Positions 1-45,930 of a stretch of DNA of 45,930 bases are shown one piece after another. Under the pieces are notes generated by a model. The model was not told where the DNA came from and did no database searches. It worked only from the letters and a program-made list of their open reading frames with translations. The position numbers were made by a program, and so were the translations under genes. Origin of the DNA: a virus. The stretch covers positions 1 to 45,930 of IMG/VR virus record IMGVR_UViG_3300009158_000071; one strand, given 5' to 3'. Numbering within the stretch: position 1 is the stretch's first letter; each line of letters starts with the position of its first letter.

Positions 1-1
1 A

Positions 2-388
2 TTTGCTTTAACAATTTTACAATCAGCTACTACTTCAGCTTTTGCTCGTACAACTGAAGGTACTTTTGAAGCTCCAACAAATACAAAATTCGTTGGTACA
101 TTAAACAATTCATTAAAAGTGTATGTAAACAGCTATGCACAAGATACTACTTCTATCTTAGTTGGTTACAAAGGTGGTTCAGAATCAGACGCTCCTGCGT
201 TTTACTGCCCTTACATTCCATTAATGTCATCAGGTGTTGTTTTAGATCCATCAACATTCGAACCAGTAGTATCGTTTATGACACGTTATGGTTATGTTGA
301 ATTATCAAACACTGCGTCATCTTTAGGTAACGCAGCTGATTACTTAGGTTTAGTTGGTATCACTAGCGGAAACGTTAAATTCAGCTAA
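2..388 (+). CDS. gp23: Major capsid protein, gp23-like (C-terminal part only)
   Basis: The window opens inside this reading frame and shows its last 128 residues. It encodes the main shell protein of a T4-type capsid, which assembles into hexamers on the prohead scaffold. Recognisable gp23 signatures are KVYVNSYAQDTTSILVGYKG, then DAPAFYCPYIPL, then DPSTFEPVVSFMTRYGYV; T4 gp23 has KVY..QYA....TVGYKG, APYV.LTP and FQPV.GFKTRYG in the same order. The GTG at 119 is internal, because the frame is open and gp23-like upstream of it. A strong terminator follows 26 bases after the stop, so the gene ends its transcription unit. Family assignment is confident; the N-terminus and any cleavage site are outside the window. 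Confidence 0.93.
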   Translation, partial: FALTILQSATTSAFARTTEGTFEAPTNTKFVGTLNNSLKVYVNSYAQDTTSILVGYKGGSESDAPAFYCPYIPLMSSGVVLDPSTFEPVVSFMTRYGYVELSNTASSLGNAADYLGLVGITSGNVKFS

Positions 389-414
389 TTTATACTTAGG
401 TATAACACACTGTG

Positions 415-441
415 GAAAGGCTCTTAGGAGCCTTTCTTTTT
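415..441 (+). terminator. Rho-independent terminator after the capsid gene
   Basis: A perfect 9-bp stem (GAAAGGCTC / GAGCCTTTC) closes a 4-base TTAG loop and is followed by five T. It lies just after the capsid stop codon and just before a late promoter, separating capsid transcription from the next gene. Confidence 0.9.
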
Positions 442-446
442 GAGTA

Positions 447-454
447 GATAAATA
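447..454 (+). promoter_or_regulatory. T4-type late promoter GATAAATA
   Basis: GATAAATA differs by one base from the T4 late consensus TATAAATA. It lies between a terminator and the next gene, about 83 bases before its ATG. The same octamer recurs at other gene boundaries in this window. Confidence 0.7.
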
Positions 455-537
455 CAAAGTCTAAATGAGCTTGTAAACACAAGACTTATGCTGTGACCCC
501 ACAGCGTAGACTTAAAACGTCATTAGGAGAAAAACAA
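455..537 (+). other. Structured 5' leader with two small hairpins
   Basis: The untranslated stretch between the late promoter and the ATG at 538 holds two hairpins: CTTGT/ACAAG with an AAAC loop (470-483) and GCTGTG/CACAGC with an ACCC loop (490-505). The ribosome binding site AGGAGA at 525-530 is left unpaired. The hairpins may stabilise a highly expressed late mRNA; that role is an inference. Confidence 0.45.
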
Positions 538-1290
538 ATGGGACGTCCTTTACATAAAAAATATTTTGGTAACCGTAATATCGGTTCGACAACAACAACT
601 GCTGATGATAAAATTGGCGGTGAAGGTGTAGCAAGCGTGGTTGTTACTGGCACATTCTCAGGTAAAACTACTGCAACAGATTATGCTATTCCAGCATCAG
701 TTATTTCATCACCAGATTTACCAGACGGTATCAAACCGACTCTAACAATTAGATTTTCATCAGCAACTGCCGGTGCAGTTACTGTTGTAGACAAAGGTTC
801 AGGTTATTCAGCAGCACCTACAATCTCAGGTGCAGCACTTCAAGCATTAGGTGGCGGTGCTGGTACTGTAGTACTAACTGCAGCACTTACAGTTAGTACA
901 GGTTTTGTAGGATCTGCAACTAATCAAGAAAATGCAATTTCAATTACTGCATGGGTTCCTGCAACAGGCGCAGCTGGAAATATTTCAGGTAACGGCACTA
1001 GTGCAGTTGTAGGCGATATTAGACGCCAAGTTGGCAGCAAAAAGTATGTAGTCGAAACTGCGCAAGGCGTTGGCCGTGTGACTTTAGTTGCAGCTACTCC
1101 TGCAACAGGACAAGCAACTATTATTGCAACTGATTCTGCTAGTAATACCTATTATGTTACTAAATTAACTGCACACAAAGCAAAATTATCAAGATTAAGT
1201 GGATCTAGTTATTTGTATGCAACAGGACAAACTGCAAACTGGTCATTTGCTACTGCAAGTGGCGCGATTGTTCAAATTGCAAACGCTTAA
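538..1290 (+). CDS. Small virion protein next to the capsid gene (possible head decoration protein)
   Basis: The 250-residue product begins MGRPLHKKYFGNRNIGSTTT. I recognise this start and a later YVVETAQGVGRVTL...YYVTKLT stretch from my memory of structural proteins of marine T4-like phages, where the function is unknown. Residues near 95-105 carry a VVDKGSGYSAAPTIS motif, the same 'GSGY..(P/A)T' beta motif found in the giant fibres at 13653 and 21786. The start is the ATG at 538, because AGGAGA lies seven bases upstream; an in-frame GTG at 493 falls inside the hairpin leader and has no such site. The gene has its own late promoter and terminator, so it is a monocistronic unit, as expected for an abundant virion component. 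Head decoration is inferred from position only; a fibre-associated role is also possible. Confidence 0.7.
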   Translation: MGRPLHKKYFGNRNIGSTTTTADDKIGGEGVASVVVTGTFSGKTTATDYAIPASVISSPDLPDGIKPTLTIRFSSATAGAVTVVDKGSGYSAAPTISGAALQALGGGAGTVVLTAALTVSTGFVGSATNQENAISITAWVPATGAAGNISGNGTSAVVGDIRRQVGSKKYVVETAQGVGRVTLVAATPATGQATIIATDSASNTYYVTKLTAHKAKLSRLSGSSYLYATGQTANWSFATASGAIVQIANA

Positions 1291-1299
1291 TATGCAAGC

Positions 1300-1328
1300 G
1301 GAGGGAGATATTTTCTCCCTCCTTTTTT
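1300..1328 (+). terminator. Rho-independent terminator
   Basis: A 9-bp G+C-rich stem GGAGGGAGA / TCTCCCTCC with a TATTT loop is followed by six T. It starts ten bases after the stop at 1290 and ends the single-gene unit. The next ATG is only 12 bases past the T run, so the fibre genes that follow may depend on read-through. Confidence 0.92.
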
Positions 1329-1339
1329 AGGATCTAATA

Positions 1340-2356
1340 ATGTCAAGAATTTTAAAAGTTAACCAAAGTGATTATCGGGTGCAAGTCCGATCTGGCGGAA
1401 ATATTACTCTAGATACCGGTGTTGCAGCAGGTGAAGTGCGAGTAACCGGAAATCTAGTAGTTTCGGGAAACTATACGACAATCAATGTTTCAGATATGCA
1501 AATTGAAGATAACATTATTATCCTTAACAAAGGCGAAACCGGATACGGAGTAACTGAAGGAACTTCAGGTATTCAAATCTCACGTGGTGGTCATCTAGCC
1601 CAACCTGATGCGCAACTTGTGTTTGACGAAAATGTTTCATTCTACGATCCTATCACTGAATCAGAATTACCCGGAACATGGGTATTTAAAAATACTGAAA
1701 ATCAATTAATTGGTATCTCAGTTAGATCAATCACATCTGACGGAAATAATGATATTGCAATTGACATGCAAAATTCGGTTTTAACTGTATTTAAGTTAGC
1801 AAATGTTGATGCAGACGCATATTCAGATTTATTATTAGCGTTAGATCCAACTGGATATCACGACAACGATATTCCAACTAAAAGGTACATTACGCGCTAC
1901 ATGCAATCTGGTGTGTTTACGCCAGGTATGGCTGATGTAGATAAAATTTACAAACGTGACGATATTACACCTTTTACAGAACGTTCTAGAGTACAAGCGT
2001 TTTCAACTAGTATTGATTTTTTAATTAATTCCGGACTAAGTGCAAGACTTGATTCTACTGGATTACAAGTTAACCACATTAATATTTTCAACGACACTAT
2101 ATCGAATACCTCAGCAACTCAACTTAAATTATCATCAAGTATTAACCTAGTTGAAGTTGATGCAGTTTTATCATTAACTAACCAGTCTACAACTATAACT
2201 GCTACTACTTTAAAAAATAAATTATATTCAAAAGCTACAGACGGCCCTGGTCGAACTGGTCTTTATTTTACAAATACAAACCAGTATAACGGTGCAAATA
2301 ATAGTGACGAATTAGTAAGCAAAAACAGAGCAGTACTTTTAAGTATGCTTTTTTAA
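1340..2356 (+). CDS. Virion structural / tail fibre-like protein
   Basis: This 338-residue protein begins with a beta-rich segment (GGNITLDTGVAAGEVRVTGN) followed near residue 50 by TINVSDMQIEDNIIILNKGE and then TSGIQISRG. That 'nTtni.veDNiIiLNkGetG.GVt.GtsGi.i.RG' block recurs in fibre-like structural proteins of many T4-like and other phages. The middle contains a GYHDNDIPTKRYITRYM stretch, like the 'P.TkrYvd..i' element often seen near fibre C-termini. No catalytic motif is visible. It is the first gene of the long plus-strand fibre block, has no promoter of its own, and is ten bases from the next gene. The exact place in the virion is unknown. Confidence 0.75.
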   Translation: MSRILKVNQSDYRVQVRSGGNITLDTGVAAGEVRVTGNLVVSGNYTTINVSDMQIEDNIIILNKGETGYGVTEGTSGIQISRGGHLAQPDAQLVFDENVSFYDPITESELPGTWVFKNTENQLIGISVRSITSDGNNDIAIDMQNSVLTVFKLANVDADAYSDLLLALDPTGYHDNDIPTKRYITRYMQSGVFTPGMADVDKIYKRDDITPFTERSRVQAFSTSIDFLINSGLSARLDSTGLQVNHINIFNDTISNTSATQLKLSSSINLVEVDAVLSLTNQSTTITATTLKNKLYSKATDGPGRTGLYFTNTNQYNGANNSDELVSKNRAVLLSMLF

Positions 2357-2365
2357 GGATAACAC

Positions 2366-2698
2366 ATGGCAATTTACAATACAGCAGTAACATCTTCAAA
2401 CACTACACTAAGTACCGGAGCAGGTGATCGTGCAATTACAACTCTTATTTTTTGTAACACATCGACTTATGTACCTGCAACACCTGCATTAAATCAATCA
2501 TTATTGTATGTGTATGCAGTACCTTCGGGTGGGACTGCCGGAAATGGTAATATTATCGTTAACGGGTTACCGGTACCAGCAGGCGAAACAGTAAGCTTTG
2601 ATCAAGAAAAAATAGTGTTAGGTACGGGTGATTTTATAGTAGCAAAAACAGATTCACTGAGCAATATTACTGCTACAGTTAGTATTTTGGCGGTATAA
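2366..2698 (+). CDS. Small beta-rich virion protein
   Basis: The 110-residue product has no Cys-based or catalytic motifs. It reads as one short beta-sandwich: an early hydrophobic strand (AITTLIFCNTS), a middle YVYAVPSG strand and a late 'VPAGETVSFDQEKIVLGTGD' element. The same pattern (strand, 'LP.G.....EKivL..Gd.i.v', short C-terminal strand) appears in the proteins at 12900, 31791 and 33064, so these form one small family scattered through the fibre block. It starts ten bases after the previous stop and stops one base before the next ATG. It is probably a fibre- or baseplate-associated accessory subunit; that role is inferred from location. Confidence 0.68.
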   Translation: MAIYNTAVTSSNTTLSTGAGDRAITTLIFCNTSTYVPATPALNQSLLYVYAVPSGGTAGNGNIIVNGLPVPAGETVSFDQEKIVLGTGDFIVAKTDSLSNITATVSILAV

Positions 2699-2699
2699 C

Positions 2700-3710
2700 A
2701 TGAGATATTTACGTAAACAAGTTTTAAATCGTAGAGCACCGTGGGATCAACGATTATATGTTAATCTTGATGATGCAGTTGTAATGACCTCAACAAACAA
2801 CGTAACATTGCCATCCGGTACTACTGCGCAACGACCAGTTAGCCCAGTTAACGGTATGATAAGATACAATACTGACATTGTTACCGGCGGTGAAATCGAA
2901 GTGTATCAAGCTAGTCAGTGGCGCAGTTTAAGATTTAAAGAACCTACCTTAATTACACAGCAAAGTTTAGGTGCCGGCGATAGTAACAATATATATTTTG
3001 GCCCGTTAAATCCTGCACCGCCGACTACCGTACAAAGCAATACAACTTGGGGCGGTCAAAATCTTCTAGTTATAGTTGAAAATGTAATTCAACTTGCAAA
3101 CACTAATTACGCAATTGTTCAAAATCCGACTACAATTCCAGCCGAAGTATATACCGGAACACTAAGTAAAGCAGCAATATTAGGTGATACTACTTTGTAT
3201 TTTAACACTAGTTTAGTAGCAACAGGAGCAACAGGAGCAAGCGGAACTGTAACAATTACCTTTACTAATCGACCTGCAGCAGTATCGTTTGCAGTTGGAT
3301 CAACAATTGTTGTTACTGGATTCATACCAACTTCTTATAATGGGACATTTACTGTAACTGGCTCAACGACAAGTTCTGTAAGCTATGCAAACGCAACTAC
3401 TACAACTGCAACATTTGCAAGTACAGTATCAAGCAGTAATACAATCTATACTTCAGTTGATTTGACTAGCGCAGTTGCATCTGGCCAAGCAAGCATTCCT
3501 ACCGGTGACACTATTACATCTTTTGTTGCTGATGCAAACACTGATGCGCTAATTAGTATAACTTTAAGCAGTTCTGTAGGTGTAACTGCAGGTAATTCTA
3601 GTATCACTCTTACGAAAAGTAGTTATACAGGAACTGGCTACTATCTAAAATTCAGTTCGCCAGTTCCGCTAGGTAAAATGGTAACAGTATTACACGGTTT
3701 TGACAAATAA
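2700..3710 (+). CDS. Virion structural protein with 'LPSGTT.QRP' fibre motif
   Basis: This 336-residue protein carries LPSGTTAQRPVSPVNGMIRY near residue 38, a beta-hairpin motif repeated in the giant gene at 7894 (IPVGTTAERPASPSNGMIRY) and common in phage fibre proteins, followed by a 'W.sl.f' tryptophan element. The rest is Thr/Ser/Ala-rich beta sequence; about residues 185-230 read as a Gly- and Val-rich Ig-like insert (FTNRPAAVSFAVGSTIVVTG and following). It ends GKMVTVLHGFDK, as a folded C-terminal strand. It is almost contiguous with the previous gene and nine bases before the next, so all are co-transcribed. No enzymatic signature was seen. Confidence 0.7.
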   Translation: MRYLRKQVLNRRAPWDQRLYVNLDDAVVMTSTNNVTLPSGTTAQRPVSPVNGMIRYNTDIVTGGEIEVYQASQWRSLRFKEPTLITQQSLGAGDSNNIYFGPLNPAPPTTVQSNTTWGGQNLLVIVENVIQLANTNYAIVQNPTTIPAEVYTGTLSKAAILGDTTLYFNTSLVATGATGASGTVTITFTNRPAAVSFAVGSTIVVTGFIPTSYNGTFTVTGSTTSSVSYANATTTTATFASTVSSSNTIYTSVDLTSAVASGQASIPTGDTITSFVADANTDALISITLSSSVGVTAGNSSITLTKSSYTGTGYYLKFSSPVPLGKMVTVLHGFDK

Positions 3711-3719
3711 GGAACCACA

Positions 3720-6700
3720 ATGGGTATAGAAATGGGTAGAGTTAGTGGTCCGTTACTCTCAGAAAATTTATTAAGAAACGGTGAAAATCTAGCATTTGAC
3801 ACAGACTTATTATACATAGATGTTGTTAATGGTAAGGTCGGTGTTAAATCCGATAGTCCGACACGAGAATTGTTTGCTAAAAACTCAATCGGAACCACTA
3901 ACCTAATTGTTGATACCCAAATGGATGTTGGAAATTTTTCAATTTTTGATAGTAAAATTCAACAGTTAACCGGTGCTATTTATTTCCAACCTAATCAAAG
4001 TACTGACCCGATAATTCAAACACCTGATTTAAGCACTGCTAACATTCGAATTCGTGTTGGTCAAATTATTGAAAACGTAGTTGATAACACTGGTATTAAT
4101 TTATCACCTATCGGTACTGGACAAGTTAGTGTTACATCAAATTCGTTAGAAATCTTTGGTAATTTGCATTCAAACGGAAACATTACCGCTGATGGAAATA
4201 TTATATTAGGAACTGGTACAGCAGATACTGTGATATTTAATTCTGATATTACTAGTAATATAATTCCTGATGTCAATGATACTTATGATTTAGGTTCTCC
4301 TTCAAAAATATGGCAAACACTTTATACTGAAAATGTAGTTTCAGATGCAATTACAACTACTGATTTTAATACTAGTATTGATTTATTATTAGTTGCCGGA
4401 AATACCATATATGTGTCAGTTAACGGCAATGATACCAATTACGGTAATCATCTACACTCAACTTATAGGACTATTAAACAAGCTTTAACTGTTGCCCAAC
4501 CAGGCGACGAAGTTGTTATATTTCCAGGTACATATTCCGAAATCTTTCCGCTTACTGTTCCACAAGGTGTTAGTGTTCGTGGTATGGATGTTCGCAACGT
4601 AATTGTTACACCAACAAGTAGCACAAATACAAACAACGCATTTTTACTTAACGGCGAAACAACTGTATCGTTTATTACTGTCAAAGATTTTTTCGCGCCC
4701 GGTAACGGATTTAGTTTTGCAAATAATTTTACAGTAACAACTCGTAGTCCGTATGTTCAAAATGTTACAGTAATTACAAAAACTGCTGCAATTCAAACTC
4801 AAGTAAACCAAAATTTATCAGGAACAAGTAGTCCAACCGGGTTCTTCTATTACGGTTGGCAAATATTAAATCCCGGACAAACTGTTCCAACGTTTAGTGT
4901 GATTCAACCTGGTTGGACAGTAGCTGGACAGCCTACCTGGGTAGTTACTACCGTAGGTAACGGCATTACTAACTATGATATTACTATAACAGGCGGATTG
5001 TTTGCGTCAGGCGGTACCTATTCGTTCATAAGCCCACTAACTGGCGCAGGTAATGGAGCATTAGTAGATGGTAGTTTAGCTAACAGTGCTAGTATTCAAG
5101 CTACAATGTTGTTCCATGCAGTAACTATGATTGTTCCTGATGCAATCGGTATTCAAGCATCTAACGGTGCAAGAGTTGAGTGGCTAAATTCATTTACATA
5201 TTTTGCTAATAAAGGTATTTACTTAACTGACGGTACTAATGGGTTTGCAGGGATAAGAAATACTGCTGCAGGGTATGATAACATTGTTGGATTTTACGGA
5301 CAATCTGGAATACTATTAACCGGTGCTAACGCTAAAACTGTAACAGTTAATGTTTCCGTTTCTGGTGTTATTACGATTGTTAGTGTGTCGGCCGGTGCAG
5401 CGTCCGGGATATTTACATCAGCTGGCGGAACTCGCTGGATTATTAATTTAGGCAAGTTTGGCGCAGAAATGCGAAGCATTAACAGTGCAAACGTTTACGG
5501 AACGTACGGTGCAGTAGCAGACGGTGCGTCGACTTTAGGTTATTTAATTGGTCACAATTTTGGTTATATTGGCACAGGCGCCGACTCGCAAAATGATTAT
5601 GGATTAGTCAATCAAGCAAACGAAATTGTTGCAACTAATGGTGCTGCACTTTACTACGACAGCATGGATCATAAAGGTGATTATCGAATTGGCGATATTT
5701 TTCTCGTTGATCAAGACACTGGTAGTGTTACATTTAACGCACAAAGCATTAATTTTACTGCTAACGGAAACATTACATTTGAAGGTCCTACTGGTTCGAC
5801 CATTATTAATGCACAATCAATTACTACTGGTAATATACGAATTCATGATAATAACCTTGATTCACTTTCGGGTCCGATTAATTTTCTTGCTGCATCAAAT
5901 ACTACTAGGTTAAACACGAATGTATTTGTTACTGGAATTATTGATATTTCTGCCGATACTAATGTTAAAGGAAACGTATTTTTAGGTAATGATCCTTTAG
6001 ATTTGCTAACTGTTGCTCCTCAATTAACACAAACAATTCCGCCTAACACAACCGATACATATACATTAGGTACAGTTGATAAAACTTGGAAAACTGCAAA
6101 AATAACAACGTTAACAATTGACAATGTTACACAGATTACAAATAATACAGCAACTACATTAACATCAAACACAGATTTAAGATTAGTTGCAGCAGGTACC
6201 GGTCGACTATACGTACCGTTAACTAATGTCGAAGCTGATAATAACTTTACTGTAAATAGTCCTATTTCGATTCTTGATTTAGGAATTAATGGTAATGTAA
6301 TAATCACAGGTGACATTAATCAAACCGGTGATAGATTAATTACTGGATATGGTGTTTTTGAAAATATTACTACTCATGTCGGGACAATGCAGTTCGGTGA
6401 TATATTTATTGAAAACAACATATTCTCAACTGTTGTAACAAATCAAAATCTCGAAATATCTGCAAATGGCACTGGTAGAATTTACGTACCTTATAAAAAC
6501 GTTAAAATTAATAATAATTTAACTGTCTCTTCTGATTCGTATTTTACTACGACTAATGTAACAACTACTGCAACTGCGAATGAATTTTTTACAGGCGACA
6601 TTTCGATTGATAATAATGTTATTACTACTACATTAACAAATCAAGACTTATCGCTAAAGGCAGCATTAACTGGAAAAATTTACGTTCCTAGTAATAATGT

Positions 6701-7772
6701 GTTGATTACAAATGACCTGACTGTGACTACTAATTTAACTGTAACCACTGGATTAACTTCTGTATTAGACACTGAAATTACCGGAGTAGTTACGCTTACT
6801 GGAAACATTAATCAAACAGGCGGAAATGATATTATCGGAATGTTTGCTAATAATAATATCAGTATTACTAGTACAAATTCGTACCTTGATATTCCTAACA
6901 TTAGGATTCTGCATAATGTATTATCGGTTACTGCTGTAAATACTGATTTAATCCTAACTGCAAATGGCACTGGCGGAATTGGCTTAGATCAATACTTAAA
7001 AATTGCCGATACTATAATAAGTAATAATCGAATAGGCGCAACATCTGATTTACAAAAAAGTATTAAATTTTCCCCGAATGGTACAGGTAATGTTGTAGTT
7101 AGTACAACAAAAGCACTTGAGCTACCTAACGGAAGCAACACAACTCGCACATTTTCTGCAATTGGTGAAATTAGATATAACACTGTTTCGAACTTAGTCG
7201 AAGGGTGGCAGCCGTCTGGGTATGTTAACTTTGCAAACTTATGGGATAGCGATAGGAACACTTACATTACCGCCGAACTAACTCCCGGTGCAGCAGATAG
7301 CACTCTTAGATTTAGTATTAATAGTGCCGTTAGTGCAACTATTTCAGATACTGCACTTACAACAAATTCTTTACTTATTGACAATGTTAAAATTTTAGGA
7401 AACGCTATTAGCAACAACATTGCATCTACTAATCTCAACATTTTACCAACCTCGGGATTGACTAATTTCAAAAACAGTATTCATGTTACTAACAACACTA
7501 TCGAAACAGTTAGTGCAGGTCCTATTACCCTTTTATCAACTGGCTTTGGATATGTTAAATTTTCAGGAAATAAAGCAGTTATAATCCCGCACGGTGGTCC
7601 ATTAGATAGACGTAACACTCCGGAACTAGGAGAGACCCGATACAATACTGACGCTGGCGAACTTGAAATTTATGATGGATATGCATGGGTGTCTGCAGTA
7701 GGATCAGGCGGCTTTGCTAGTCCTGCAGAAATCGATGATATTATGAACGTATGGTCCTTCATCCTTGGATAA
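3720..7772 (+). CDS. Giant modular fibre protein 1 (beta-helix plus GTG-IYVP repeats)
   Basis: The 1350-residue product opens with a cap, MGRVSGPLLSENLLRNGENL, that is near-identical in the paralogue at 7894. From about residue 230, IYVSVNGNDTNYG, IKQALTVAQPGDEVVIFPGT and FPLTVPQGVSVRGMD form the start of a right-handed beta-helix of the DUF1565/pectin-lyase type. A 'YY..MDHKGDYRIGDIFLVD' module follows near 645. Residues about 800-1110 hold repeats of the form 'N.DL.L.A.GTG.IYVP..NV.I.NNLTV' (near 818, 907, 973 and 1074) joined by 'TGNINQTG'. The C-terminus has two 'LPNG/IPHGG...GE.RYNT....E' hairpins. It is likely a trimeric fibre or spike subunit. There are no endoglycosidase residues I can identify. 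Confidence 0.8.
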   Translation: MGIEMGRVSGPLLSENLLRNGENLAFDTDLLYIDVVNGKVGVKSDSPTRELFAKNSIGTTNLIVDTQMDVGNFSIFDSKIQQLTGAIYFQPNQSTDPIIQTPDLSTANIRIRVGQIIENVVDNTGINLSPIGTGQVSVTSNSLEIFGNLHSNGNITADGNIILGTGTADTVIFNSDITSNIIPDVNDTYDLGSPSKIWQTLYTENVVSDAITTTDFNTSIDLLLVAGNTIYVSVNGNDTNYGNHLHSTYRTIKQALTVAQPGDEVVIFPGTYSEIFPLTVPQGVSVRGMDVRNVIVTPTSSTNTNNAFLLNGETTVSFITVKDFFAPGNGFSFANNFTVTTRSPYVQNVTVITKTAAIQTQVNQNLSGTSSPTGFFYYGWQILNPGQTVPTFSVIQPGWTVAGQPTWVVTTVGNGITNYDITITGGLFASGGTYSFISPLTGAGNGALVDGSLANSASIQATMLFHAVTMIVPDAIGIQASNGARVEWLNSFTYFANKGIYLTDGTNGFAGIRNTAAGYDNIVGFYGQSGILLTGANAKTVTVNVSVSGVITIVSVSAGAASGIFTSAGGTRWIINLGKFGAEMRSINSANVYGTYGAVADGASTLGYLIGHNFGYIGTGADSQNDYGLVNQANEIVATNGAALYYDSMDHKGDYRIGDIFLVDQDTGSVTFNAQSINFTANGNITFEGPTGSTIINAQSITTGNIRIHDNNLDSLSGPINFLAASNTTRLNTNVFVTGIIDISADTNVKGNVFLGNDPLDLLTVAPQLTQTIPPNTTDTYTLGTVDKTWKTAKITTLTIDNVTQITNNTATTLTSNTDLRLVAAGTGRLYVPLTNVEADNNFTVNSPISILDLGINGNVIITGDINQTGDRLITGYGVFENITTHVGTMQFGDIFIENNIFSTVVTNQNLEISANGTGRIYVPYKNVKINNNLTVSSDSYFTTTNVTTTATANEFFTGDISIDNNVITTTLTNQDLSLKAALTGKIYVPSNNVLITNDLTVTTNLTVTTGLTSVLDTEITGVVTLTGNINQTGGNDIIGMFANNNISITSTNSYLDIPNIRILHNVLSVTAVNTDLILTANGTGGIGLDQYLKIADTIISNNRIGATSDLQKSIKFSPNGTGNVVVSTTKALELPNGSNTTRTFSAIGEIRYNTVSNLVEGWQPSGYVNFANLWDSDRNTYITAELTPGAADSTLRFSINSAVSATISDTALTTNSLLIDNVKILGNAISNNIASTNLNILPTSGLTNFKNSIHVTNNTIETVSAGPITLLSTGFGYVKFSGNKAVIIPHGGPLDRRNTPELGETRYNTDAGELEIYDGYAWVSAVGSGGFASPAEIDDIMNVWSFILG

Positions 7773-7784
7773 TTAACCAAAACC

Positions 7785-7792
7785 GCTAAATA
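7785..7792 (+). promoter_or_regulatory. Late promoter GCTAAATA
   Basis: The CTAAATA core matches the late promoter form reported for T4-like cyanophages and resembles T4 TATAAATA. It lies in the 121-base gap after the 1350-aa gene and about 100 bases before the ATG at 7894. Confidence 0.65.
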
Positions 7793-7893
7793 CATGTACT
7801 GCTAGAACAAGACCAAAGTTCTACGAGACGAAACTGTGGTAAACCCGCAATGTAAGGTGGTTAGCCGTGAAACGCGGTGGTTAAGGAGAGAGT
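7793..7893 (+). other. Leader of giant fibre gene 2 with inverted and direct repeats
   Basis: TAGAAC (7803-7808) can pair with GTTCTA (7818-7823). Further on, GGTGGTTA occurs twice, 20 bases apart (7856-7863 and 7876-7883), the second running into the AAGGAG ribosome site at 7883-7888. No ORF of note and no tRNA fold were seen. It may be an mRNA leader structure; no known riboswitch was recognised. Confidence 0.35.
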
Positions 7894-10800
7894 ATGGCAG
7901 TTGGTCGAATTTCAGGTCCACTCTTAAAGGCAAACCTTCTTCGCGACGGTGTAAATTTAGCCTTTGAGACCGACTTATTATATTTAGATGTTATAAATGG
8001 CCGAGTTGGTATCAAAACAACTAGTCCGTCTCATGACTTAACCGTAAATGGTACTACCCGTACCCCCTTACTTGAAGCTACAACTCAAGCAAATATTGCA
8101 ACATTTACAATTACTGGGAATACAATTTCCAGTTACAGTGACACTATTACCTTACAACCAAGTGGAGTAAATCCAGTAGTTTATCAAGGTAAAATTAGTG
8201 TTGGCAATTTACAAATTTCAACAAACTTAATTGAAACTACTGGAACTAATACTGATTTAAACATTTACACTACCGGTACTGGTAAAGTTAATGTTAATTC
8301 AAATATGTTAGTCACTGGTAATATTCATGCAACTGGTAATATTACTGCAGACGGTGATATTGTTATCGGTGATGCAAATACCGACAGCATTACGTTTAAT
8401 GCCGACATTGCTAGTAATATTCTTCCTAACCAAACAAACTTTTATGATTTAGGTAGTAATCCTTCTACTGGCGGACAAGCATGGAGAACGTCGTATATAA
8501 ATGACGTTCAAACCTCTACTATTACTACAACTGCAATTACTGCAAATGGAATTAATTTAATTCTTCCGCAGGGAAATACTATATATGTTGCAAAAAATGG
8601 TAATGATTTAAATGCAGGACAACATGAAAATAATCCGGTTCTAACTATCAAACAAGCGTTATCTTTAGCAACTTTGGGTACAACTGTTTATATTTTTGCT
8701 GGAACTTACACTGAAATATTCCCGTTAACTGTGCCAGTAGGAGTATCAGTTAAAGGCACCGGAATCCGAGCTGTTAATATCCAACCTACCGCAGGAACAC
8801 TTGACAAAGATGCATTCTTAGTCAACGGCGAAACTACTATTGAAGATATTGCAGTAAGTGGATTTAGATTTAATCCAATTAATAATACTGGGTATGCGTT
8901 TAGATTTGCTAGCAATTTTACTGTTACTACACGTAGTCCGTATATTAGAAATATTACTGTTATAACAAGAGGTACACCTACTAGTCTTTCTGTTAATAGT
9001 TTTAAAACACAAAATAATGCAAGTTTAGCACGCATTAAAGACATTATTGACGAATTAGTCGTTAATACAACAATTACACCATCAACAGGAAATTCTACTT
9101 CACAAATTAAAGATGTTGCACATCCTAGTAATGGCGCTACTGGAATTTTGCTTCAAGGTTTATTTGATAATGTTATTTCAATTATTGATAATGGTGCAGC
9201 TATTTCTACACTACCTGCAATTACTGCAAATGGGTCGTTAACTGCTGATTCAAATAAATTAAATGCTGCTGCATTAGTTGCATTAAACATTGCTTTCTTA
9301 AAAGCAGAAATGGTTGCATACTTGGCAACAACTTATGCTGGATTTTGGGGGACTAATTCTCAAACAAAAGCAGAAAGAGACCTGGGTTACATATTAGATG
9401 CAATACAATACGATATTACACACGGCGGGAACGAACGTACTGTAACTGTCGGTATTAGTTATTGGCAAAATCCTACAAGCGATCCTTATGGATTTGACAG
9501 CAACGATGCAGGTAAAGGCGCATTAATTGACGGCAGTGTTGCTAATGCAACCAGTAAAGAAGCAACTATGTTGTTTCACAGCGTTACATTTATTACACCT
9601 AATCAAGAAACTATTTCTGCAACAAACGGTGTTCGTATTGAGTGGTTAAACTCGTTTACTTACTTTGCAGACAAAGGCTTGTACGCATATAGCAGCAGTG
9701 CAGGTTTTGCAAGTGCAGGTTTAACACGACTAAGAATTAACAACAAAACAGGTACATGGGCAGTTGGCAACACAATTTCTTATTACGATACTGATAATAC
9801 AACTGTTTTAGGTACAGGAACCATTGCAAGTATTGCTGGAAACTTTGTAAATTTAACTGGACGTTGCCTTGGATTTGAAACAATTACAGATAGAACTCCT
9901 ACTACTCTGTATACCCAAGGCGGTGCAAAATTATCAACCGCTATTAAAAAATTCGGAACTGCAAGTCTAGCATTAGACGGAGTAGGTGATTATGTTACCC
10001 ATCCAAGTGCTCCAGACTTTGCGTTTGGGACTGATCCGTTCTGTGTTGAGATGTGGGTTTATCGAACAGGCGGCAGCGGTGCTATTCAAATACTAGCAGA
10101 TTTCCGTTCAGCAACACCCCAATTTGTTCCTACATTATTTTTAAGTGCCACAACTTACTACCCGTCGTTAGTTGTTAACGGTGCTACTGTAATTATTGGA
10201 ACCACTACTGTTCCGTTGAATACTTGGACACATATTGCCGTTGCTAAGAGTGGATCAAGTACGAAGATTTTTATAAACGGTAGCCAAACAGGTACTACTT
10301 ATACTGACAACAACACATACATCCAAGGCCCGTTGACAATTGGCGCACGGTTTGATGGCACTACTCCGTTCTATGGCAATATTGATGATATAAGAATCAG
10401 TAAAGGTGTTGCACGATATACAACAACATTTACTGTACCTGCAGCAGCATTAACTGGCGATTTAAATACTGTTTTACTTCTGCATTTTGATGGTGAAAAT
10501 AATTCAACTATAATCTTTGACGACGGTATTACCTTACAAGATATTCGAAATATTACCACAGGCGGATCTGCAAGTGTTATCAACTTTGCTGATTACAGTG
10601 ACTTTGGTGCAGAAATACGTGCGATTGGTTCGGCTAATATCTACGGTAACTATGGAGCATATGGCGACGGTGTGGGTGTTATTGCATATCTCATCAGTCA
10701 AAATTTTGCCTATGTCGGATCAGGAAAACTTTCAACTAATGATCCGACCGATAAAATTGCTGCACAAGAAGTAGTTAAATTAAATGGTGCAAAAATTTAT

Positions 10801-12894
10801 TATACGTTTGTCGACAACGAAGGTAACTTCAATGTAGGCGATACGTTTTCTGTAAATCAAAAAACCGGCGAAGTATTATTTGACAGTCAAAATTTAACCG
10901 TTTCTAGTCTTACAGGTGTAACATTTACAGATGGAACATATACAACTACAATAACTCCTACTGATATCACAACTGGTAATATTAGAATTAGCGGAAATAC
11001 TGTCGAAAGTGTAATAGGTGATCTAAATGTTACTAGTGCAAGCGGTTCGATTAATTTACAAAACAATACGTATGTTACTGGTAATTTAGATGTTACTGGT
11101 GATGTTACAATCGGTGGTAACATTACAATTGGTGACCAGTCGAGTGACACTGTTACATTTATTGCAGGTATCAACAGTAATCTTGTTCCTGCAACTACTG
11201 CATTTTTTGATTTAGGAACACATGATTTACGTTGGGCAACCGCATATTTAAATCGTGTTGAAATTGATAATTTAGTCATTGACAACAATACAATCAGTAC
11301 CACGGTAGGTAACGATGATTTAATATTAACAGCAAACGGAACAGGCAGAATTTATGTTCCTAGTAATGATGTTGAAATCGATCAAAATTTAACAGTGCAT
11401 GGCACTACTTACCTTGAAGATACAGAAATTGTCGGTACTATTACACATACCGGAAATGTAAACCAAACTGGTACTTACACGCAAGCTGGTAATTTAGATA
11501 TTGTTGGTGATTTAACAGTTAGCACGTTTGCTCAATTTCAAAAAATTAGAATTGACGGAAATGTATTAAGTGCATCTGCAACTAATCATGACCTAGTATT
11601 AACTGCAAACGGTACTGGACAAATTTACATTCCTAATAATGATGTGCAAATTGACCAAAACTTAACTGTTACCGGTACAACATCGTCGGGTGCATTATCT
11701 GTCATTGGTACTGTTACTGCAAATCAATTTTCAACAGGTGATATTTTAATTGATGACAATTATATCACTACTACAATTTCTAATCATAATTTAGAATTGC
11801 GTGCAAACGGATCTGGACAAATTTTCATTCCGAATAACAACGTTCAGATTGATAATAGTTTAACCGTTGGGCAAAATTTAACAGTTACTACTGGTACTAC
11901 ATCTCTTAAAAATGTAACAATTGTTGGAACAGTTACACAAACAGGTGATATTAATCAAACTGGTAATTTTACAACTAGTGGTAATACTAGCGTAACTGGC
12001 AATATTACAGGCACTGGATATTTACAATTACTACAAGTTAGAATTGAAAATAATGTTGTTTCTACAACCGCTACTGACACTGATTTAGATTTAAGAGCAA
12101 ACGGTACTGGGAATATTTTAATCGAAGGCATTAAAGTCCAAGATAACAATATTCAAAGTATTGCTTCAAACTCTAATATCACATTGACTCCTCAAGGGAC
12201 CGGTAGTGTTGTAATTAATAGTAATCAAAGTTTAATTATTCCGGTAGGGACTACTGCAGAAAGACCTGCAAGTCCAAGTAACGGTATGATTCGATATAAC
12301 ACTACAACTTCGAGATACGAAGCACGAAGTGGGTCGTATTGGGTTAAACTAGGTGGTGTTGAAGATATTAGCGGCAACACTAGAATTTTAGCAGAAGCTA
12401 CCCCCGGTGCAACCGACAACATTTTATATTTTTATGCTAACAATAATCTAACTGTTACTATTGACAGTACTAAGTTATTTGCACAACAAATTGAAACAAA
12501 CAATTTAAATATTAACAATAATACAATTAGCACTCTTTTACCTAATACTGATATTAACTTTATAACATCGGGGACTGGCGGAATCCAAGTTGGAAACTTA
12601 GTAATCAATAATAATTCTATTACTAATGTTTTGAGTGGCGCAGTTACTGAGTTTATTGAAACTTCTACAGGTTATGTAAAAATTGCAGGAACAAATGGAG
12701 TAGTAATACCAAGTGGATCTAACTTAGAAAGACCTGAATATGCCGTTATTGGTATGTTAAGATTTAACATAGATTTGGGACTTGTTGAAATTCACAACGG
12801 TACTACTTGGACTGGCGTATCTGGTACTTCGGGCGGTGTAACTACCGGCGAAGCAAGCGAGCTAGGTATGATTTCGGCATTAATTTTTGGATAA
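7894..12894 (+). CDS. Giant modular fibre protein 2 (beta-helix, RD module, LamG insertion, GTG repeats)
   Basis: The 1666-residue protein is paralogous end to end with the 1350-aa product, with two additions. The cap (GRISGPLLKANLLRDGVNLA) and the beta-helix start (TIYVAKNGNDLNAG, near 230) match. Near residue 496 an inserted alpha-helical module reads ERDLGYILDAIQYDITHGGN, the same motif multiplied in the 3329-aa protein. About residues 660-865 form a LamG/concanavalin-like lectin domain: KFGTASLALDGVGDYV, FCVEMWVYR, WTHIAVAKSG, KIFINGSQTG and GNIDDIRISKGVARYT are its typical strands. The 'DNEGNFNVGDTFSVNQKTGE' module and 'GTG.IY(V/I)P' repeats follow. LamG domains bind sugars, so host glycan recognition is plausible. 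AAGGAG precedes the ATG. Confidence 0.82.
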   Translation: MAVGRISGPLLKANLLRDGVNLAFETDLLYLDVINGRVGIKTTSPSHDLTVNGTTRTPLLEATTQANIATFTITGNTISSYSDTITLQPSGVNPVVYQGKISVGNLQISTNLIETTGTNTDLNIYTTGTGKVNVNSNMLVTGNIHATGNITADGDIVIGDANTDSITFNADIASNILPNQTNFYDLGSNPSTGGQAWRTSYINDVQTSTITTTAITANGINLILPQGNTIYVAKNGNDLNAGQHENNPVLTIKQALSLATLGTTVYIFAGTYTEIFPLTVPVGVSVKGTGIRAVNIQPTAGTLDKDAFLVNGETTIEDIAVSGFRFNPINNTGYAFRFASNFTVTTRSPYIRNITVITRGTPTSLSVNSFKTQNNASLARIKDIIDELVVNTTITPSTGNSTSQIKDVAHPSNGATGILLQGLFDNVISIIDNGAAISTLPAITANGSLTADSNKLNAAALVALNIAFLKAEMVAYLATTYAGFWGTNSQTKAERDLGYILDAIQYDITHGGNERTVTVGISYWQNPTSDPYGFDSNDAGKGALIDGSVANATSKEATMLFHSVTFITPNQETISATNGVRIEWLNSFTYFADKGLYAYSSSAGFASAGLTRLRINNKTGTWAVGNTISYYDTDNTTVLGTGTIASIAGNFVNLTGRCLGFETITDRTPTTLYTQGGAKLSTAIKKFGTASLALDGVGDYVTHPSAPDFAFGTDPFCVEMWVYRTGGSGAIQILADFRSATPQFVPTLFLSATTYYPSLVVNGATVIIGTTTVPLNTWTHIAVAKSGSSTKIFINGSQTGTTYTDNNTYIQGPLTIGARFDGTTPFYGNIDDIRISKGVARYTTTFTVPAAALTGDLNTVLLLHFDGENNSTIIFDDGITLQDIRNITTGGSASVINFADYSDFGAEIRAIGSANIYGNYGAYGDGVGVIAYLISQNFAYVGSGKLSTNDPTDKIAAQEVVKLNGAKIYYTFVDNEGNFNVGDTFSVNQKTGEVLFDSQNLTVSSLTGVTFTDGTYTTTITPTDITTGNIRISGNTVESVIGDLNVTSASGSINLQNNTYVTGNLDVTGDVTIGGNITIGDQSSDTVTFIAGINSNLVPATTAFFDLGTHDLRWATAYLNRVEIDNLVIDNNTISTTVGNDDLILTANGTGRIYVPSNDVEIDQNLTVHGTTYLEDTEIVGTITHTGNVNQTGTYTQAGNLDIVGDLTVSTFAQFQKIRIDGNVLSASATNHDLVLTANGTGQIYIPNNDVQIDQNLTVTGTTSSGALSVIGTVTANQFSTGDILIDDNYITTTISNHNLELRANGSGQIFIPNNNVQIDNSLTVGQNLTVTTGTTSLKNVTIVGTVTQTGDINQTGNFTTSGNTSVTGNITGTGYLQLLQVRIENNVVSTTATDTDLDLRANGTGNILIEGIKVQDNNIQSIASNSNITLTPQGTGSVVINSNQSLIIPVGTTAERPASPSNGMIRYNTTTSRYEARSGSYWVKLGGVEDISGNTRILAEATPGATDNILYFYANNNLTVTIDSTKLFAQQIETNNLNINNNTISTLLPNTDINFITSGTGGIQVGNLVINNNSITNVLSGAVTEFIETSTGYVKIAGTNGVVIPSGSNLERPEYAVIGMLRFNIDLGLVEIHNGTTWTGVSGTSGGVTTGEASELGMISALIFG

Positions 12895-12899
12895 ACACA

Positions 12900-13247
12900 A
12901 TGGCAACACTCTTAAAAAATAAATTACTTTCAACAATTGGACCAACACCTCAGCTAGTAATTGCAACTGCTGGTAACACACGATCGACTTTGATCGGATT
13001 AAGTTTAACAAATTTAACCAGTGGCATTGTACTAGCAACTATAAAATTAGACCAATGTGATACGGATGGTACGACTGTGTTAACATCGGCGCATTACATT
13101 AAAGAAGTAATTGTACCACCAAATCAAAGTTTGCGAGTTATTAACGGTGGCGAAAAATTAGTATTATCAGGGTATATGAAAGTCTACGTCAGTTCGACTG
13201 TAGTAGACAGTTTAGATCTAGTAGCAAGTTACGTAGATCTTGTGTAA
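12900..13247 (+). CDS. Small beta-rich virion protein
   Basis: The 115-residue product has a hydrophobic strand pattern: TLIGLSLTNLTSG, then a polar loop, then IVPPNQSLRVINGGEKLVLS, ending in YMKVYVSS. The 'PP..sl.vi.ggeKLvL..g' element parallels the 'E.vsf..EKivLgtGd' element of the protein at 2366, so both probably share a fold. The chosen start is the ATG at 12900, five bases after the previous stop; a longer frame from 12807 lies wholly inside the C-terminal coding part of the giant gene and is rejected. It is likely an accessory subunit of the neighbouring fibre. Confidence 0.7.
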   Translation: MATLLKNKLLSTIGPTPQLVIATAGNTRSTLIGLSLTNLTSGIVLATIKLDQCDTDGTTVLTSAHYIKEVIVPPNQSLRVINGGEKLVLSGYMKVYVSSTVVDSLDLVASYVDLV

Positions 13248-13257
13248 GGAATAAGAC

Positions 13258-13632
13258 ATGACATATTATGTAGGCGGTGAAGTAAATCAATCAGACCTTT
13301 TAGGTGCGGGTAACCCGCGATATTTGTATGCAATACGCAGAACAGATGAAGGATTATTGTATTTTGCAAAGATTGATCAATTAAAAGATACCGGATCTAT
13401 TACAATTAACAACCCTGGATTAACAGAAAACGATTATACAGATTTTTCATACGGTACTGACTTCTTTGAAGGTCGGTTAGCAACAGATCATTCTAGACCG
13501 CATACAAATCTACAATGGGATCAGTTTCGATGGGATAATAAAAGTATGTTTTATTATATTAACGAAAACGGTGAATTTGTTGTTAGAATTAATCAAGAAT
13601 ATCAGTACCTACCATCAAACATTGTTAGTTAA
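13258..13632 (+). CDS. Conserved phage structural protein
   Basis: The 124-residue protein contains YLYAIRRTDEGLLYFAKIDQ, then GTDFFEGRLATDHSRPH, then NLQWDQFRWDNKSMFYYINE and FVVRINQEYQYL. I recognise this architecture from unannotated structural proteins of T4-like marine phages, where it is usually found among baseplate or fibre genes; I know of no biochemical role. It lies between the small beta protein and the 2694-aa fibre, with short intergenic gaps of 10 and 20 bases, so it is part of the same late operon. Confidence 0.68.
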   Translation: MTYYVGGEVNQSDLLGAGNPRYLYAIRRTDEGLLYFAKIDQLKDTGSITINNPGLTENDYTDFSYGTDFFEGRLATDHSRPHTNLQWDQFRWDNKSMFYYINENGEFVVRINQEYQYLPSNIVS

Positions 13633-13652
13633 AGAATATAGGAAAATAACAA

Positions 13653-16600
13653 ATGGCAGAATTTAAAATTGGCAGTTTACGTTTTACTTGGAAAGGCGTA
13701 TGGGCAACTAGCACATTCTATAACAGAGATGCAGTTGTTTCATTTAACGGTAAAACTTATGTGTGTTTAGTGCCGCATACTTCATCGCTTTTCTACAGCG
13801 ACATTGCGCATGTGACACCACAGGGTGAAAGTACCCCGTATTGGATAATAATGTTCGAAGGGAAAACATGGAAAACTGAATGGGCACCGAGCACAGAATA
13901 CAGCGAAGGTAATATTATTACCTATGGTGGATCTGTATATTTTTGTTCAATTCCGCATACTAGTGGTATTACATTTGATATTTTAAAATGGGCAACTGCT
14001 GCACAATTTATTAATTGGACTACTGATTGGCTACCGTTGACATTGTATTATAAGTTTGACATTGTAAAGTATGGTGGCAGAGCTTATGTTTGTAATGTCG
14101 AACATACCTCGTCAGATATTGTTACAGGTCTAGAAGCTGACATTCTTAACTGGGATTTATTAAATGACGGTATTGAATATAAGGGAACATGGAATCAAAA
14201 TAGTGTTCGTTATAAAGCAAAAGACATTGTTAAAAACGGGCCTGATCTTTGGATCGCTAATCAAAGCCACACATCAAGTGTTACATTTGACCTAGCAAAA
14301 TGGGATGTTTGGATACCCGGTTTAGATTTCAGTGCTTCATGGAATTCTACCGAAAGCTATCAAAGTGGTGATGTTGTTATATACGGCGGGTATTCGTATA
14401 CTAGCATAACAACTAATAATACTAACAACATCCCATCAACTAATAGTGCAAACTGGACTTTATTAACTATAGGATACTCTTTACAAAACGAGTGGAACAG
14501 TAGTAACACATATAAAATCGGTAGTGTTGTTAGATCAGCTGGCCAATTATACGAAGCAATCCAAGATAACGCTAACCAATCGCCATCATTGCATACTATT
14601 ACTACTACTTACACTTCTGCAGGTAGCTCGGGGACTATTTTAATAGTTGCAGATTCGACCGGTATTACTTCAGGAATGAGTGTAACTTGCCCTGCATCAT
14701 CACCGGGTGTATTTGGCATTTCTCGAGGCCAAATAGTTTCGCAAGTGTTAGATCAGACAACTGTTAAACTTAGTGAACCACCTGACGGCATTCTTAATGA
14801 TGCCGACGAGCTTTACTTTACCGGTGTTAATTCTACTTTTTGGACGTTGCTTACTCCTGGTGTTACTTGGAAAAACCGCTGGCAATCTGGGAGTTTTTAT
14901 AATGTAGGTGACATTGTTGTTTGGAAAAACACTTCATTTAAATGCGTCGTAAGCCATAATTCACAAGTCAACCCGACAGATGACTTTGTCCACTGGGCAA
15001 CCTTTCTTCAACATGACAGATTTAATGTACTCAATAACCCCGGTGAAATAATAGTTAAAGGTAATGTAAATAATGAATCGTTGAGCATAGGTCCACAAGG
15101 ATTTTTAATTAAATCAAATGCAGGTGTCCCTATATGGTCTGATGTATTTGTAACACCAAATGTATTTTATGTTGCTCCTAACGGTACAGATTCAGCTGCG
15201 GCAGGCACAAACTGGGATAGACCGTGGCAAACTATTAAATTTGCTTGTGATCAAGTAAGCAAAGGAACTTTATTTCAAAATGCTGCGTACTTGTTACTTG
15301 AAAATAAAGAATTTATTATAGTAGAACTATATCAATGGATGCTGTATAACAAAAACTACGATATTTCTCCGTTTAATGGAACAAATTACGATTGGGACAG
15401 CGAAGGAAAAGCACAACGAGATGCAGAATATATAGTCGACGCAATAGTTTACGATATGACTCGAGGTGGTAATAGTCAATCAGTTGCCGCTACTTTAGAA
15501 TATTTTTCAAAAGGTAATAAAAATAGCTTTGTTAATGAATATGTAGCATCACGCATTGATATTTTTTTAGCTTCAGTAATTCGTCTTCAATATCTTATTA
15601 ATATCGTTTTAAATACAAGTACAGTTGATGTAAACTATCAATCACTTGCAAATATTCAACCGGCAAAGATACAAGTTACAAATCGAGTTGCCGAACAAGA
15701 TGCCGATTTAACTGCTAACAATTTAATCAGTATTATTATTAATGCATTAACTGTACAATCATCTGAAAAAGTCCCACCTGAAAATAGTGGCATAACCGTT
15801 ACTATTATGATAAAAACTGGGACTTACAAAGAACAGATTCCGATCGTTGTTCCTGAAAATACTGCACTCGCGGGTGATGAATTGCGAGGTGTAGTAGTAC
15901 AACCGTTTAATGTTATTAATAGCCTAGTCACTTCGTCGTCTGCGGCTTCGAATCTGTTTACTGTAGGTACAACTACTGGCATGTCAGGAGGAACACCTGT
16001 ACAATTTGTATCAATAAACCCTGTAAGTGGAAAGAACACCGTATTTGGTAATGTTGACCAAGGCATTACTTACTATGTAGTTGGCTCATCGATTACAGCT
16101 AACACATTTAGTGTCAGTAGTTCGCCCGGTGGACCGATAGTTAACCTTTTAACTTTTTCAAGCGCAATGTATGTCTACGGTGGTGATGCATTATTAGATA
16201 TGTTTAGAGTCCGTAACGGTAGCGGTATTCGAAACATGACGCTTACTGGGCTACTCGGTACGTTATCTAGTTTAAATTCAAATTTAACTCGTCGACCTAC
16301 AGGTGGGTCATTTGTTTGTCTTGATCCCGGAAAGGGCACTAATGATACAAGTGCATGGATTTTTAGAAAATCACCTTATATTCAAAATGTAACAAATTTT
16401 GGTATCGGCTGCACAGGGCTAAAAATTGACGGATCTCTTCATGACGGAGGTAATAAATCTGTAGTCTGTAACGATTTTACACAAATTTTAAGTGACGGCA
16501 TTGGAATTTGGACAACTGGCTATAATGCATTGTGCGAAGCAGTGTCTGTATTTTCGTATTACAACTACGCTGGTTATTTTGCAGAAAGCGGCGGAAAAAT

Positions 16601-19600
16601 TCGTGCAACAAACGGCAACAGTTCATACGGGACGTATGGTGTTGTTGCAGAAGGATACGATTTATCCGAAGTACCGATTAGCGGAGCAGTATTCAACCAA
16701 TATTATCAAGCAACTGCTAGCCCGTTAAGTGCATTAGGATTAACTGCTGGTATTTTAAAGTTACAGTTTACTCATGCAGGCGAAAGTTATAATACTGCTA
16801 GTGTAACTAATATTTTAAAATTTAGTAACATATTTACTAGTTGGAGTACTGACGGGAATGTTGCACTAGTGCAATCAATTTCGTCTCCGTTTAATGCTGC
16901 CGATGCATGGATTGCAATTGGAAATACTTCAGGAACAGACAGTAGTTTTATCTCGCAATCAATACAAATTCCTGCAAGTGGATCAACGTACACTAGTGTT
17001 GCAGGTATAAATTTAAACGGATCAGGAACCAATGCAACTTTTAACGTAACTGTTAACAGTACTAGTTATGCAGCAACTGTTAATGCCGCAGGCAGTGGGT
17101 ACGTTGTAGGAAATCAAATTAGTATTCCAGGTAGCTCGTTAGGTGGAGGTATTGGTGCAAATGATTTAACCATAACAATCGAATCGTTATCCGGAAGTGC
17201 AATCTCGACTATTACTTCGGCAGGCACAGTTCCTATCGGTAGTCAACAGCCGTTTACGTTTAGTTTGTACTGTAAACAAGGAACTGCGATATCGTTAGAT
17301 GCAGTTTTAATTTTTTCAGGAAATTTAACTACAACTTGCCGATTAAATTTTGACTTTAATTCAAAAATTGCATTAGGCACATCGCCTGATACTGGTATTC
17401 TACCAACTCCGTTTGCAGTTGTAAGCCTTCCAAATGGGTGGTACCAAATATCAGCAAATTTTTACGACTCGAATGCATTAAACACATCGTTAACGTGTAA
17501 AATTTACCCAAGAGGAGTAACTGGTAATGCTGGATACAGCTATATTTACGGTGCTCAACTTGAATTTGGAAACTATAAAAATTTCTACCAATCTACCGAA
17601 GACAACAGATATTCAACATTTGCAAATATTGATATATTTGGTGCAGGGATTAATGCAAAATTAGTTGGGGACGAGTTACGGTTTGGCGGAGTTTTTGAAC
17701 CAAGAGTTATAACTACTAATAACCTTACTGGCGGCGCTGGTTATTTACTGAATTTAAATAATGCGCAATCAGGCACTTCTTATTCTCTTACAATTGCAGC
17801 ATCTGATATAAACACGGCTAGCAATTATGAAGGCATGCGATTGTTTATTAATTCGGGTACAGGAGCAGGCCAGTATGGACTAATAACACATTTTAATGCA
17901 ACATCAAAAATTGCTACTGTTATTAAAGATTCATTTACTTTTGTTTCAATTGACAGTATTATGACTAATGCTCTTATCTTAAGTTCGGCGTCTGACATTA
18001 ATTCACTTTACGTTGGCCAACCGGTTCAATTTGTTCCGACTACGTTTACATCAACTGTAACTTCTATTTCACAAGCGTCGGTGAATGTTGGAACAGTTTT
18101 GGGAGGTACTATTAACACAATGACTGTTACGAGTACTGTATTGTTGTTAGTAGGTATGAAAATTAATTTTATAGGTACTGCCGGGGGTGTAGCTGAAGGG
18201 TATGATTATTATATTTTAAACATTCTTGATTTAAATAATATTCAAATTTCTCAAACATTAGGCGGTGCGGTATTATTTCTTAACAATGAAACATTACCGG
18301 AATTAGTATTAAGATTTCCAGCAAATACTAGTTATTTAACTGTAACTTCTACTAGTAATATGGCTGTAAATTTACCTATTAAATTTACAGGAATTTCATT
18401 TGGGGAGATTGATACTGGATCAACATATTATATTAATGATATTTATGACAGTACCTCACTAACAATCTCTTCGTCACTAGTGTCAGTGACTGTGACTGCA
18501 ACTACCGGAGCTACTGGCATTCTTACTGTAGATTCATCACTTGACTTAAATCCGCTGCACCCGATTCGATTCTCATCTATTTCCGGGTTTAACAGTAGCT
18601 ATGGCAGTTCTACATTTTATATTAATAAAAAACCAAGCTCTACTCAAATAACGTTAGCATCGGGCATTACTACTGCAACTGCAATATCAACATCGTTAAA
18701 TTCAAAAATGATTGTTCTTTCGTCTACAAGTAATATGGTAGTAGGTAATCCAATTCGATTTACTGGTACAGTGTTTGGAGGAATTATTAACAACACTGTG
18801 TATTATATTTCTTATATTAATGATAGCCAACGAATTTCAGTTAGTGCGTCGTCAGCACCTATATTTACAACTGCAACTGCAACTACTGTTACGTCAAATT
18901 TAATTACAGTGAGTTCGACAGCAAACTTTACATTGTTATATCCGATTGTGTTTTCAGGGATAACGTTTGGTGGAATTACTGCAAATACTACGTATTATAT
19001 AAGCACAGTTCCAAATTCTGGACAATTTACGATTTCGGCTAGTATAGTATCAGTTGAAGTTTCTGCAACTGCTGCTGTTTCGAATCTAATAACAGTACCG
19101 ACGACTGCAGGTTTTATTGCAAATCATCCAATAATCTTTGGAGGTGAAGTAGCCGGTGGCATAATATCAACATCGGTGTATTACATTCTTGCAGTTAATG
19201 ATTTAACATCATTTACAATTTCGACAAGTATAGGTGGCTCAGCAGTTATTTTAACTGATACAGCAAGTACTTTTACTGCAAGAACAACAGGAATCGATGT
19301 AAGTCTTTCTACAGCATCAGGCGCGTCGATGTACGTGTCAACTATGTATAATAGTGCGCATATTTCACTTACTAATGGTAGCGGGTCAGTAATTGCAAGA
19401 ACTACATTCGGTGATGTTCCAGTTGCGTCTACTGTAGGGTCAATGACCGGTACATCGACATCCCCGAATACAATTCTTTCTGCAGGTGCAGGTACTCTTA
19501 CTGCTTCGTTTAATTTACCGCTAGTTGGAGGATCAATTGTTACAGGGACAGAGTATTTTATTAAAACGGTCGTACTAGGGGCACTGAACTCATTTACAAT

Positions 19601-21737
19601 TAGTAGTTTGTTAGGAGGTGCTACATTAGGATTAACAACCGGTACCGGTTCGATGCAAATGGGAGAAAGTGGCTGGGATAATGTTAACTCAGCAACACCT
19701 GATGTTAGTGTGTTTGATTCAACAACAGTTTATTCGATTGAACCGTCAATCACATTTAACCGCCCTGGATTTTCTCAAATTGAATCTGTACTTTCGACTC
19801 AGGCATTTGGCACATCCTACGTTGCTGTTGCAGCTGGCCATAATAAATTTATTGCTATTCCTAGTCAAGATTCTACAATTTCGATCTCTACTGACGGAGT
19901 TTCGTGGGCTGCATCGGCACTACCATTGTCGGCATCGTGGAAAGATATTGCATTTGGAAATCATTATTGGGTAATAATTTCAAGCGGCGGTACTGCAATA
20001 CCTGGATCAAAAGTGTTGTTCTCAAATTCAGATTTAGCAACTGCAAAAACTGCATATCTTCCTTCTATAGCATCGTGGAAAAGTGTTTCATACGGAAACG
20101 GGGTATTTGTAGCAATTGCAACTTCGTCGTCTGCTGCTGCATATTCGACAAATTTTGGAGCAACGTGGACTAGTGCAACGTTACCGTTTTCAACTAGTTG
20201 GACCAGTGTTACATATGGAAAAGGAATTTTTGTTGCAATTGCAAGTGGTGGAACTAGTGCAGCATACAGTATTAACAACGGTGTAAATTGGATTCCTAGT
20301 AGTTTATCATCGGTATCTGCATGGTCGTCTGTAAAATTTGGAAACGGAAGATTTGTTGCAGTATCTGCTACTGCAAGCACGCAGCCATGTTACAGTTTTG
20401 ACGGAATAACATGGTTTCAATCACCGTATGCAATTTCTGCAGATACTATTGCATACGGTAACGGTGTGTTTGTTGCATTAAATTCTATAGGATCAACTAC
20501 TGGTTATACTAGCGAAAACGGAAAAGCATGGAGCCAGCAGCTAGTGAGCATCAATCCAGTAACTAGCTTAGGGTTCGGGTTTAGTAACAACGGAGTTGCG
20601 TCGTTTATTTCAACTTCTAATTCATTTAACGGATCTCGAATTTCTGCAGGTACTGCAGCTAAAGGAAGAATTGTTGTTTCGTTAGACAATTCGATTTCGT
20701 CAATCAAACTGTGGGAGCCTGGAGCAAATTATGTATCATCGCCAATTATTAGTATTCTAGATCCGAATGCAACTGTATCAGCAACAATTTTTCCAAGATT
20801 AGGGAACGGCGTGTTAGGAAACCCTTCGTTTATTAATTCCGGATCAGGGTACTCCACGTCGTCGACTATTATTACAATTAGAGGTTCGGGGTATGCAGAT
20901 GATTTTCAACGCAGCTCGACACTTGTATGTAAATCACTTTCTAGTTTACCGAGCCCGGGTGATAGTTTGGCAATTTTTGGAAATTCTAAAACCTATAAAG
21001 TTACTTCGACTCAGCTTTTAGAAGGAACAGTTGCACCTAATATCAAGGCAATAATTTCATTGTCACCGAGTTTAACAAGTAGCACAGCACCTACTCATTT
21101 AACGGCAGTAACTATCCGAACAAAATACAGCCAAGCACGCTTAACTAATCATGATTTTTTAAACATTGGATACGGTAATCAACAAGAATCAAACTATCCT
21201 AAATTGCCATCAGAAACAGAGTTAACACCGAGTAACGAGATTGTCGAAAGTCAAAACGGTCGTGTATTTTACTCAGCAACTGATCAAGACGGAAACTTTA
21301 GGGTTGGAAATTTGTTTGCAGTTGAGCAAGCAACTGGCATAGTCACGTTAAGCGCAAGCCAGTTTGGGTTAAACGGCCTAAACCAGTTGAAATTAGGTGG
21401 AATATTAATAGGCGGACGAGAAGTTGTTATTACACAATTTAGTACTGATCAAACATTTGCTGCTAATTCGAATAGTATTATTCCTACTCAAAAAGCAATA
21501 AAATCATATTTAACTGCAAGATTGAGTCAAGGCGGATCAAATACATTCACAGGACAATTGATTGCTGGCACTACATCGATAGGCGGTCCTGATAAATTAG
21601 GAAGTACAATTCAAGAAGACAATGTAGGGTCTCATATTAAAATACCAGTAAAGGTAAATGTACACGGAAGTGCTAACGGTTTAATAGACGGGGATGCAAT
21701 GGCGTTGTCGTATTTTATGCAATCATTAAATCGATAG
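13653..21737 (+). CDS. Giant modular fibre protein 3 (chitin-binding-like array, beta-helix, tandem repeats, propeller-like repeats)
   Basis: The 2694-residue product begins MAEFKIGSLRFTWKGVWATS. Residues 1 to about 430 hold seven 'W......Y..GDiV.YGG..Y.c...HTSs....W' units like CBM5/12 chitin-binding modules. From about 503 a beta-helix starts (VFYVAPNGTDSAAAG); one AQRDAEYIVDAIVYDMTRGG copy sits near 587, GTYKEQIPIVVPENTALAGD near 722, and RVRNGSGIRNMTL to GKIRATNGNSSYGTYGVVAE spans about 850-1003. About 1198-1320 is a jelly-roll-like insert (WYQISANFYD, YIYGAQLEFG). About 1443-1873 are tandem 55-65-residue repeats. About 2046-2303 are BNR-like repeats ('S..yGnG.FVAiA.....aYS...G..W'). The C-terminus has DQDGNFRVGNLFAVEQATG. 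It is probably an adhesin fibre; no glycosidase active site was identified. Confidence 0.82.
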   Translation: MAEFKIGSLRFTWKGVWATSTFYNRDAVVSFNGKTYVCLVPHTSSLFYSDIAHVTPQGESTPYWIIMFEGKTWKTEWAPSTEYSEGNIITYGGSVYFCSIPHTSGITFDILKWATAAQFINWTTDWLPLTLYYKFDIVKYGGRAYVCNVEHTSSDIVTGLEADILNWDLLNDGIEYKGTWNQNSVRYKAKDIVKNGPDLWIANQSHTSSVTFDLAKWDVWIPGLDFSASWNSTESYQSGDVVIYGGYSYTSITTNNTNNIPSTNSANWTLLTIGYSLQNEWNSSNTYKIGSVVRSAGQLYEAIQDNANQSPSLHTITTTYTSAGSSGTILIVADSTGITSGMSVTCPASSPGVFGISRGQIVSQVLDQTTVKLSEPPDGILNDADELYFTGVNSTFWTLLTPGVTWKNRWQSGSFYNVGDIVVWKNTSFKCVVSHNSQVNPTDDFVHWATFLQHDRFNVLNNPGEIIVKGNVNNESLSIGPQGFLIKSNAGVPIWSDVFVTPNVFYVAPNGTDSAAAGTNWDRPWQTIKFACDQVSKGTLFQNAAYLLLENKEFIIVELYQWMLYNKNYDISPFNGTNYDWDSEGKAQRDAEYIVDAIVYDMTRGGNSQSVAATLEYFSKGNKNSFVNEYVASRIDIFLASVIRLQYLINIVLNTSTVDVNYQSLANIQPAKIQVTNRVAEQDADLTANNLISIIINALTVQSSEKVPPENSGITVTIMIKTGTYKEQIPIVVPENTALAGDELRGVVVQPFNVINSLVTSSSAASNLFTVGTTTGMSGGTPVQFVSINPVSGKNTVFGNVDQGITYYVVGSSITANTFSVSSSPGGPIVNLLTFSSAMYVYGGDALLDMFRVRNGSGIRNMTLTGLLGTLSSLNSNLTRRPTGGSFVCLDPGKGTNDTSAWIFRKSPYIQNVTNFGIGCTGLKIDGSLHDGGNKSVVCNDFTQILSDGIGIWTTGYNALCEAVSVFSYYNYAGYFAESGGKIRATNGNSSYGTYGVVAEGYDLSEVPISGAVFNQYYQATASPLSALGLTAGILKLQFTHAGESYNTASVTNILKFSNIFTSWSTDGNVALVQSISSPFNAADAWIAIGNTSGTDSSFISQSIQIPASGSTYTSVAGINLNGSGTNATFNVTVNSTSYAATVNAAGSGYVVGNQISIPGSSLGGGIGANDLTITIESLSGSAISTITSAGTVPIGSQQPFTFSLYCKQGTAISLDAVLIFSGNLTTTCRLNFDFNSKIALGTSPDTGILPTPFAVVSLPNGWYQISANFYDSNALNTSLTCKIYPRGVTGNAGYSYIYGAQLEFGNYKNFYQSTEDNRYSTFANIDIFGAGINAKLVGDELRFGGVFEPRVITTNNLTGGAGYLLNLNNAQSGTSYSLTIAASDINTASNYEGMRLFINSGTGAGQYGLITHFNATSKIATVIKDSFTFVSIDSIMTNALILSSASDINSLYVGQPVQFVPTTFTSTVTSISQASVNVGTVLGGTINTMTVTSTVLLLVGMKINFIGTAGGVAEGYDYYILNILDLNNIQISQTLGGAVLFLNNETLPELVLRFPANTSYLTVTSTSNMAVNLPIKFTGISFGEIDTGSTYYINDIYDSTSLTISSSLVSVTVTATTGATGILTVDSSLDLNPLHPIRFSSISGFNSSYGSSTFYINKKPSSTQITLASGITTATAISTSLNSKMIVLSSTSNMVVGNPIRFTGTVFGGIINNTVYYISYINDSQRISVSASSAPIFTTATATTVTSNLITVSSTANFTLLYPIVFSGITFGGITANTTYYISTVPNSGQFTISASIVSVEVSATAAVSNLITVPTTAGFIANHPIIFGGEVAGGIISTSVYYILAVNDLTSFTISTSIGGSAVILTDTASTFTARTTGIDVSLSTASGASMYVSTMYNSAHISLTNGSGSVIARTTFGDVPVASTVGSMTGTSTSPNTILSAGAGTLTASFNLPLVGGSIVTGTEYFIKTVVLGALNSFTISSLLGGATLGLTTGTGSMQMGESGWDNVNSATPDVSVFDSTTVYSIEPSITFNRPGFSQIESVLSTQAFGTSYVAVAAGHNKFIAIPSQDSTISISTDGVSWAASALPLSASWKDIAFGNHYWVIISSGGTAIPGSKVLFSNSDLATAKTAYLPSIASWKSVSYGNGVFVAIATSSSAAAYSTNFGATWTSATLPFSTSWTSVTYGKGIFVAIASGGTSAAYSINNGVNWIPSSLSSVSAWSSVKFGNGRFVAVSATASTQPCYSFDGITWFQSPYAISADTIAYGNGVFVALNSIGSTTGYTSENGKAWSQQLVSINPVTSLGFGFSNNGVASFISTSNSFNGSRISAGTAAKGRIVVSLDNSISSIKLWEPGANYVSSPIISILDPNATVSATIFPRLGNGVLGNPSFINSGSGYSTSSTIITIRGSGYADDFQRSSTLVCKSLSSLPSPGDSLAIFGNSKTYKVTSTQLLEGTVAPNIKAIISLSPSLTSSTAPTHLTAVTIRTKYSQARLTNHDFLNIGYGNQQESNYPKLPSETELTPSNEIVESQNGRVFYSATDQDGNFRVGNLFAVEQATGIVTLSASQFGLNGLNQLKLGGILIGGREVVITQFSTDQTFAANSNSIIPTQKAIKSYLTARLSQGGSNTFTGQLIAGTTSIGGPDKLGSTIQEDNVGSHIKIPVKVNVHGSANGLIDGDAMALSYFMQSLNR
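17980..19290 (+). repeat. Protein-level tandem repeats of about 55-65 residues
   Basis: Within the 2694-aa gene at least seven successive units follow 'nLiTVsST.nf....PI.FsGi.fGGI...t.YYI......s..ftIs.si'. Clear copies start near 18330, 18520, 18700, 18890 and 19075. Single copies of the same unit occur in the 3329-aa protein (near 23610, 27520, 28780 and 30610). The units have diverged at DNA level, so this is an old expansion. Confidence 0.75.
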
Positions 21738-21754
21738 TCAATAAAAAATAGAAT

Positions 21755-21762
21755 GATAAATA
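21755..21762 (+). promoter_or_regulatory. Late promoter GATAAATA
   Basis: GATAAATA lies in the 48-base gap after the 2694-aa gene, 23 bases before the ATG at 21786, with GAAGGA between them as ribosome binding site. No terminator precedes it, so it probably boosts transcription already coming through. Confidence 0.68.
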
Positions 21763-21785
21763 TACTATTGAAGGAATAAAATAAC

Positions 21786-24700
21786 ATGGCTGAATTTAAA
21801 CTAGGTAGAATTAGATTTGTTTGGAAAGGGATATGGGAAACTAATTTTCCATATTTAGTTGACGATGTGATTAGTAACAGCGGCAAAAGTTATATCTGCG
21901 TCGAAAATCATACTGCTAGCGCACATTTTTCTACAGATTTGGAAATCATTCCGAGCAAGTGGAATCTTGTTGCAGACGGAACAACATGGCAAGGTGATTG
22001 GTTACCTACTCACCTTTATAATGCAGGGGATATTGTAAAATACGGTGCGTTAGTTTATATTTGTAATTTTGGACACACGTCTGCTACATATACTTCGCCT
22101 AGCTACTTAGGTTTAGAGCAAAACTTAGTGTATTGGGATCTGTTTGCAACGTCGTTTTCATGGAAAAGCACGTGGACAACAGACACACGATATAAAAAGA
22201 ATGACTTTGTTACTTATGGCGGGACGACATACGTTTGTAAAACACATCATGTTAGTTCTTCGTCTTTATCAAATGGATTAGAGCAAGATCAAAATAAATG
22301 GGACATTTTTAATCAAGGGATTGAATATCTCGGAGAATGGAACAGTTCGTCTATACGATATAAATTAAATGATGTAGTTAAATACGGAGCCAATCTTTGG
22401 ATTTGTACAAACTATCACACTTCTGCTACCGGCTTCGATGAAACAAAATGGGACATGTTTATTAACGGCCTGCAGTTTGAAGATTCGTGGGATAGTGCAA
22501 CAATTTATCAAATTGGTGATACTGTTACATACGGTGGATATTCATATATTGCAAAAACTAATAATACCGACGTTGTTCCTACCGAAAGTACAGCCGATTG
22601 GGGCGTATTTACTACAGGATTTAGTTTTCAAGGGGAATGGGATTCAGTAACTGAATATAAAATTGGCCAAGTTGTTAGACAACACGGAAACACGTATGTT
22701 GCTACTGCTGACAACATTAGTCAAACACCTACTACTACTGCATATTGGTCGCGTTTAAATTCGGGGTTATTTTGGACATCATCTACTCAATCATATACTG
22801 GTATTTCTGGAACAAACATTATCGGTACAGGAACCGGGGCGCAATTTGACATTGTTAGAACAAAAACTATATACACTGTATCGGTAACTGCAGGTCATCT
22901 AGGATCAAATTATGCGCAAAACGATACTATTAAAATTTTAGGATCGACCCTCGGCGGTATTAGTCCTGCAAATGATTTAATAATTACAGTTGCAACTGTT
23001 TCATCTGGTGCAATTGCATCAATTACGTGGTCAGGGTATTCAGTAACATGGAAAACCGGAACTGCGTATATCATAAATGATATTGTTATCTACGGTGCTA
23101 ACAGTTATGTGTGTATCTTAGAGCATACTGCAGGATCAGTTAATCGACCAGATGCAGATGCCACTGGTACATATTGGAATTTAATCTCAGCAGGTGCAGA
23201 ATATAATATTTTAACTACTGCTGGTGATATAGTTTATTACGGAGCAAACGGACCTACGCGATTACCAGTAGGTGTTAACGGGCAGGTTTTACGTTCAAAC
23301 GCAGGATACCCAATATGGGCAAACTACGGTCTTATTAATAATTTAGTGTATGTTGGTCCTTTAGGCCGCGATATTCCTTATCCGTTAAGTGGTGCAACTA
23401 TCGACCAACCGTGGAAAACTGTTAGATATGCTACTAAACAAATTGAAGATGGCTATCTTTTCCCTAATACTAAAACATTATTAATACGTAACAAACAATT
23501 TATAATGAAAGAAGTTAGCAACTGGGTAGTTAAAACGTACACAGTAAATGTTACTAGCATCGTTGATAACACCGCTCCTACACATGCTAACGAAATTATT
23601 GTAGGATCTGGTACAACAACTGCAAATTTAGTTGCAAATATGCCAATTAAATTTACAGTGTCAACTGGCGGAGTGACTGCAGGGACAAGATATTTTGTTA
23701 AGACAATAATTGATTCAACCCATTTTACAATTTCTACTACTTCTGGCGGAACGATTATGCCGTTAACTACTAGCAGCACTGCAATGGTAGGATCACTTTC
23801 GTACGATCCGACATATTGTGAACGTGATGTTGGTTTAATAGTCGAAGCAGTTATTTACGATATTTCGCACGGTGGTACCGCAAAAACAACACAAGCTGCA
23901 AAAGCATATTTTACGTCTGCAGGTAATGCGTATATTAACAGCAATTTTGGAACACAAACGATCCAAACAGTTGCAGCATACACCTATCTAAGTTCTTTAA
24001 TGGGAAATGTTGCTACTAATACTGCACCTACGACTAATTATCAAGTGACAAATGCCGTTGTTGATTTATCATATCAGATATTTGATTTAACGTTAACTTC
24101 AGAATTAAATGCAACTACAACTATTTCAAATTTAGTTCAGATAATTACTAATGGAATTAGTGCAGGCGTAGTTACTGCTATACCGATGGCAATTAATTCA
24201 AATACAACAATTTCAATAAAAACCGGTACATACCAAGAAGTATTACCGATTATAGTTCCTGAAAACGTTGCGTTAAATGGTGACGAATTACGCGGAACAA
24301 TTGTGCAGCCACAGGCTGCTAATAAACTGTTAGCAAATGACCCTGCAAAAACAATTGCTGCATTAAATCGAATTAACGGTATCATTCCAAACATTGTTGC
24401 TAACTTAAACGTTGCGCCAACAACCGGAAACACACAAACACAGAAAAAATTATTCAACACAAGCGAAAGCACTGCAACTGCATCGATTACTTCTAATTCA
24501 AACGTAATGACAACAGTGTTAGCAAACGGATTAGGTTCTGCACCTGCGTATGTTACACCTGATCCTGCAGGTTTCGTTGTTGGTTTTTCAAATGCTCGTC
24601 GATTAATTGTAGCAAACAAACAATTCTTAAAAGACGAAGTTACTGCGTATATGAATACATCATATAACTCAGTATGGACAGGATTAACTACTGAACAAAA

Positions 24701-27700
24701 AGCAGCTTGTACTAGAGACGTTGGCTATATTGTTGATGCATTACAATACGATTTAACCTATGGCACTGTAGCAGTACCTTGTAACCTAGCTACTGTAATC
24801 GCAGCTCGTGCATATTACAGCAACGGGACATTTGTCGAATTAGCAGGTGAAAAAACTGCGGCGTTGGCAGTTCAAGCACGAATTAAATTAATTATTACTT
24901 ATATTGCACAAGGCAACGATACTAGTTGGACACGTTCATCTGGCAATACTACTTTACAAGATATTACCGGAACACCAGGTAGTAGTGCAGCTGGTACTTA
25001 TGCTCAGAATCGTATTCAAGAAATTTACGATACGATTAATACAGGAACTACACCGACTACGCTTGCTCCGACAACTGCATGGGTAAGTGCTACGTTAACA
25101 ACTGCAAATACAAATATCCAAGCAATTAAATCTGATATTCAAACTGCGGCAATTAACTGGATCAACCAAACTTATCCTGCACTAGTGTTTAATGCAACAT
25201 TATGTTCGCGAGACGTTGGATACATTGTCGATGCATTAGGCTACGATTTAATGTTTGGCAGTAACTTCTTGTCAATTCAAAATGCAATGAGTTATTATAG
25301 AGCATTAACTGGTACACAACTTGTTCTTGCTGCACAATTCCAACCAACCTTAGGACTAATTGGATTCATAGGTGCAACAATTAAAGAAGTAACTACGGGT
25401 ACATATTATAATGTAGGAAGTTTACTTGCGTCTACTAGGGTAAAAGCAAGTGCAGATATTATTTACGATATGGTTTCAAGTAGCTTTGGTGCTGAGCCGT
25501 CGTTAGTATTACCAAACCCAGTTGGTTTTGACACACAATTCTTAAATGCAAGAACCCAAATTGTTCAAAACTATGCGTTTATTAAAGCAGATGTTAGCCA
25601 ATACATATCAAACACATATTCAAGTGTTTGGACAAATTTACAAGCGGCAGGCCAAGCAAAATGCCAACGTGATATTGGTTATATTTTAGATGCAATCCGT
25701 TATGATATTACATATGGCGGCAATAATCAAACATTGATTAATGGAAGTTCGTACTATTCAAATTATGCAACTACAATTGCATCTGCTGAATTAGTTGCAA
25801 TTAATGCTGCATATACATTCTTAAAAACATTAATTGGTCAAATTGCACAAAAAACAACCGTTACTCCTCAAGCAGGTAATGCAACTTCACAGGTAACTGC
25901 AGGATCAGGTGATAGCGTTGGTACTGCTGCTGCATTTGCTCAAGCAAGAGTTCAGAATATTATTGACTGGATCGCAAATGGAACTGCACCTACTACTATT
26001 ACTCCGAGTATTGCATGGACACCTACAAATTTACAAAATGCGTTTGCATCATTACAAGCTAAAAAATCTGAAATTCAATCAGATGTGCTAGTATGGGTTA
26101 ACAAATTCTATCAAGAAGTTAAATTTGACACTATCATATGTTCGCGTGATGCAGGTTTAATTGTCGACGCACTAAGTTACGATGCAGTATTTGGGAGTAA
26201 TTTTGCATCAATTCAAGCAGGTAGAAGCTATAACAGAGCATTAACATCTGTTGCGACTGTAATGAACAGCCAGTTTGAAGCAGAATTAGGGTCAATTAAT
26301 TTTATTAAAAATAAAGCTAAAATGGCAGTTGCAAGTGGCGGTATTGCTCAAATTGGATCAATTGTAAATGATATTACTGGATTTATTCAAGGCGGCGCAG
26401 TTCTAAGAATGCAATGGCCAAATCCTGCTTCAATTTCTAGCGTGTATGCTGCAGGCACAGTTTTACTGACTGATAACAAAGAGTTTATCAAAGCTGAATT
26501 AGTTGCATATATTAAAGCTAACTATCCAGCTGTTGAATATAACCAAATAACTTGCCAACGCGATGTTGGGTATATAATTGATGCTGTTCGTTACGATTTA
26601 ACTTATGGATACGGTATTACAAGTGGGTCAAGTAACTATGCATGTCGCCAAGCAGGACTTGCATATTATTCAAATGCTGCATTGCAAATTGATTCAAACG
26701 ATAAAACTGCAACATTAGCTGCATATGGTTATTTAAAAACATTAGCGCAAGCAGTAGTTCAAGACTCTGCAGTAGTATCACCGTTGCAATCAATTTCCCC
26801 ACAAGTTAGAGCTGCAACCGGTCAAACTGTTGGTTCGGCGAGTGTTGCTACATCAGTTGGTACATTAGTCGATGTTATTACGACTACTATTACTAACGTT
26901 GCAAACGTGCCTGCTGAAGATTTACCAGAAACAGCATGGGTAGATACTGGATTACTTACGCAACAAACTTCATTGCAAAATAACAGAACTACAATGCGCA
27001 CAAGTATTATAACTTATATCGGAACTAATTTCCCAACATTGACATATAATTCTACAACTTGCTCGCGTGACGTTGGTCTGCTAATCGATGCAGTCGGATT
27101 TGACTTATTGTATAATACAAACTACCGCACAATTGAAGCAGGAAGAAGTTATTACAGAGCAGCAGCAGCGTTGGTTGTAAATGGCCAAAAAACAGCAACC
27201 TTAGCAAGTTTTCGTTATTTAAAAACTTTAATGCTTGCAATTGTTAATCAGAATAGTACTGCAAATGCAAGAGTTAAAAGATTAATGAACTTGTTTATTA
27301 ACATTGTTGATAAAGGCGTAGGATTTACTCCTGAAGTTAACGGATCTGTAACTTACAATAATACAGTAGGTACAATTAAAGCAGCAGAGTTAATTTACGA
27401 AAATCGAAACTTTTTATCGTATGAAGCAACATCATGGATTACACAATCATACGGAGGGACTGTTTCTAATTTAAATGCTACTGGGTTTGTAATCACAACC
27501 AGTGTGTCCCATAATTTAACTGTTGGCGATCCTGTAGTGTTTTCTGGAACTAGTGCAGGTGTAATTGTTGTAGGAACTGTATATTATGTACTTACAACTC
27601 CGACTACTGCTTCATTTACTATTACTGCAACTTCGGGTTCGTTAACTCCGTATCCAATTTCATCAGTATCAAGTCCAACGTTGACCGTTAGATATTCGTA

Positions 27701-30700
27701 TGATCCTACAATGTGTAGAAGAGACATGCAATCTTATATCGAAGCAATTGCATATGATTTAAAATTCTCAGGAAATTATAAATCATTACGCGCTGCTCAG
27801 ATTTATAAAAATGCAGTGTACGGATCAACCGGTTCTGATATGTTCTATGTAAGAAACAGTACTGGTATTAGAAATATGACGCTAAATGGTTTAATAGGTG
27901 CATTAGCCGAAGCCAATGACTTTGGAACTAAACGGCCAACTGGCGGATGTTATGTTTCATTAGATCCAGGTTTTGGCCCTAATGACGCAAACGCATGGAT
28001 GACATCTAAATCATGCTATGTACAGAACGTTACTACCTTTGGATCAGGTTGTGTTGGATTAAAAATTGACGGTGCAAATCACAGTGCAGGGAACAGAAGT
28101 ATCGTTGCTAATGATTTTACACAAATTTTAAGTGACGGCATCGGAGTATGGGCGACAGGTAGTAATTCGTTAACAGAATTGGTATCAGTATTCAGCTATT
28201 ACGGGTATGCCGGGTATCTAGCAGAAAAAGGTGCTAAAATTCGTGCAACAAACGGTAACAGTTCGTATGGAACATATGGCGTGATTGCAGAAGGAACTGA
28301 TTCTTTTGAACAGCCGATTTATGCAACTTTAGATAATTTGGCAGCAGACGCATTTGTTGGCCTAACGGTAACTGACGCAGTTAATAAAGTGTTACGATTA
28401 GAATACCAAAACGCCGGCGTTAACTATTCTAACTGTGTTGTTAGCGTTTCAGGTGATGGATATAATGTTGTAGCAACCAGTGACGAATTCCGTGACAGTG
28501 CAGTATTCGAAACTCGATTACTTGATTTAAATGACGGTAACGGCTCCGGTGGATCAAACTACGGCACTGCAATTAATGCTGCACAAGGTGGTACTAAAAA
28601 TAGTATTACTATTGCAAACTCTGACACTGCGGTAGCAACTGCATATCCAGGAATGAGAATTCAGATTACTAGCGGTTCGGGTGTTGGACAATATGCTAAT
28701 ATTTTAACATATAGTAATGGTACAAAATTTGCACAAGTTTATAAAGATTCATTTACTCCTATTACTGTTACTGCAACTGCTATTACTAATAATTTATTAA
28801 CAGTAGCAAGTACTTCGACATTATATGTCGGAATGCCAATTTACTTAACATCTGCAAGCAACGGTTTAACTGCAAATACTTTGTATTATGTAATTGCTGC
28901 AAACTTCTCAAGTACACAATTTGCAGTAAGTACCGCAGCAGGCGGTAGTGCAGTTACTATTACTACTACTGGTAGTGTATCGTATCCGTTACTTGCATCG
29001 GGGTGGGACCATGTTATACCAGGTACTACAATTGCTACTTCGCTAGAGTTAACGTCTAACTATATTATCGAACCACGTATTAGCTATAGTGCGCCCGGTT
29101 ATACTGCAACTGCTAGATCATCATACGTAACTAATACATGGGGTTCTGCAACATTTGGTAATAGTAGATATATTGCAATAACTAGCAGCGGTACTGCAAC
29201 ACAATATTCAACCAATGGTAAAACATGGGTTGCAGGCGGTGTTCTTCCTGTGTCTACTACATGGAATGACGTTATCAATGGCGGCGGCGAAGGTGCTATT
29301 GCAACTGCAGTTGTTGGTGGATTAGGTGGTGCAGGAGCAGTGTTAACTGCAGTAATGGGTGTAACTAACAGCATAGGAAATCCAGGTACAGACCAAGTAG
29401 TAAGTGTTACTATTGTAGATGGCGGGCATGGTTATACATCTCCTCCAACAATTGTATTCACGCCGGCCGCAGGTGGATCAGGTGCAGTTGCAAATTGTAC
29501 TGTTCTAAATGGTAAGATTGATGCTGTTACCGTTAGTATTAACGGTTCAGGATACACGGTAGCACCGACTGTTTCTGTAGCTACTGATAGAGTTACACAA
29601 ATTAATGTTAGTGTGTGGGGCAAAAACTACGGAGTTGGTTCGACTACTGCAACATTAAGCGGCGGTGGATCAAGTAATCAAGCAACCGGTACTGTGGTAT
29701 TTACAAATAGTGGTATTAGCAGTATTATAATTGGAAATACCGGTGGATCAGGTTATTCATCGACTCCTACTGTTACAATTACTGACACTAATGCAAAATA
29801 CGTTGCAATCGCAGCTGGATCTACAAATAACGCATATTTAGCAGCAACATCTGCTGCTGCTGCTTCATGGACAGCAGGAAGTGCGTTACCTGCATCTAAC
29901 TTTGCAGCAGCAGCGTTTGGTAATGGCGTGTATGTTGCAGTCGGCGGCACAAGCAGTGCAACATCGAGCACAACTGCAACATCATGGATTAGCAGAACTA
30001 TTCCGACATTAGGTGCAGGGACATATTCTGCAGTTACTTACGGCAACGGTACGTTTGTGGCTATTTCAACTAGTAACAACGCAACTGCATTTAGCACAAA
30101 TGGTACATCGTGGGCTGCAGGTGGAAATTTACCTGCAAGTACTACTTGGACAAGCATTGCATTTGGCAACAACCGTTTTGTTGCAATTGCAAGTGGCGGA
30201 ACAACAACTGCATACAGTTTAGACAACGGTGTTACATGGTCAAGTCCGGCAGTCGGATTACCGATTAGTACAACTTGGATACGTATCAGATATGCACAAG
30301 GCGTGTTCTTTGCAATTGCACAAGGTACTACAACAGCAGCAACTAGTCCAGACGGTATCAATTGGACTGCCCGCACAATGCCAGGTTCGACGACTAATTG
30401 GTCAGGACTTGCATTTGGTAATGTATCTAACATTCCTCTTTGGATCGCAACTTCGAATACTTCGGGCGTAATTGCAGCTTCAATAAATACAGGTGCAACT
30501 GCGTTAGGTCGTATGAAAGCGCAAGCAGGCACATTATTAGAAGTAAGAATGATCGAGCCTGGGTCAAGTTATCCAAAAGGTACTGTATCTGCAACTACTA
30601 TAACATCTAACATTATTACTGTTAACAATACTGAAAATTTAGTCGATAGTCAACCGGTGGTATTTATAGGAGCAAGTACAGGCGGCTTAGCTAACAGCAA

Positions 30701-31775
30701 AGTGTATTATGTAATCGGATCAACAATTGTTACAAATACTTCATTCAAAGTAAGTTTAGCTGCAGGAAGTGCAACCGCAGTAGTGTTATCAACCACAACC
30801 GACTTAACTGGAACGTTCTATGCAAGTCCAATTGTAACACAAACTGATCCAAACAAAGTTAAAACTGCACCATTGCAAGCACGTACAGGGGATGGCGCGC
30901 TAGGAAATCCGTCGTTTAGCAATAGAGGAACAGGAAATATTACTGCAACTACTGTGTTATCAGGAGATGGTAACGCAAACTCTTATCAACCTACGAACTT
31001 TATTGCAGTTAGAAATTTGCATGCTGTACCGCAAGCAGGATCAAATGTTGTATTTGGATCAATTTCCGGAACATGGTATAAATTAGTAGCAGTTACTAAT
31101 GTGATCGGTGCAGCTGGATCTTATACTGCAACATTCCAAATTAGTCCCAGATTTACTGTATTAAATGCTCCTGCAGATGGTGATTTGATTACGACTTCTA
31201 TAAAATATAGTCAAGTGCGGTTAACAGGACACGATTTCTTATACGTCGGTACTGGCAACCAAGCACGTACTAACTATCCATTTACTGATCCGTCTATTGC
31301 AGTACAGGATAATCAACAATTATCAAGCGGCGGTGGCAGGGTGTTCTTTACTAGTACTGATCAAGATGGTAACTTTAACGTAGGCAACTTGTTTGGTGTT
31401 CAGCAATCAACCGGTACAGCAACATTAAACGCCGATGCATTTAATCTAAGCGGGCTACAAAGTTTACAATTAGGTGGATTAAGTGTTGGGGTAGGTAGTG
31501 CAACAATTAATCAGTTCTCGACAGATCCGTACTTTACTGCAAATAGTGACACAGTTGTTCCTACACAACGAGCAATCAAGGCGTATATTACATCACAAAT
31601 CGGTGGCGGTCAAAGTACGTTAAACGTTAACTCGTTAACTGCAGGTGTAGTTTATGTTGCAAATGACACTATTTCTACTACCTCGGGCGGACAGCTAAAT
31701 ATAACAGCAAAAATGAATTTTACAGGCGGCATTGACGGTGCACCTGTAGCACTTTCATTCTTTTTACAAAGATAA
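21786..31775 (+). CDS. Giant modular fibre protein 4 (3329 aa, repeat-expanded paralogue of fibre 3)
   Basis: This is the largest gene here, paralogous to the 2694-aa protein from start (MAEFKLGRIRFVWKGIWE) to C-terminus (STDQDGNFNVGNLFGVQQST). Residues 1 to about 450 hold seven chitin-binding-like W/Y modules with one 'GTGTGAQFDI...LGG..PANDLIITV' insert. A beta-helix starts near 520 (VYVGPLGRDIPYPLSG) and continues through GTYQEVLPIIVPENVALNGD near 811. About residues 925-1860 are three tandem repeats of about 300-317 residues, each with two 'C.RDVGYIVDA..YDL.YG' helical motifs; single motifs lie at 678 and 1977. The helix resumes at MFYVRNSTGIRNMTLNGLIG (about 2019) and IRATNGNSSYGTYGVIAEG. 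Later come 'GSGY..(P)T' strands and BNR-like repeats (about 2440-2890). It is a likely host-recognition fibre; stoichiometry and location are unknown. Confidence 0.82.
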   Translation: MAEFKLGRIRFVWKGIWETNFPYLVDDVISNSGKSYICVENHTASAHFSTDLEIIPSKWNLVADGTTWQGDWLPTHLYNAGDIVKYGALVYICNFGHTSATYTSPSYLGLEQNLVYWDLFATSFSWKSTWTTDTRYKKNDFVTYGGTTYVCKTHHVSSSSLSNGLEQDQNKWDIFNQGIEYLGEWNSSSIRYKLNDVVKYGANLWICTNYHTSATGFDETKWDMFINGLQFEDSWDSATIYQIGDTVTYGGYSYIAKTNNTDVVPTESTADWGVFTTGFSFQGEWDSVTEYKIGQVVRQHGNTYVATADNISQTPTTTAYWSRLNSGLFWTSSTQSYTGISGTNIIGTGTGAQFDIVRTKTIYTVSVTAGHLGSNYAQNDTIKILGSTLGGISPANDLIITVATVSSGAIASITWSGYSVTWKTGTAYIINDIVIYGANSYVCILEHTAGSVNRPDADATGTYWNLISAGAEYNILTTAGDIVYYGANGPTRLPVGVNGQVLRSNAGYPIWANYGLINNLVYVGPLGRDIPYPLSGATIDQPWKTVRYATKQIEDGYLFPNTKTLLIRNKQFIMKEVSNWVVKTYTVNVTSIVDNTAPTHANEIIVGSGTTTANLVANMPIKFTVSTGGVTAGTRYFVKTIIDSTHFTISTTSGGTIMPLTTSSTAMVGSLSYDPTYCERDVGLIVEAVIYDISHGGTAKTTQAAKAYFTSAGNAYINSNFGTQTIQTVAAYTYLSSLMGNVATNTAPTTNYQVTNAVVDLSYQIFDLTLTSELNATTTISNLVQIITNGISAGVVTAIPMAINSNTTISIKTGTYQEVLPIIVPENVALNGDELRGTIVQPQAANKLLANDPAKTIAALNRINGIIPNIVANLNVAPTTGNTQTQKKLFNTSESTATASITSNSNVMTTVLANGLGSAPAYVTPDPAGFVVGFSNARRLIVANKQFLKDEVTAYMNTSYNSVWTGLTTEQKAACTRDVGYIVDALQYDLTYGTVAVPCNLATVIAARAYYSNGTFVELAGEKTAALAVQARIKLIITYIAQGNDTSWTRSSGNTTLQDITGTPGSSAAGTYAQNRIQEIYDTINTGTTPTTLAPTTAWVSATLTTANTNIQAIKSDIQTAAINWINQTYPALVFNATLCSRDVGYIVDALGYDLMFGSNFLSIQNAMSYYRALTGTQLVLAAQFQPTLGLIGFIGATIKEVTTGTYYNVGSLLASTRVKASADIIYDMVSSSFGAEPSLVLPNPVGFDTQFLNARTQIVQNYAFIKADVSQYISNTYSSVWTNLQAAGQAKCQRDIGYILDAIRYDITYGGNNQTLINGSSYYSNYATTIASAELVAINAAYTFLKTLIGQIAQKTTVTPQAGNATSQVTAGSGDSVGTAAAFAQARVQNIIDWIANGTAPTTITPSIAWTPTNLQNAFASLQAKKSEIQSDVLVWVNKFYQEVKFDTIICSRDAGLIVDALSYDAVFGSNFASIQAGRSYNRALTSVATVMNSQFEAELGSINFIKNKAKMAVASGGIAQIGSIVNDITGFIQGGAVLRMQWPNPASISSVYAAGTVLLTDNKEFIKAELVAYIKANYPAVEYNQITCQRDVGYIIDAVRYDLTYGYGITSGSSNYACRQAGLAYYSNAALQIDSNDKTATLAAYGYLKTLAQAVVQDSAVVSPLQSISPQVRAATGQTVGSASVATSVGTLVDVITTTITNVANVPAEDLPETAWVDTGLLTQQTSLQNNRTTMRTSIITYIGTNFPTLTYNSTTCSRDVGLLIDAVGFDLLYNTNYRTIEAGRSYYRAAAALVVNGQKTATLASFRYLKTLMLAIVNQNSTANARVKRLMNLFINIVDKGVGFTPEVNGSVTYNNTVGTIKAAELIYENRNFLSYEATSWITQSYGGTVSNLNATGFVITTSVSHNLTVGDPVVFSGTSAGVIVVGTVYYVLTTPTTASFTITATSGSLTPYPISSVSSPTLTVRYSYDPTMCRRDMQSYIEAIAYDLKFSGNYKSLRAAQIYKNAVYGSTGSDMFYVRNSTGIRNMTLNGLIGALAEANDFGTKRPTGGCYVSLDPGFGPNDANAWMTSKSCYVQNVTTFGSGCVGLKIDGANHSAGNRSIVANDFTQILSDGIGVWATGSNSLTELVSVFSYYGYAGYLAEKGAKIRATNGNSSYGTYGVIAEGTDSFEQPIYATLDNLAADAFVGLTVTDAVNKVLRLEYQNAGVNYSNCVVSVSGDGYNVVATSDEFRDSAVFETRLLDLNDGNGSGGSNYGTAINAAQGGTKNSITIANSDTAVATAYPGMRIQITSGSGVGQYANILTYSNGTKFAQVYKDSFTPITVTATAITNNLLTVASTSTLYVGMPIYLTSASNGLTANTLYYVIAANFSSTQFAVSTAAGGSAVTITTTGSVSYPLLASGWDHVIPGTTIATSLELTSNYIIEPRISYSAPGYTATARSSYVTNTWGSATFGNSRYIAITSSGTATQYSTNGKTWVAGGVLPVSTTWNDVINGGGEGAIATAVVGGLGGAGAVLTAVMGVTNSIGNPGTDQVVSVTIVDGGHGYTSPPTIVFTPAAGGSGAVANCTVLNGKIDAVTVSINGSGYTVAPTVSVATDRVTQINVSVWGKNYGVGSTTATLSGGGSSNQATGTVVFTNSGISSIIIGNTGGSGYSSTPTVTITDTNAKYVAIAAGSTNNAYLAATSAAAASWTAGSALPASNFAAAAFGNGVYVAVGGTSSATSSTTATSWISRTIPTLGAGTYSAVTYGNGTFVAISTSNNATAFSTNGTSWAAGGNLPASTTWTSIAFGNNRFVAIASGGTTTAYSLDNGVTWSSPAVGLPISTTWIRIRYAQGVFFAIAQGTTTAATSPDGINWTARTMPGSTTNWSGLAFGNVSNIPLWIATSNTSGVIAASINTGATALGRMKAQAGTLLEVRMIEPGSSYPKGTVSATTITSNIITVNNTENLVDSQPVVFIGASTGGLANSKVYYVIGSTIVTNTSFKVSLAAGSATAVVLSTTTDLTGTFYASPIVTQTDPNKVKTAPLQARTGDGALGNPSFSNRGTGNITATTVLSGDGNANSYQPTNFIAVRNLHAVPQAGSNVVFGSISGTWYKLVAVTNVIGAAGSYTATFQISPRFTVLNAPADGDLITTSIKYSQVRLTGHDFLYVGTGNQARTNYPFTDPSIAVQDNQQLSSGGGRVFFTSTDQDGNFNVGNLFGVQQSTGTATLNADAFNLSGLQSLQLGGLSVGVGSATINQFSTDPYFTANSDTVVPTQRAIKAYITSQIGGGQSTLNVNSLTAGVVYVANDTISTTSGGQLNITAKMNFTGGIDGAPVALSFFLQR
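24558..27340 (+). repeat. Three tandem ~0.9-kb coding repeats with paired RD(V/I)GYI(V/L/I)DA motifs
   Basis: Repeat units begin near 24558, 25508 and 26415 at a 'P.P..f...f..AR..i..NK.FIK.EV.aYI' segment. Each holds a first C-x-R-D motif (Cys codons at 24708, 25662, 26553) and a second (25203, 26139, 27060). Between them lies 'A..yL..li..iaq...v.p..GN.tsQ' and a proline-rich 'GT.PTT..P..AW' linker. Solitary motifs flank the array at 23817 and 27714. The predicted content is helical, unlike the surrounding beta-helix. Confidence 0.8.
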
Positions 31776-31790
31776 CGGAGAAGTTAAAAA

Positions 31791-32111
31791 ATGGCAACAG
31801 GAAGATTAGGAGTAGCGGCAATTACCGCTACAACAAACACAGCAGTTTACACTGTACCTACTGGATATTATACAGTATGTAACGTGGCATTAGTAAATAG
31901 AAATGCTACTGCTGTTAAAGTTAGAGTAGCAATGGCATCAACGTCATCACCGGCTGTACAAGAATGGATCGAATACGACACTGTAATAATTCCAAACGGT
32001 GTCTTTGAGCGCATGGGGCTAGTAATGCAAGCAACAATGAATATTGTAATTTATTCAGATACAGCTAACGTCGGTTGCACTGTGTACGGAATTGAAACTT
32101 CGACTACATAA
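31791..32111 (+). CDS. Small beta-sandwich virion protein
   Basis: The 106-residue product has the pattern AVYTVPTGYYTVCNVALVNR, then a VKVRVAM strand, 'WIEYDTVIIPNGVFERMGLV' and a C-terminal 'NIVIYSDTANVGCTVYGIE'. This matches both halves of the 218-aa protein at 33064 (WLEYDSPVAAYGVLERT...TYGIEG and YLEYNLTLAPGATYERS...AYGIED). The family is common beside phage fibre genes as a small structural subunit. GGAG lies 11 bases upstream of the ATG, and the gene begins 15 bases after the giant fibre stop, so it is co-expressed with it. Confidence 0.72.
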   Translation: MATGRLGVAAITATTNTAVYTVPTGYYTVCNVALVNRNATAVKVRVAMASTSSPAVQEWIEYDTVIIPNGVFERMGLVMQATMNIVIYSDTANVGCTVYGIETSTT

Positions 32112-32129
32112 TAAGAAAAAGGAAAACAC

Positions 32130-33041
32130 ATGGCAAGATCTAATACTTTGCCGCAGACGATGTCAATATCTGCGGCAACGACCCTTTCGTATGCGTTTGG
32201 CGGCGGCATAATATCATTAATAGGAACTACTGGCTATACAGTTACCCTTGTTGCACCTGCATCAGGGCCCGGAATACCTCAAACATTTTATAATAGCACC
32301 GGCGGATCGGTCACCTTAGCTACACCTGCAGGAAATATTGTAGGAAGCGGGCTAACAAGTGCAAGTTCGCAATTGATACCAAATAATACAACTTTTACCC
32401 TAACTTCTGATAGCGTAAACTATGTATTAGCTAACAACGAAGGTGGTGCAATTGCAGCAACTAGTGGAACATTTACTGGAACAGTATCGTTAAGTCCGGC
32501 AAATGCAAACATAACAGCAAGTCCAACTGGCTCAGGCACTGTTACTATTAATCCTGCTACTACTGGCAGTATTAATAATATGAATGTCGGTGCAACAACA
32601 CGTGGTACAGGTGCATTTACTACATTAGGTGCGACCGGGGCACTAACCTTTGATACTGGAACAAATAACCAAAGTATTACTACTACTGGCTCGGGCACGA
32701 TAACAATTACGTCGGGCACTGCTGGCAGTATTAATAATATGAATGTCGGTGCAACAACACGTGGTACAGGTGCATTTACTACATTAGGTGCGAACTCGAC
32801 AGTTACATTAAATAATATTTCAATTGCAGCAAGCACTGCTACACTTACTACTACCTCCGGAGCACTGACCTTAAGTTCGTCATCGGGCGGTATTACTGTA
32901 TCTACATCAATGGCGTTAGGTACAAATCAAATTTCATCATCATATACTCCGTCGTCGAGTAATGATTTAACTAATAAAACGTATGTTGATAGTAAAACAA
33001 GCCGCACGTCAGGTAACGCATATTTTCTAGGAACAGCATAA
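32130..33041 (+). CDS. Short tail fibre-like protein with INNMNVGATT repeats
   Basis: The 303-residue product has a beta-rich head (TGYTVTLVAPASGPGIPQTF...NSTGGSVTLATPAGN) followed by a stem with two copies of GSINNMNVGATTRGTGAFTT. This is the widespread phage fibre repeat 'inn..IGat.p.tgaFTtL'. A further strand repeat (TLTTTSGALTLSSSSGGITV) and an SSNDLTNKTYVDSKT element close the protein; 'NDLTNKtYVD' usually precedes a receptor-binding tip or chaperone domain in longer fibres, so this one ends early, with only about 15 residues after it. The two stem repeats are identical at DNA level. Probably a short fibre or fibre stub. Confidence 0.75.
   Translation: MARSNTLPQTMSISAATTLSYAFGGGIISLIGTTGYTVTLVAPASGPGIPQTFYNSTGGSVTLATPAGNIVGSGLTSASSQLIPNNTTFTLTSDSVNYVLANNEGGAIAATSGTFTGTVSLSPANANITASPTGSGTVTINPATTGSINNMNVGATTRGTGAFTTLGATGALTFDTGTNNQSITTTGSGTITITSGTAGSINNMNVGATTRGTGAFTTLGANSTVTLNNISIAASTATLTTTSGALTLSSSSGGITVSTSMALGTNQISSSYTPSSSNDLTNKTYVDSKTSRTSGNAYFLGTA
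32563..32793 (+). repeat. Perfect 72-bp direct repeat within a fibre gene
   Basis: Bases 32563-32634 and 32722-32793 are identical over 72 bp, 159 bp (53 codons) apart and in frame. The flanks differ. The identity, including third codon positions, points to a recent duplication or gene conversion in the fibre stem. Confidence 0.95.
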
Positions 33042-33063
33042 TGTACAACTATAAGGATATAAA

Positions 33064-33720
33064 ATGGCATCAGGCATTTATAGCAAACTATCAATAACTT
33101 CAGGTACGTACACCACAATTGCAAGCGGACCAGCTTCTGGGTTTTCTCAAGTAGTTACGGTGTCTATGTGCAATCGCGATTCGGCTGCATCGGCAAATAT
33201 TAGATTAGCAATATGCACTACTGGGACATCGACACCTTCAGCTACTGATTGGCTCGAATACGACTCACCAGTAGCTGCATACGGTGTACTAGAGCGTACT
33301 ACAATTGCATTAGGATACGGACATATTTTAATAGCATCATCAACAGCGCCTACATCGGTGATCACATACGGAATAGAAGGTGTTGGGACATCATTGTGTG
33401 GAATTCTTGGTAGACGCGATTTATCAGCAGCCTCTATCGTCCAACTTGTTGCTCCGCCGTCCTCTGGGCGAATTGTAGTTGCAACAGTTTCTATTTGCAA
33501 TCGCAACCCAACTACTTCTGTTATTGTTTCAATTAACGTTTCTGCAACTCCAGTAAGTCCTGCGGCATCAGACTATTTAGAATACAATCTAACACTTGCA
33601 CCAGGCGCAACCTACGAAAGATCGGGGGTGTTACTTGATAGTTCAGCCGGGATAGGTGTAATAAGTGATACTGCTAACGTGACTGCTGTTGCATACGGAA
33701 TCGAGGATATTGCATCGTGA
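33064..33720 (+). CDS. Tandemly duplicated small beta-sandwich virion protein
   Basis: The 218-residue product is two fused copies of the approximately 105-residue domain encoded at 31791. Copy 1 runs to about residue 110 (FSQVVTVSMCNRDSAASANI, DWLEYDSPVAAYGVLERT, SVITYGIEG); copy 2 covers the rest (RIVVATVSICNRNPTTSVIV, DYLEYNLTLAPGATYERS, VTAVAYGIEDIAS). Both keep the 'v.v(s/a)(m/i)CNR(d/n)....v.v' strand and the 'EY...l...g..eR' element. GGAT lies seven bases before the ATG. It is the last gene before the strong TATAAATA promoter. A structural accessory role is likely. Confidence 0.72.
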   Translation: MASGIYSKLSITSGTYTTIASGPASGFSQVVTVSMCNRDSAASANIRLAICTTGTSTPSATDWLEYDSPVAAYGVLERTTIALGYGHILIASSTAPTSVITYGIEGVGTSLCGILGRRDLSAASIVQLVAPPSSGRIVVATVSICNRNPTTSVIVSINVSATPVSPAASDYLEYNLTLAPGATYERSGVLLDSSAGIGVISDTANVTAVAYGIEDIAS

Positions 33721-33727
33721 TAAAAAA

Positions 33728-33735
33728 TATAAATA
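33728..33735 (+). promoter_or_regulatory. Consensus T4 late promoter TATAAATA
   Basis: An exact TATAAATA lies just after the stop at 33720 and 24 bases before the ATG at 33759. A near copy, AATAAATA, follows at 33738-33745. This is the best late promoter match in the window and drives the adhesin cassettes. Confidence 0.82.
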
Positions 33736-33758
33736 CAAATAAATATAAGGAATAAATT

Positions 33759-34502
33759 ATGGCCGGAATTCAACTAATTTATGATACTACATGTACATCG
33801 ACTTCTGGTGTGGGATGCTCTTGGACCGTTCCAGCAGGAACACGTAATGTAGTTTTTGAGATATGGGGCGGGGGCGGGGGTGGGGGCACTACCGGAACAA
33901 ATTGCGACTGCTGTTCGAGAGGCGGACCAGGTGCAGGCGGTGGGTATTCTAAAGTTTCAATTGCAACAACTCCTGGCACTGTGTATTCAATGTGTGCAGG
34001 TCCAGGTGGTATATCATCACAAGGATACGGGTCGTACTGCGGCATCTGCTGCGACGGTTGTGTCGGTGGAACTACATATATAACAGGTGCCGGATTATCA
34101 AATTTCTGCGCAACAGGCGGGTATGGCGGCACCAGTGATTTTAATACTAACTGTTATGCGCATTGCGGGTGTAACTTTTATTCTAGATCTGGCGGCCAGG
34201 GTTACGGCGGCGACGTTATCGCTAAAGGTGGTTGGGGAGTTATGGGAAGCTACTCCGGTACATCTCCCTATCACATTGATATACACGCTGGTTCAGCAGC
34301 AGGTCCAGGTGGTGGAGTCGGCGGCGTACAAATCGGCGGCGGGCTTTGCAACAATTCTTGGTATGCAGCTTCAGGTGAAGATCCTATGCATGGTCGCATA
34401 CCGGGCGGTGGTGGATCAGGGAATGGCAGTTATTCATGTTGTTGCTGTGCTGCTTTATTTTCAGGCCGCGGTGCTCCTGGCGCAATTAAAATTTATTATT
34501 AA
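33759..34502 (+). CDS. Glycine/cysteine-rich putative adhesin A
   Basis: The 247-residue product opens with a short head and CSWTVPAGTRNVVFEIWGGG, the start of the phage glycine-rich fibre-tip domain ('tWtvPaGvt.v.vevWGgGGgG'). Poly-Gly segments (GGGGGGG, GAGGGYSK, CAGPGG, GGVGGVQIGGG, PGGGGSGNGS) alternate with Cys clusters (CDCC, CGICCDGC, SCCCC); I count 19 Cys. It ends GRGAPGAIKIYY, matching the usual 'GapGlv.i.(y/f)' end. Gly-rich tips of this kind, such as gp38 adhesins of T2/S16-type phages, bind outer-membrane receptors. The abundance of Cys is unusual for a phage virion protein. It is paralogous to the products at 35023 and 36162, and is followed after 11 bases by its own small partner. 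Confidence 0.78.
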   Translation: MAGIQLIYDTTCTSTSGVGCSWTVPAGTRNVVFEIWGGGGGGGTTGTNCDCCSRGGPGAGGGYSKVSIATTPGTVYSMCAGPGGISSQGYGSYCGICCDGCVGGTTYITGAGLSNFCATGGYGGTSDFNTNCYAHCGCNFYSRSGGQGYGGDVIAKGGWGVMGSYSGTSPYHIDIHAGSAAGPGGGVGGVQIGGGLCNNSWYAASGEDPMHGRIPGGGGSGNGSYSCCCCAALFSGRGAPGAIKIYY

Positions 34503-34513
34503 TCGGTGAATAT

Positions 34514-35023
34514 ATGACAATAACACATAAAATCTTACTTAACAAGGATACTGGTAAAGTTGTTCAGCCGGTTTACTTAGTAGAAAACGAAAGACCAGAA
34601 CCTCCTGACTGTATTTGGCATTTTATCGAAGCCGGAACATGGCTGCATGATCATTTTTGTTGTGATCCTCCTATAGATATTAGCCACATTGATATTGAAG
34701 AAGCATATTTTGATTTTGAAAGTAACACATGGAACGAAGTACCATCATCGTCGGTACCTTCATTTTCAAAAACAAAATTTAACAGAAATGAACTGTTAAA
34801 ACAAACCGATCGAACAATTTCGGCGCTTACTGACATTGATAAAATTAACAGTTGGGCATTATATAGACAGCAGTTAAGGAATATGTTTGTCGGAGTACCT
34901 GAAGATGTTGATTGGAACATGATTGTATTTCCTAGAAACCCAGATGACATTGCAGTTTTAAAGAAATTAGCAGCAGCCGGTGACGCCGACGCTGCTGCTA
35001 TAATAAAAAAGGATAAATTATAA
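34514..35023 (+). CDS. Putative tail-fibre assembly chaperone A
   Basis: The 169-residue protein has an N-terminal part with AYFDFESNTWNEVP near residue 63 and a C-terminal part NRNELLKQTDRTISALTDID followed by WALYRQQLRNM and FPRNPDD. That C-terminal layout ('R...L..TD......YR..LR.......WP..P') is typical of the phage tail assembly chaperone family (Phage_tail_APC-like). Such proteins help fold or attach the fibre tip encoded just upstream. The stop overlaps the next start (TAATG at 35021-35025), which suggests translational coupling to adhesin B. Residues beyond FPRNP form an extra Ala/Asp-rich helix absent from its two counterparts. Confidence 0.7.
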   Translation: MTITHKILLNKDTGKVVQPVYLVENERPEPPDCIWHFIEAGTWLHDHFCCDPPIDISHIDIEEAYFDFESNTWNEVPSSSVPSFSKTKFNRNELLKQTDRTISALTDIDKINSWALYRQQLRNMFVGVPEDVDWNMIVFPRNPDDIAVLKKLAAAGDADAAAIIKKDKL

Positions 35024-35706
35024 TGGGAAGATACATTCAAAGTCCTGCAATTCTACTAGCGCCTCGATGTATACTTGAAGTTGTTGGCGGTAATTCATGC
35101 ATTTGGACCGTTCCATCGGGTATAACAAACGTTTCATTCGAATTATGGGGCGGCGGCGGGGCCGGTGGCCCAAAATGCTGCTGTTATTGCCAGTCAACAA
35201 ATGGCGGCCACGGCGGCGGGTATTCGTTAAAAACAATATCAACCTCATCCGGAACAGTTTTTTGTATTTGTGCAGGACCTGGCGGAGCAAGGTTTTATTG
35301 TGCATCATCTGCAACTGGTTGCGCTGGTGCTACTTCATATGTCACCGGCACCGGATTATCTAATTTATGTGCCGTCGGCGGTGGCGGCGGGGCCTCCGGT
35401 ACTTTTTATTGCTATTATGTGTGTACTTGCTGTGGAGGCGCAGCATATGGCGGTGACATTAACATGCAAAGCGGCCGCACGTGGAATAAAAATCGGGGTG
35501 GCTGTAATTATATGGCTGCAGGTGGTCCCTCACCGTTTGGTGGTGGTGAATCTTATTTACACTACCAGCAATGCTGTCCGTACATGTCTTGCGGGTACGA
35601 CGGGGTTTACCCCGGTGGAGGTGGTACGGGAATAGTTAATTGTTGCTGTGATTGCTGCGGCTGCAACGGAGCAGGAGCCCCTGGCTTAGTGAGGATAACA
35701 TTCTAA
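35023..35706 (+). CDS. Glycine/cysteine-rich putative adhesin B
   Basis: The second copy of the Gly/Cys-rich family has 227 residues, of which I count 25 Cys. The head MGRYIQSPA is shared with adhesin C (MGRYIDSAS). CIWTVPSGITNVSFELWGGG, then KCCCYC, GGHGGGYSLKTI, ICAGPGG, TSYVTGTGLSNLCAVGGGGG, YGGD and PGGGG follow in the same order as in A and C. Near the C-terminus CCCDCCGC precedes GAGAPGLVRITF. The loops between these anchors differ strongly in length and sequence among the three copies, as expected for receptor-facing loops on a constant scaffold. GGAT lies eight bases upstream of the ATG. Confidence 0.78.
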   Translation: MGRYIQSPAILLAPRCILEVVGGNSCIWTVPSGITNVSFELWGGGGAGGPKCCCYCQSTNGGHGGGYSLKTISTSSGTVFCICAGPGGARFYCASSATGCAGATSYVTGTGLSNLCAVGGGGGASGTFYCYYVCTCCGGAAYGGDINMQSGRTWNKNRGGCNYMAAGGPSPFGGGESYLHYQQCCPYMSCGYDGVYPGGGGTGIVNCCCDCCGCNGAGAPGLVRITF

Positions 35707-36146
35707 TGAACTATTATGCAATTGTAGAAAAAGACACTGGATACATGCAAGATAAAATAACAAATTTTTATCCAGAAGGTGAAGTTCGTCCGATTAACGA
35801 AGACGAGCTAGCAGTTGTTTTGTTAAATCAAGAATTAGTTGATTTATTGACGCTCACTGATCACAACGGATTAGATCTAAAACCAGTTGATTTTACTAAA
35901 TCTTATTTTGATTTTACTACTAGCACTTGGCAACTTGTATATATCACTCTTGACCAAGTTGACACAGTAGCTGAAAAAAATAAAGAAAAACAACAATTAT
36001 TAAACGAAGCTAATGCAAAATTACGGATTATCGATTTACCTGATTCGTTAAAGATTTTAGTAACAACATATATATCAGAGCTATCCAGTGTGGAAGTAAC
36101 AGTAGACACTGCTAATACAACGGTATTCCCTCGTATACCGTTTTAA
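35706..36146 (+). CDS. Putative tail-fibre assembly chaperone B
   Basis: The 146-residue protein starts MNYYAIVEKDTGYM at the ATG overlapping the adhesin B stop (TAATG, 35704-35708). A longer frame from 35652 would lie inside adhesin B and is not needed. It shows KSYFDFTTSTWQLVYI (compare AYFDFESNTW in copy A), then a charged predicted coiled-coil stretch (DTVAEKNKEKQQLLNEANAK), and ends TVFPRIPF, matching the FPRNP and WPTRP ends of its counterparts. The match to the chaperone family is weaker than for A and C and rests mainly on position, size and these two elements. Confidence 0.62.
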   Translation: MNYYAIVEKDTGYMQDKITNFYPEGEVRPINEDELAVVLLNQELVDLLTLTDHNGLDLKPVDFTKSYFDFTTSTWQLVYITLDQVDTVAEKNKEKQQLLNEANAKLRIIDLPDSLKILVTTYISELSSVEVTVDTANTTVFPRIPF

Positions 36147-36161
36147 CAAGGAATTAAAATT

Positions 36162-36869
36162 ATGGGAAGATATATAGATTCTGCATCTAGGCAGTTTTCA
36201 ATTGGTGCGCGAACACTAGATGTGCTTACTACTTGTACATGGACTGCTCCGTCCGGAGTATGTCGCGTTACTTTTGAAGTGTGGGGTGGCGGCGGCGGCG
36301 GCGGCGCTCACTGTTGCTGTGATTGTTATAGGGAAGGTACTTCGGGTGCAGGCGGTGGATATTCGAGTAAAACAGTAGTGACTTTGCCTGGATGTGCGTA
36401 TGTTGTATGCGCGGGATATGGCGGCATGGTAACTTCTGTAGGCAACTGTACGCTTCATTGGAATTGCTGCGGCCAACAAGGTGGTACATCTTACGTAACC
36501 GGCTTTGGATTATCAAATTTCTGCGCAACAGGCGGTGACGGCGGCCAGAATACATGTTATTGGGCCTGCGGCTGCACAAACTACTCGGGAATTGGATATG
36601 GCGGTGATCAAGCTAATGGTTGTATATGTGGCTCACCTGGTTTTACAGGCGGTGACACTGGCGCAAACATGTGTGTTTTTAACGGCGCCGGTGGAGCACC
36701 ATTTACCAGTTCTAATCAATTTGCAGTGTTTGATGCTTGTTGTAGATGTATGTTAGGCACGCCAGGCATTTATCCAGGGGGCGGCGGTACAACTGCGTTA
36801 TCAAGCTATAGTTGTTGCTGTTCTCAAGCAGGTGTCGGTGCAAACGGATTAGTACGAATTAACTTTTAA
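36162..36869 (+). CDS. Glycine/cysteine-rich putative adhesin C
   Basis: The third copy has 235 residues, of which I count 24 Cys. The anchors are in order: CTWTAPSGVCRVTFEVWGGG, HCCCDC, GAGGGYSSKTV, VCAGYGG, TSYVTGFGLSNFCATGGDGG, YGGD, PGGGG, SCCCS and GANGLVRINF. The poly-Gly run after the W is encoded by repeated GGC codons, so this gene is more G+C-rich than its neighbours and produces long false ORFs in other frames. It is preceded by AAGGA. Role as for copies A and B: a likely fibre-tip adhesin. The three may be alternative tips or co-exist on one virion; the sequence does not decide this. Confidence 0.78.
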   Translation: MGRYIDSASRQFSIGARTLDVLTTCTWTAPSGVCRVTFEVWGGGGGGGAHCCCDCYREGTSGAGGGYSSKTVVTLPGCAYVVCAGYGGMVTSVGNCTLHWNCCGQQGGTSYVTGFGLSNFCATGGDGGQNTCYWACGCTNYSGIGYGGDQANGCICGSPGFTGGDTGANMCVFNGAGGAPFTSSNQFAVFDACCRCMLGTPGIYPGGGGTTALSSYSCCCSQAGVGANGLVRINF

Positions 36870-36877
36870 GGATCGAA

Positions 36878-37348
36878 ATGACAGAATATGCAATTTATAT
36901 TAAAAAAGAAAATGGTATCCCGTTAAATGGGTTGTGCTTTATTGGAAGCGATGCACAGAGTGCATCGCTAGTAGTTCCACTTGACTGCGAGGTATTACGG
37001 TTTGATGAGTCTCATAAAGATTTTGATTTATTATACTCTATAATAGTAACAACTAATCCTATTTATAAACTGCCATGCAATGGCGGAATAGTGGTTAATT
37101 TTGAAACAGGTGACCTGACATTTGTTAAAGAAACTCCGCCGGATTTATTTGACGTTGTACGAGCATACCGAAATACCCTACTTGCCGACACTGATTATTT
37201 AGTGCAAGTTCCTGACTATCCAGGAACTTTACTTGATCAAATTCTTGAGTATCGATCTGCATTGCGAGATATACCAAATCTAATAATCAAAAACAACTGG
37301 CAAACTCCGGAAGACGTAGTTTGGCCTACTCGGCCAGACCACATTTAG
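36878..37348 (+). CDS. Putative tail-fibre assembly chaperone C
   Basis: The 156-residue protein has the clearest chaperone-like C-terminus of the three: VRAYRNTLLADTDYLVQVPD, then ILEYRSALRDIPN, then WQTPEDVVWPTRPDHI. This matches the Phage_tail_APC pattern 'R..RN.LLa.tDw...D....YR.aLRdip....p...vvWP..P'. An upstream VVNFETGDLTFV corresponds to the YFDFET element of copies A and B. AAGGA lies five bases before the ATG. Its 3' end overlaps by 23 bases the end of the convergent HAD-like gene. A hairpin inside that gene may end its transcript. Confidence 0.74.
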   Translation: MTEYAIYIKKENGIPLNGLCFIGSDAQSASLVVPLDCEVLRFDESHKDFDLLYSIIVTTNPIYKLPCNGGIVVNFETGDLTFVKETPPDLFDVVRAYRNTLLADTDYLVQVPDYPGTLLDQILEYRSALRDIPNLIIKNNWQTPEDVVWPTRPDHI

Positions 37349-37865
37349 ATACATACGCCGACAACGATTCGAAGTGGTCCCATTTTGACGGACCACTTCC
37401 GATTTTGATAGGACATGCCGATACCTTTTCTGCTGCATGTAAATCATTGTCCGACGTGCTTATTACTGGAACACTATTCCAATTAGTGTAGTGATGCTCA
37501 GTTACTCGATGAAACATTCCGGGATTAGGAGTTACGAACGGGTCCGACGATGATATAGCCGGGCACCAGTATATTCCTAATATAGTAACCCCACGATTTT
37601 TTAAATGTGATTCAATTGATACGATCATTGACTGAAACGACTCTGTTGAAAGTTGTTTTGACTTGAATTGGTTTACAAATAACACAATTTCAAAATTATT
37701 TTTTGAAAGTAATTTTAACCCATCGATCGCAGATTCTAAAAAATTTAAATTTCCTACGTATACGTTACTTGATTTTTTGTCAATCAATGTGTTAAATGGA
37801 AAAATTCCAATTATTTTTTTTTGATTGAGATTTATTTGATCTAATAAATTTTTATATCTATTCAT
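37326..37865 (-). CDS. HAD-family (GmhB/HisB-N-like) protein lacking catalytic residues
   Basis: The 179-residue protein follows the layout of D-glycero-heptose-1,7-bisphosphate phosphatase (GmhB) and histidinol-phosphatase: FLESAIDGLKLLSKNNFEIV, a VNQ motif (64-66), NRGVTILGIYWCP, TPNPGMF (112-118) and a late 'STSDNDLHAAEKV' segment. However, motif I DxDGT is replaced by FPFNT (22-26), so both catalytic Asp are Phe. The motif II Thr is Val64, the motif III Lys is Thr112, and the first motif IV Asp is Thr137. The zinc-loop CxH...CxC is reduced to one Cys101. The frame is intact with AAAGGA before the ATG, so it is probably a maintained non-catalytic protein rather than debris. It overlaps the end of chaperone C by 23 bases. 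A different function cannot be excluded. Confidence 0.68.
   Translation of the reverse strand: MNRYKNLLDQINLNQKKIIGIFPFNTLIDKKSSNVYVGNLNFLESAIDGLKLLSKNNFEIVLFVNQFKSKQLSTESFQSMIVSIESHLKNRGVTILGIYWCPAISSSDPFVTPNPGMFHRVTEHHYTNWNSVPVISTSDNDLHAAEKVSACPIKIGSGPSKWDHFESLSAYVSKCGLAE
37371..37407 (+). terminator. Possible terminator hairpin for the adhesin operon, inside the convergent HAD-like gene
   Basis: A perfect 10-bp inverted repeat GAAGTGGTCC / GGACCACTTC (37371-37380, 37390-37399) with a 9-base loop is followed on the plus strand by CGATTTTG. It lies 23 bases after the stop of chaperone C but within the coding sequence of the minus-strand gene. The T-run is short and offset, so efficiency is uncertain. 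Confidence 0.5.
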
Positions 37866-37926
37866 ACTTTATCCTTTTTTATAATTATCAGCAAATCATA
37901 ACTAGCAGGGCAATCTTGATTAAATG

Positions 37927-37934
37927 CGTAAATA
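37927..37934 (+). promoter_or_regulatory. Late promoter CGTAAATA
   Basis: The TAAATA core is at the usual place, 24 bases before the ATG at 37959, in the 93-base gap between divergent genes, with AAGAGGA as ribosome site. It implies late expression of the glycan operon. It is weaker than TATAAATA in the first two bases. Confidence 0.55.
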
Positions 37935-37958
37935 CCTGATAAACATATAAGAGGATTT

Positions 37959-38888
37959 ATGCATAAAACAGTCTTTATTAACGGAGGCGCAGGCCGCATG
38001 TTGTGCGCATTACCTGCTCTAGAGCGATTCATTACAGAAAACCCTGATAGTTACATTGTCACCGAAGGTGGCTTAGATTTTGTATGGGGGAATAAACTAC
38101 TACAAGATAGAACTTTTGATGTTAATTCAAAGGGATTATTTGAAACCATTATTAAACATGGAGATACTATTTCTCCTGAACCTTATCGCGATTATGATTA
38201 CTATAATCAACGGATCAGCATTGCCCAAGGTTTTGATAAATTGATTAACGGTAATGTTAGATTAGATCATGATTATCGTCCAAATATTGTGCTAAACAAA
38301 GAAGAAGAACTTCACGGTGTAACTGTTGTTAAACATGCAAAAGCCGAACACAAACACACTAAAACTATTATAATTCAGCCAGTCGGCCGTAGTTCGGTTA
38401 ACGATGCCGATCTCGGAGTAGTTGCTGATTACAGTACACGAAGTTTAGAAGTAAAAACATTTTTAGCAATTGCAAAAGCATTAAAGGAACATTACAATGT
38501 TATTAGCATGACAGAGTTTCCTATTCCGGGCGATGACATTACTATTAATCCTAAAGATTTGACATTACGTAAGTGGGGTGCTATAATTGACACTGCTGAT
38601 TACTTTATAGGATGTGATAGTGTTGGTCAACATTTAGCGTATGCGTTTAATAAACCAGGCACGGTTATTTTAGGAAGTACGTTTGCACAAAATGTAAGTT
38701 ATCCATCTTATTTTAATATTATAGAAAAAGAAGGATTTGAGAAACGTTATAGTCCTATTAGAATCACAGAAGCCGGCTGCTACGAAGCTGATCGGATCAA
38801 TGATCTAGCTTTAGAGTTTAATGATACCGAAACACAACAACTTATAGACAATATTTTGTCTGATATTAGAAAAAAAATTGGAGAATAA
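37959..38888 (+). CDS. Glycosyltransferase family 9-like protein (heptosyltransferase-like)
   Basis: The 309-residue protein looks like a GT-B enzyme of the GT9 class. It starts VFINGGAGRMLCALPALERF, a glycine-rich loop with the conserved 'G..GD.l...p' spacing. The C-terminal domain has IIQPVGRSS (nucleotide-sugar side), then IIDTADYFIGCDSVGQHLAY around Asp220 and KPGTVILGST; 'D.fiG.DSg..HlA.a...p.v.lfG' is the GT9 signature. GT9 enzymes move heptose or related sugars onto lipopolysaccharide; the acceptor here is unknown. It is first in a three-gene late operon with a carbamoyltransferase and a 2OG oxygenase, whose start follows two bases after this stop. It could be a distant relative with another donor sugar. 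Confidence 0.68.
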   Translation: MHKTVFINGGAGRMLCALPALERFITENPDSYIVTEGGLDFVWGNKLLQDRTFDVNSKGLFETIIKHGDTISPEPYRDYDYYNQRISIAQGFDKLINGNVRLDHDYRPNIVLNKEEELHGVTVVKHAKAEHKHTKTIIIQPVGRSSVNDADLGVVADYSTRSLEVKTFLAIAKALKEHYNVISMTEFPIPGDDITINPKDLTLRKWGAIIDTADYFIGCDSVGQHLAYAFNKPGTVILGSTFAQNVSYPSYFNIIEKEGFEKRYSPIRITEAGCYEADRINDLALEFNDTETQQLIDNILSDIRKKIGE

Positions 38889-38889
38889 A

Positions 38890-40659
38890 ATGACACAATG
38901 GATCGCAGGAATTACCCGTGGGCATAATGGCGCAACGTGTTTATTAAAAGATGGTGAATTAGTTTTCTACATCGAAGAAGAAAGATTAAGTAGAAAAAAA
39001 TACGACGGTGGTCCGTTAGCTGGTATGCTTAAAATAAAAGAATACACTGATAAAATCGACTACTTAGTAGTTGCACATACTCAGCCGTTGTCACAAGCAG
39101 GTAAGATTGACTTTACTGGCGACGATATGTACACTGGGTTTGCGAGAAAAATTGGACTTATTGATAACAAATTTCACGGTGAAACTCACCCACAAGTCAT
39201 TGATCTCGGAATGATTCATCATGAGTTACATGCTGCGTGTGCATTTTACAATAGCGGCTTCGATGAAGCCGCTGTCTTAATTGTTGACGGTGCTGGTACA
39301 TTTATACCGCTAGGTGAAAACGGGACTATTGGGTGGGAATTAGAATCAATATTTAGTGCATCTTATCCTGCAAATTTTCCTACAAAATTTAAACATATCG
39401 GAGTTCGGGGCCCCGAACTTACCTTTGCAAAATACCAAGTCCCGCACGACAACAGAGGAAAACCAGAAGATTTGCACGATGTTATATTTTCAGATCACCC
39501 TGGAATAACTAAATGTTACGAAGCAATGACACATTATTGTGGATTTAATTTCATCGAAGCAGGCAAAGCTATGGGGTTAGCCCCATATGGTAAGCCAAAT
39601 TTAGAAATCCCTAAGATCTTTTTAGGAAAATCAGGTAAGTTCCTTAGTGATCGTAACGTAGTAGTTCCGAATTATCCAAATGGGGCATTCTTTGATCTCG
39701 TCGGAAATGAGGTCCTTAATACGGATAGTTTTGAAATTAAAAAAGACCTTGCGTATGCAGTTCAAACTGAAACTGAACAGCAAATGGTTAGATTAATTTT
39801 AGATGCAATCGAACGAACTGGGTTAACTAATATTTGTATCGCAGGCGGGTATGGATTAAACTGTGTTGCAAATTACGAATATCTTAAATATTTACCCGAC
39901 GGTGTTAACCTTTATATTGAACCAATTAGCCACGACGGCGGAACTTGCATAGGTGCTGCTAAAATTATTCATCATCAAGAGAATGATGATTATACTATAA
40001 GAAAACAAGAACATATTTACTACGGTATTAACTATTTTGAGCAAAACGGTTCGTACGATATTAAATTAGAAACCGATGAAACAATAACAGATGCATCTGC
40101 AGATGATATTGTTTCGTTATTAACTAGTGGAAACATCGTGTGCATGTATCAAGGCGGGTCCGAGGCAGGCCCTCGGGCATTAGGGAATCGATCTATCTTG
40201 TTTGATCCTAGGGTAAAAGACGGTAAAGATATTGTCAATAGTGTTAAACATCGTGAATGGTTTAGACCGTTTGCTGGTACTATTTTAGAAGAACACGTAC
40301 ACGATTGGTTTGACTTACGAGGTATGAGCACCTCCCAATACATGATGTATGCAGTTAATTGTAAAGATGGTGTTGCTGAAAAAATCCCAAGTATTATTCA
40401 TGTTGACAACACTTGTCGTATTCAAACAGTTTCAGTTGAACAAAACGCACATTACTATAATTTAATTAGCAAGTTCTATGCAGCAACTAATATTCCAATT
40501 TTATTCAACACTAGTTTTAACTTAGGGGGCGAACCTTTAGTTGAAACAATTGATGATGCATTATATACGTTAAGGAACAGCGGGTTAGATTATTTGTTTT
40601 TGCCAGAACTTAATAAGTTAATTCATGTTCCGCATAATTTACAAGAGGAGGACGACTAA
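38890..40659 (+). CDS. NodU/TobZ-type carbamoyltransferase
   Basis: The 589-residue product has both domains of the O-carbamoyltransferase family (NodU, CmcH, TobZ), which transfer a carbamoyl group from carbamoyl phosphate via carbamoyl-AMP to a hydroxyl of a sugar or antibiotic. The N-terminal Kae1-like domain starts GITRGHNGATCLLKDGELVF and EEERLSRKK, with the metal-binding segment IHHELHAACAFYNSGFDEAA (His110, His111, His114) and DGAGT. Later IAGGYGLNCVANYEY occurs. The C-terminal YrdC-like domain has GGSEAGPRALGNRSIL (from 422), RPFAGTILEEH and FNTSFNLGGEPLVET (from 539). Length is normal for the family. The start is the ATG at 38890 with GGAGA upstream; an in-frame TTG at 38878 would overlap the previous gene. 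It appears catalytically complete. Confidence 0.93.
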   Translation: MTQWIAGITRGHNGATCLLKDGELVFYIEEERLSRKKYDGGPLAGMLKIKEYTDKIDYLVVAHTQPLSQAGKIDFTGDDMYTGFARKIGLIDNKFHGETHPQVIDLGMIHHELHAACAFYNSGFDEAAVLIVDGAGTFIPLGENGTIGWELESIFSASYPANFPTKFKHIGVRGPELTFAKYQVPHDNRGKPEDLHDVIFSDHPGITKCYEAMTHYCGFNFIEAGKAMGLAPYGKPNLEIPKIFLGKSGKFLSDRNVVVPNYPNGAFFDLVGNEVLNTDSFEIKKDLAYAVQTETEQQMVRLILDAIERTGLTNICIAGGYGLNCVANYEYLKYLPDGVNLYIEPISHDGGTCIGAAKIIHHQENDDYTIRKQEHIYYGINYFEQNGSYDIKLETDETITDASADDIVSLLTSGNIVCMYQGGSEAGPRALGNRSILFDPRVKDGKDIVNSVKHREWFRPFAGTILEEHVHDWFDLRGMSTSQYMMYAVNCKDGVAEKIPSIIHVDNTCRIQTVSVEQNAHYYNLISKFYAATNIPILFNTSFNLGGEPLVETIDDALYTLRNSGLDYLFLPELNKLIHVPHNLQEEDD

Positions 40660-41393
40660 TGTCAACGACTAAATGGTGGGATGGTCCCCCACCTGCAAAT
40701 AAATTTGCTCAAAAATTTAAAACACCAATTTACGTTGCAAAAGTAGGAACAATTGATTTTGTTAATGAAATAACTGATTATATTTTAAAATTAGAAAAGG
40801 ATATAATCGAAACTGAAGAATTAGTTAGCAAGGTTCCTAAGTCAACTGTTGACCCTTACCGACATACCCAACAATGGAAACAACATAACTTGTTTAACGA
40901 CGTGCCTGGCCTTGATGGTGATCACCTTCAACGATTTCCTAAGCATAGTTCGACTGGAATCATGTTTGATATTATCAGGGCATCATATCTTGAACATCTT
41001 GCTACATTAAGGTATCCAAGACCAAAAGTATATATACACGGATGGGCAAACGTATTACGAAATGGCGAATATATCAGTGAGCACTTACATTCTTCTAATT
41101 GTGAATCCTATTTATCGGGGTGTTATTATTTAACTACTAATTCTACAAATCTATATCTGCGAAGACCTGCTTCGTCCGGTGATGATGATGCAGATCAAGT
41201 TGCAATTAGCACAGAAGCCCGTAAGATGGTATTCTTTCCGAGCTGGGTACCGCACTGGAGTGATAAATGTACTGATGATAAATTACGTATTTCGGTTGCA
41301 TTTGACATCGTCTCTGAAGTTTCGATGAAAGGAAATCCGTGGCGCCCACACGTTTTACTAGATGACCCTGAGACTATGCCCGGGTTAGTATAA
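40659..41393 (+). CDS. 2-oxoglutarate/Fe(II)-dependent oxygenase
   Basis: The 244-residue protein belongs to the putative 2OG-Fe(II) oxygenase family common in marine phages. The double-stranded beta-helix core includes WANVLRNGEYISEHLHSSNC (His142-x-His144 as likely iron-binding region), ESYLSGCYYLTTNSTNLYLR, MVFFPSWVPHWSDKC with the distal His199, and LRISVAFDI with Arg210 placed to bind 2-oxoglutarate. These enzymes hydroxylate proteins, sugars or small molecules; the substrate here is unknown. The ATG overlaps the carbamoyltransferase stop (TAATG) and a strong AGAGGAGG site precedes it, so the two are translationally coupled. This suggests they act on the same product, for example hydroxylation followed by O-carbamoylation. 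Confidence 0.85.
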   Translation: MSTTKWWDGPPPANKFAQKFKTPIYVAKVGTIDFVNEITDYILKLEKDIIETEELVSKVPKSTVDPYRHTQQWKQHNLFNDVPGLDGDHLQRFPKHSSTGIMFDIIRASYLEHLATLRYPRPKVYIHGWANVLRNGEYISEHLHSSNCESYLSGCYYLTTNSTNLYLRRPASSGDDDADQVAISTEARKMVFFPSWVPHWSDKCTDDKLRISVAFDIVSEVSMKGNPWRPHVLLDDPETMPGLV

Positions 41394-41414
41394 TGTTACT
41401 AGCAGCGTTGATTA

Positions 41415-41864
41415 TTATAAAATATCAATAATTTCGATAACAGTTTGGATCTTAGTTTGTATAATTTTATTACGCAAGCTAAGATCTAAACCTCGATGTA
41501 CAGGTTTAGGTAAACTTTTTAAAGTAAACCATCCCCACGCAACGTGTTCATCACTTAACTTTGGTATAAATTCATCTTGAATTAAACAAAAATATGTATG
41601 AAAATTAAAGACACTATCATTAGAAACAAACTTTTCTAGGGGTAGTGTTTTTTTAATGATTGGTAAAAATCCAATTTCTTCCTCTATCTCACGAGTAAGA
41701 CCTTGCCATGGATTTTCATTTATTAAATTTGTTCCACCTACTAATCCCCAAGTACCTTGATGTTTACCTGAGGATTTTTGTATTAGCAAAACTCGATGTG
41801 TGTTCTGTGCGTAGATTAATGCTCCGCTACAGATAATTTTATCTTTTATAGTTCTATTTTCCAT
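41415..41864 (-). CDS. Nudix hydrolase
   Basis: The 149-residue protein has a complete Nudix box from Gly44 to Phe66 fitting GX5EX7REUXEEXGU: Glu50 is followed by REIEEEIGF (58-66), which holds the metal-binding glutamates. Upstream, GALIYAQNTHRVLLIQKSSG and GTWGLVGG are typical substrate-side strands. The family hydrolyses nucleoside diphosphates linked to another moiety; a GDP-mannose-type (WGLVGG..) or general house-cleaning substrate is possible. The start overlaps the end of the gp15-like gene by 19 bases, so it is the last gene of the minus-strand neck operon. It converges with the 2OG oxygenase gene 21 bases away; no terminator was seen between them. Confidence 0.88.
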   Translation of the reverse strand: MENRTIKDKIICSGALIYAQNTHRVLLIQKSSGKHQGTWGLVGGTNLINENPWQGLTREIEEEIGFLPIIKKTLPLEKFVSNDSVFNFHTYFCLIQDEFIPKLSDEHVAWGWFTLKSLPKPVHRGLDLSLRNKIIQTKIQTVIEIIDIL

Positions 41865-43321
41865 AGGCCGGCTTTGTATACACCTTCGAATGATTTAACC
41901 CATGAAACACCGTTCCATAAGTATTGGACTCCTGTATATATATTTGTTTGCCAAACCATGGTATCACGTTCTTGGTTACTATCAAATATAACGTTCCATC
42001 TAGAGCCTGTCCATTCAATAATATCGTTAGCACGCGCAATCAGGTCAACACTACTTGTTGATTTCCATGCATCTGCACCATCTTCGTTTTGAATTGCACC
42101 TATGTCTTCGATAACGATTAATCTAAGTTTAACAGGAATATTTTCAATACCGTTGTATTCTACTAGTGGATTAAATGTTTGTGGATTAACAATTGCATCA
42201 ACTTTACTTCTTGCAGATGATTGATCAAACCCTTCGTCAGTGTTAAATAACCCGTTACTATCGATTAATGAATCAAACTGCAATGTCAATGGATCCCATA
42301 CTACATTTAAAATTACAGGATTCTCAGAGTCTATATCAATTGTACCAACGATTTCACTACCATCGTCCTGACTTAAAAATAATCTACTTACGCCAGCAAT
42401 AAATTCAGCACCGTATGCAGCAAAAATGTCAGTCCAGTTTATAGGATGACCTTGTTTTATCGGTATTTCAATTACCGGTTCTGCTGGCACAACATTTTCC
42501 GAAGGTCCTAGTAAAATAACTTGGCTGTCGTAAACTTGAATATTAAATCTTGTAATAGTTGTTCTAATTTTTGTTAGTAATTCTGCAAGCGACGGTGTAG
42601 GTTCAGCAGTGTCGACACCCAGTCCTTCAACATAACCTGTTTTATTGTAATCGTTTTGTCCCCAAATGCCTGTGATAATATTTGTAATTACGCCAAGTTG
42701 TTTAACTTTAACGGGTGGACTTATCCATATAGGAGTGTCTAAGGTTATAGTTGCAATATCGATAGGGCTATCAGTGCCTACTGGCACTTGTCTACTTGAC
42801 CAGTTTACGTCGTTTAAGTATAATACGCTTAAACTTGTCCAATCGAGATAGTTCTCATTAGTTTGCAACTCTAAACTTGGATTAAAAAACATTAAAATTT
42901 GTTCTAATAACTGTAATTTTTGATCAGTATTTGCTGACCAAATATCAACTTTTAATGCAAGTTTAAACGGAGTTGGCATTAATCGTTCAACAGTGTAATT
43001 ACGACCGTTAGTATTATTATACTCACCGGTTATAGGATCAATACCTCTTTCTCGCAAATGCATTTTTCCAACAAAGGTTGCATCAGCCAATCTATCTTTA
43101 TCAAGTGATAAGCTACTAATGTATACACTTATTCTTGGCACACTGTTAATTTTATTTTCAGAATTTTGTCGCATAATAGTTGCAGCTTGTCTATCCGCAT
43201 CACCGTATAAAACAGGAACCCTGACTAGAGTACCATCGCCATATCTTACAGTGAAGTTACTTAAAATACGAATTGTTTGGGTAAGATATCGTCTTATTTG
43301 TCCATCATAAAAGTGCATCAT
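41846..43321 (-). CDS. gp15: Tail sheath stabiliser / tail terminator, gp15-like, with long C-terminal extension
   Basis: The N-terminal ~240 residues match T4 gp15, the hexameric cap that closes the tail: HFYDGQIRRYLTQTIRILSN (T4: FYNSSFRRYATLMGDLFSN), TLVRVPVLYG, SVPRISVYISSL, TPFKLALKVDIWSANTDQKL, EQILMFFNPSLEL and TPIWISPPVKV. T4 gp15 is about 272 residues, this one 491. The extra C-terminal part includes SARSKVDAIVNPQTFNPLVE, VKLRLIVIEDIG and a tryptophan-rich end (IIEWTGSRWNV, WQTNIYTGVQYLWNGVSWVK, AGLWKIEL). Two adjacent ATG codons open the frame, two bases after the gp14 stop. It acts at the head-tail junction together with gp13 and gp14. Confidence 0.85.
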   Translation of the reverse strand: MMHFYDGQIRRYLTQTIRILSNFTVRYGDGTLVRVPVLYGDADRQAATIMRQNSENKINSVPRISVYISSLSLDKDRLADATFVGKMHLRERGIDPITGEYNNTNGRNYTVERLMPTPFKLALKVDIWSANTDQKLQLLEQILMFFNPSLELQTNENYLDWTSLSVLYLNDVNWSSRQVPVGTDSPIDIATITLDTPIWISPPVKVKQLGVITNIITGIWGQNDYNKTGYVEGLGVDTAEPTPSLAELLTKIRTTITRFNIQVYDSQVILLGPSENVVPAEPVIEIPIKQGHPINWTDIFAAYGAEFIAGVSRLFLSQDDGSEIVGTIDIDSENPVILNVVWDPLTLQFDSLIDSNGLFNTDEGFDQSSARSKVDAIVNPQTFNPLVEYNGIENIPVKLRLIVIEDIGAIQNEDGADAWKSTSSVDLIARANDIIEWTGSRWNVIFDSNQERDTMVWQTNIYTGVQYLWNGVSWVKSFEGVYKAGLWKIEL

Positions 43322-43323
43322 AA

Positions 43324-44880
43324 TTATAGGTCCGCCCTTGGTTTAAGTGCTTTTGAAAGACTTTGTCTTTGCAATTCACGCGAGTCGCATAATTCAATTT
43401 TCCATGTACCGTAATAGGGAATGTCATGTCCTTCGGGTAGGGTTATTCTTACTTTTTCGACTGCATCAACAGTGTATGCTGTAATAATTCCCGGATAATC
43501 TGCAACAGTAAACGGTAATTGATACGGAATAACTTCTGCAGAATGCAAGGTTAATATTAGATAATTTACATTTACAAAATTAATCTGTGTATCGATAGCA
43601 AAATCACCAACCTCTAAAGTTGCATATTCTGTTGCGATTGCATGTTGATAGGTATAATCAATGTTATTAACAAAACTTGTTTTTAATGTTTGTCTCGTAT
43701 CTGTTTGAGTCATTGGCATTCGAACTGCATCTTCGGTGCGTAACCATTTTGTGCCGTCGAATCTAAATAATCTATTTGGTAAGAAATCGTTGCGTAAATA
43801 GAAATCGTCTTTTGCGGGATTAGTTGGAAATTGTATTCCGTGTCCAAACACGTATCCATTAACTGGATAACCGTCTCCGACTAAGTAACCAGTATAACCA
43901 GTGCGCAATGGTACTGCATTATTACTACTTGCAAGAATATTATCACCTTCAAAACTAGCATCGATTTCATAAGTGTCAGCTCGGTTTAATATAACACTGC
44001 CGTCATTGGGATCAGCAGATAATGTATAAAATTGTCGAGTTTCGTAGCCACTCAACGGCGCGTCATTTTCAGACTGTGCAATAACAGCATCGTTAATTTG
44101 ATATTCTATTGCTCGAGTGCTTAGAATATTTTCAAGCGTATTTCCGATAAATGGTGCAAAGTATTGTGAATTGGGCGGCTCATTATTTGTAGTGCTTGCA
44201 GTAACGTTGAATAATAATCCATTACGTCTAACAATTTCACCGGGTTGGTAAGTTGTTGCAGCATCGTAATCGCCAACAAATACATCGGCATCTTCGCCTA
44301 CTGGTTTAGTAAGCACGTCGGCAAATTGTTGACTATCTGTGATTTTTTTAATTTTTAATCTATATAGATGTGGAAACCATGTTGCGCTAAAACCTTCGCT
44401 AGCACGACCTACATCTTCTATAACATAATATCGCGGCAGACTTACATCAAAATCATTAAGAGCAAAATCATCTCGTAGGTGTGGCATTTCCATTACATCA
44501 CCACATAATGGTTTGCGTCCAAGGAACTTAATAAAATCGTTGATATGTACTGTCATAAAAATCGTGTCGTTGTCAATGAATAAACCAAATTGACTTAAAT
44601 TGAAATCGATGTTTTGCACATTGTAGATTCCTCGGATCCTGTAAATCTCCGGATCGTACTTTCTATCACGATTTTCTAAAAACAGCAAATCTTGTATATT
44701 AGTTTCTTTTACTGCATCATAAACTGGTTGATCAGCAGTGCCCTCGTCCTGTATTTTAGGACCAAGGTATTTGTGAACATATACATCAGTGCCGCCGACT
44801 TGAAACATCTGCGAGATATGGTGATCAATAAATCTATAATTATTACCTTTCTCAGGTTTATATAAGCTTAATTTGGGCAA
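43324..44880 (-). CDS. gp14: Neck protein, gp14-like, with long C-terminal extension
   Basis: The 518-residue product has a gp14-like N-terminal ~190 residues: GGTDVYVHKYLGP (T4 gp14 has GVECYYVPRE there), FNLSQFGLFIDNDTIFMTVH, IKFLGRKPLCGDVMEMP and YVIEDVGRASEG. T4 gp14, which joins head and tail with gp13, is about 256 residues. The extension contains a chitin-binding-like unit (DYDAATTYQPGEIVRRNGLL), then a PTNPAKDDFYLRNDFLPNRL plus FRFDGTKWLR block, and ends with YYGTWKIELCD, echoing the AGLWKIEL end of gp15. The frame has no ATG in place; it starts at TTG (44878-44880) with GGAG seven bases upstream. It is first gene of the operon gp14-gp15-Nudix. Confidence 0.83.
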   Translation of the reverse strand: MPKLSLYKPEKGNNYRFIDHHISQMFQVGGTDVYVHKYLGPKIQDEGTADQPVYDAVKETNIQDLLFLENRDRKYDPEIYRIRGIYNVQNIDFNLSQFGLFIDNDTIFMTVHINDFIKFLGRKPLCGDVMEMPHLRDDFALNDFDVSLPRYYVIEDVGRASEGFSATWFPHLYRLKIKKITDSQQFADVLTKPVGEDADVFVGDYDAATTYQPGEIVRRNGLLFNVTASTTNNEPPNSQYFAPFIGNTLENILSTRAIEYQINDAVIAQSENDAPLSGYETRQFYTLSADPNDGSVILNRADTYEIDASFEGDNILASSNNAVPLRTGYTGYLVGDGYPVNGYVFGHGIQFPTNPAKDDFYLRNDFLPNRLFRFDGTKWLRTEDAVRMPMTQTDTRQTLKTSFVNNIDYTYQHAIATEYATLEVGDFAIDTQINFVNVNYLILTLHSAEVIPYQLPFTVADYPGIITAYTVDAVEKVRITLPEGHDIPYYGTWKIELCDSRELQRQSLSKALKPRADL

Positions 44881-44904
44881 AGTACTTCTCCGTGAGTGTT
44901 ATCA

Positions 44905-44912
44905 TATTTATC
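44905..44912 (-). promoter_or_regulatory. Late promoter GATAAATA (minus strand)
   Basis: Read on the minus strand, 44912 to 44905 is GATAAATA, 24 bases before the TTG start of the gp14-like gene, with GGAG in between. It overlaps the stop codon of the endonuclease remnant. Confidence 0.7.
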
Positions 44913-45106
44913 GTAATATAGATCTACAATTGTTTCCGTGCCACCTGTTGTAATTACATTTAACGCATATTATACCGCAATGTTCGCATGTGTACGTTGG
45001 TCTTAGTGATGCTAATTCTGACATTTTCTGTTTTACTGCAACGGAGTTGAGCTGCTTTGATTATTTTGAAATAGCTATTAGTATATTTATTATCGATAAA
45101 TAACAT
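44908..45106 (-). pseudogene. Remnant of a free-standing HNH homing endonuclease
   Basis: On the minus strand a frame starting at ATG 45106 behind an AGAGGA site reads MLFIDNKYTNSYFKIIKAAQ, close to the usual start of phage HNH endonucleases ('NkYtk.Yf.II..Ak.R'), then drifts and stops at 44960. In another frame, from ATG 45024 to the stop at 44908, YTCEHCGIICVKCNYNRWHG plus NNC gives the zinc finger 'C.hCG....N..RWHG.nC' that ends such enzymes. The HNH core between them is missing. The simplest reading is one endonuclease gene with a large internal deletion and a frame change. The alternative is a stand-alone 38-residue zinc-finger peptide. The terms of comparison are from memory of the family, not from a search. 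Confidence 0.55.
45095..45102 (+). promoter_or_regulatory. Late promoter GATAAATA for the gp13-like gene
   Basis: The plus-strand octamer lies 97 bases before the ATG at 45200. It overlaps the first codons of the endonuclease remnant on the other strand. No nearer plus-strand late promoter was seen. Confidence 0.6.
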
Positions 45107-45167
45107 TGTTGATGTCCTCTTATGACGTTAAAGTAGTTAGGAATTGCAGTTCCGTGAGCTACATTTT

Positions 45168-45175
45168 TATTTATC
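45168..45175 (-). promoter_or_regulatory. Second minus-strand late promoter GATAAATA
   Basis: Read on the minus strand, 45175 to 45168 is GATAAATA. It would transcribe leftward through the endonuclease remnant (whose ATG lies about 62 bases downstream) and on to gp14. It faces the plus-strand promoter at 45095. It may be the former promoter of the endonuclease. Confidence 0.5.
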
Positions 45176-45199
45176 ATATAGATTTTTACGGAGCAATAT

Positions 45200-45930
45200 A
45201 TGTCTGATGACACAACTTCATTACTAGAACGAAATAAAGTATTTGAATATGTTAGAACTCTCCTCGGTGACGGTATGATTGACATTGAGCTCGACCCTAT
45301 CCATTACGAAACTGCACTTGATAAAGCACTAATTCGTTTTAGACAGAGGAGTCCAAATGCGGTCGAAGAAAGTTACTGTTTTATAGAATTAACACAGGAT
45401 CAAAATGAATATAGATTACCGGATGAAATCATTGAAGTTCAGAGTGTATTCCGTCGCTCAATCGGATCGCGTTCGGGCATGGGTGCCGGTGGCACTTTAT
45501 TTGAACCGTTTAATTTGGCCTATACTAACACATATTTAATGAGCGGTAGCATGATGGGCGGACTAGCAACCTATGAAATGTTTGCAGGTTATCAAAAATT
45601 AGTAGGACGTATGTTTGGTAGTTACATTGAATTTAAATGGAAACAACAAAATCATACACTAACTATTTTACAAAGACCGTTTGCTCAAGGAGAGCAACTA
45701 CTGGTTAAGACACATAATTATCGTCCTGATTTTGTGTTGTTAACTGATATCTATGCTAAACAATGGTTGCGTGATTTTACGCTTGCTACCTGTAAAATGA
45801 TGTTAGGCGAAGCGCGTAGTTTATTTGCTAGCATTGCGGGGCCAGGCGGTAGTATTTCACTTAATGGTAATGATTTAAAGTCATCTGCAAAAGAAGAAAT
45901 TGCAAATTTAGAAAAAGAACTTGACAATTA
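45200..45930 (+). CDS. gp13: Neck protein, gp13-like (runs off the window)
   Basis: There are 243 full codons before the edge; the last two bases are TA, so the stop could lie right at the edge. The start is the ATG at 45200 with GGAG five bases upstream. T4 gp13 forms the neck with gp14 and completes the head for tail joining. Matches include VRTLLGDGMIDIELDPIHYE (T4: LGAPIINVELTPDQIYD), the IEVQSVFRRSIGS strand near residue 80, and the C-terminal KQWLRDFTLATCKMMLGEAR, PGGSISLNGNDL and ANLEKELD (T4: RWVKDYATALAKELNGQ, PGGVTIDGQRL, EALREEL). It points away from gp14 and gp15, unlike the T4 order where 13-14-15 are co-oriented. Confidence 0.87.
   Translation, partial: MSDDTTSLLERNKVFEYVRTLLGDGMIDIELDPIHYETALDKALIRFRQRSPNAVEESYCFIELTQDQNEYRLPDEIIEVQSVFRRSIGSRSGMGAGGTLFEPFNLAYTNTYLMSGSMMGGLATYEMFAGYQKLVGRMFGSYIEFKWKQQNHTLTILQRPFAQGEQLLVKTHNYRPDFVLLTDIYAKQWLRDFTLATCKMMLGEARSLFASIAGPGGSISLNGNDLKSSAKEEIANLEKELDN

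Follow-up and report, generated by a model that had tools for sequence, protein, structure and literature searches.

Do three paralogous tip genes in tandem give a phage interchangeable adhesins, or are they the parts of a single tip? The question arises from positions 33759-37348 of the window, by which we mean the whole 45,930-nucleotide IMG/VR record IMGVR_UViG_3300009158_000071, from an aquatic, T4-like phage. In the usual description, a phage fibre tip is a homotrimer or a single adhesin that sets host range. If a tip were made of three obligate different chains, the reading of host specificity from genomes would change: no single gene would carry specificity, and selection would act jointly on three receptors or three sites.

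The region holds six ORFs arranged as tandem tip/partner pairs in the order T1-A-T2-B-T3-C (Table 1). That these are "tip plus chaperone" genes seems very probable; that the three tips form one composite tip, probably heterotrimeric, we put at about even odds.

Table 1. Features of the six-gene array and its upstream neighborhood
Feature	Position	Strand	Evidence
Fibre-like gene upstream, presumed shaft, 3329 aa	21786..31775	+	Position as in S-SSM7, S-CAM1, P-SSM2
Small fibre protein directly before T1, 218 aa	33064..33720	+	phrog_11338 tail fiber protein, E 2.8e-11
T4-late-like promoter element TATAAATA, 31 bases 5' of T1 start	33728..33735	+	Sequence
T1, Cys/Gly-rich tip protein, 247 aa	33759..34502	+	PF21722 28.2 bits; phrog_4205 E 1.9e-25
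Partner A, tail assembly chaperone-like, 169 aa	34514..35023	+	PF16778 23.1 bits; phrog tail fiber assembly matches
T2, Cys/Gly-rich tip protein, 227 aa, 25 Cys	35023..35706	+	PF21722 43.9 bits
Partner B, diverged chaperone-like, 146 aa counted from ATG	35706..36146	+	Via L098 orthologue; C-terminal alignment
T3, Cys/Gly-rich tip protein, 235 aa, 24 Cys	36162..36869	+	PF21722 36.1 bits; model; Pam3 fibre match
Partner C, Phage_tail_APC chaperone-like, 156 aa	36878..37348	+	PF16778 38.2 bits; model

Tip and partner proteins

An earlier note on this DNA had described three tandem tip-partner units with shared anchor motifs and TAATG overlaps, and the ORFs and sequence confirm all of these: the tips are 41-46% identical pairwise and have the quoted anchors in common. 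All three score above the Pfam gathering cut-off for Gly_rich_2 (PF21722; 24.3 bits), so the tip likeness is not due to chance. A structure model of T3 (pLDDT 80.4, pTM 0.81) has the Pam3 gp24 fibre (7ypx) as its top Foldseek match in the PDB (E 1.3e-6, probability 1.00, TM 0.60/0.57); this fold match was computed for T3, with T1 and T2 assigned by sequence similarity, and the alignments behind the structure models were built from IMG/VR rows only. The matches listed for T3 include Pam3, Bxb1 and ALK-type folds. The polyglycine-II sandwich and beta-helix of the phage T2/S16 gp38 adhesin were also considered for T3 and rejected, S16 gp38 being absent among the 50 PDB matches listed. The glycine-rich adhesin fold proposed earlier is supported. 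Protein searches against named phages gave no match for T2 at E 1e-5, and cyanophage matches for T3 at a looser limit.

A Pam3-type N-terminal helical bundle, which trimerises and docks to the baseplate, was not found: the glycine-rich domain begins 21-45 residues from the N-terminus in eight relatives (one position was missed by the pattern), and the T3 model shows disorder and no helix over residues 1-21. An M[GA]RY segment near the N-terminus is present in T2 and most T3 proteins and missing from T1 in 8/8.

The tips consist of 22-27% glycine and 7.7-11% cysteine, the other window proteins tabulated having 0-2% cysteine. Across 78 tip sequences the median is 26 cysteines per tip, and two cysteine columns are invariant in the alignment. 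Half of the 78 have an odd count, so pairing within the chain cannot take in all cysteines. So high a proportion of cysteine points to a redox step while the tip matures, of which we found no description for phage adhesins in the literature searched. Searches on cysteine-rich or glycine-rich cyanophage tips likewise returned nothing relevant.

Another possibility is that the proteins are not virion tips but free or accessory (for example decoys, or metal- or redox-active), and reach that function through folding by their partners. The CCC.C clusters in their sequences resemble metal-binding motifs, and we know of no virion detection for this family. We nonetheless think this improbable: the T3 fold is that of a virion fibre, the partners belong to a tail assembly family, and in cyanophages the tip arrays stand between fibre genes and downstream sugar-modifying genes.

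The partners appear to be of the phage tail assembly chaperone kind that the earlier note had suspected, though the support is uneven. Against a cut-off of 26.6 bits for Phage_tail_APC (PF16778), C is above, A just below and therefore marginal, and B has no match of its own; B is linked to the family through its orthologue in L098, which has a weak match (E 6.8e-4). Among 28 aligned partners, 19 match PF16778 at E 0.1. The three are strongly diverged from one another, B being alignable with A and C over the C-terminal helical part. The model of C (pLDDT 88.3) places a beta part N-terminally and helices C-terminally, and gave no meaningful Foldseek match in the PDB. In L097 and L098, partner A is reduced to the helical domain (93-94 aa). 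Homology gives good support to the reading "adhesin plus chaperone"; virion location, receptor binding and tip-chaperone contact are inferred.

Expression and copy number

The earlier note had also placed the array behind one strong late promoter. Part of this stands: NATAAATA is conserved upstream of T1 in the three closest relatives (at -27, -29 and -28 in L007, L008 and L010), its range being -27 to -31 when the window is included. The longer element TATAAATA is not enriched across the window (3 found, 8.4 expected). A scan for sigma-70 sites found about as many as expected and was given no weight. TAATG overlaps place the T2 start over the A stop and the B start over the T2 stop; the remaining gaps are 11, 15 and 8 bases. 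For partner B, the ORF lister uses a TTG at 35652, in place of which the ATG at 35706 is adopted here. Together, the single late-promoter-like site upstream of T1 and the translational overlaps indicate joint expression.

This bears on the proposal, made in the earlier note, that the array is a bank of alternative adhesins, widening or switching host range through choice of expression, recombination or change in copy number. In its favour are the tandem paralogues, among which variation is greatest at residues other than glycine and cysteine. Joint expression speaks against it, as does the comparison of copy number among related genomes that the note had recommended: exactly three tips are found in 74/83 loci and two in 8/83, the last (1/83) being cut off, so that all loci of sufficient length carry three tips, except in a single P-SSM2-like lineage, which carries two. 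Orthology also follows position. The T1-A-T2-B-T3-C order is seen in eight distinct contigs (orthologues of partner A occur in the seven besides the window), and in this lineage T1, T2 and T3 form separate orthologous clades of eight each, with support of 100/99, 93/75 and 100/99. Finally, in 30 non-redundant cyanophage-type loci, trees of T1, T2, T3 and the chaperone disagree in 0-3 supported splits out of 31-40; tip and chaperone share one history there, and no independent exchange of single tips was seen. Such congruence is also expected under plain vertical inheritance. Taken with the near-fixed copy number, these observations make a host-range bank very improbable.

A single ancestral triplication, with position clades spanning lineages, is rejected by the AU test (p-AU 1.2e-11 or less). 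Other lineages appear to have reached three tips independently; concerted evolution by gene conversion may be the source of this apparent independence.

A proposed composite tip

The near-constant presence of three tips among relatives suggests one composite receptor-binding tip rather than switchable alternatives. The recurring six-gene order, the apparent convergence of separate lineages on three and the shared history of tips and chaperone in cyanophage-type loci point the same way. Of the earlier note's options, the "mixed tip" is thus the one we favour, in a stronger, heterotrimeric form. The six genes would encode three paralogous distal tip subunits of a tail fibre and, for their folding, three Tfa/APC-type chaperones. 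Each tip would be an adhesin domain of the Pam3 fibre-end kind (TNF-like plus glycine-rich), lacking its own shaft and probably seated on a separate one that the fibre genes upstream supply. Most likely all three are required together as subunits, probably as a 1:1:1 heterotrimer on a three-fold fibre. Distinct roles for T1, T2 and T3 are indicated by their separate clades and by the missing M[GA]RY segment of T1. We propose that the C-terminal helical domains of the chaperones bring the three tips together, after which the chaperones may leave; the helical-only partner A of two relatives makes sense if A assembles jointly with B and C. Disulfide bonds among the many cysteines probably staple the loops and the glycine lattice, and these bonds would close only after the particle exits the reducing cytoplasm. 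The complete scheme, namely a disulfide-stapled heterotrimeric adhesin whose three different glycine-rich chains surround one axis and each display their own loops, three matching chaperones that fix the 1:1:1 ratio through their helical domains, and a three-chain state reached repeatedly and independently in aquatic T4-like phages, is offered tentatively. The near-constant three, in a cyanophage-wide family annotated as hypothetical, makes a composite tip directly testable.

Several points weigh against it. P-SSM2-type phages carry two tips, and three independent homotrimers would be just as compatible with one chaperone for each tip. The congruent trees would also follow from vertical inheritance, and the apparent independent triplication may reflect gene conversion. 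Foldseek gave the chaperone model no solved counterpart, and the odd cysteine counts leave some cysteines without a partner in their own chain. Each tip may instead form a separate homotrimer with its own chaperone (3:3, as in Pam3), on different fibres or at different positions and with different receptors or glycans as targets. The threefold repeat of tip then partner, the strong divergence of A, B and C, the single chaperone species of the Pam3 gp24 homotrimer, and a T1 N-terminus that is unlike those of T2 and T3 and could dock elsewhere would all fit. This reading has more difficulty with the retention of three copies in most lineages, with the lack of single-tip exchange in the 30 loci, and with the cyanophage-type loci, where three tips accompany one linked chaperone. 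Nor does a distance-matrix test favour cognate tip-partner pairs over permuted ones, although with eight taxa it is a weak test. We therefore favour a composite tip and consider three homotrimeric tips rather unlikely. The earlier idea of matched tip and assembly-factor pairs keeps the support of gene order, and is weakened by the distance-matrix result and by the shortage of chaperones relative to tips in most relatives that lie outside the window lineage.

Comparison with known systems

The glycine-rich end of Pam3 gp24, which a small chaperone folds, has been proposed to bind the receptor; this end is homotrimeric, and chaperone gp25 holds it in a 3:3 ratio (PMC9608196). The window tips share with Pam3 gp24/gp25 (PDB 7ypx, 7yfw; PMC9608196) the TNF-like and glycine-rich distal domain, and gp25 and the partner C model have the same general layout, an N-terminal beta and a C-terminal helical domain. 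Pam3, however, has a single fibre gene, whose product includes an N-terminal helical shaft, together with one chaperone, and forms a homotrimer; the window has three shaftless tips, three chaperones and about 8-11% cysteine. The gp38 adhesins of T2-type phages (S16, PP01) are also separate glycine-rich tips with variable loops on a trimeric fibre (PMC12892980), but combine a polyglycine-II sandwich with a beta-helix domain, are seated on a gp37 trimer, and as described come without three paralogues and without chaperones.

Homologous tips occupy the same place in S-SSM7, S-CAM1, P-SSM2 and IMG/VR relatives (phrog_4205), 3' of a long fibre gene and 5' of a Nol-like carbamoyltransferase. In the three named phages the upstream genes are annotated "tail fiber protein", in a position matching the 3329-aa gene of the window, and the array members themselves as hypothetical. 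These arrays differ in make-up: either three tips accompany a single linked APC chaperone, or two longer tips flank a single chaperone-like gene.

Precedent for a heterotrimer comes from consecutive related genes in two other systems. The tripartite tail proteins of virophage DSLV2 are reported as a 1:1:1 heterotrimer and, like T1, T2 and T3 in the window lineage, are three consecutive paralogues that group by position in trees; they differ in their Collar domain (PF07484) and T4 gp37-like fold, and the main text makes no mention of chaperone, glycine or cysteine (PMC12724248). Mycobacteriophage Mysterious gp35/gp36/gp37 are heterotrimeric fibre-like baseplate proteins from neighbouring genes (PMC13252515), but are siphophage baseplate accessory proteins with no stated sequence relation. 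In Alteromonas phage V22, fibre gene gp26 (the RBP) is followed by a small chaperone, gp27, needed for function (PMC7289586), as one pair and with another fibre type. Disulfide-locked tails are possible, as phage Milano illustrates (PMC10811340). Compared with these systems, what is new in the window is a putative chaperone behind every tip and a cysteine content of about 8-11% in the tips, against 0-2% elsewhere.

Layout and predicted fold of the tip genes

The three-part set of adhesins and chaperones is genuine and conserved. Six same-strand ORFs make up the region, a Gly/Cys-rich tip protein being followed three times by a chaperone-like partner (T1-A, T2-B, T3-C), with intergenic spacings (in bases) of 11, -1, -1, 15, and 8; both -1 values correspond to the TAATG overlaps named in an earlier note. 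The tips are 41-46% identical in pairs, and each of the three exceeds the curated Gly_rich_2 cut-off and hits phrog_4205 at about 1e-25. They are 22-27% glycine and 7.7-11% cysteine, compared with 0-2% cysteine in all other tabulated window proteins. Two cysteine columns are invariant across 78 tip sequences, and several more are conserved above 80%: these residues probably form disulfides, as in the disulfide-locked tail of phage Milano, whose structural proteins are ~2% cysteine (PMC10811340).

An AlphaFold2 model of T3 (78 sequences; mean pLDDT 80.4, pTM 0.81) is disordered at residues 1-21. Its top PDB matches are to the cyanophage Pam3 fibre (7ypx, E 1.3e-6; 7yfw, E 7.2e-6), followed by tail tip chains of mycobacteriophage Bxb1 and by the glycine-rich part of ALK/LTK that binds ligand; in a viral structure library, the matches are glycine-rich proteins of cyanophage and other phage. 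The earlier suggestion that the scaffold was kept while loops diverged holds for glycine and cysteine positions (identity to the window in eight T3 orthologues 0.79 and 0.77, respectively, vs. 0.44 for remaining residues), but not as a simple strand-versus-loop contrast, predicted strands being no better kept than the rest (0.57 vs. 0.54). The N-terminal part of a chain of RemZ (PDB 8gl8), a glycine-rich, non-phage protein, also matches the A9/A11 tip profile (E 1.6e-4 and 3.7e-5).

Copy number and inheritance among relatives

Scanning viral contigs with a profile yielded 79 loci, and more window-type loci came from three additional scans that used lineage-specific profiles. Counted by locus, some loci being near-identical contigs, exactly three tips are found in 74 and two in eight (all P-SSM2 type, with longer tips), while one contig stops after the first. 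The complete T1-A-T2-B-T3-C order is present in eight distinct contigs: the window, L007, L008, L010, L090, L092, L097, and L098. L091 is nearly identical to L090, with a frame change disrupting T3 that may be an assembly or sequencing error, or mark a broken gene. In relatives, a long fibre gene precedes the tip arrays, which in S-SSM7, S-CAM1, and P-SSM2 are followed by a Nol-like carbamoyltransferase; the window, an IMG/VR virus record of 45,930 bases that is likely a fragment, carries one too (~54-55% identity to the cyanophage versions), and also encodes tail sheath and fibre genes.

In a tree of 45 tips, window-type tips from eight phages form one clade each (support 100/99 for T1, 93/75 for T2, 100/99 for T3), and the cyanophage-type and L066/L068 tips each form their own groups of three. 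Trees constrained to unite every T1, every T2, or every T3 across lineages were rejected (p-AU 1.2e-11, 4e-53, and 7e-61, respectively). Read plainly, the tree would mean that the three-copy state was reached more than once; gene conversion inside genomes could yield the same picture as repeated triplication.

Among 30 non-redundant cyanophage-type loci, the T1, T2, T3, and linked-chaperone trees conflict at 0-3 of 31-40 supported splits, vs. 30-39 with permuted labels, which shows that tips and chaperone are co-inherited, without swapping of single tips. This agreement does not by itself show tip-chaperone contact. The switchable bank of tips raised in the earlier note, as a possible means of host-range change, is unlikely.

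Chaperone partners and tip composition

The Pam3 fibre end has TNF-like and glycine-rich parts kept trimeric by a trimeric chaperone, the N-terminal domain of which holds the fibre; the fibre, unlike the chaperone, was detected in virions (PMC9608196). The partner C model (pLDDT 88.3) shares that chaperone's general layout, an N-terminal beta part and C-terminal helices (PMC9608196). Since Foldseek found no solved structure like this model, the chaperone likeness of the partners is based on the Phage_tail_APC (PF16778) profile and secondary structure. Weakest of the three is the assignment of partner B, which draws on how it aligns with A and C and on a weak match of its L098 orthologue.

The tip:chaperone ratio is not constant across lineages: only the window type has a chaperone for each tip. 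Cyanophage-type loci have three tips and then a single APC-type gene, P-SSM2-type loci a single chaperone-like gene between two tips, and the L066 type one chaperone between T1 and T2, with an APC match within a long gene behind T3.

The account we favour as most likely is one composite tip, in which three chains, each folded with its own partner, would be mounted together on the upstream shaft, presumably to bind a receptor. Two published heterotrimers encoded by three neighbouring genes make this reasonable (PMC12724248, where members also group by position; PMC13252515). A serious rival is that the module builds three homotrimeric tips, Pam3 providing a trimeric fibre end with a trimeric chaperone. 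An M[GA]RY N-terminal segment is present on T2 and most T3 and missing from T1, so the three tips are non-equivalent. In other lineages, genes immediately upstream that encode small (91-110 aa) or fibre-like proteins also carry an M[GA]R[YF] N-terminus, which may serve as a docking tag. Partner A of L097 and L098 no longer has its N-terminal domain, and the T1-A gap is too small to hold it: lacking the counterpart of the Pam3 fibre-holding domain, this protein would make more sense within a mixed chaperone trimer than as a helper acting alone.

Locations of features in the window and in related loci
Feature	Location	Strand	Remarks
Two small fibre proteins	window 31791-32111 and 33064-33720		both phrog_11338, either side of 303-aa repeat protein
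M[GA]R[YF] N-terminus	window 35023, 36162; L008:5046; L066:7542; L074:7542; L036:7588; L006:9428		
Shortened partner A	L097:5545-5829 (94 aa); L098:6568-6849 (93 aa)		C-terminal helical APC domain only
Disrupted T3	L091:9655-10254		
P-SSM2-type two-tip arrays	L006:9707-12573, L069-L073, L078, L083		tips 344-378 aa
Convergent gene	window 37326-37865	-	weak PNK3P match, 22.9 bits vs. cut-off 22
Nol-like carbamoyltransferase (phrog_1601), then 2OG-Fe(II) oxygenase-like gene	window 38878-41393		
Nudix hydrolase-like sequence	window 41415-41864	-	GGTN..REIEEEIGF, judged by eye only

Candidate promoter and flanking genes

A late-promoter-like sequence, TATAAATA, lies at 33728; the window holds three copies, vs. 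8.4 expected by chance. As a promoter candidate it is supported by NATAAATA at the corresponding place ahead of T1 in L007, L008, and L010. In L090, L092, and L098, a copy is 354-380 bases upstream of T1, ahead of the preceding small gene. The phrog_11338 pair resembles further paralogues ahead of the tips, and the last 23 bases of partner C lie within the convergent gene with the weak PNK3P match.

Follow-up and report, generated by a model that had tools for sequence, protein, structure and literature searches.

Gene clusters of the kind considered here have already been published and were read as serving capsule or LPS decoration or secondary metabolism (PMC7824862, PMC7029224). Among the closest are the T4-GC 302/303 loci of the cultured cyanophages P-SSM2 (PSSM2_307/308), S-SSM7, S-CAM1 and S-CAM3, where a glycosyltransferase–carbamoyltransferase pair follows fibre and Gly-rich genes in the same order as in the window (the whole 45,930-nucleotide stretch of viral DNA that was analysed) and, in the last three phages, precedes neck genes. 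In these loci, genes for a heptose kinase, a nucleotidyltransferase, an isomerase, a cupin and an epimerase come next, whereas the window has instead a 2OG oxygenase coupled into the operon and a catalytically dead HAD protein. The S-SSM6a-type cluster for sugar and amino-acid modification (PMC7824862) likewise brings a carbamoyltransferase, a 2OG oxygenase, a cupin and a HAD protein together in a jumbo cyanophage, but it includes a halogenase and a methylase as well, and its authors read it as capsule decoration or secondary metabolism. With the pair in four cultured cyanophages and the S-SSM6a cluster in print, the statement of the initial annotation that no such combination had been described does not hold.

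Single components have counterparts too. In the Pseudomonas LPS core, heptosyltransferases and the O-carbamoyltransferase WapO cooperate on heptose (PMC8005017), although this is the bacterial lipid A-core pathway and a 2OG oxygenase is not reported in the unit. TibC (BAHT) heptosylates a bacterial adhesin protein and has a GT-B/GT9-like fold in common with the phage glycosyltransferase; it is, however, dodecameric with the catalytic Asp110, whereas the phage family has Arg13 thereabouts and 12–14% identity to it (PMC4358343). A carbamoyltransferase of phage type that acts on 5hmC (PMC8670742) belongs to the same superfamily as the enzyme of the window, which deviates from it at diagnostic residues; no thymidylate-synthase partner was found in 28 related contigs.

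Organization of the locus

The cassette and its surroundings are composed as follows.

32130..33041, + strand: fibre-like protein, 35.6% Ser+Thr, which groups with the fibre proteins of relatives and is a candidate acceptor
33759..34502, + strand: adhesin-like tip protein, Cys- and Gly-rich
35023..35706, + strand: adhesin-like tip protein, Cys- and Gly-rich, N-terminus MGRY
36162..36869, + strand: adhesin-like tip protein, Cys- and Gly-rich, N-terminus MGRY
36878-37348: tail-fibre-assembly protein, directly after the tip protein at 36162..36869
37326..37865, - strand: HAD protein related to GmhB but lacking its catalytic residues (FPFNT at motif I, not DxDGT), N-terminus MNRY
37925..37936, + strand: late-promoter-like core GCGTAAATACC, ~30 bases 5' of the glycosyltransferase start (position kept in relatives, weak alone)
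37959..38888, + strand: GT9-fold glycosyltransferase (phrog_8954), assigned by profile match, fold and family alignment; nucleotide-heptose-like donor probable
38878..40659, + strand: NodU/TobZ-type O-carbamoyltransferase with both domains; TTG 38878 gives the longest frame, ATG 38890 is the likelier start
40659..41393, + strand: 2OG-Fe(II) oxygenase of PF13759 type (Pfam match; solved homologues 3bvc and 2rg4)
41415..41864, - strand: NUDIX hydrolase, backbone gene adjoining the cassette
41846..43321, - strand: T4 gp15-like tail sheath stabiliser, backbone

The ORFs of the glycosyltransferase, the carbamoyltransferase, the oxygenase and the GmhB-like protein are all present where they had been annotated. 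The first three form the tightly coupled operon that had been proposed: the glycosyltransferase and carbamoyltransferase genes are separated by 1 base if the latter starts at ATG 38890, and the carbamoyltransferase and oxygenase genes overlap in TAATG. The GmhB-like gene lies on the opposite strand, outside this operon. The location among virion genes was also confirmed: in this jumbo T4-like phage, fibre genes lie on one side and the NUDIX/gp15-like neck operon on the other, and this placement is conserved in many phages. In phage PA5oct the NUDIX gene has the same neighbours but no cassette beside it. The gp15-like gene of the window is closest to those of the jumbo phages Phosso, PA5oct and Atu_ph07, and psbA was found in 0 of 28 related contigs; a cyanophage origin of the window is thus unsupported. 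When phage records were searched at the nucleotide level with this region, there was no match.

A search for the gene set beside fibre genes in other phages, as had been suggested, found the glycosyltransferase–carbamoyltransferase pair in 78 of 86 related loci, the four cultured cyanophages among them; it adjoins fibre genes in the cyanophages and also in many contigs. The related loci often contain genes for nucleotide-heptose, namely those of a kinase, a nucleotidyltransferase, an epimerase and a cupin. Aeromonas phage HJ05 has a lone member of the glycosyltransferase family (26% identity) inside the structural operon, between a fibre-like gene that ends 12 bases before its start and the tail sheath gene. 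Different adhesin types accompany the cassette, Gly-rich tips being present in just 25 of the 86 loci.

A late-type promoter had been assigned to the operon, and this can be upheld in part. The full TATAAATA is absent upstream of 37959 and is not enriched in the window (3 seen vs 8.4 expected). The TAAATA core, in contrast, lies at -30 of the glycosyltransferase within GCGTAAATACC, and in relatives it occurs at -48..-19 in 26 of 62 cases, being the commonest among 15 words of equal composition. A late-type promoter at this position is plausible, with a signal that is weak in the window itself and a core conserved in relatives.

Enzymes of the operon

The glycosyltransferase matches PHROG 8954 with E=4e-90 but stays under the curated cut-off of Pfam GT9 (PF01075; 15.4 bits vs 22). 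Its relatives in IMG/VR are 37–77% identical. The AF2 model (pLDDT 92) scores Z 18–22 against GT9 heptosyltransferases and TibC and ~11 against unrelated folds: 3tov gives Z 21.8 (rmsd 3.4, 275 aligned), WaaF Z 19.5 and WaaC Z 18.4, and in this comparison the GT9 heptosyltransferase fold covers the whole chain. TibC is the top Foldseek match (E 9e-10, Z 20.7), tied with other GT9 enzymes. The invariant residues of the family are G9, G10, G12 and R13, E74-P75-Y76 and D220-S221..G223-Q224-H225. Arg13, invariant in 38 family sequences, is found about where Asp13 of WaaC and Asp110 of TibC lie, an equivalence set by the motif and the aligned start and not residue by residue. As the aspartate is catalytic in WaaC and TibC, heptosyl transfer by the phage enzyme is not assured. 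A bacterial source of the gene was rejected: 8 of 9 MAG matches lie beside a carbamoyltransferase, mostly with fibre genes as well, and look like binned phage DNA, and the ninth comprises 28 residues only.

The carbamoyltransferase has both Carbam_trans Pfam domains far over the cut-off and the conserved motifs of the family. A role in pyrimidine synthesis was suggested for such a protein of S-SZBM1 (PMC9146016). Phage "carbamoyltransferases" of this family should instead be annotated as O-carbamoyltransferases of the sugar/natural-product type. The oxygenase exceeds the PF13759 cut-off (47.5 bits, cut-off 27), and its cofactor residues H142, H144, H199 and R210 are invariant in 14 sequences. 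The products of the operon would very probably attach a sugar and add a carbamoyl group to it.

It is highly improbable that the carbamoyltransferase acts on 5-hydroxymethylcytosine of the phage and that the other enzymes modify bases too, even though a 5hmC carbamoyltransferase is known (PMC8670742) and base modification is possible for 2OG oxygenases and glycosyltransferases. At TobZ positions 421 and 423 (mapped by motif spacing) the validated 5hmC enzyme carries Cys and Thr, whereas Gly436 and Arg438 are kept in 67 of 67 aligned phage sequences covering the region, that of the window included. Pairing with a thymidylate synthase/dCMP hydroxymethylase marks the DNA type, yet the thymidylate synthase family was found in 0 of 28 related contigs (fragments, up to 372 kb). 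With the diagnostic residues absent and no partner found in these contigs, DNA modification by the cassette is considered unlikely. No PADLOC match that would point to a defence system was obtained for the glycosyltransferase, the carbamoyltransferase or the oxygenase.

The GmhB-related HAD protein

The HAD neighbour is homologous to the heptose-bisphosphate phosphatase GmhB (profile E 8e-23 to 4pnh). It lacks all the catalytic motifs, however: FPFNT, FVTPNP and ISTSDND stand where GmhB has DxDGT, a Lys in motif III and GD in motif IV, so that both catalytic Asp are gone. Single-sequence search gave no relatives; they were gathered through synteny and then by family alignment. The catalytically dead proteins form one clade (support 100/99), which is never found beside heptose genes. 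The idea that phages with a dead HAD lack heptose genes altogether was rejected, since the contig of a 280-kb relative (L028) has them ~87 kb from the cassette. The protein is thus not the working heptose-pathway enzyme that had been annotated beside the operon; the label "GmhB-like" should be corrected to conserved pseudo-enzyme.

Nearly all dead HAD proteins keep the N-terminal motif M[GSN]R[FY], which elsewhere occurs almost only on fibre and adhesin proteins. It may be speculated, with considerable doubt, that the dead HAD was recruited as a component of the virion or of fibre assembly. Its tag would dock on a partner common to fibre tips, and the protein would bind the (carbamoyl-)heptose of the operon or its phosphate, which would connect the supply of glycan with the tip of the tail.

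Candidate acceptors

The gene identities, their coupling, the fold, the conservation and the joint occurrence with heptose-synthesis genes in relatives are observed; donor, step order and acceptor are inferred as follows. The GT9-fold enzyme would move a sugar, most likely heptose from a nucleotide-heptose donor, onto an acceptor made late, and the O-carbamoyltransferase would add a carbamoyl group to one of the sugar's hydroxyls, in the way that WapO modifies the core heptose of Pseudomonas. Either the sugar or its acceptor would be hydroxylated by the 2OG oxygenase. Our tentative first choice is that a carbamoylated heptose-like glycan is made late and placed on a virion protein from the fibre/baseplate region, and that the particle would thereby carry it. 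This is favoured by the nucleotide-heptose genes of related loci, by the modelled fold, nearest to GT9 heptosyltransferases and the adhesin-modifying TibC, by the HJ05 family member inside a structural operon, by the conserved pair beside fibre genes and the conserved late-type core, and by the N-terminal motif common to the dead HAD and fibre proteins.

The usual job of GT9 enzymes, however, is to build the LPS core, and the fold match takes in WaaC and WaaF. It is quite possible that, while infection proceeds, the enzymes remodel the host's LPS core, its O-chain or its capsule and place the sugar and the carbamoyl group on the envelope, not on the virion, which would block superinfection or keep progeny off debris. 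Carbamoyl-heptose is a known feature of the LPS core (WapO, PMC8005017), and pelagimyophage and jumbo cyanophage loci have been read in this way in print (PMC7029224, PMC7824862). Hypervariable "host recognition clusters" like this region are known to contain glycosyltransferases routinely, and these are read as modifiers of the host O-chain (PMC7029224), so that position alone does not decide the target. This recombination hotspot also houses host-envelope genes (PMC7029224, PMC3037559), which, like Arg13 at about the place of the catalytic Asp and the limited occurrence of Gly-rich tips, speaks against our first choice. Modification of the envelope is in turn opposed by the late-type promoter and the placement in the virion block, by the single cytosolic transferase with no flippase or polymerase genes beside it, and by the HJ05 fibre–sheath operon. 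In addition, marine Synechococcus LPS contains no heptose (PMC4515613); as Synechococcus phages carry the locus with heptose genes nevertheless, it does not copy the usual core of the host.

A small carbamoylated sugar made by the cassette, with no macromolecule decorated, is improbable. Secondary metabolism was put forward for the S-SSM6a cluster (PMC7824862), antibiotic synthesis uses carbamoyltransferases of the NodU/TobZ family (GdmN, TobZ), and near the pair in S-SSM7 lie a halogenase gene and another gene of carbamoyltransferase type. In the operon of the window, however, halogenase, methylase and amino-acid enzymes are all missing, and the conserved unit is the glycosyltransferase and carbamoyltransferase only.

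Virion proteins are thus a slightly more likely target than a host surface glycan. The initial proposal of glycan modification of virion proteins or virion-bound glycans stands as to the operon, its late-type setting and a function in glycan carbamoylation; its preference for the virion over the host envelope is favoured only mildly. If the acceptor is a virion protein, large aquatic phages would be predicted to have a widespread route for coating their host-recognition apparatus with carbamoylated heptose. Also in favour of a virion acceptor, carbamoyltransferase similarity tracks that of Gly-rich adhesins beyond the backbone genes (partial r 0.65–0.68, p 0.005–0.015, n 7–9; linkage possible), and the corresponding glycosyltransferase–adhesin relation, controlled against gp15, is weaker (p 0.066).

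The enzyme operon

Four open reading frames proposed by the initial annotation are present at their positions, and the three enzyme genes are as tightly coupled as it had claimed:

37326-37865 (-), HAD protein (GmhB-like gene)
37959-38888 (+), GT9-fold glycosyltransferase
38878-40659 (+), O-carbamoyltransferase
40659-41393 (+), 2OG-Fe(II) oxygenase

In the window sequence the glycosyltransferase stop (38888) is followed by the likely carbamoyltransferase ATG (38890), and the oxygenase start lies inside a TAATG overlap. The GmhB-like gene lies on the opposite strand ~93 bases from the operon start and is thus a neighbour, not an operon member. The late-type promoter proposed for the operon is plausible as a sequence prediction: TAAATA occurs at -30 and is the commonest word of its composition at -48..-19 among relatives, whereas TATAAATA is rarer than expected in the window.

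The carbamoyltransferase is complete, as annotated: it has both family domains (Pfam), matches solved carbamoyltransferases (GdmN and TobZ among them) and shares the family motifs kept among relatives. The oxygenase belongs to PF13759 (H142, H144, H199 and R210 invariant; solved homologues 3bvc and 2rg4). The glycosyltransferase scores under the Pfam GT9 cut-off; its AF2 model (pLDDT 92) aligns full-length with GT9 proteins (Z of 21.8 for 3tov, 20.7 for TibC, 19.5 for WaaF and 18.4 for WaaC; ~11 for unrelated folds). Arg13, invariant in the family, falls about where WaaC (Asp13) and TibC have their catalytic Asp, an equivalence judged from motif and aligned ends and hence a lead. The catalytic residue of TibC is Asp110 (PMC4358343).

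Related loci in other phages

The combination had been considered undescribed; cyanophages are in fact known to carry it, published work discusses it, and the window is a trimmed variant in which the oxygenase is coupled into the operon and the HAD neighbour is dead. The glycosyltransferase has 121 confirmed relatives in IMG/VR, 80 of which were kept. In a clustered ORF analysis 78 of 86 loci have the carbamoyltransferase; it follows the glycosyltransferase at a median distance of 3 bases. The pair follows fibre/Gly-rich genes in P-SSM2, S-SSM7, S-CAM1 and S-CAM3, bearing out the expected association with fibre genes elsewhere, and in the last three it precedes neck genes. In P-RSM4 and S-CAM8 a carbamoyltransferase is flanked by the fibre module on one side and four 2OG oxygenases on the other. 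PA5oct shares the backbone of the window (genes for fibre, NUDIX, gp15-like and virion proteins) but has no cassette, so the site there is empty.

A separate group of loci (L009-L012) has the glycosyltransferase with a sulfotransferase in place of the carbamoyltransferase, and in two of them an APS-kinase-like gene. It is as though one decorating group could replace another. Sulfotransferases occur in glycosyltransferase loci L009-L012, L059, L061, L063, L066, L068 and L070-L072, several of which add the APS-kinase-like gene; this suggests that sulfate may be attached instead of, or on top of, the other decoration. In genome collections, cassette-bearing phage DNA was also binned into MAGs (L177-L184) labelled Gammaproteobacteria, Woesearchaeota, Neomarinimicrobiota and others. 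The carbamoyltransferase of cyanophage S-SZBM1 is given as a pyrimidine-synthesis gene (PMC9146016), which would be a misreading should the protein prove a NodU/TobZ family member.

The HAD protein and heptose

Genes for a heptose-type kinase/nucleotidyltransferase, a cupin and an epimerase are present in addition at many related loci. Carbamoyl-heptose chemistry is real (Pseudomonas WapO, PMC8005017). Since heptose is absent from marine Synechococcus LPS (PMC4515613), the phages seem to supply the sugar themselves. The window HAD itself does not fit the proposed heptose-pathway role. Aligned to E. coli GmhB as a yardstick, active-looking HADs have LDRDG, KPN and GDK..DL, and dead ones are of TLFGV or FP[FYW] type, the latter including the window. 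Heptose kinase/nucleotidyltransferase genes lie near active-type HADs in 22 of 27 loci versus 0/20 for dead ones (Fisher p 9e-9, close to one evolutionary event since dead HADs form a single clade, support 100/99); a second, overlapping set collected through the HAD family gave 10/33 and 0/40. On the 280-kb phage contig of locus L028, which has a dead HAD, a heptose cluster (epimerase, kinase, nucleotidyltransferase, two cupins; L097, G010:C1:49000-63000, 5755-8528) lies ~87 kb from the cassette.

The motif M[AGSN]R[YF] is found near the start of 43/51 HADs, 37/229 fibre/adhesin-family proteins, 5/216 unassigned ORFs, none of 581 proteins of other recurrent families and none of 120 ORFs in three S-SSM7 stretches outside the fibre/cassette region; all 40 scored dead HADs of the second set have it. 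The tie between HADs and fibre/adhesin proteins is suggestive only, the motif being short and family members not independent. HADs and fibre-tip proteins of different families share it, both at related loci and in the window (37326-37865, 35023 and 36162). Three Gly-rich tip proteins stand in tandem:

33759-34502, Gly-rich tip protein
35023-35706, Gly-rich tip protein
36162-36869, Gly-rich tip protein

They are unusually Cys-rich for phage adhesins (cysteine 8-11%, glycine 22-27%). Downstream of each lies a small protein (~150-170 aa), and at least the one at 36878-37348 is of tail-fibre-assembly type.

Possible targets of the proposed decoration

We tentatively read the cassette as decorating the virion, which its structural-gene neighbourhood, the putative late-type promoter, the TibC-like glycosyltransferase fold and a sugar foreign to cyanobacterial hosts would fit. 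Also in line with it are a lone, distant glycosyltransferase of Aeromonas phage HJ05, whose neighbours on either side are a fibre-like protein and tail sheath, and co-variation of the cassette with Gly-rich adhesins in an exploratory comparison that linkage could explain. Mycobacteriophages offer a precedent for virion glycosylation (Freeman 2023, as cited in PMC12619734). Decoration of the host surface is only slightly less likely: glycosyltransferases of envelope type are found in this region, a hypervariable host-recognition cluster (PMC7029224, PMC3037559), and in print a host glycan or a metabolite is the preferred reading (PMC7824862). Phage DNA as the carbamoyltransferase substrate fits poorly. 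At diagnostic places, matched by motif spacing, the validated 5hmC enzyme has Cys and Thr (PMC8670742) but the 67 aligned phage sequences, that of the window among them, show Gly and Arg; a search of 28 related contigs (fragments) found no thymidylate synthase.

Beyond the cassette, the block 41415-44880 (NUDIX, gp15-like and virion structural proteins) has matches in the jumbo phages PA5oct, Atu_ph07 and Phosso; the window, a 45.9-kb fragment, thus probably comes from a genome several hundred kb long. In PADLOC the NUDIX protein (41415-41864) hits candidate model PDC-S07 (E 1.8e-11), probably through its NUDIX domain only.
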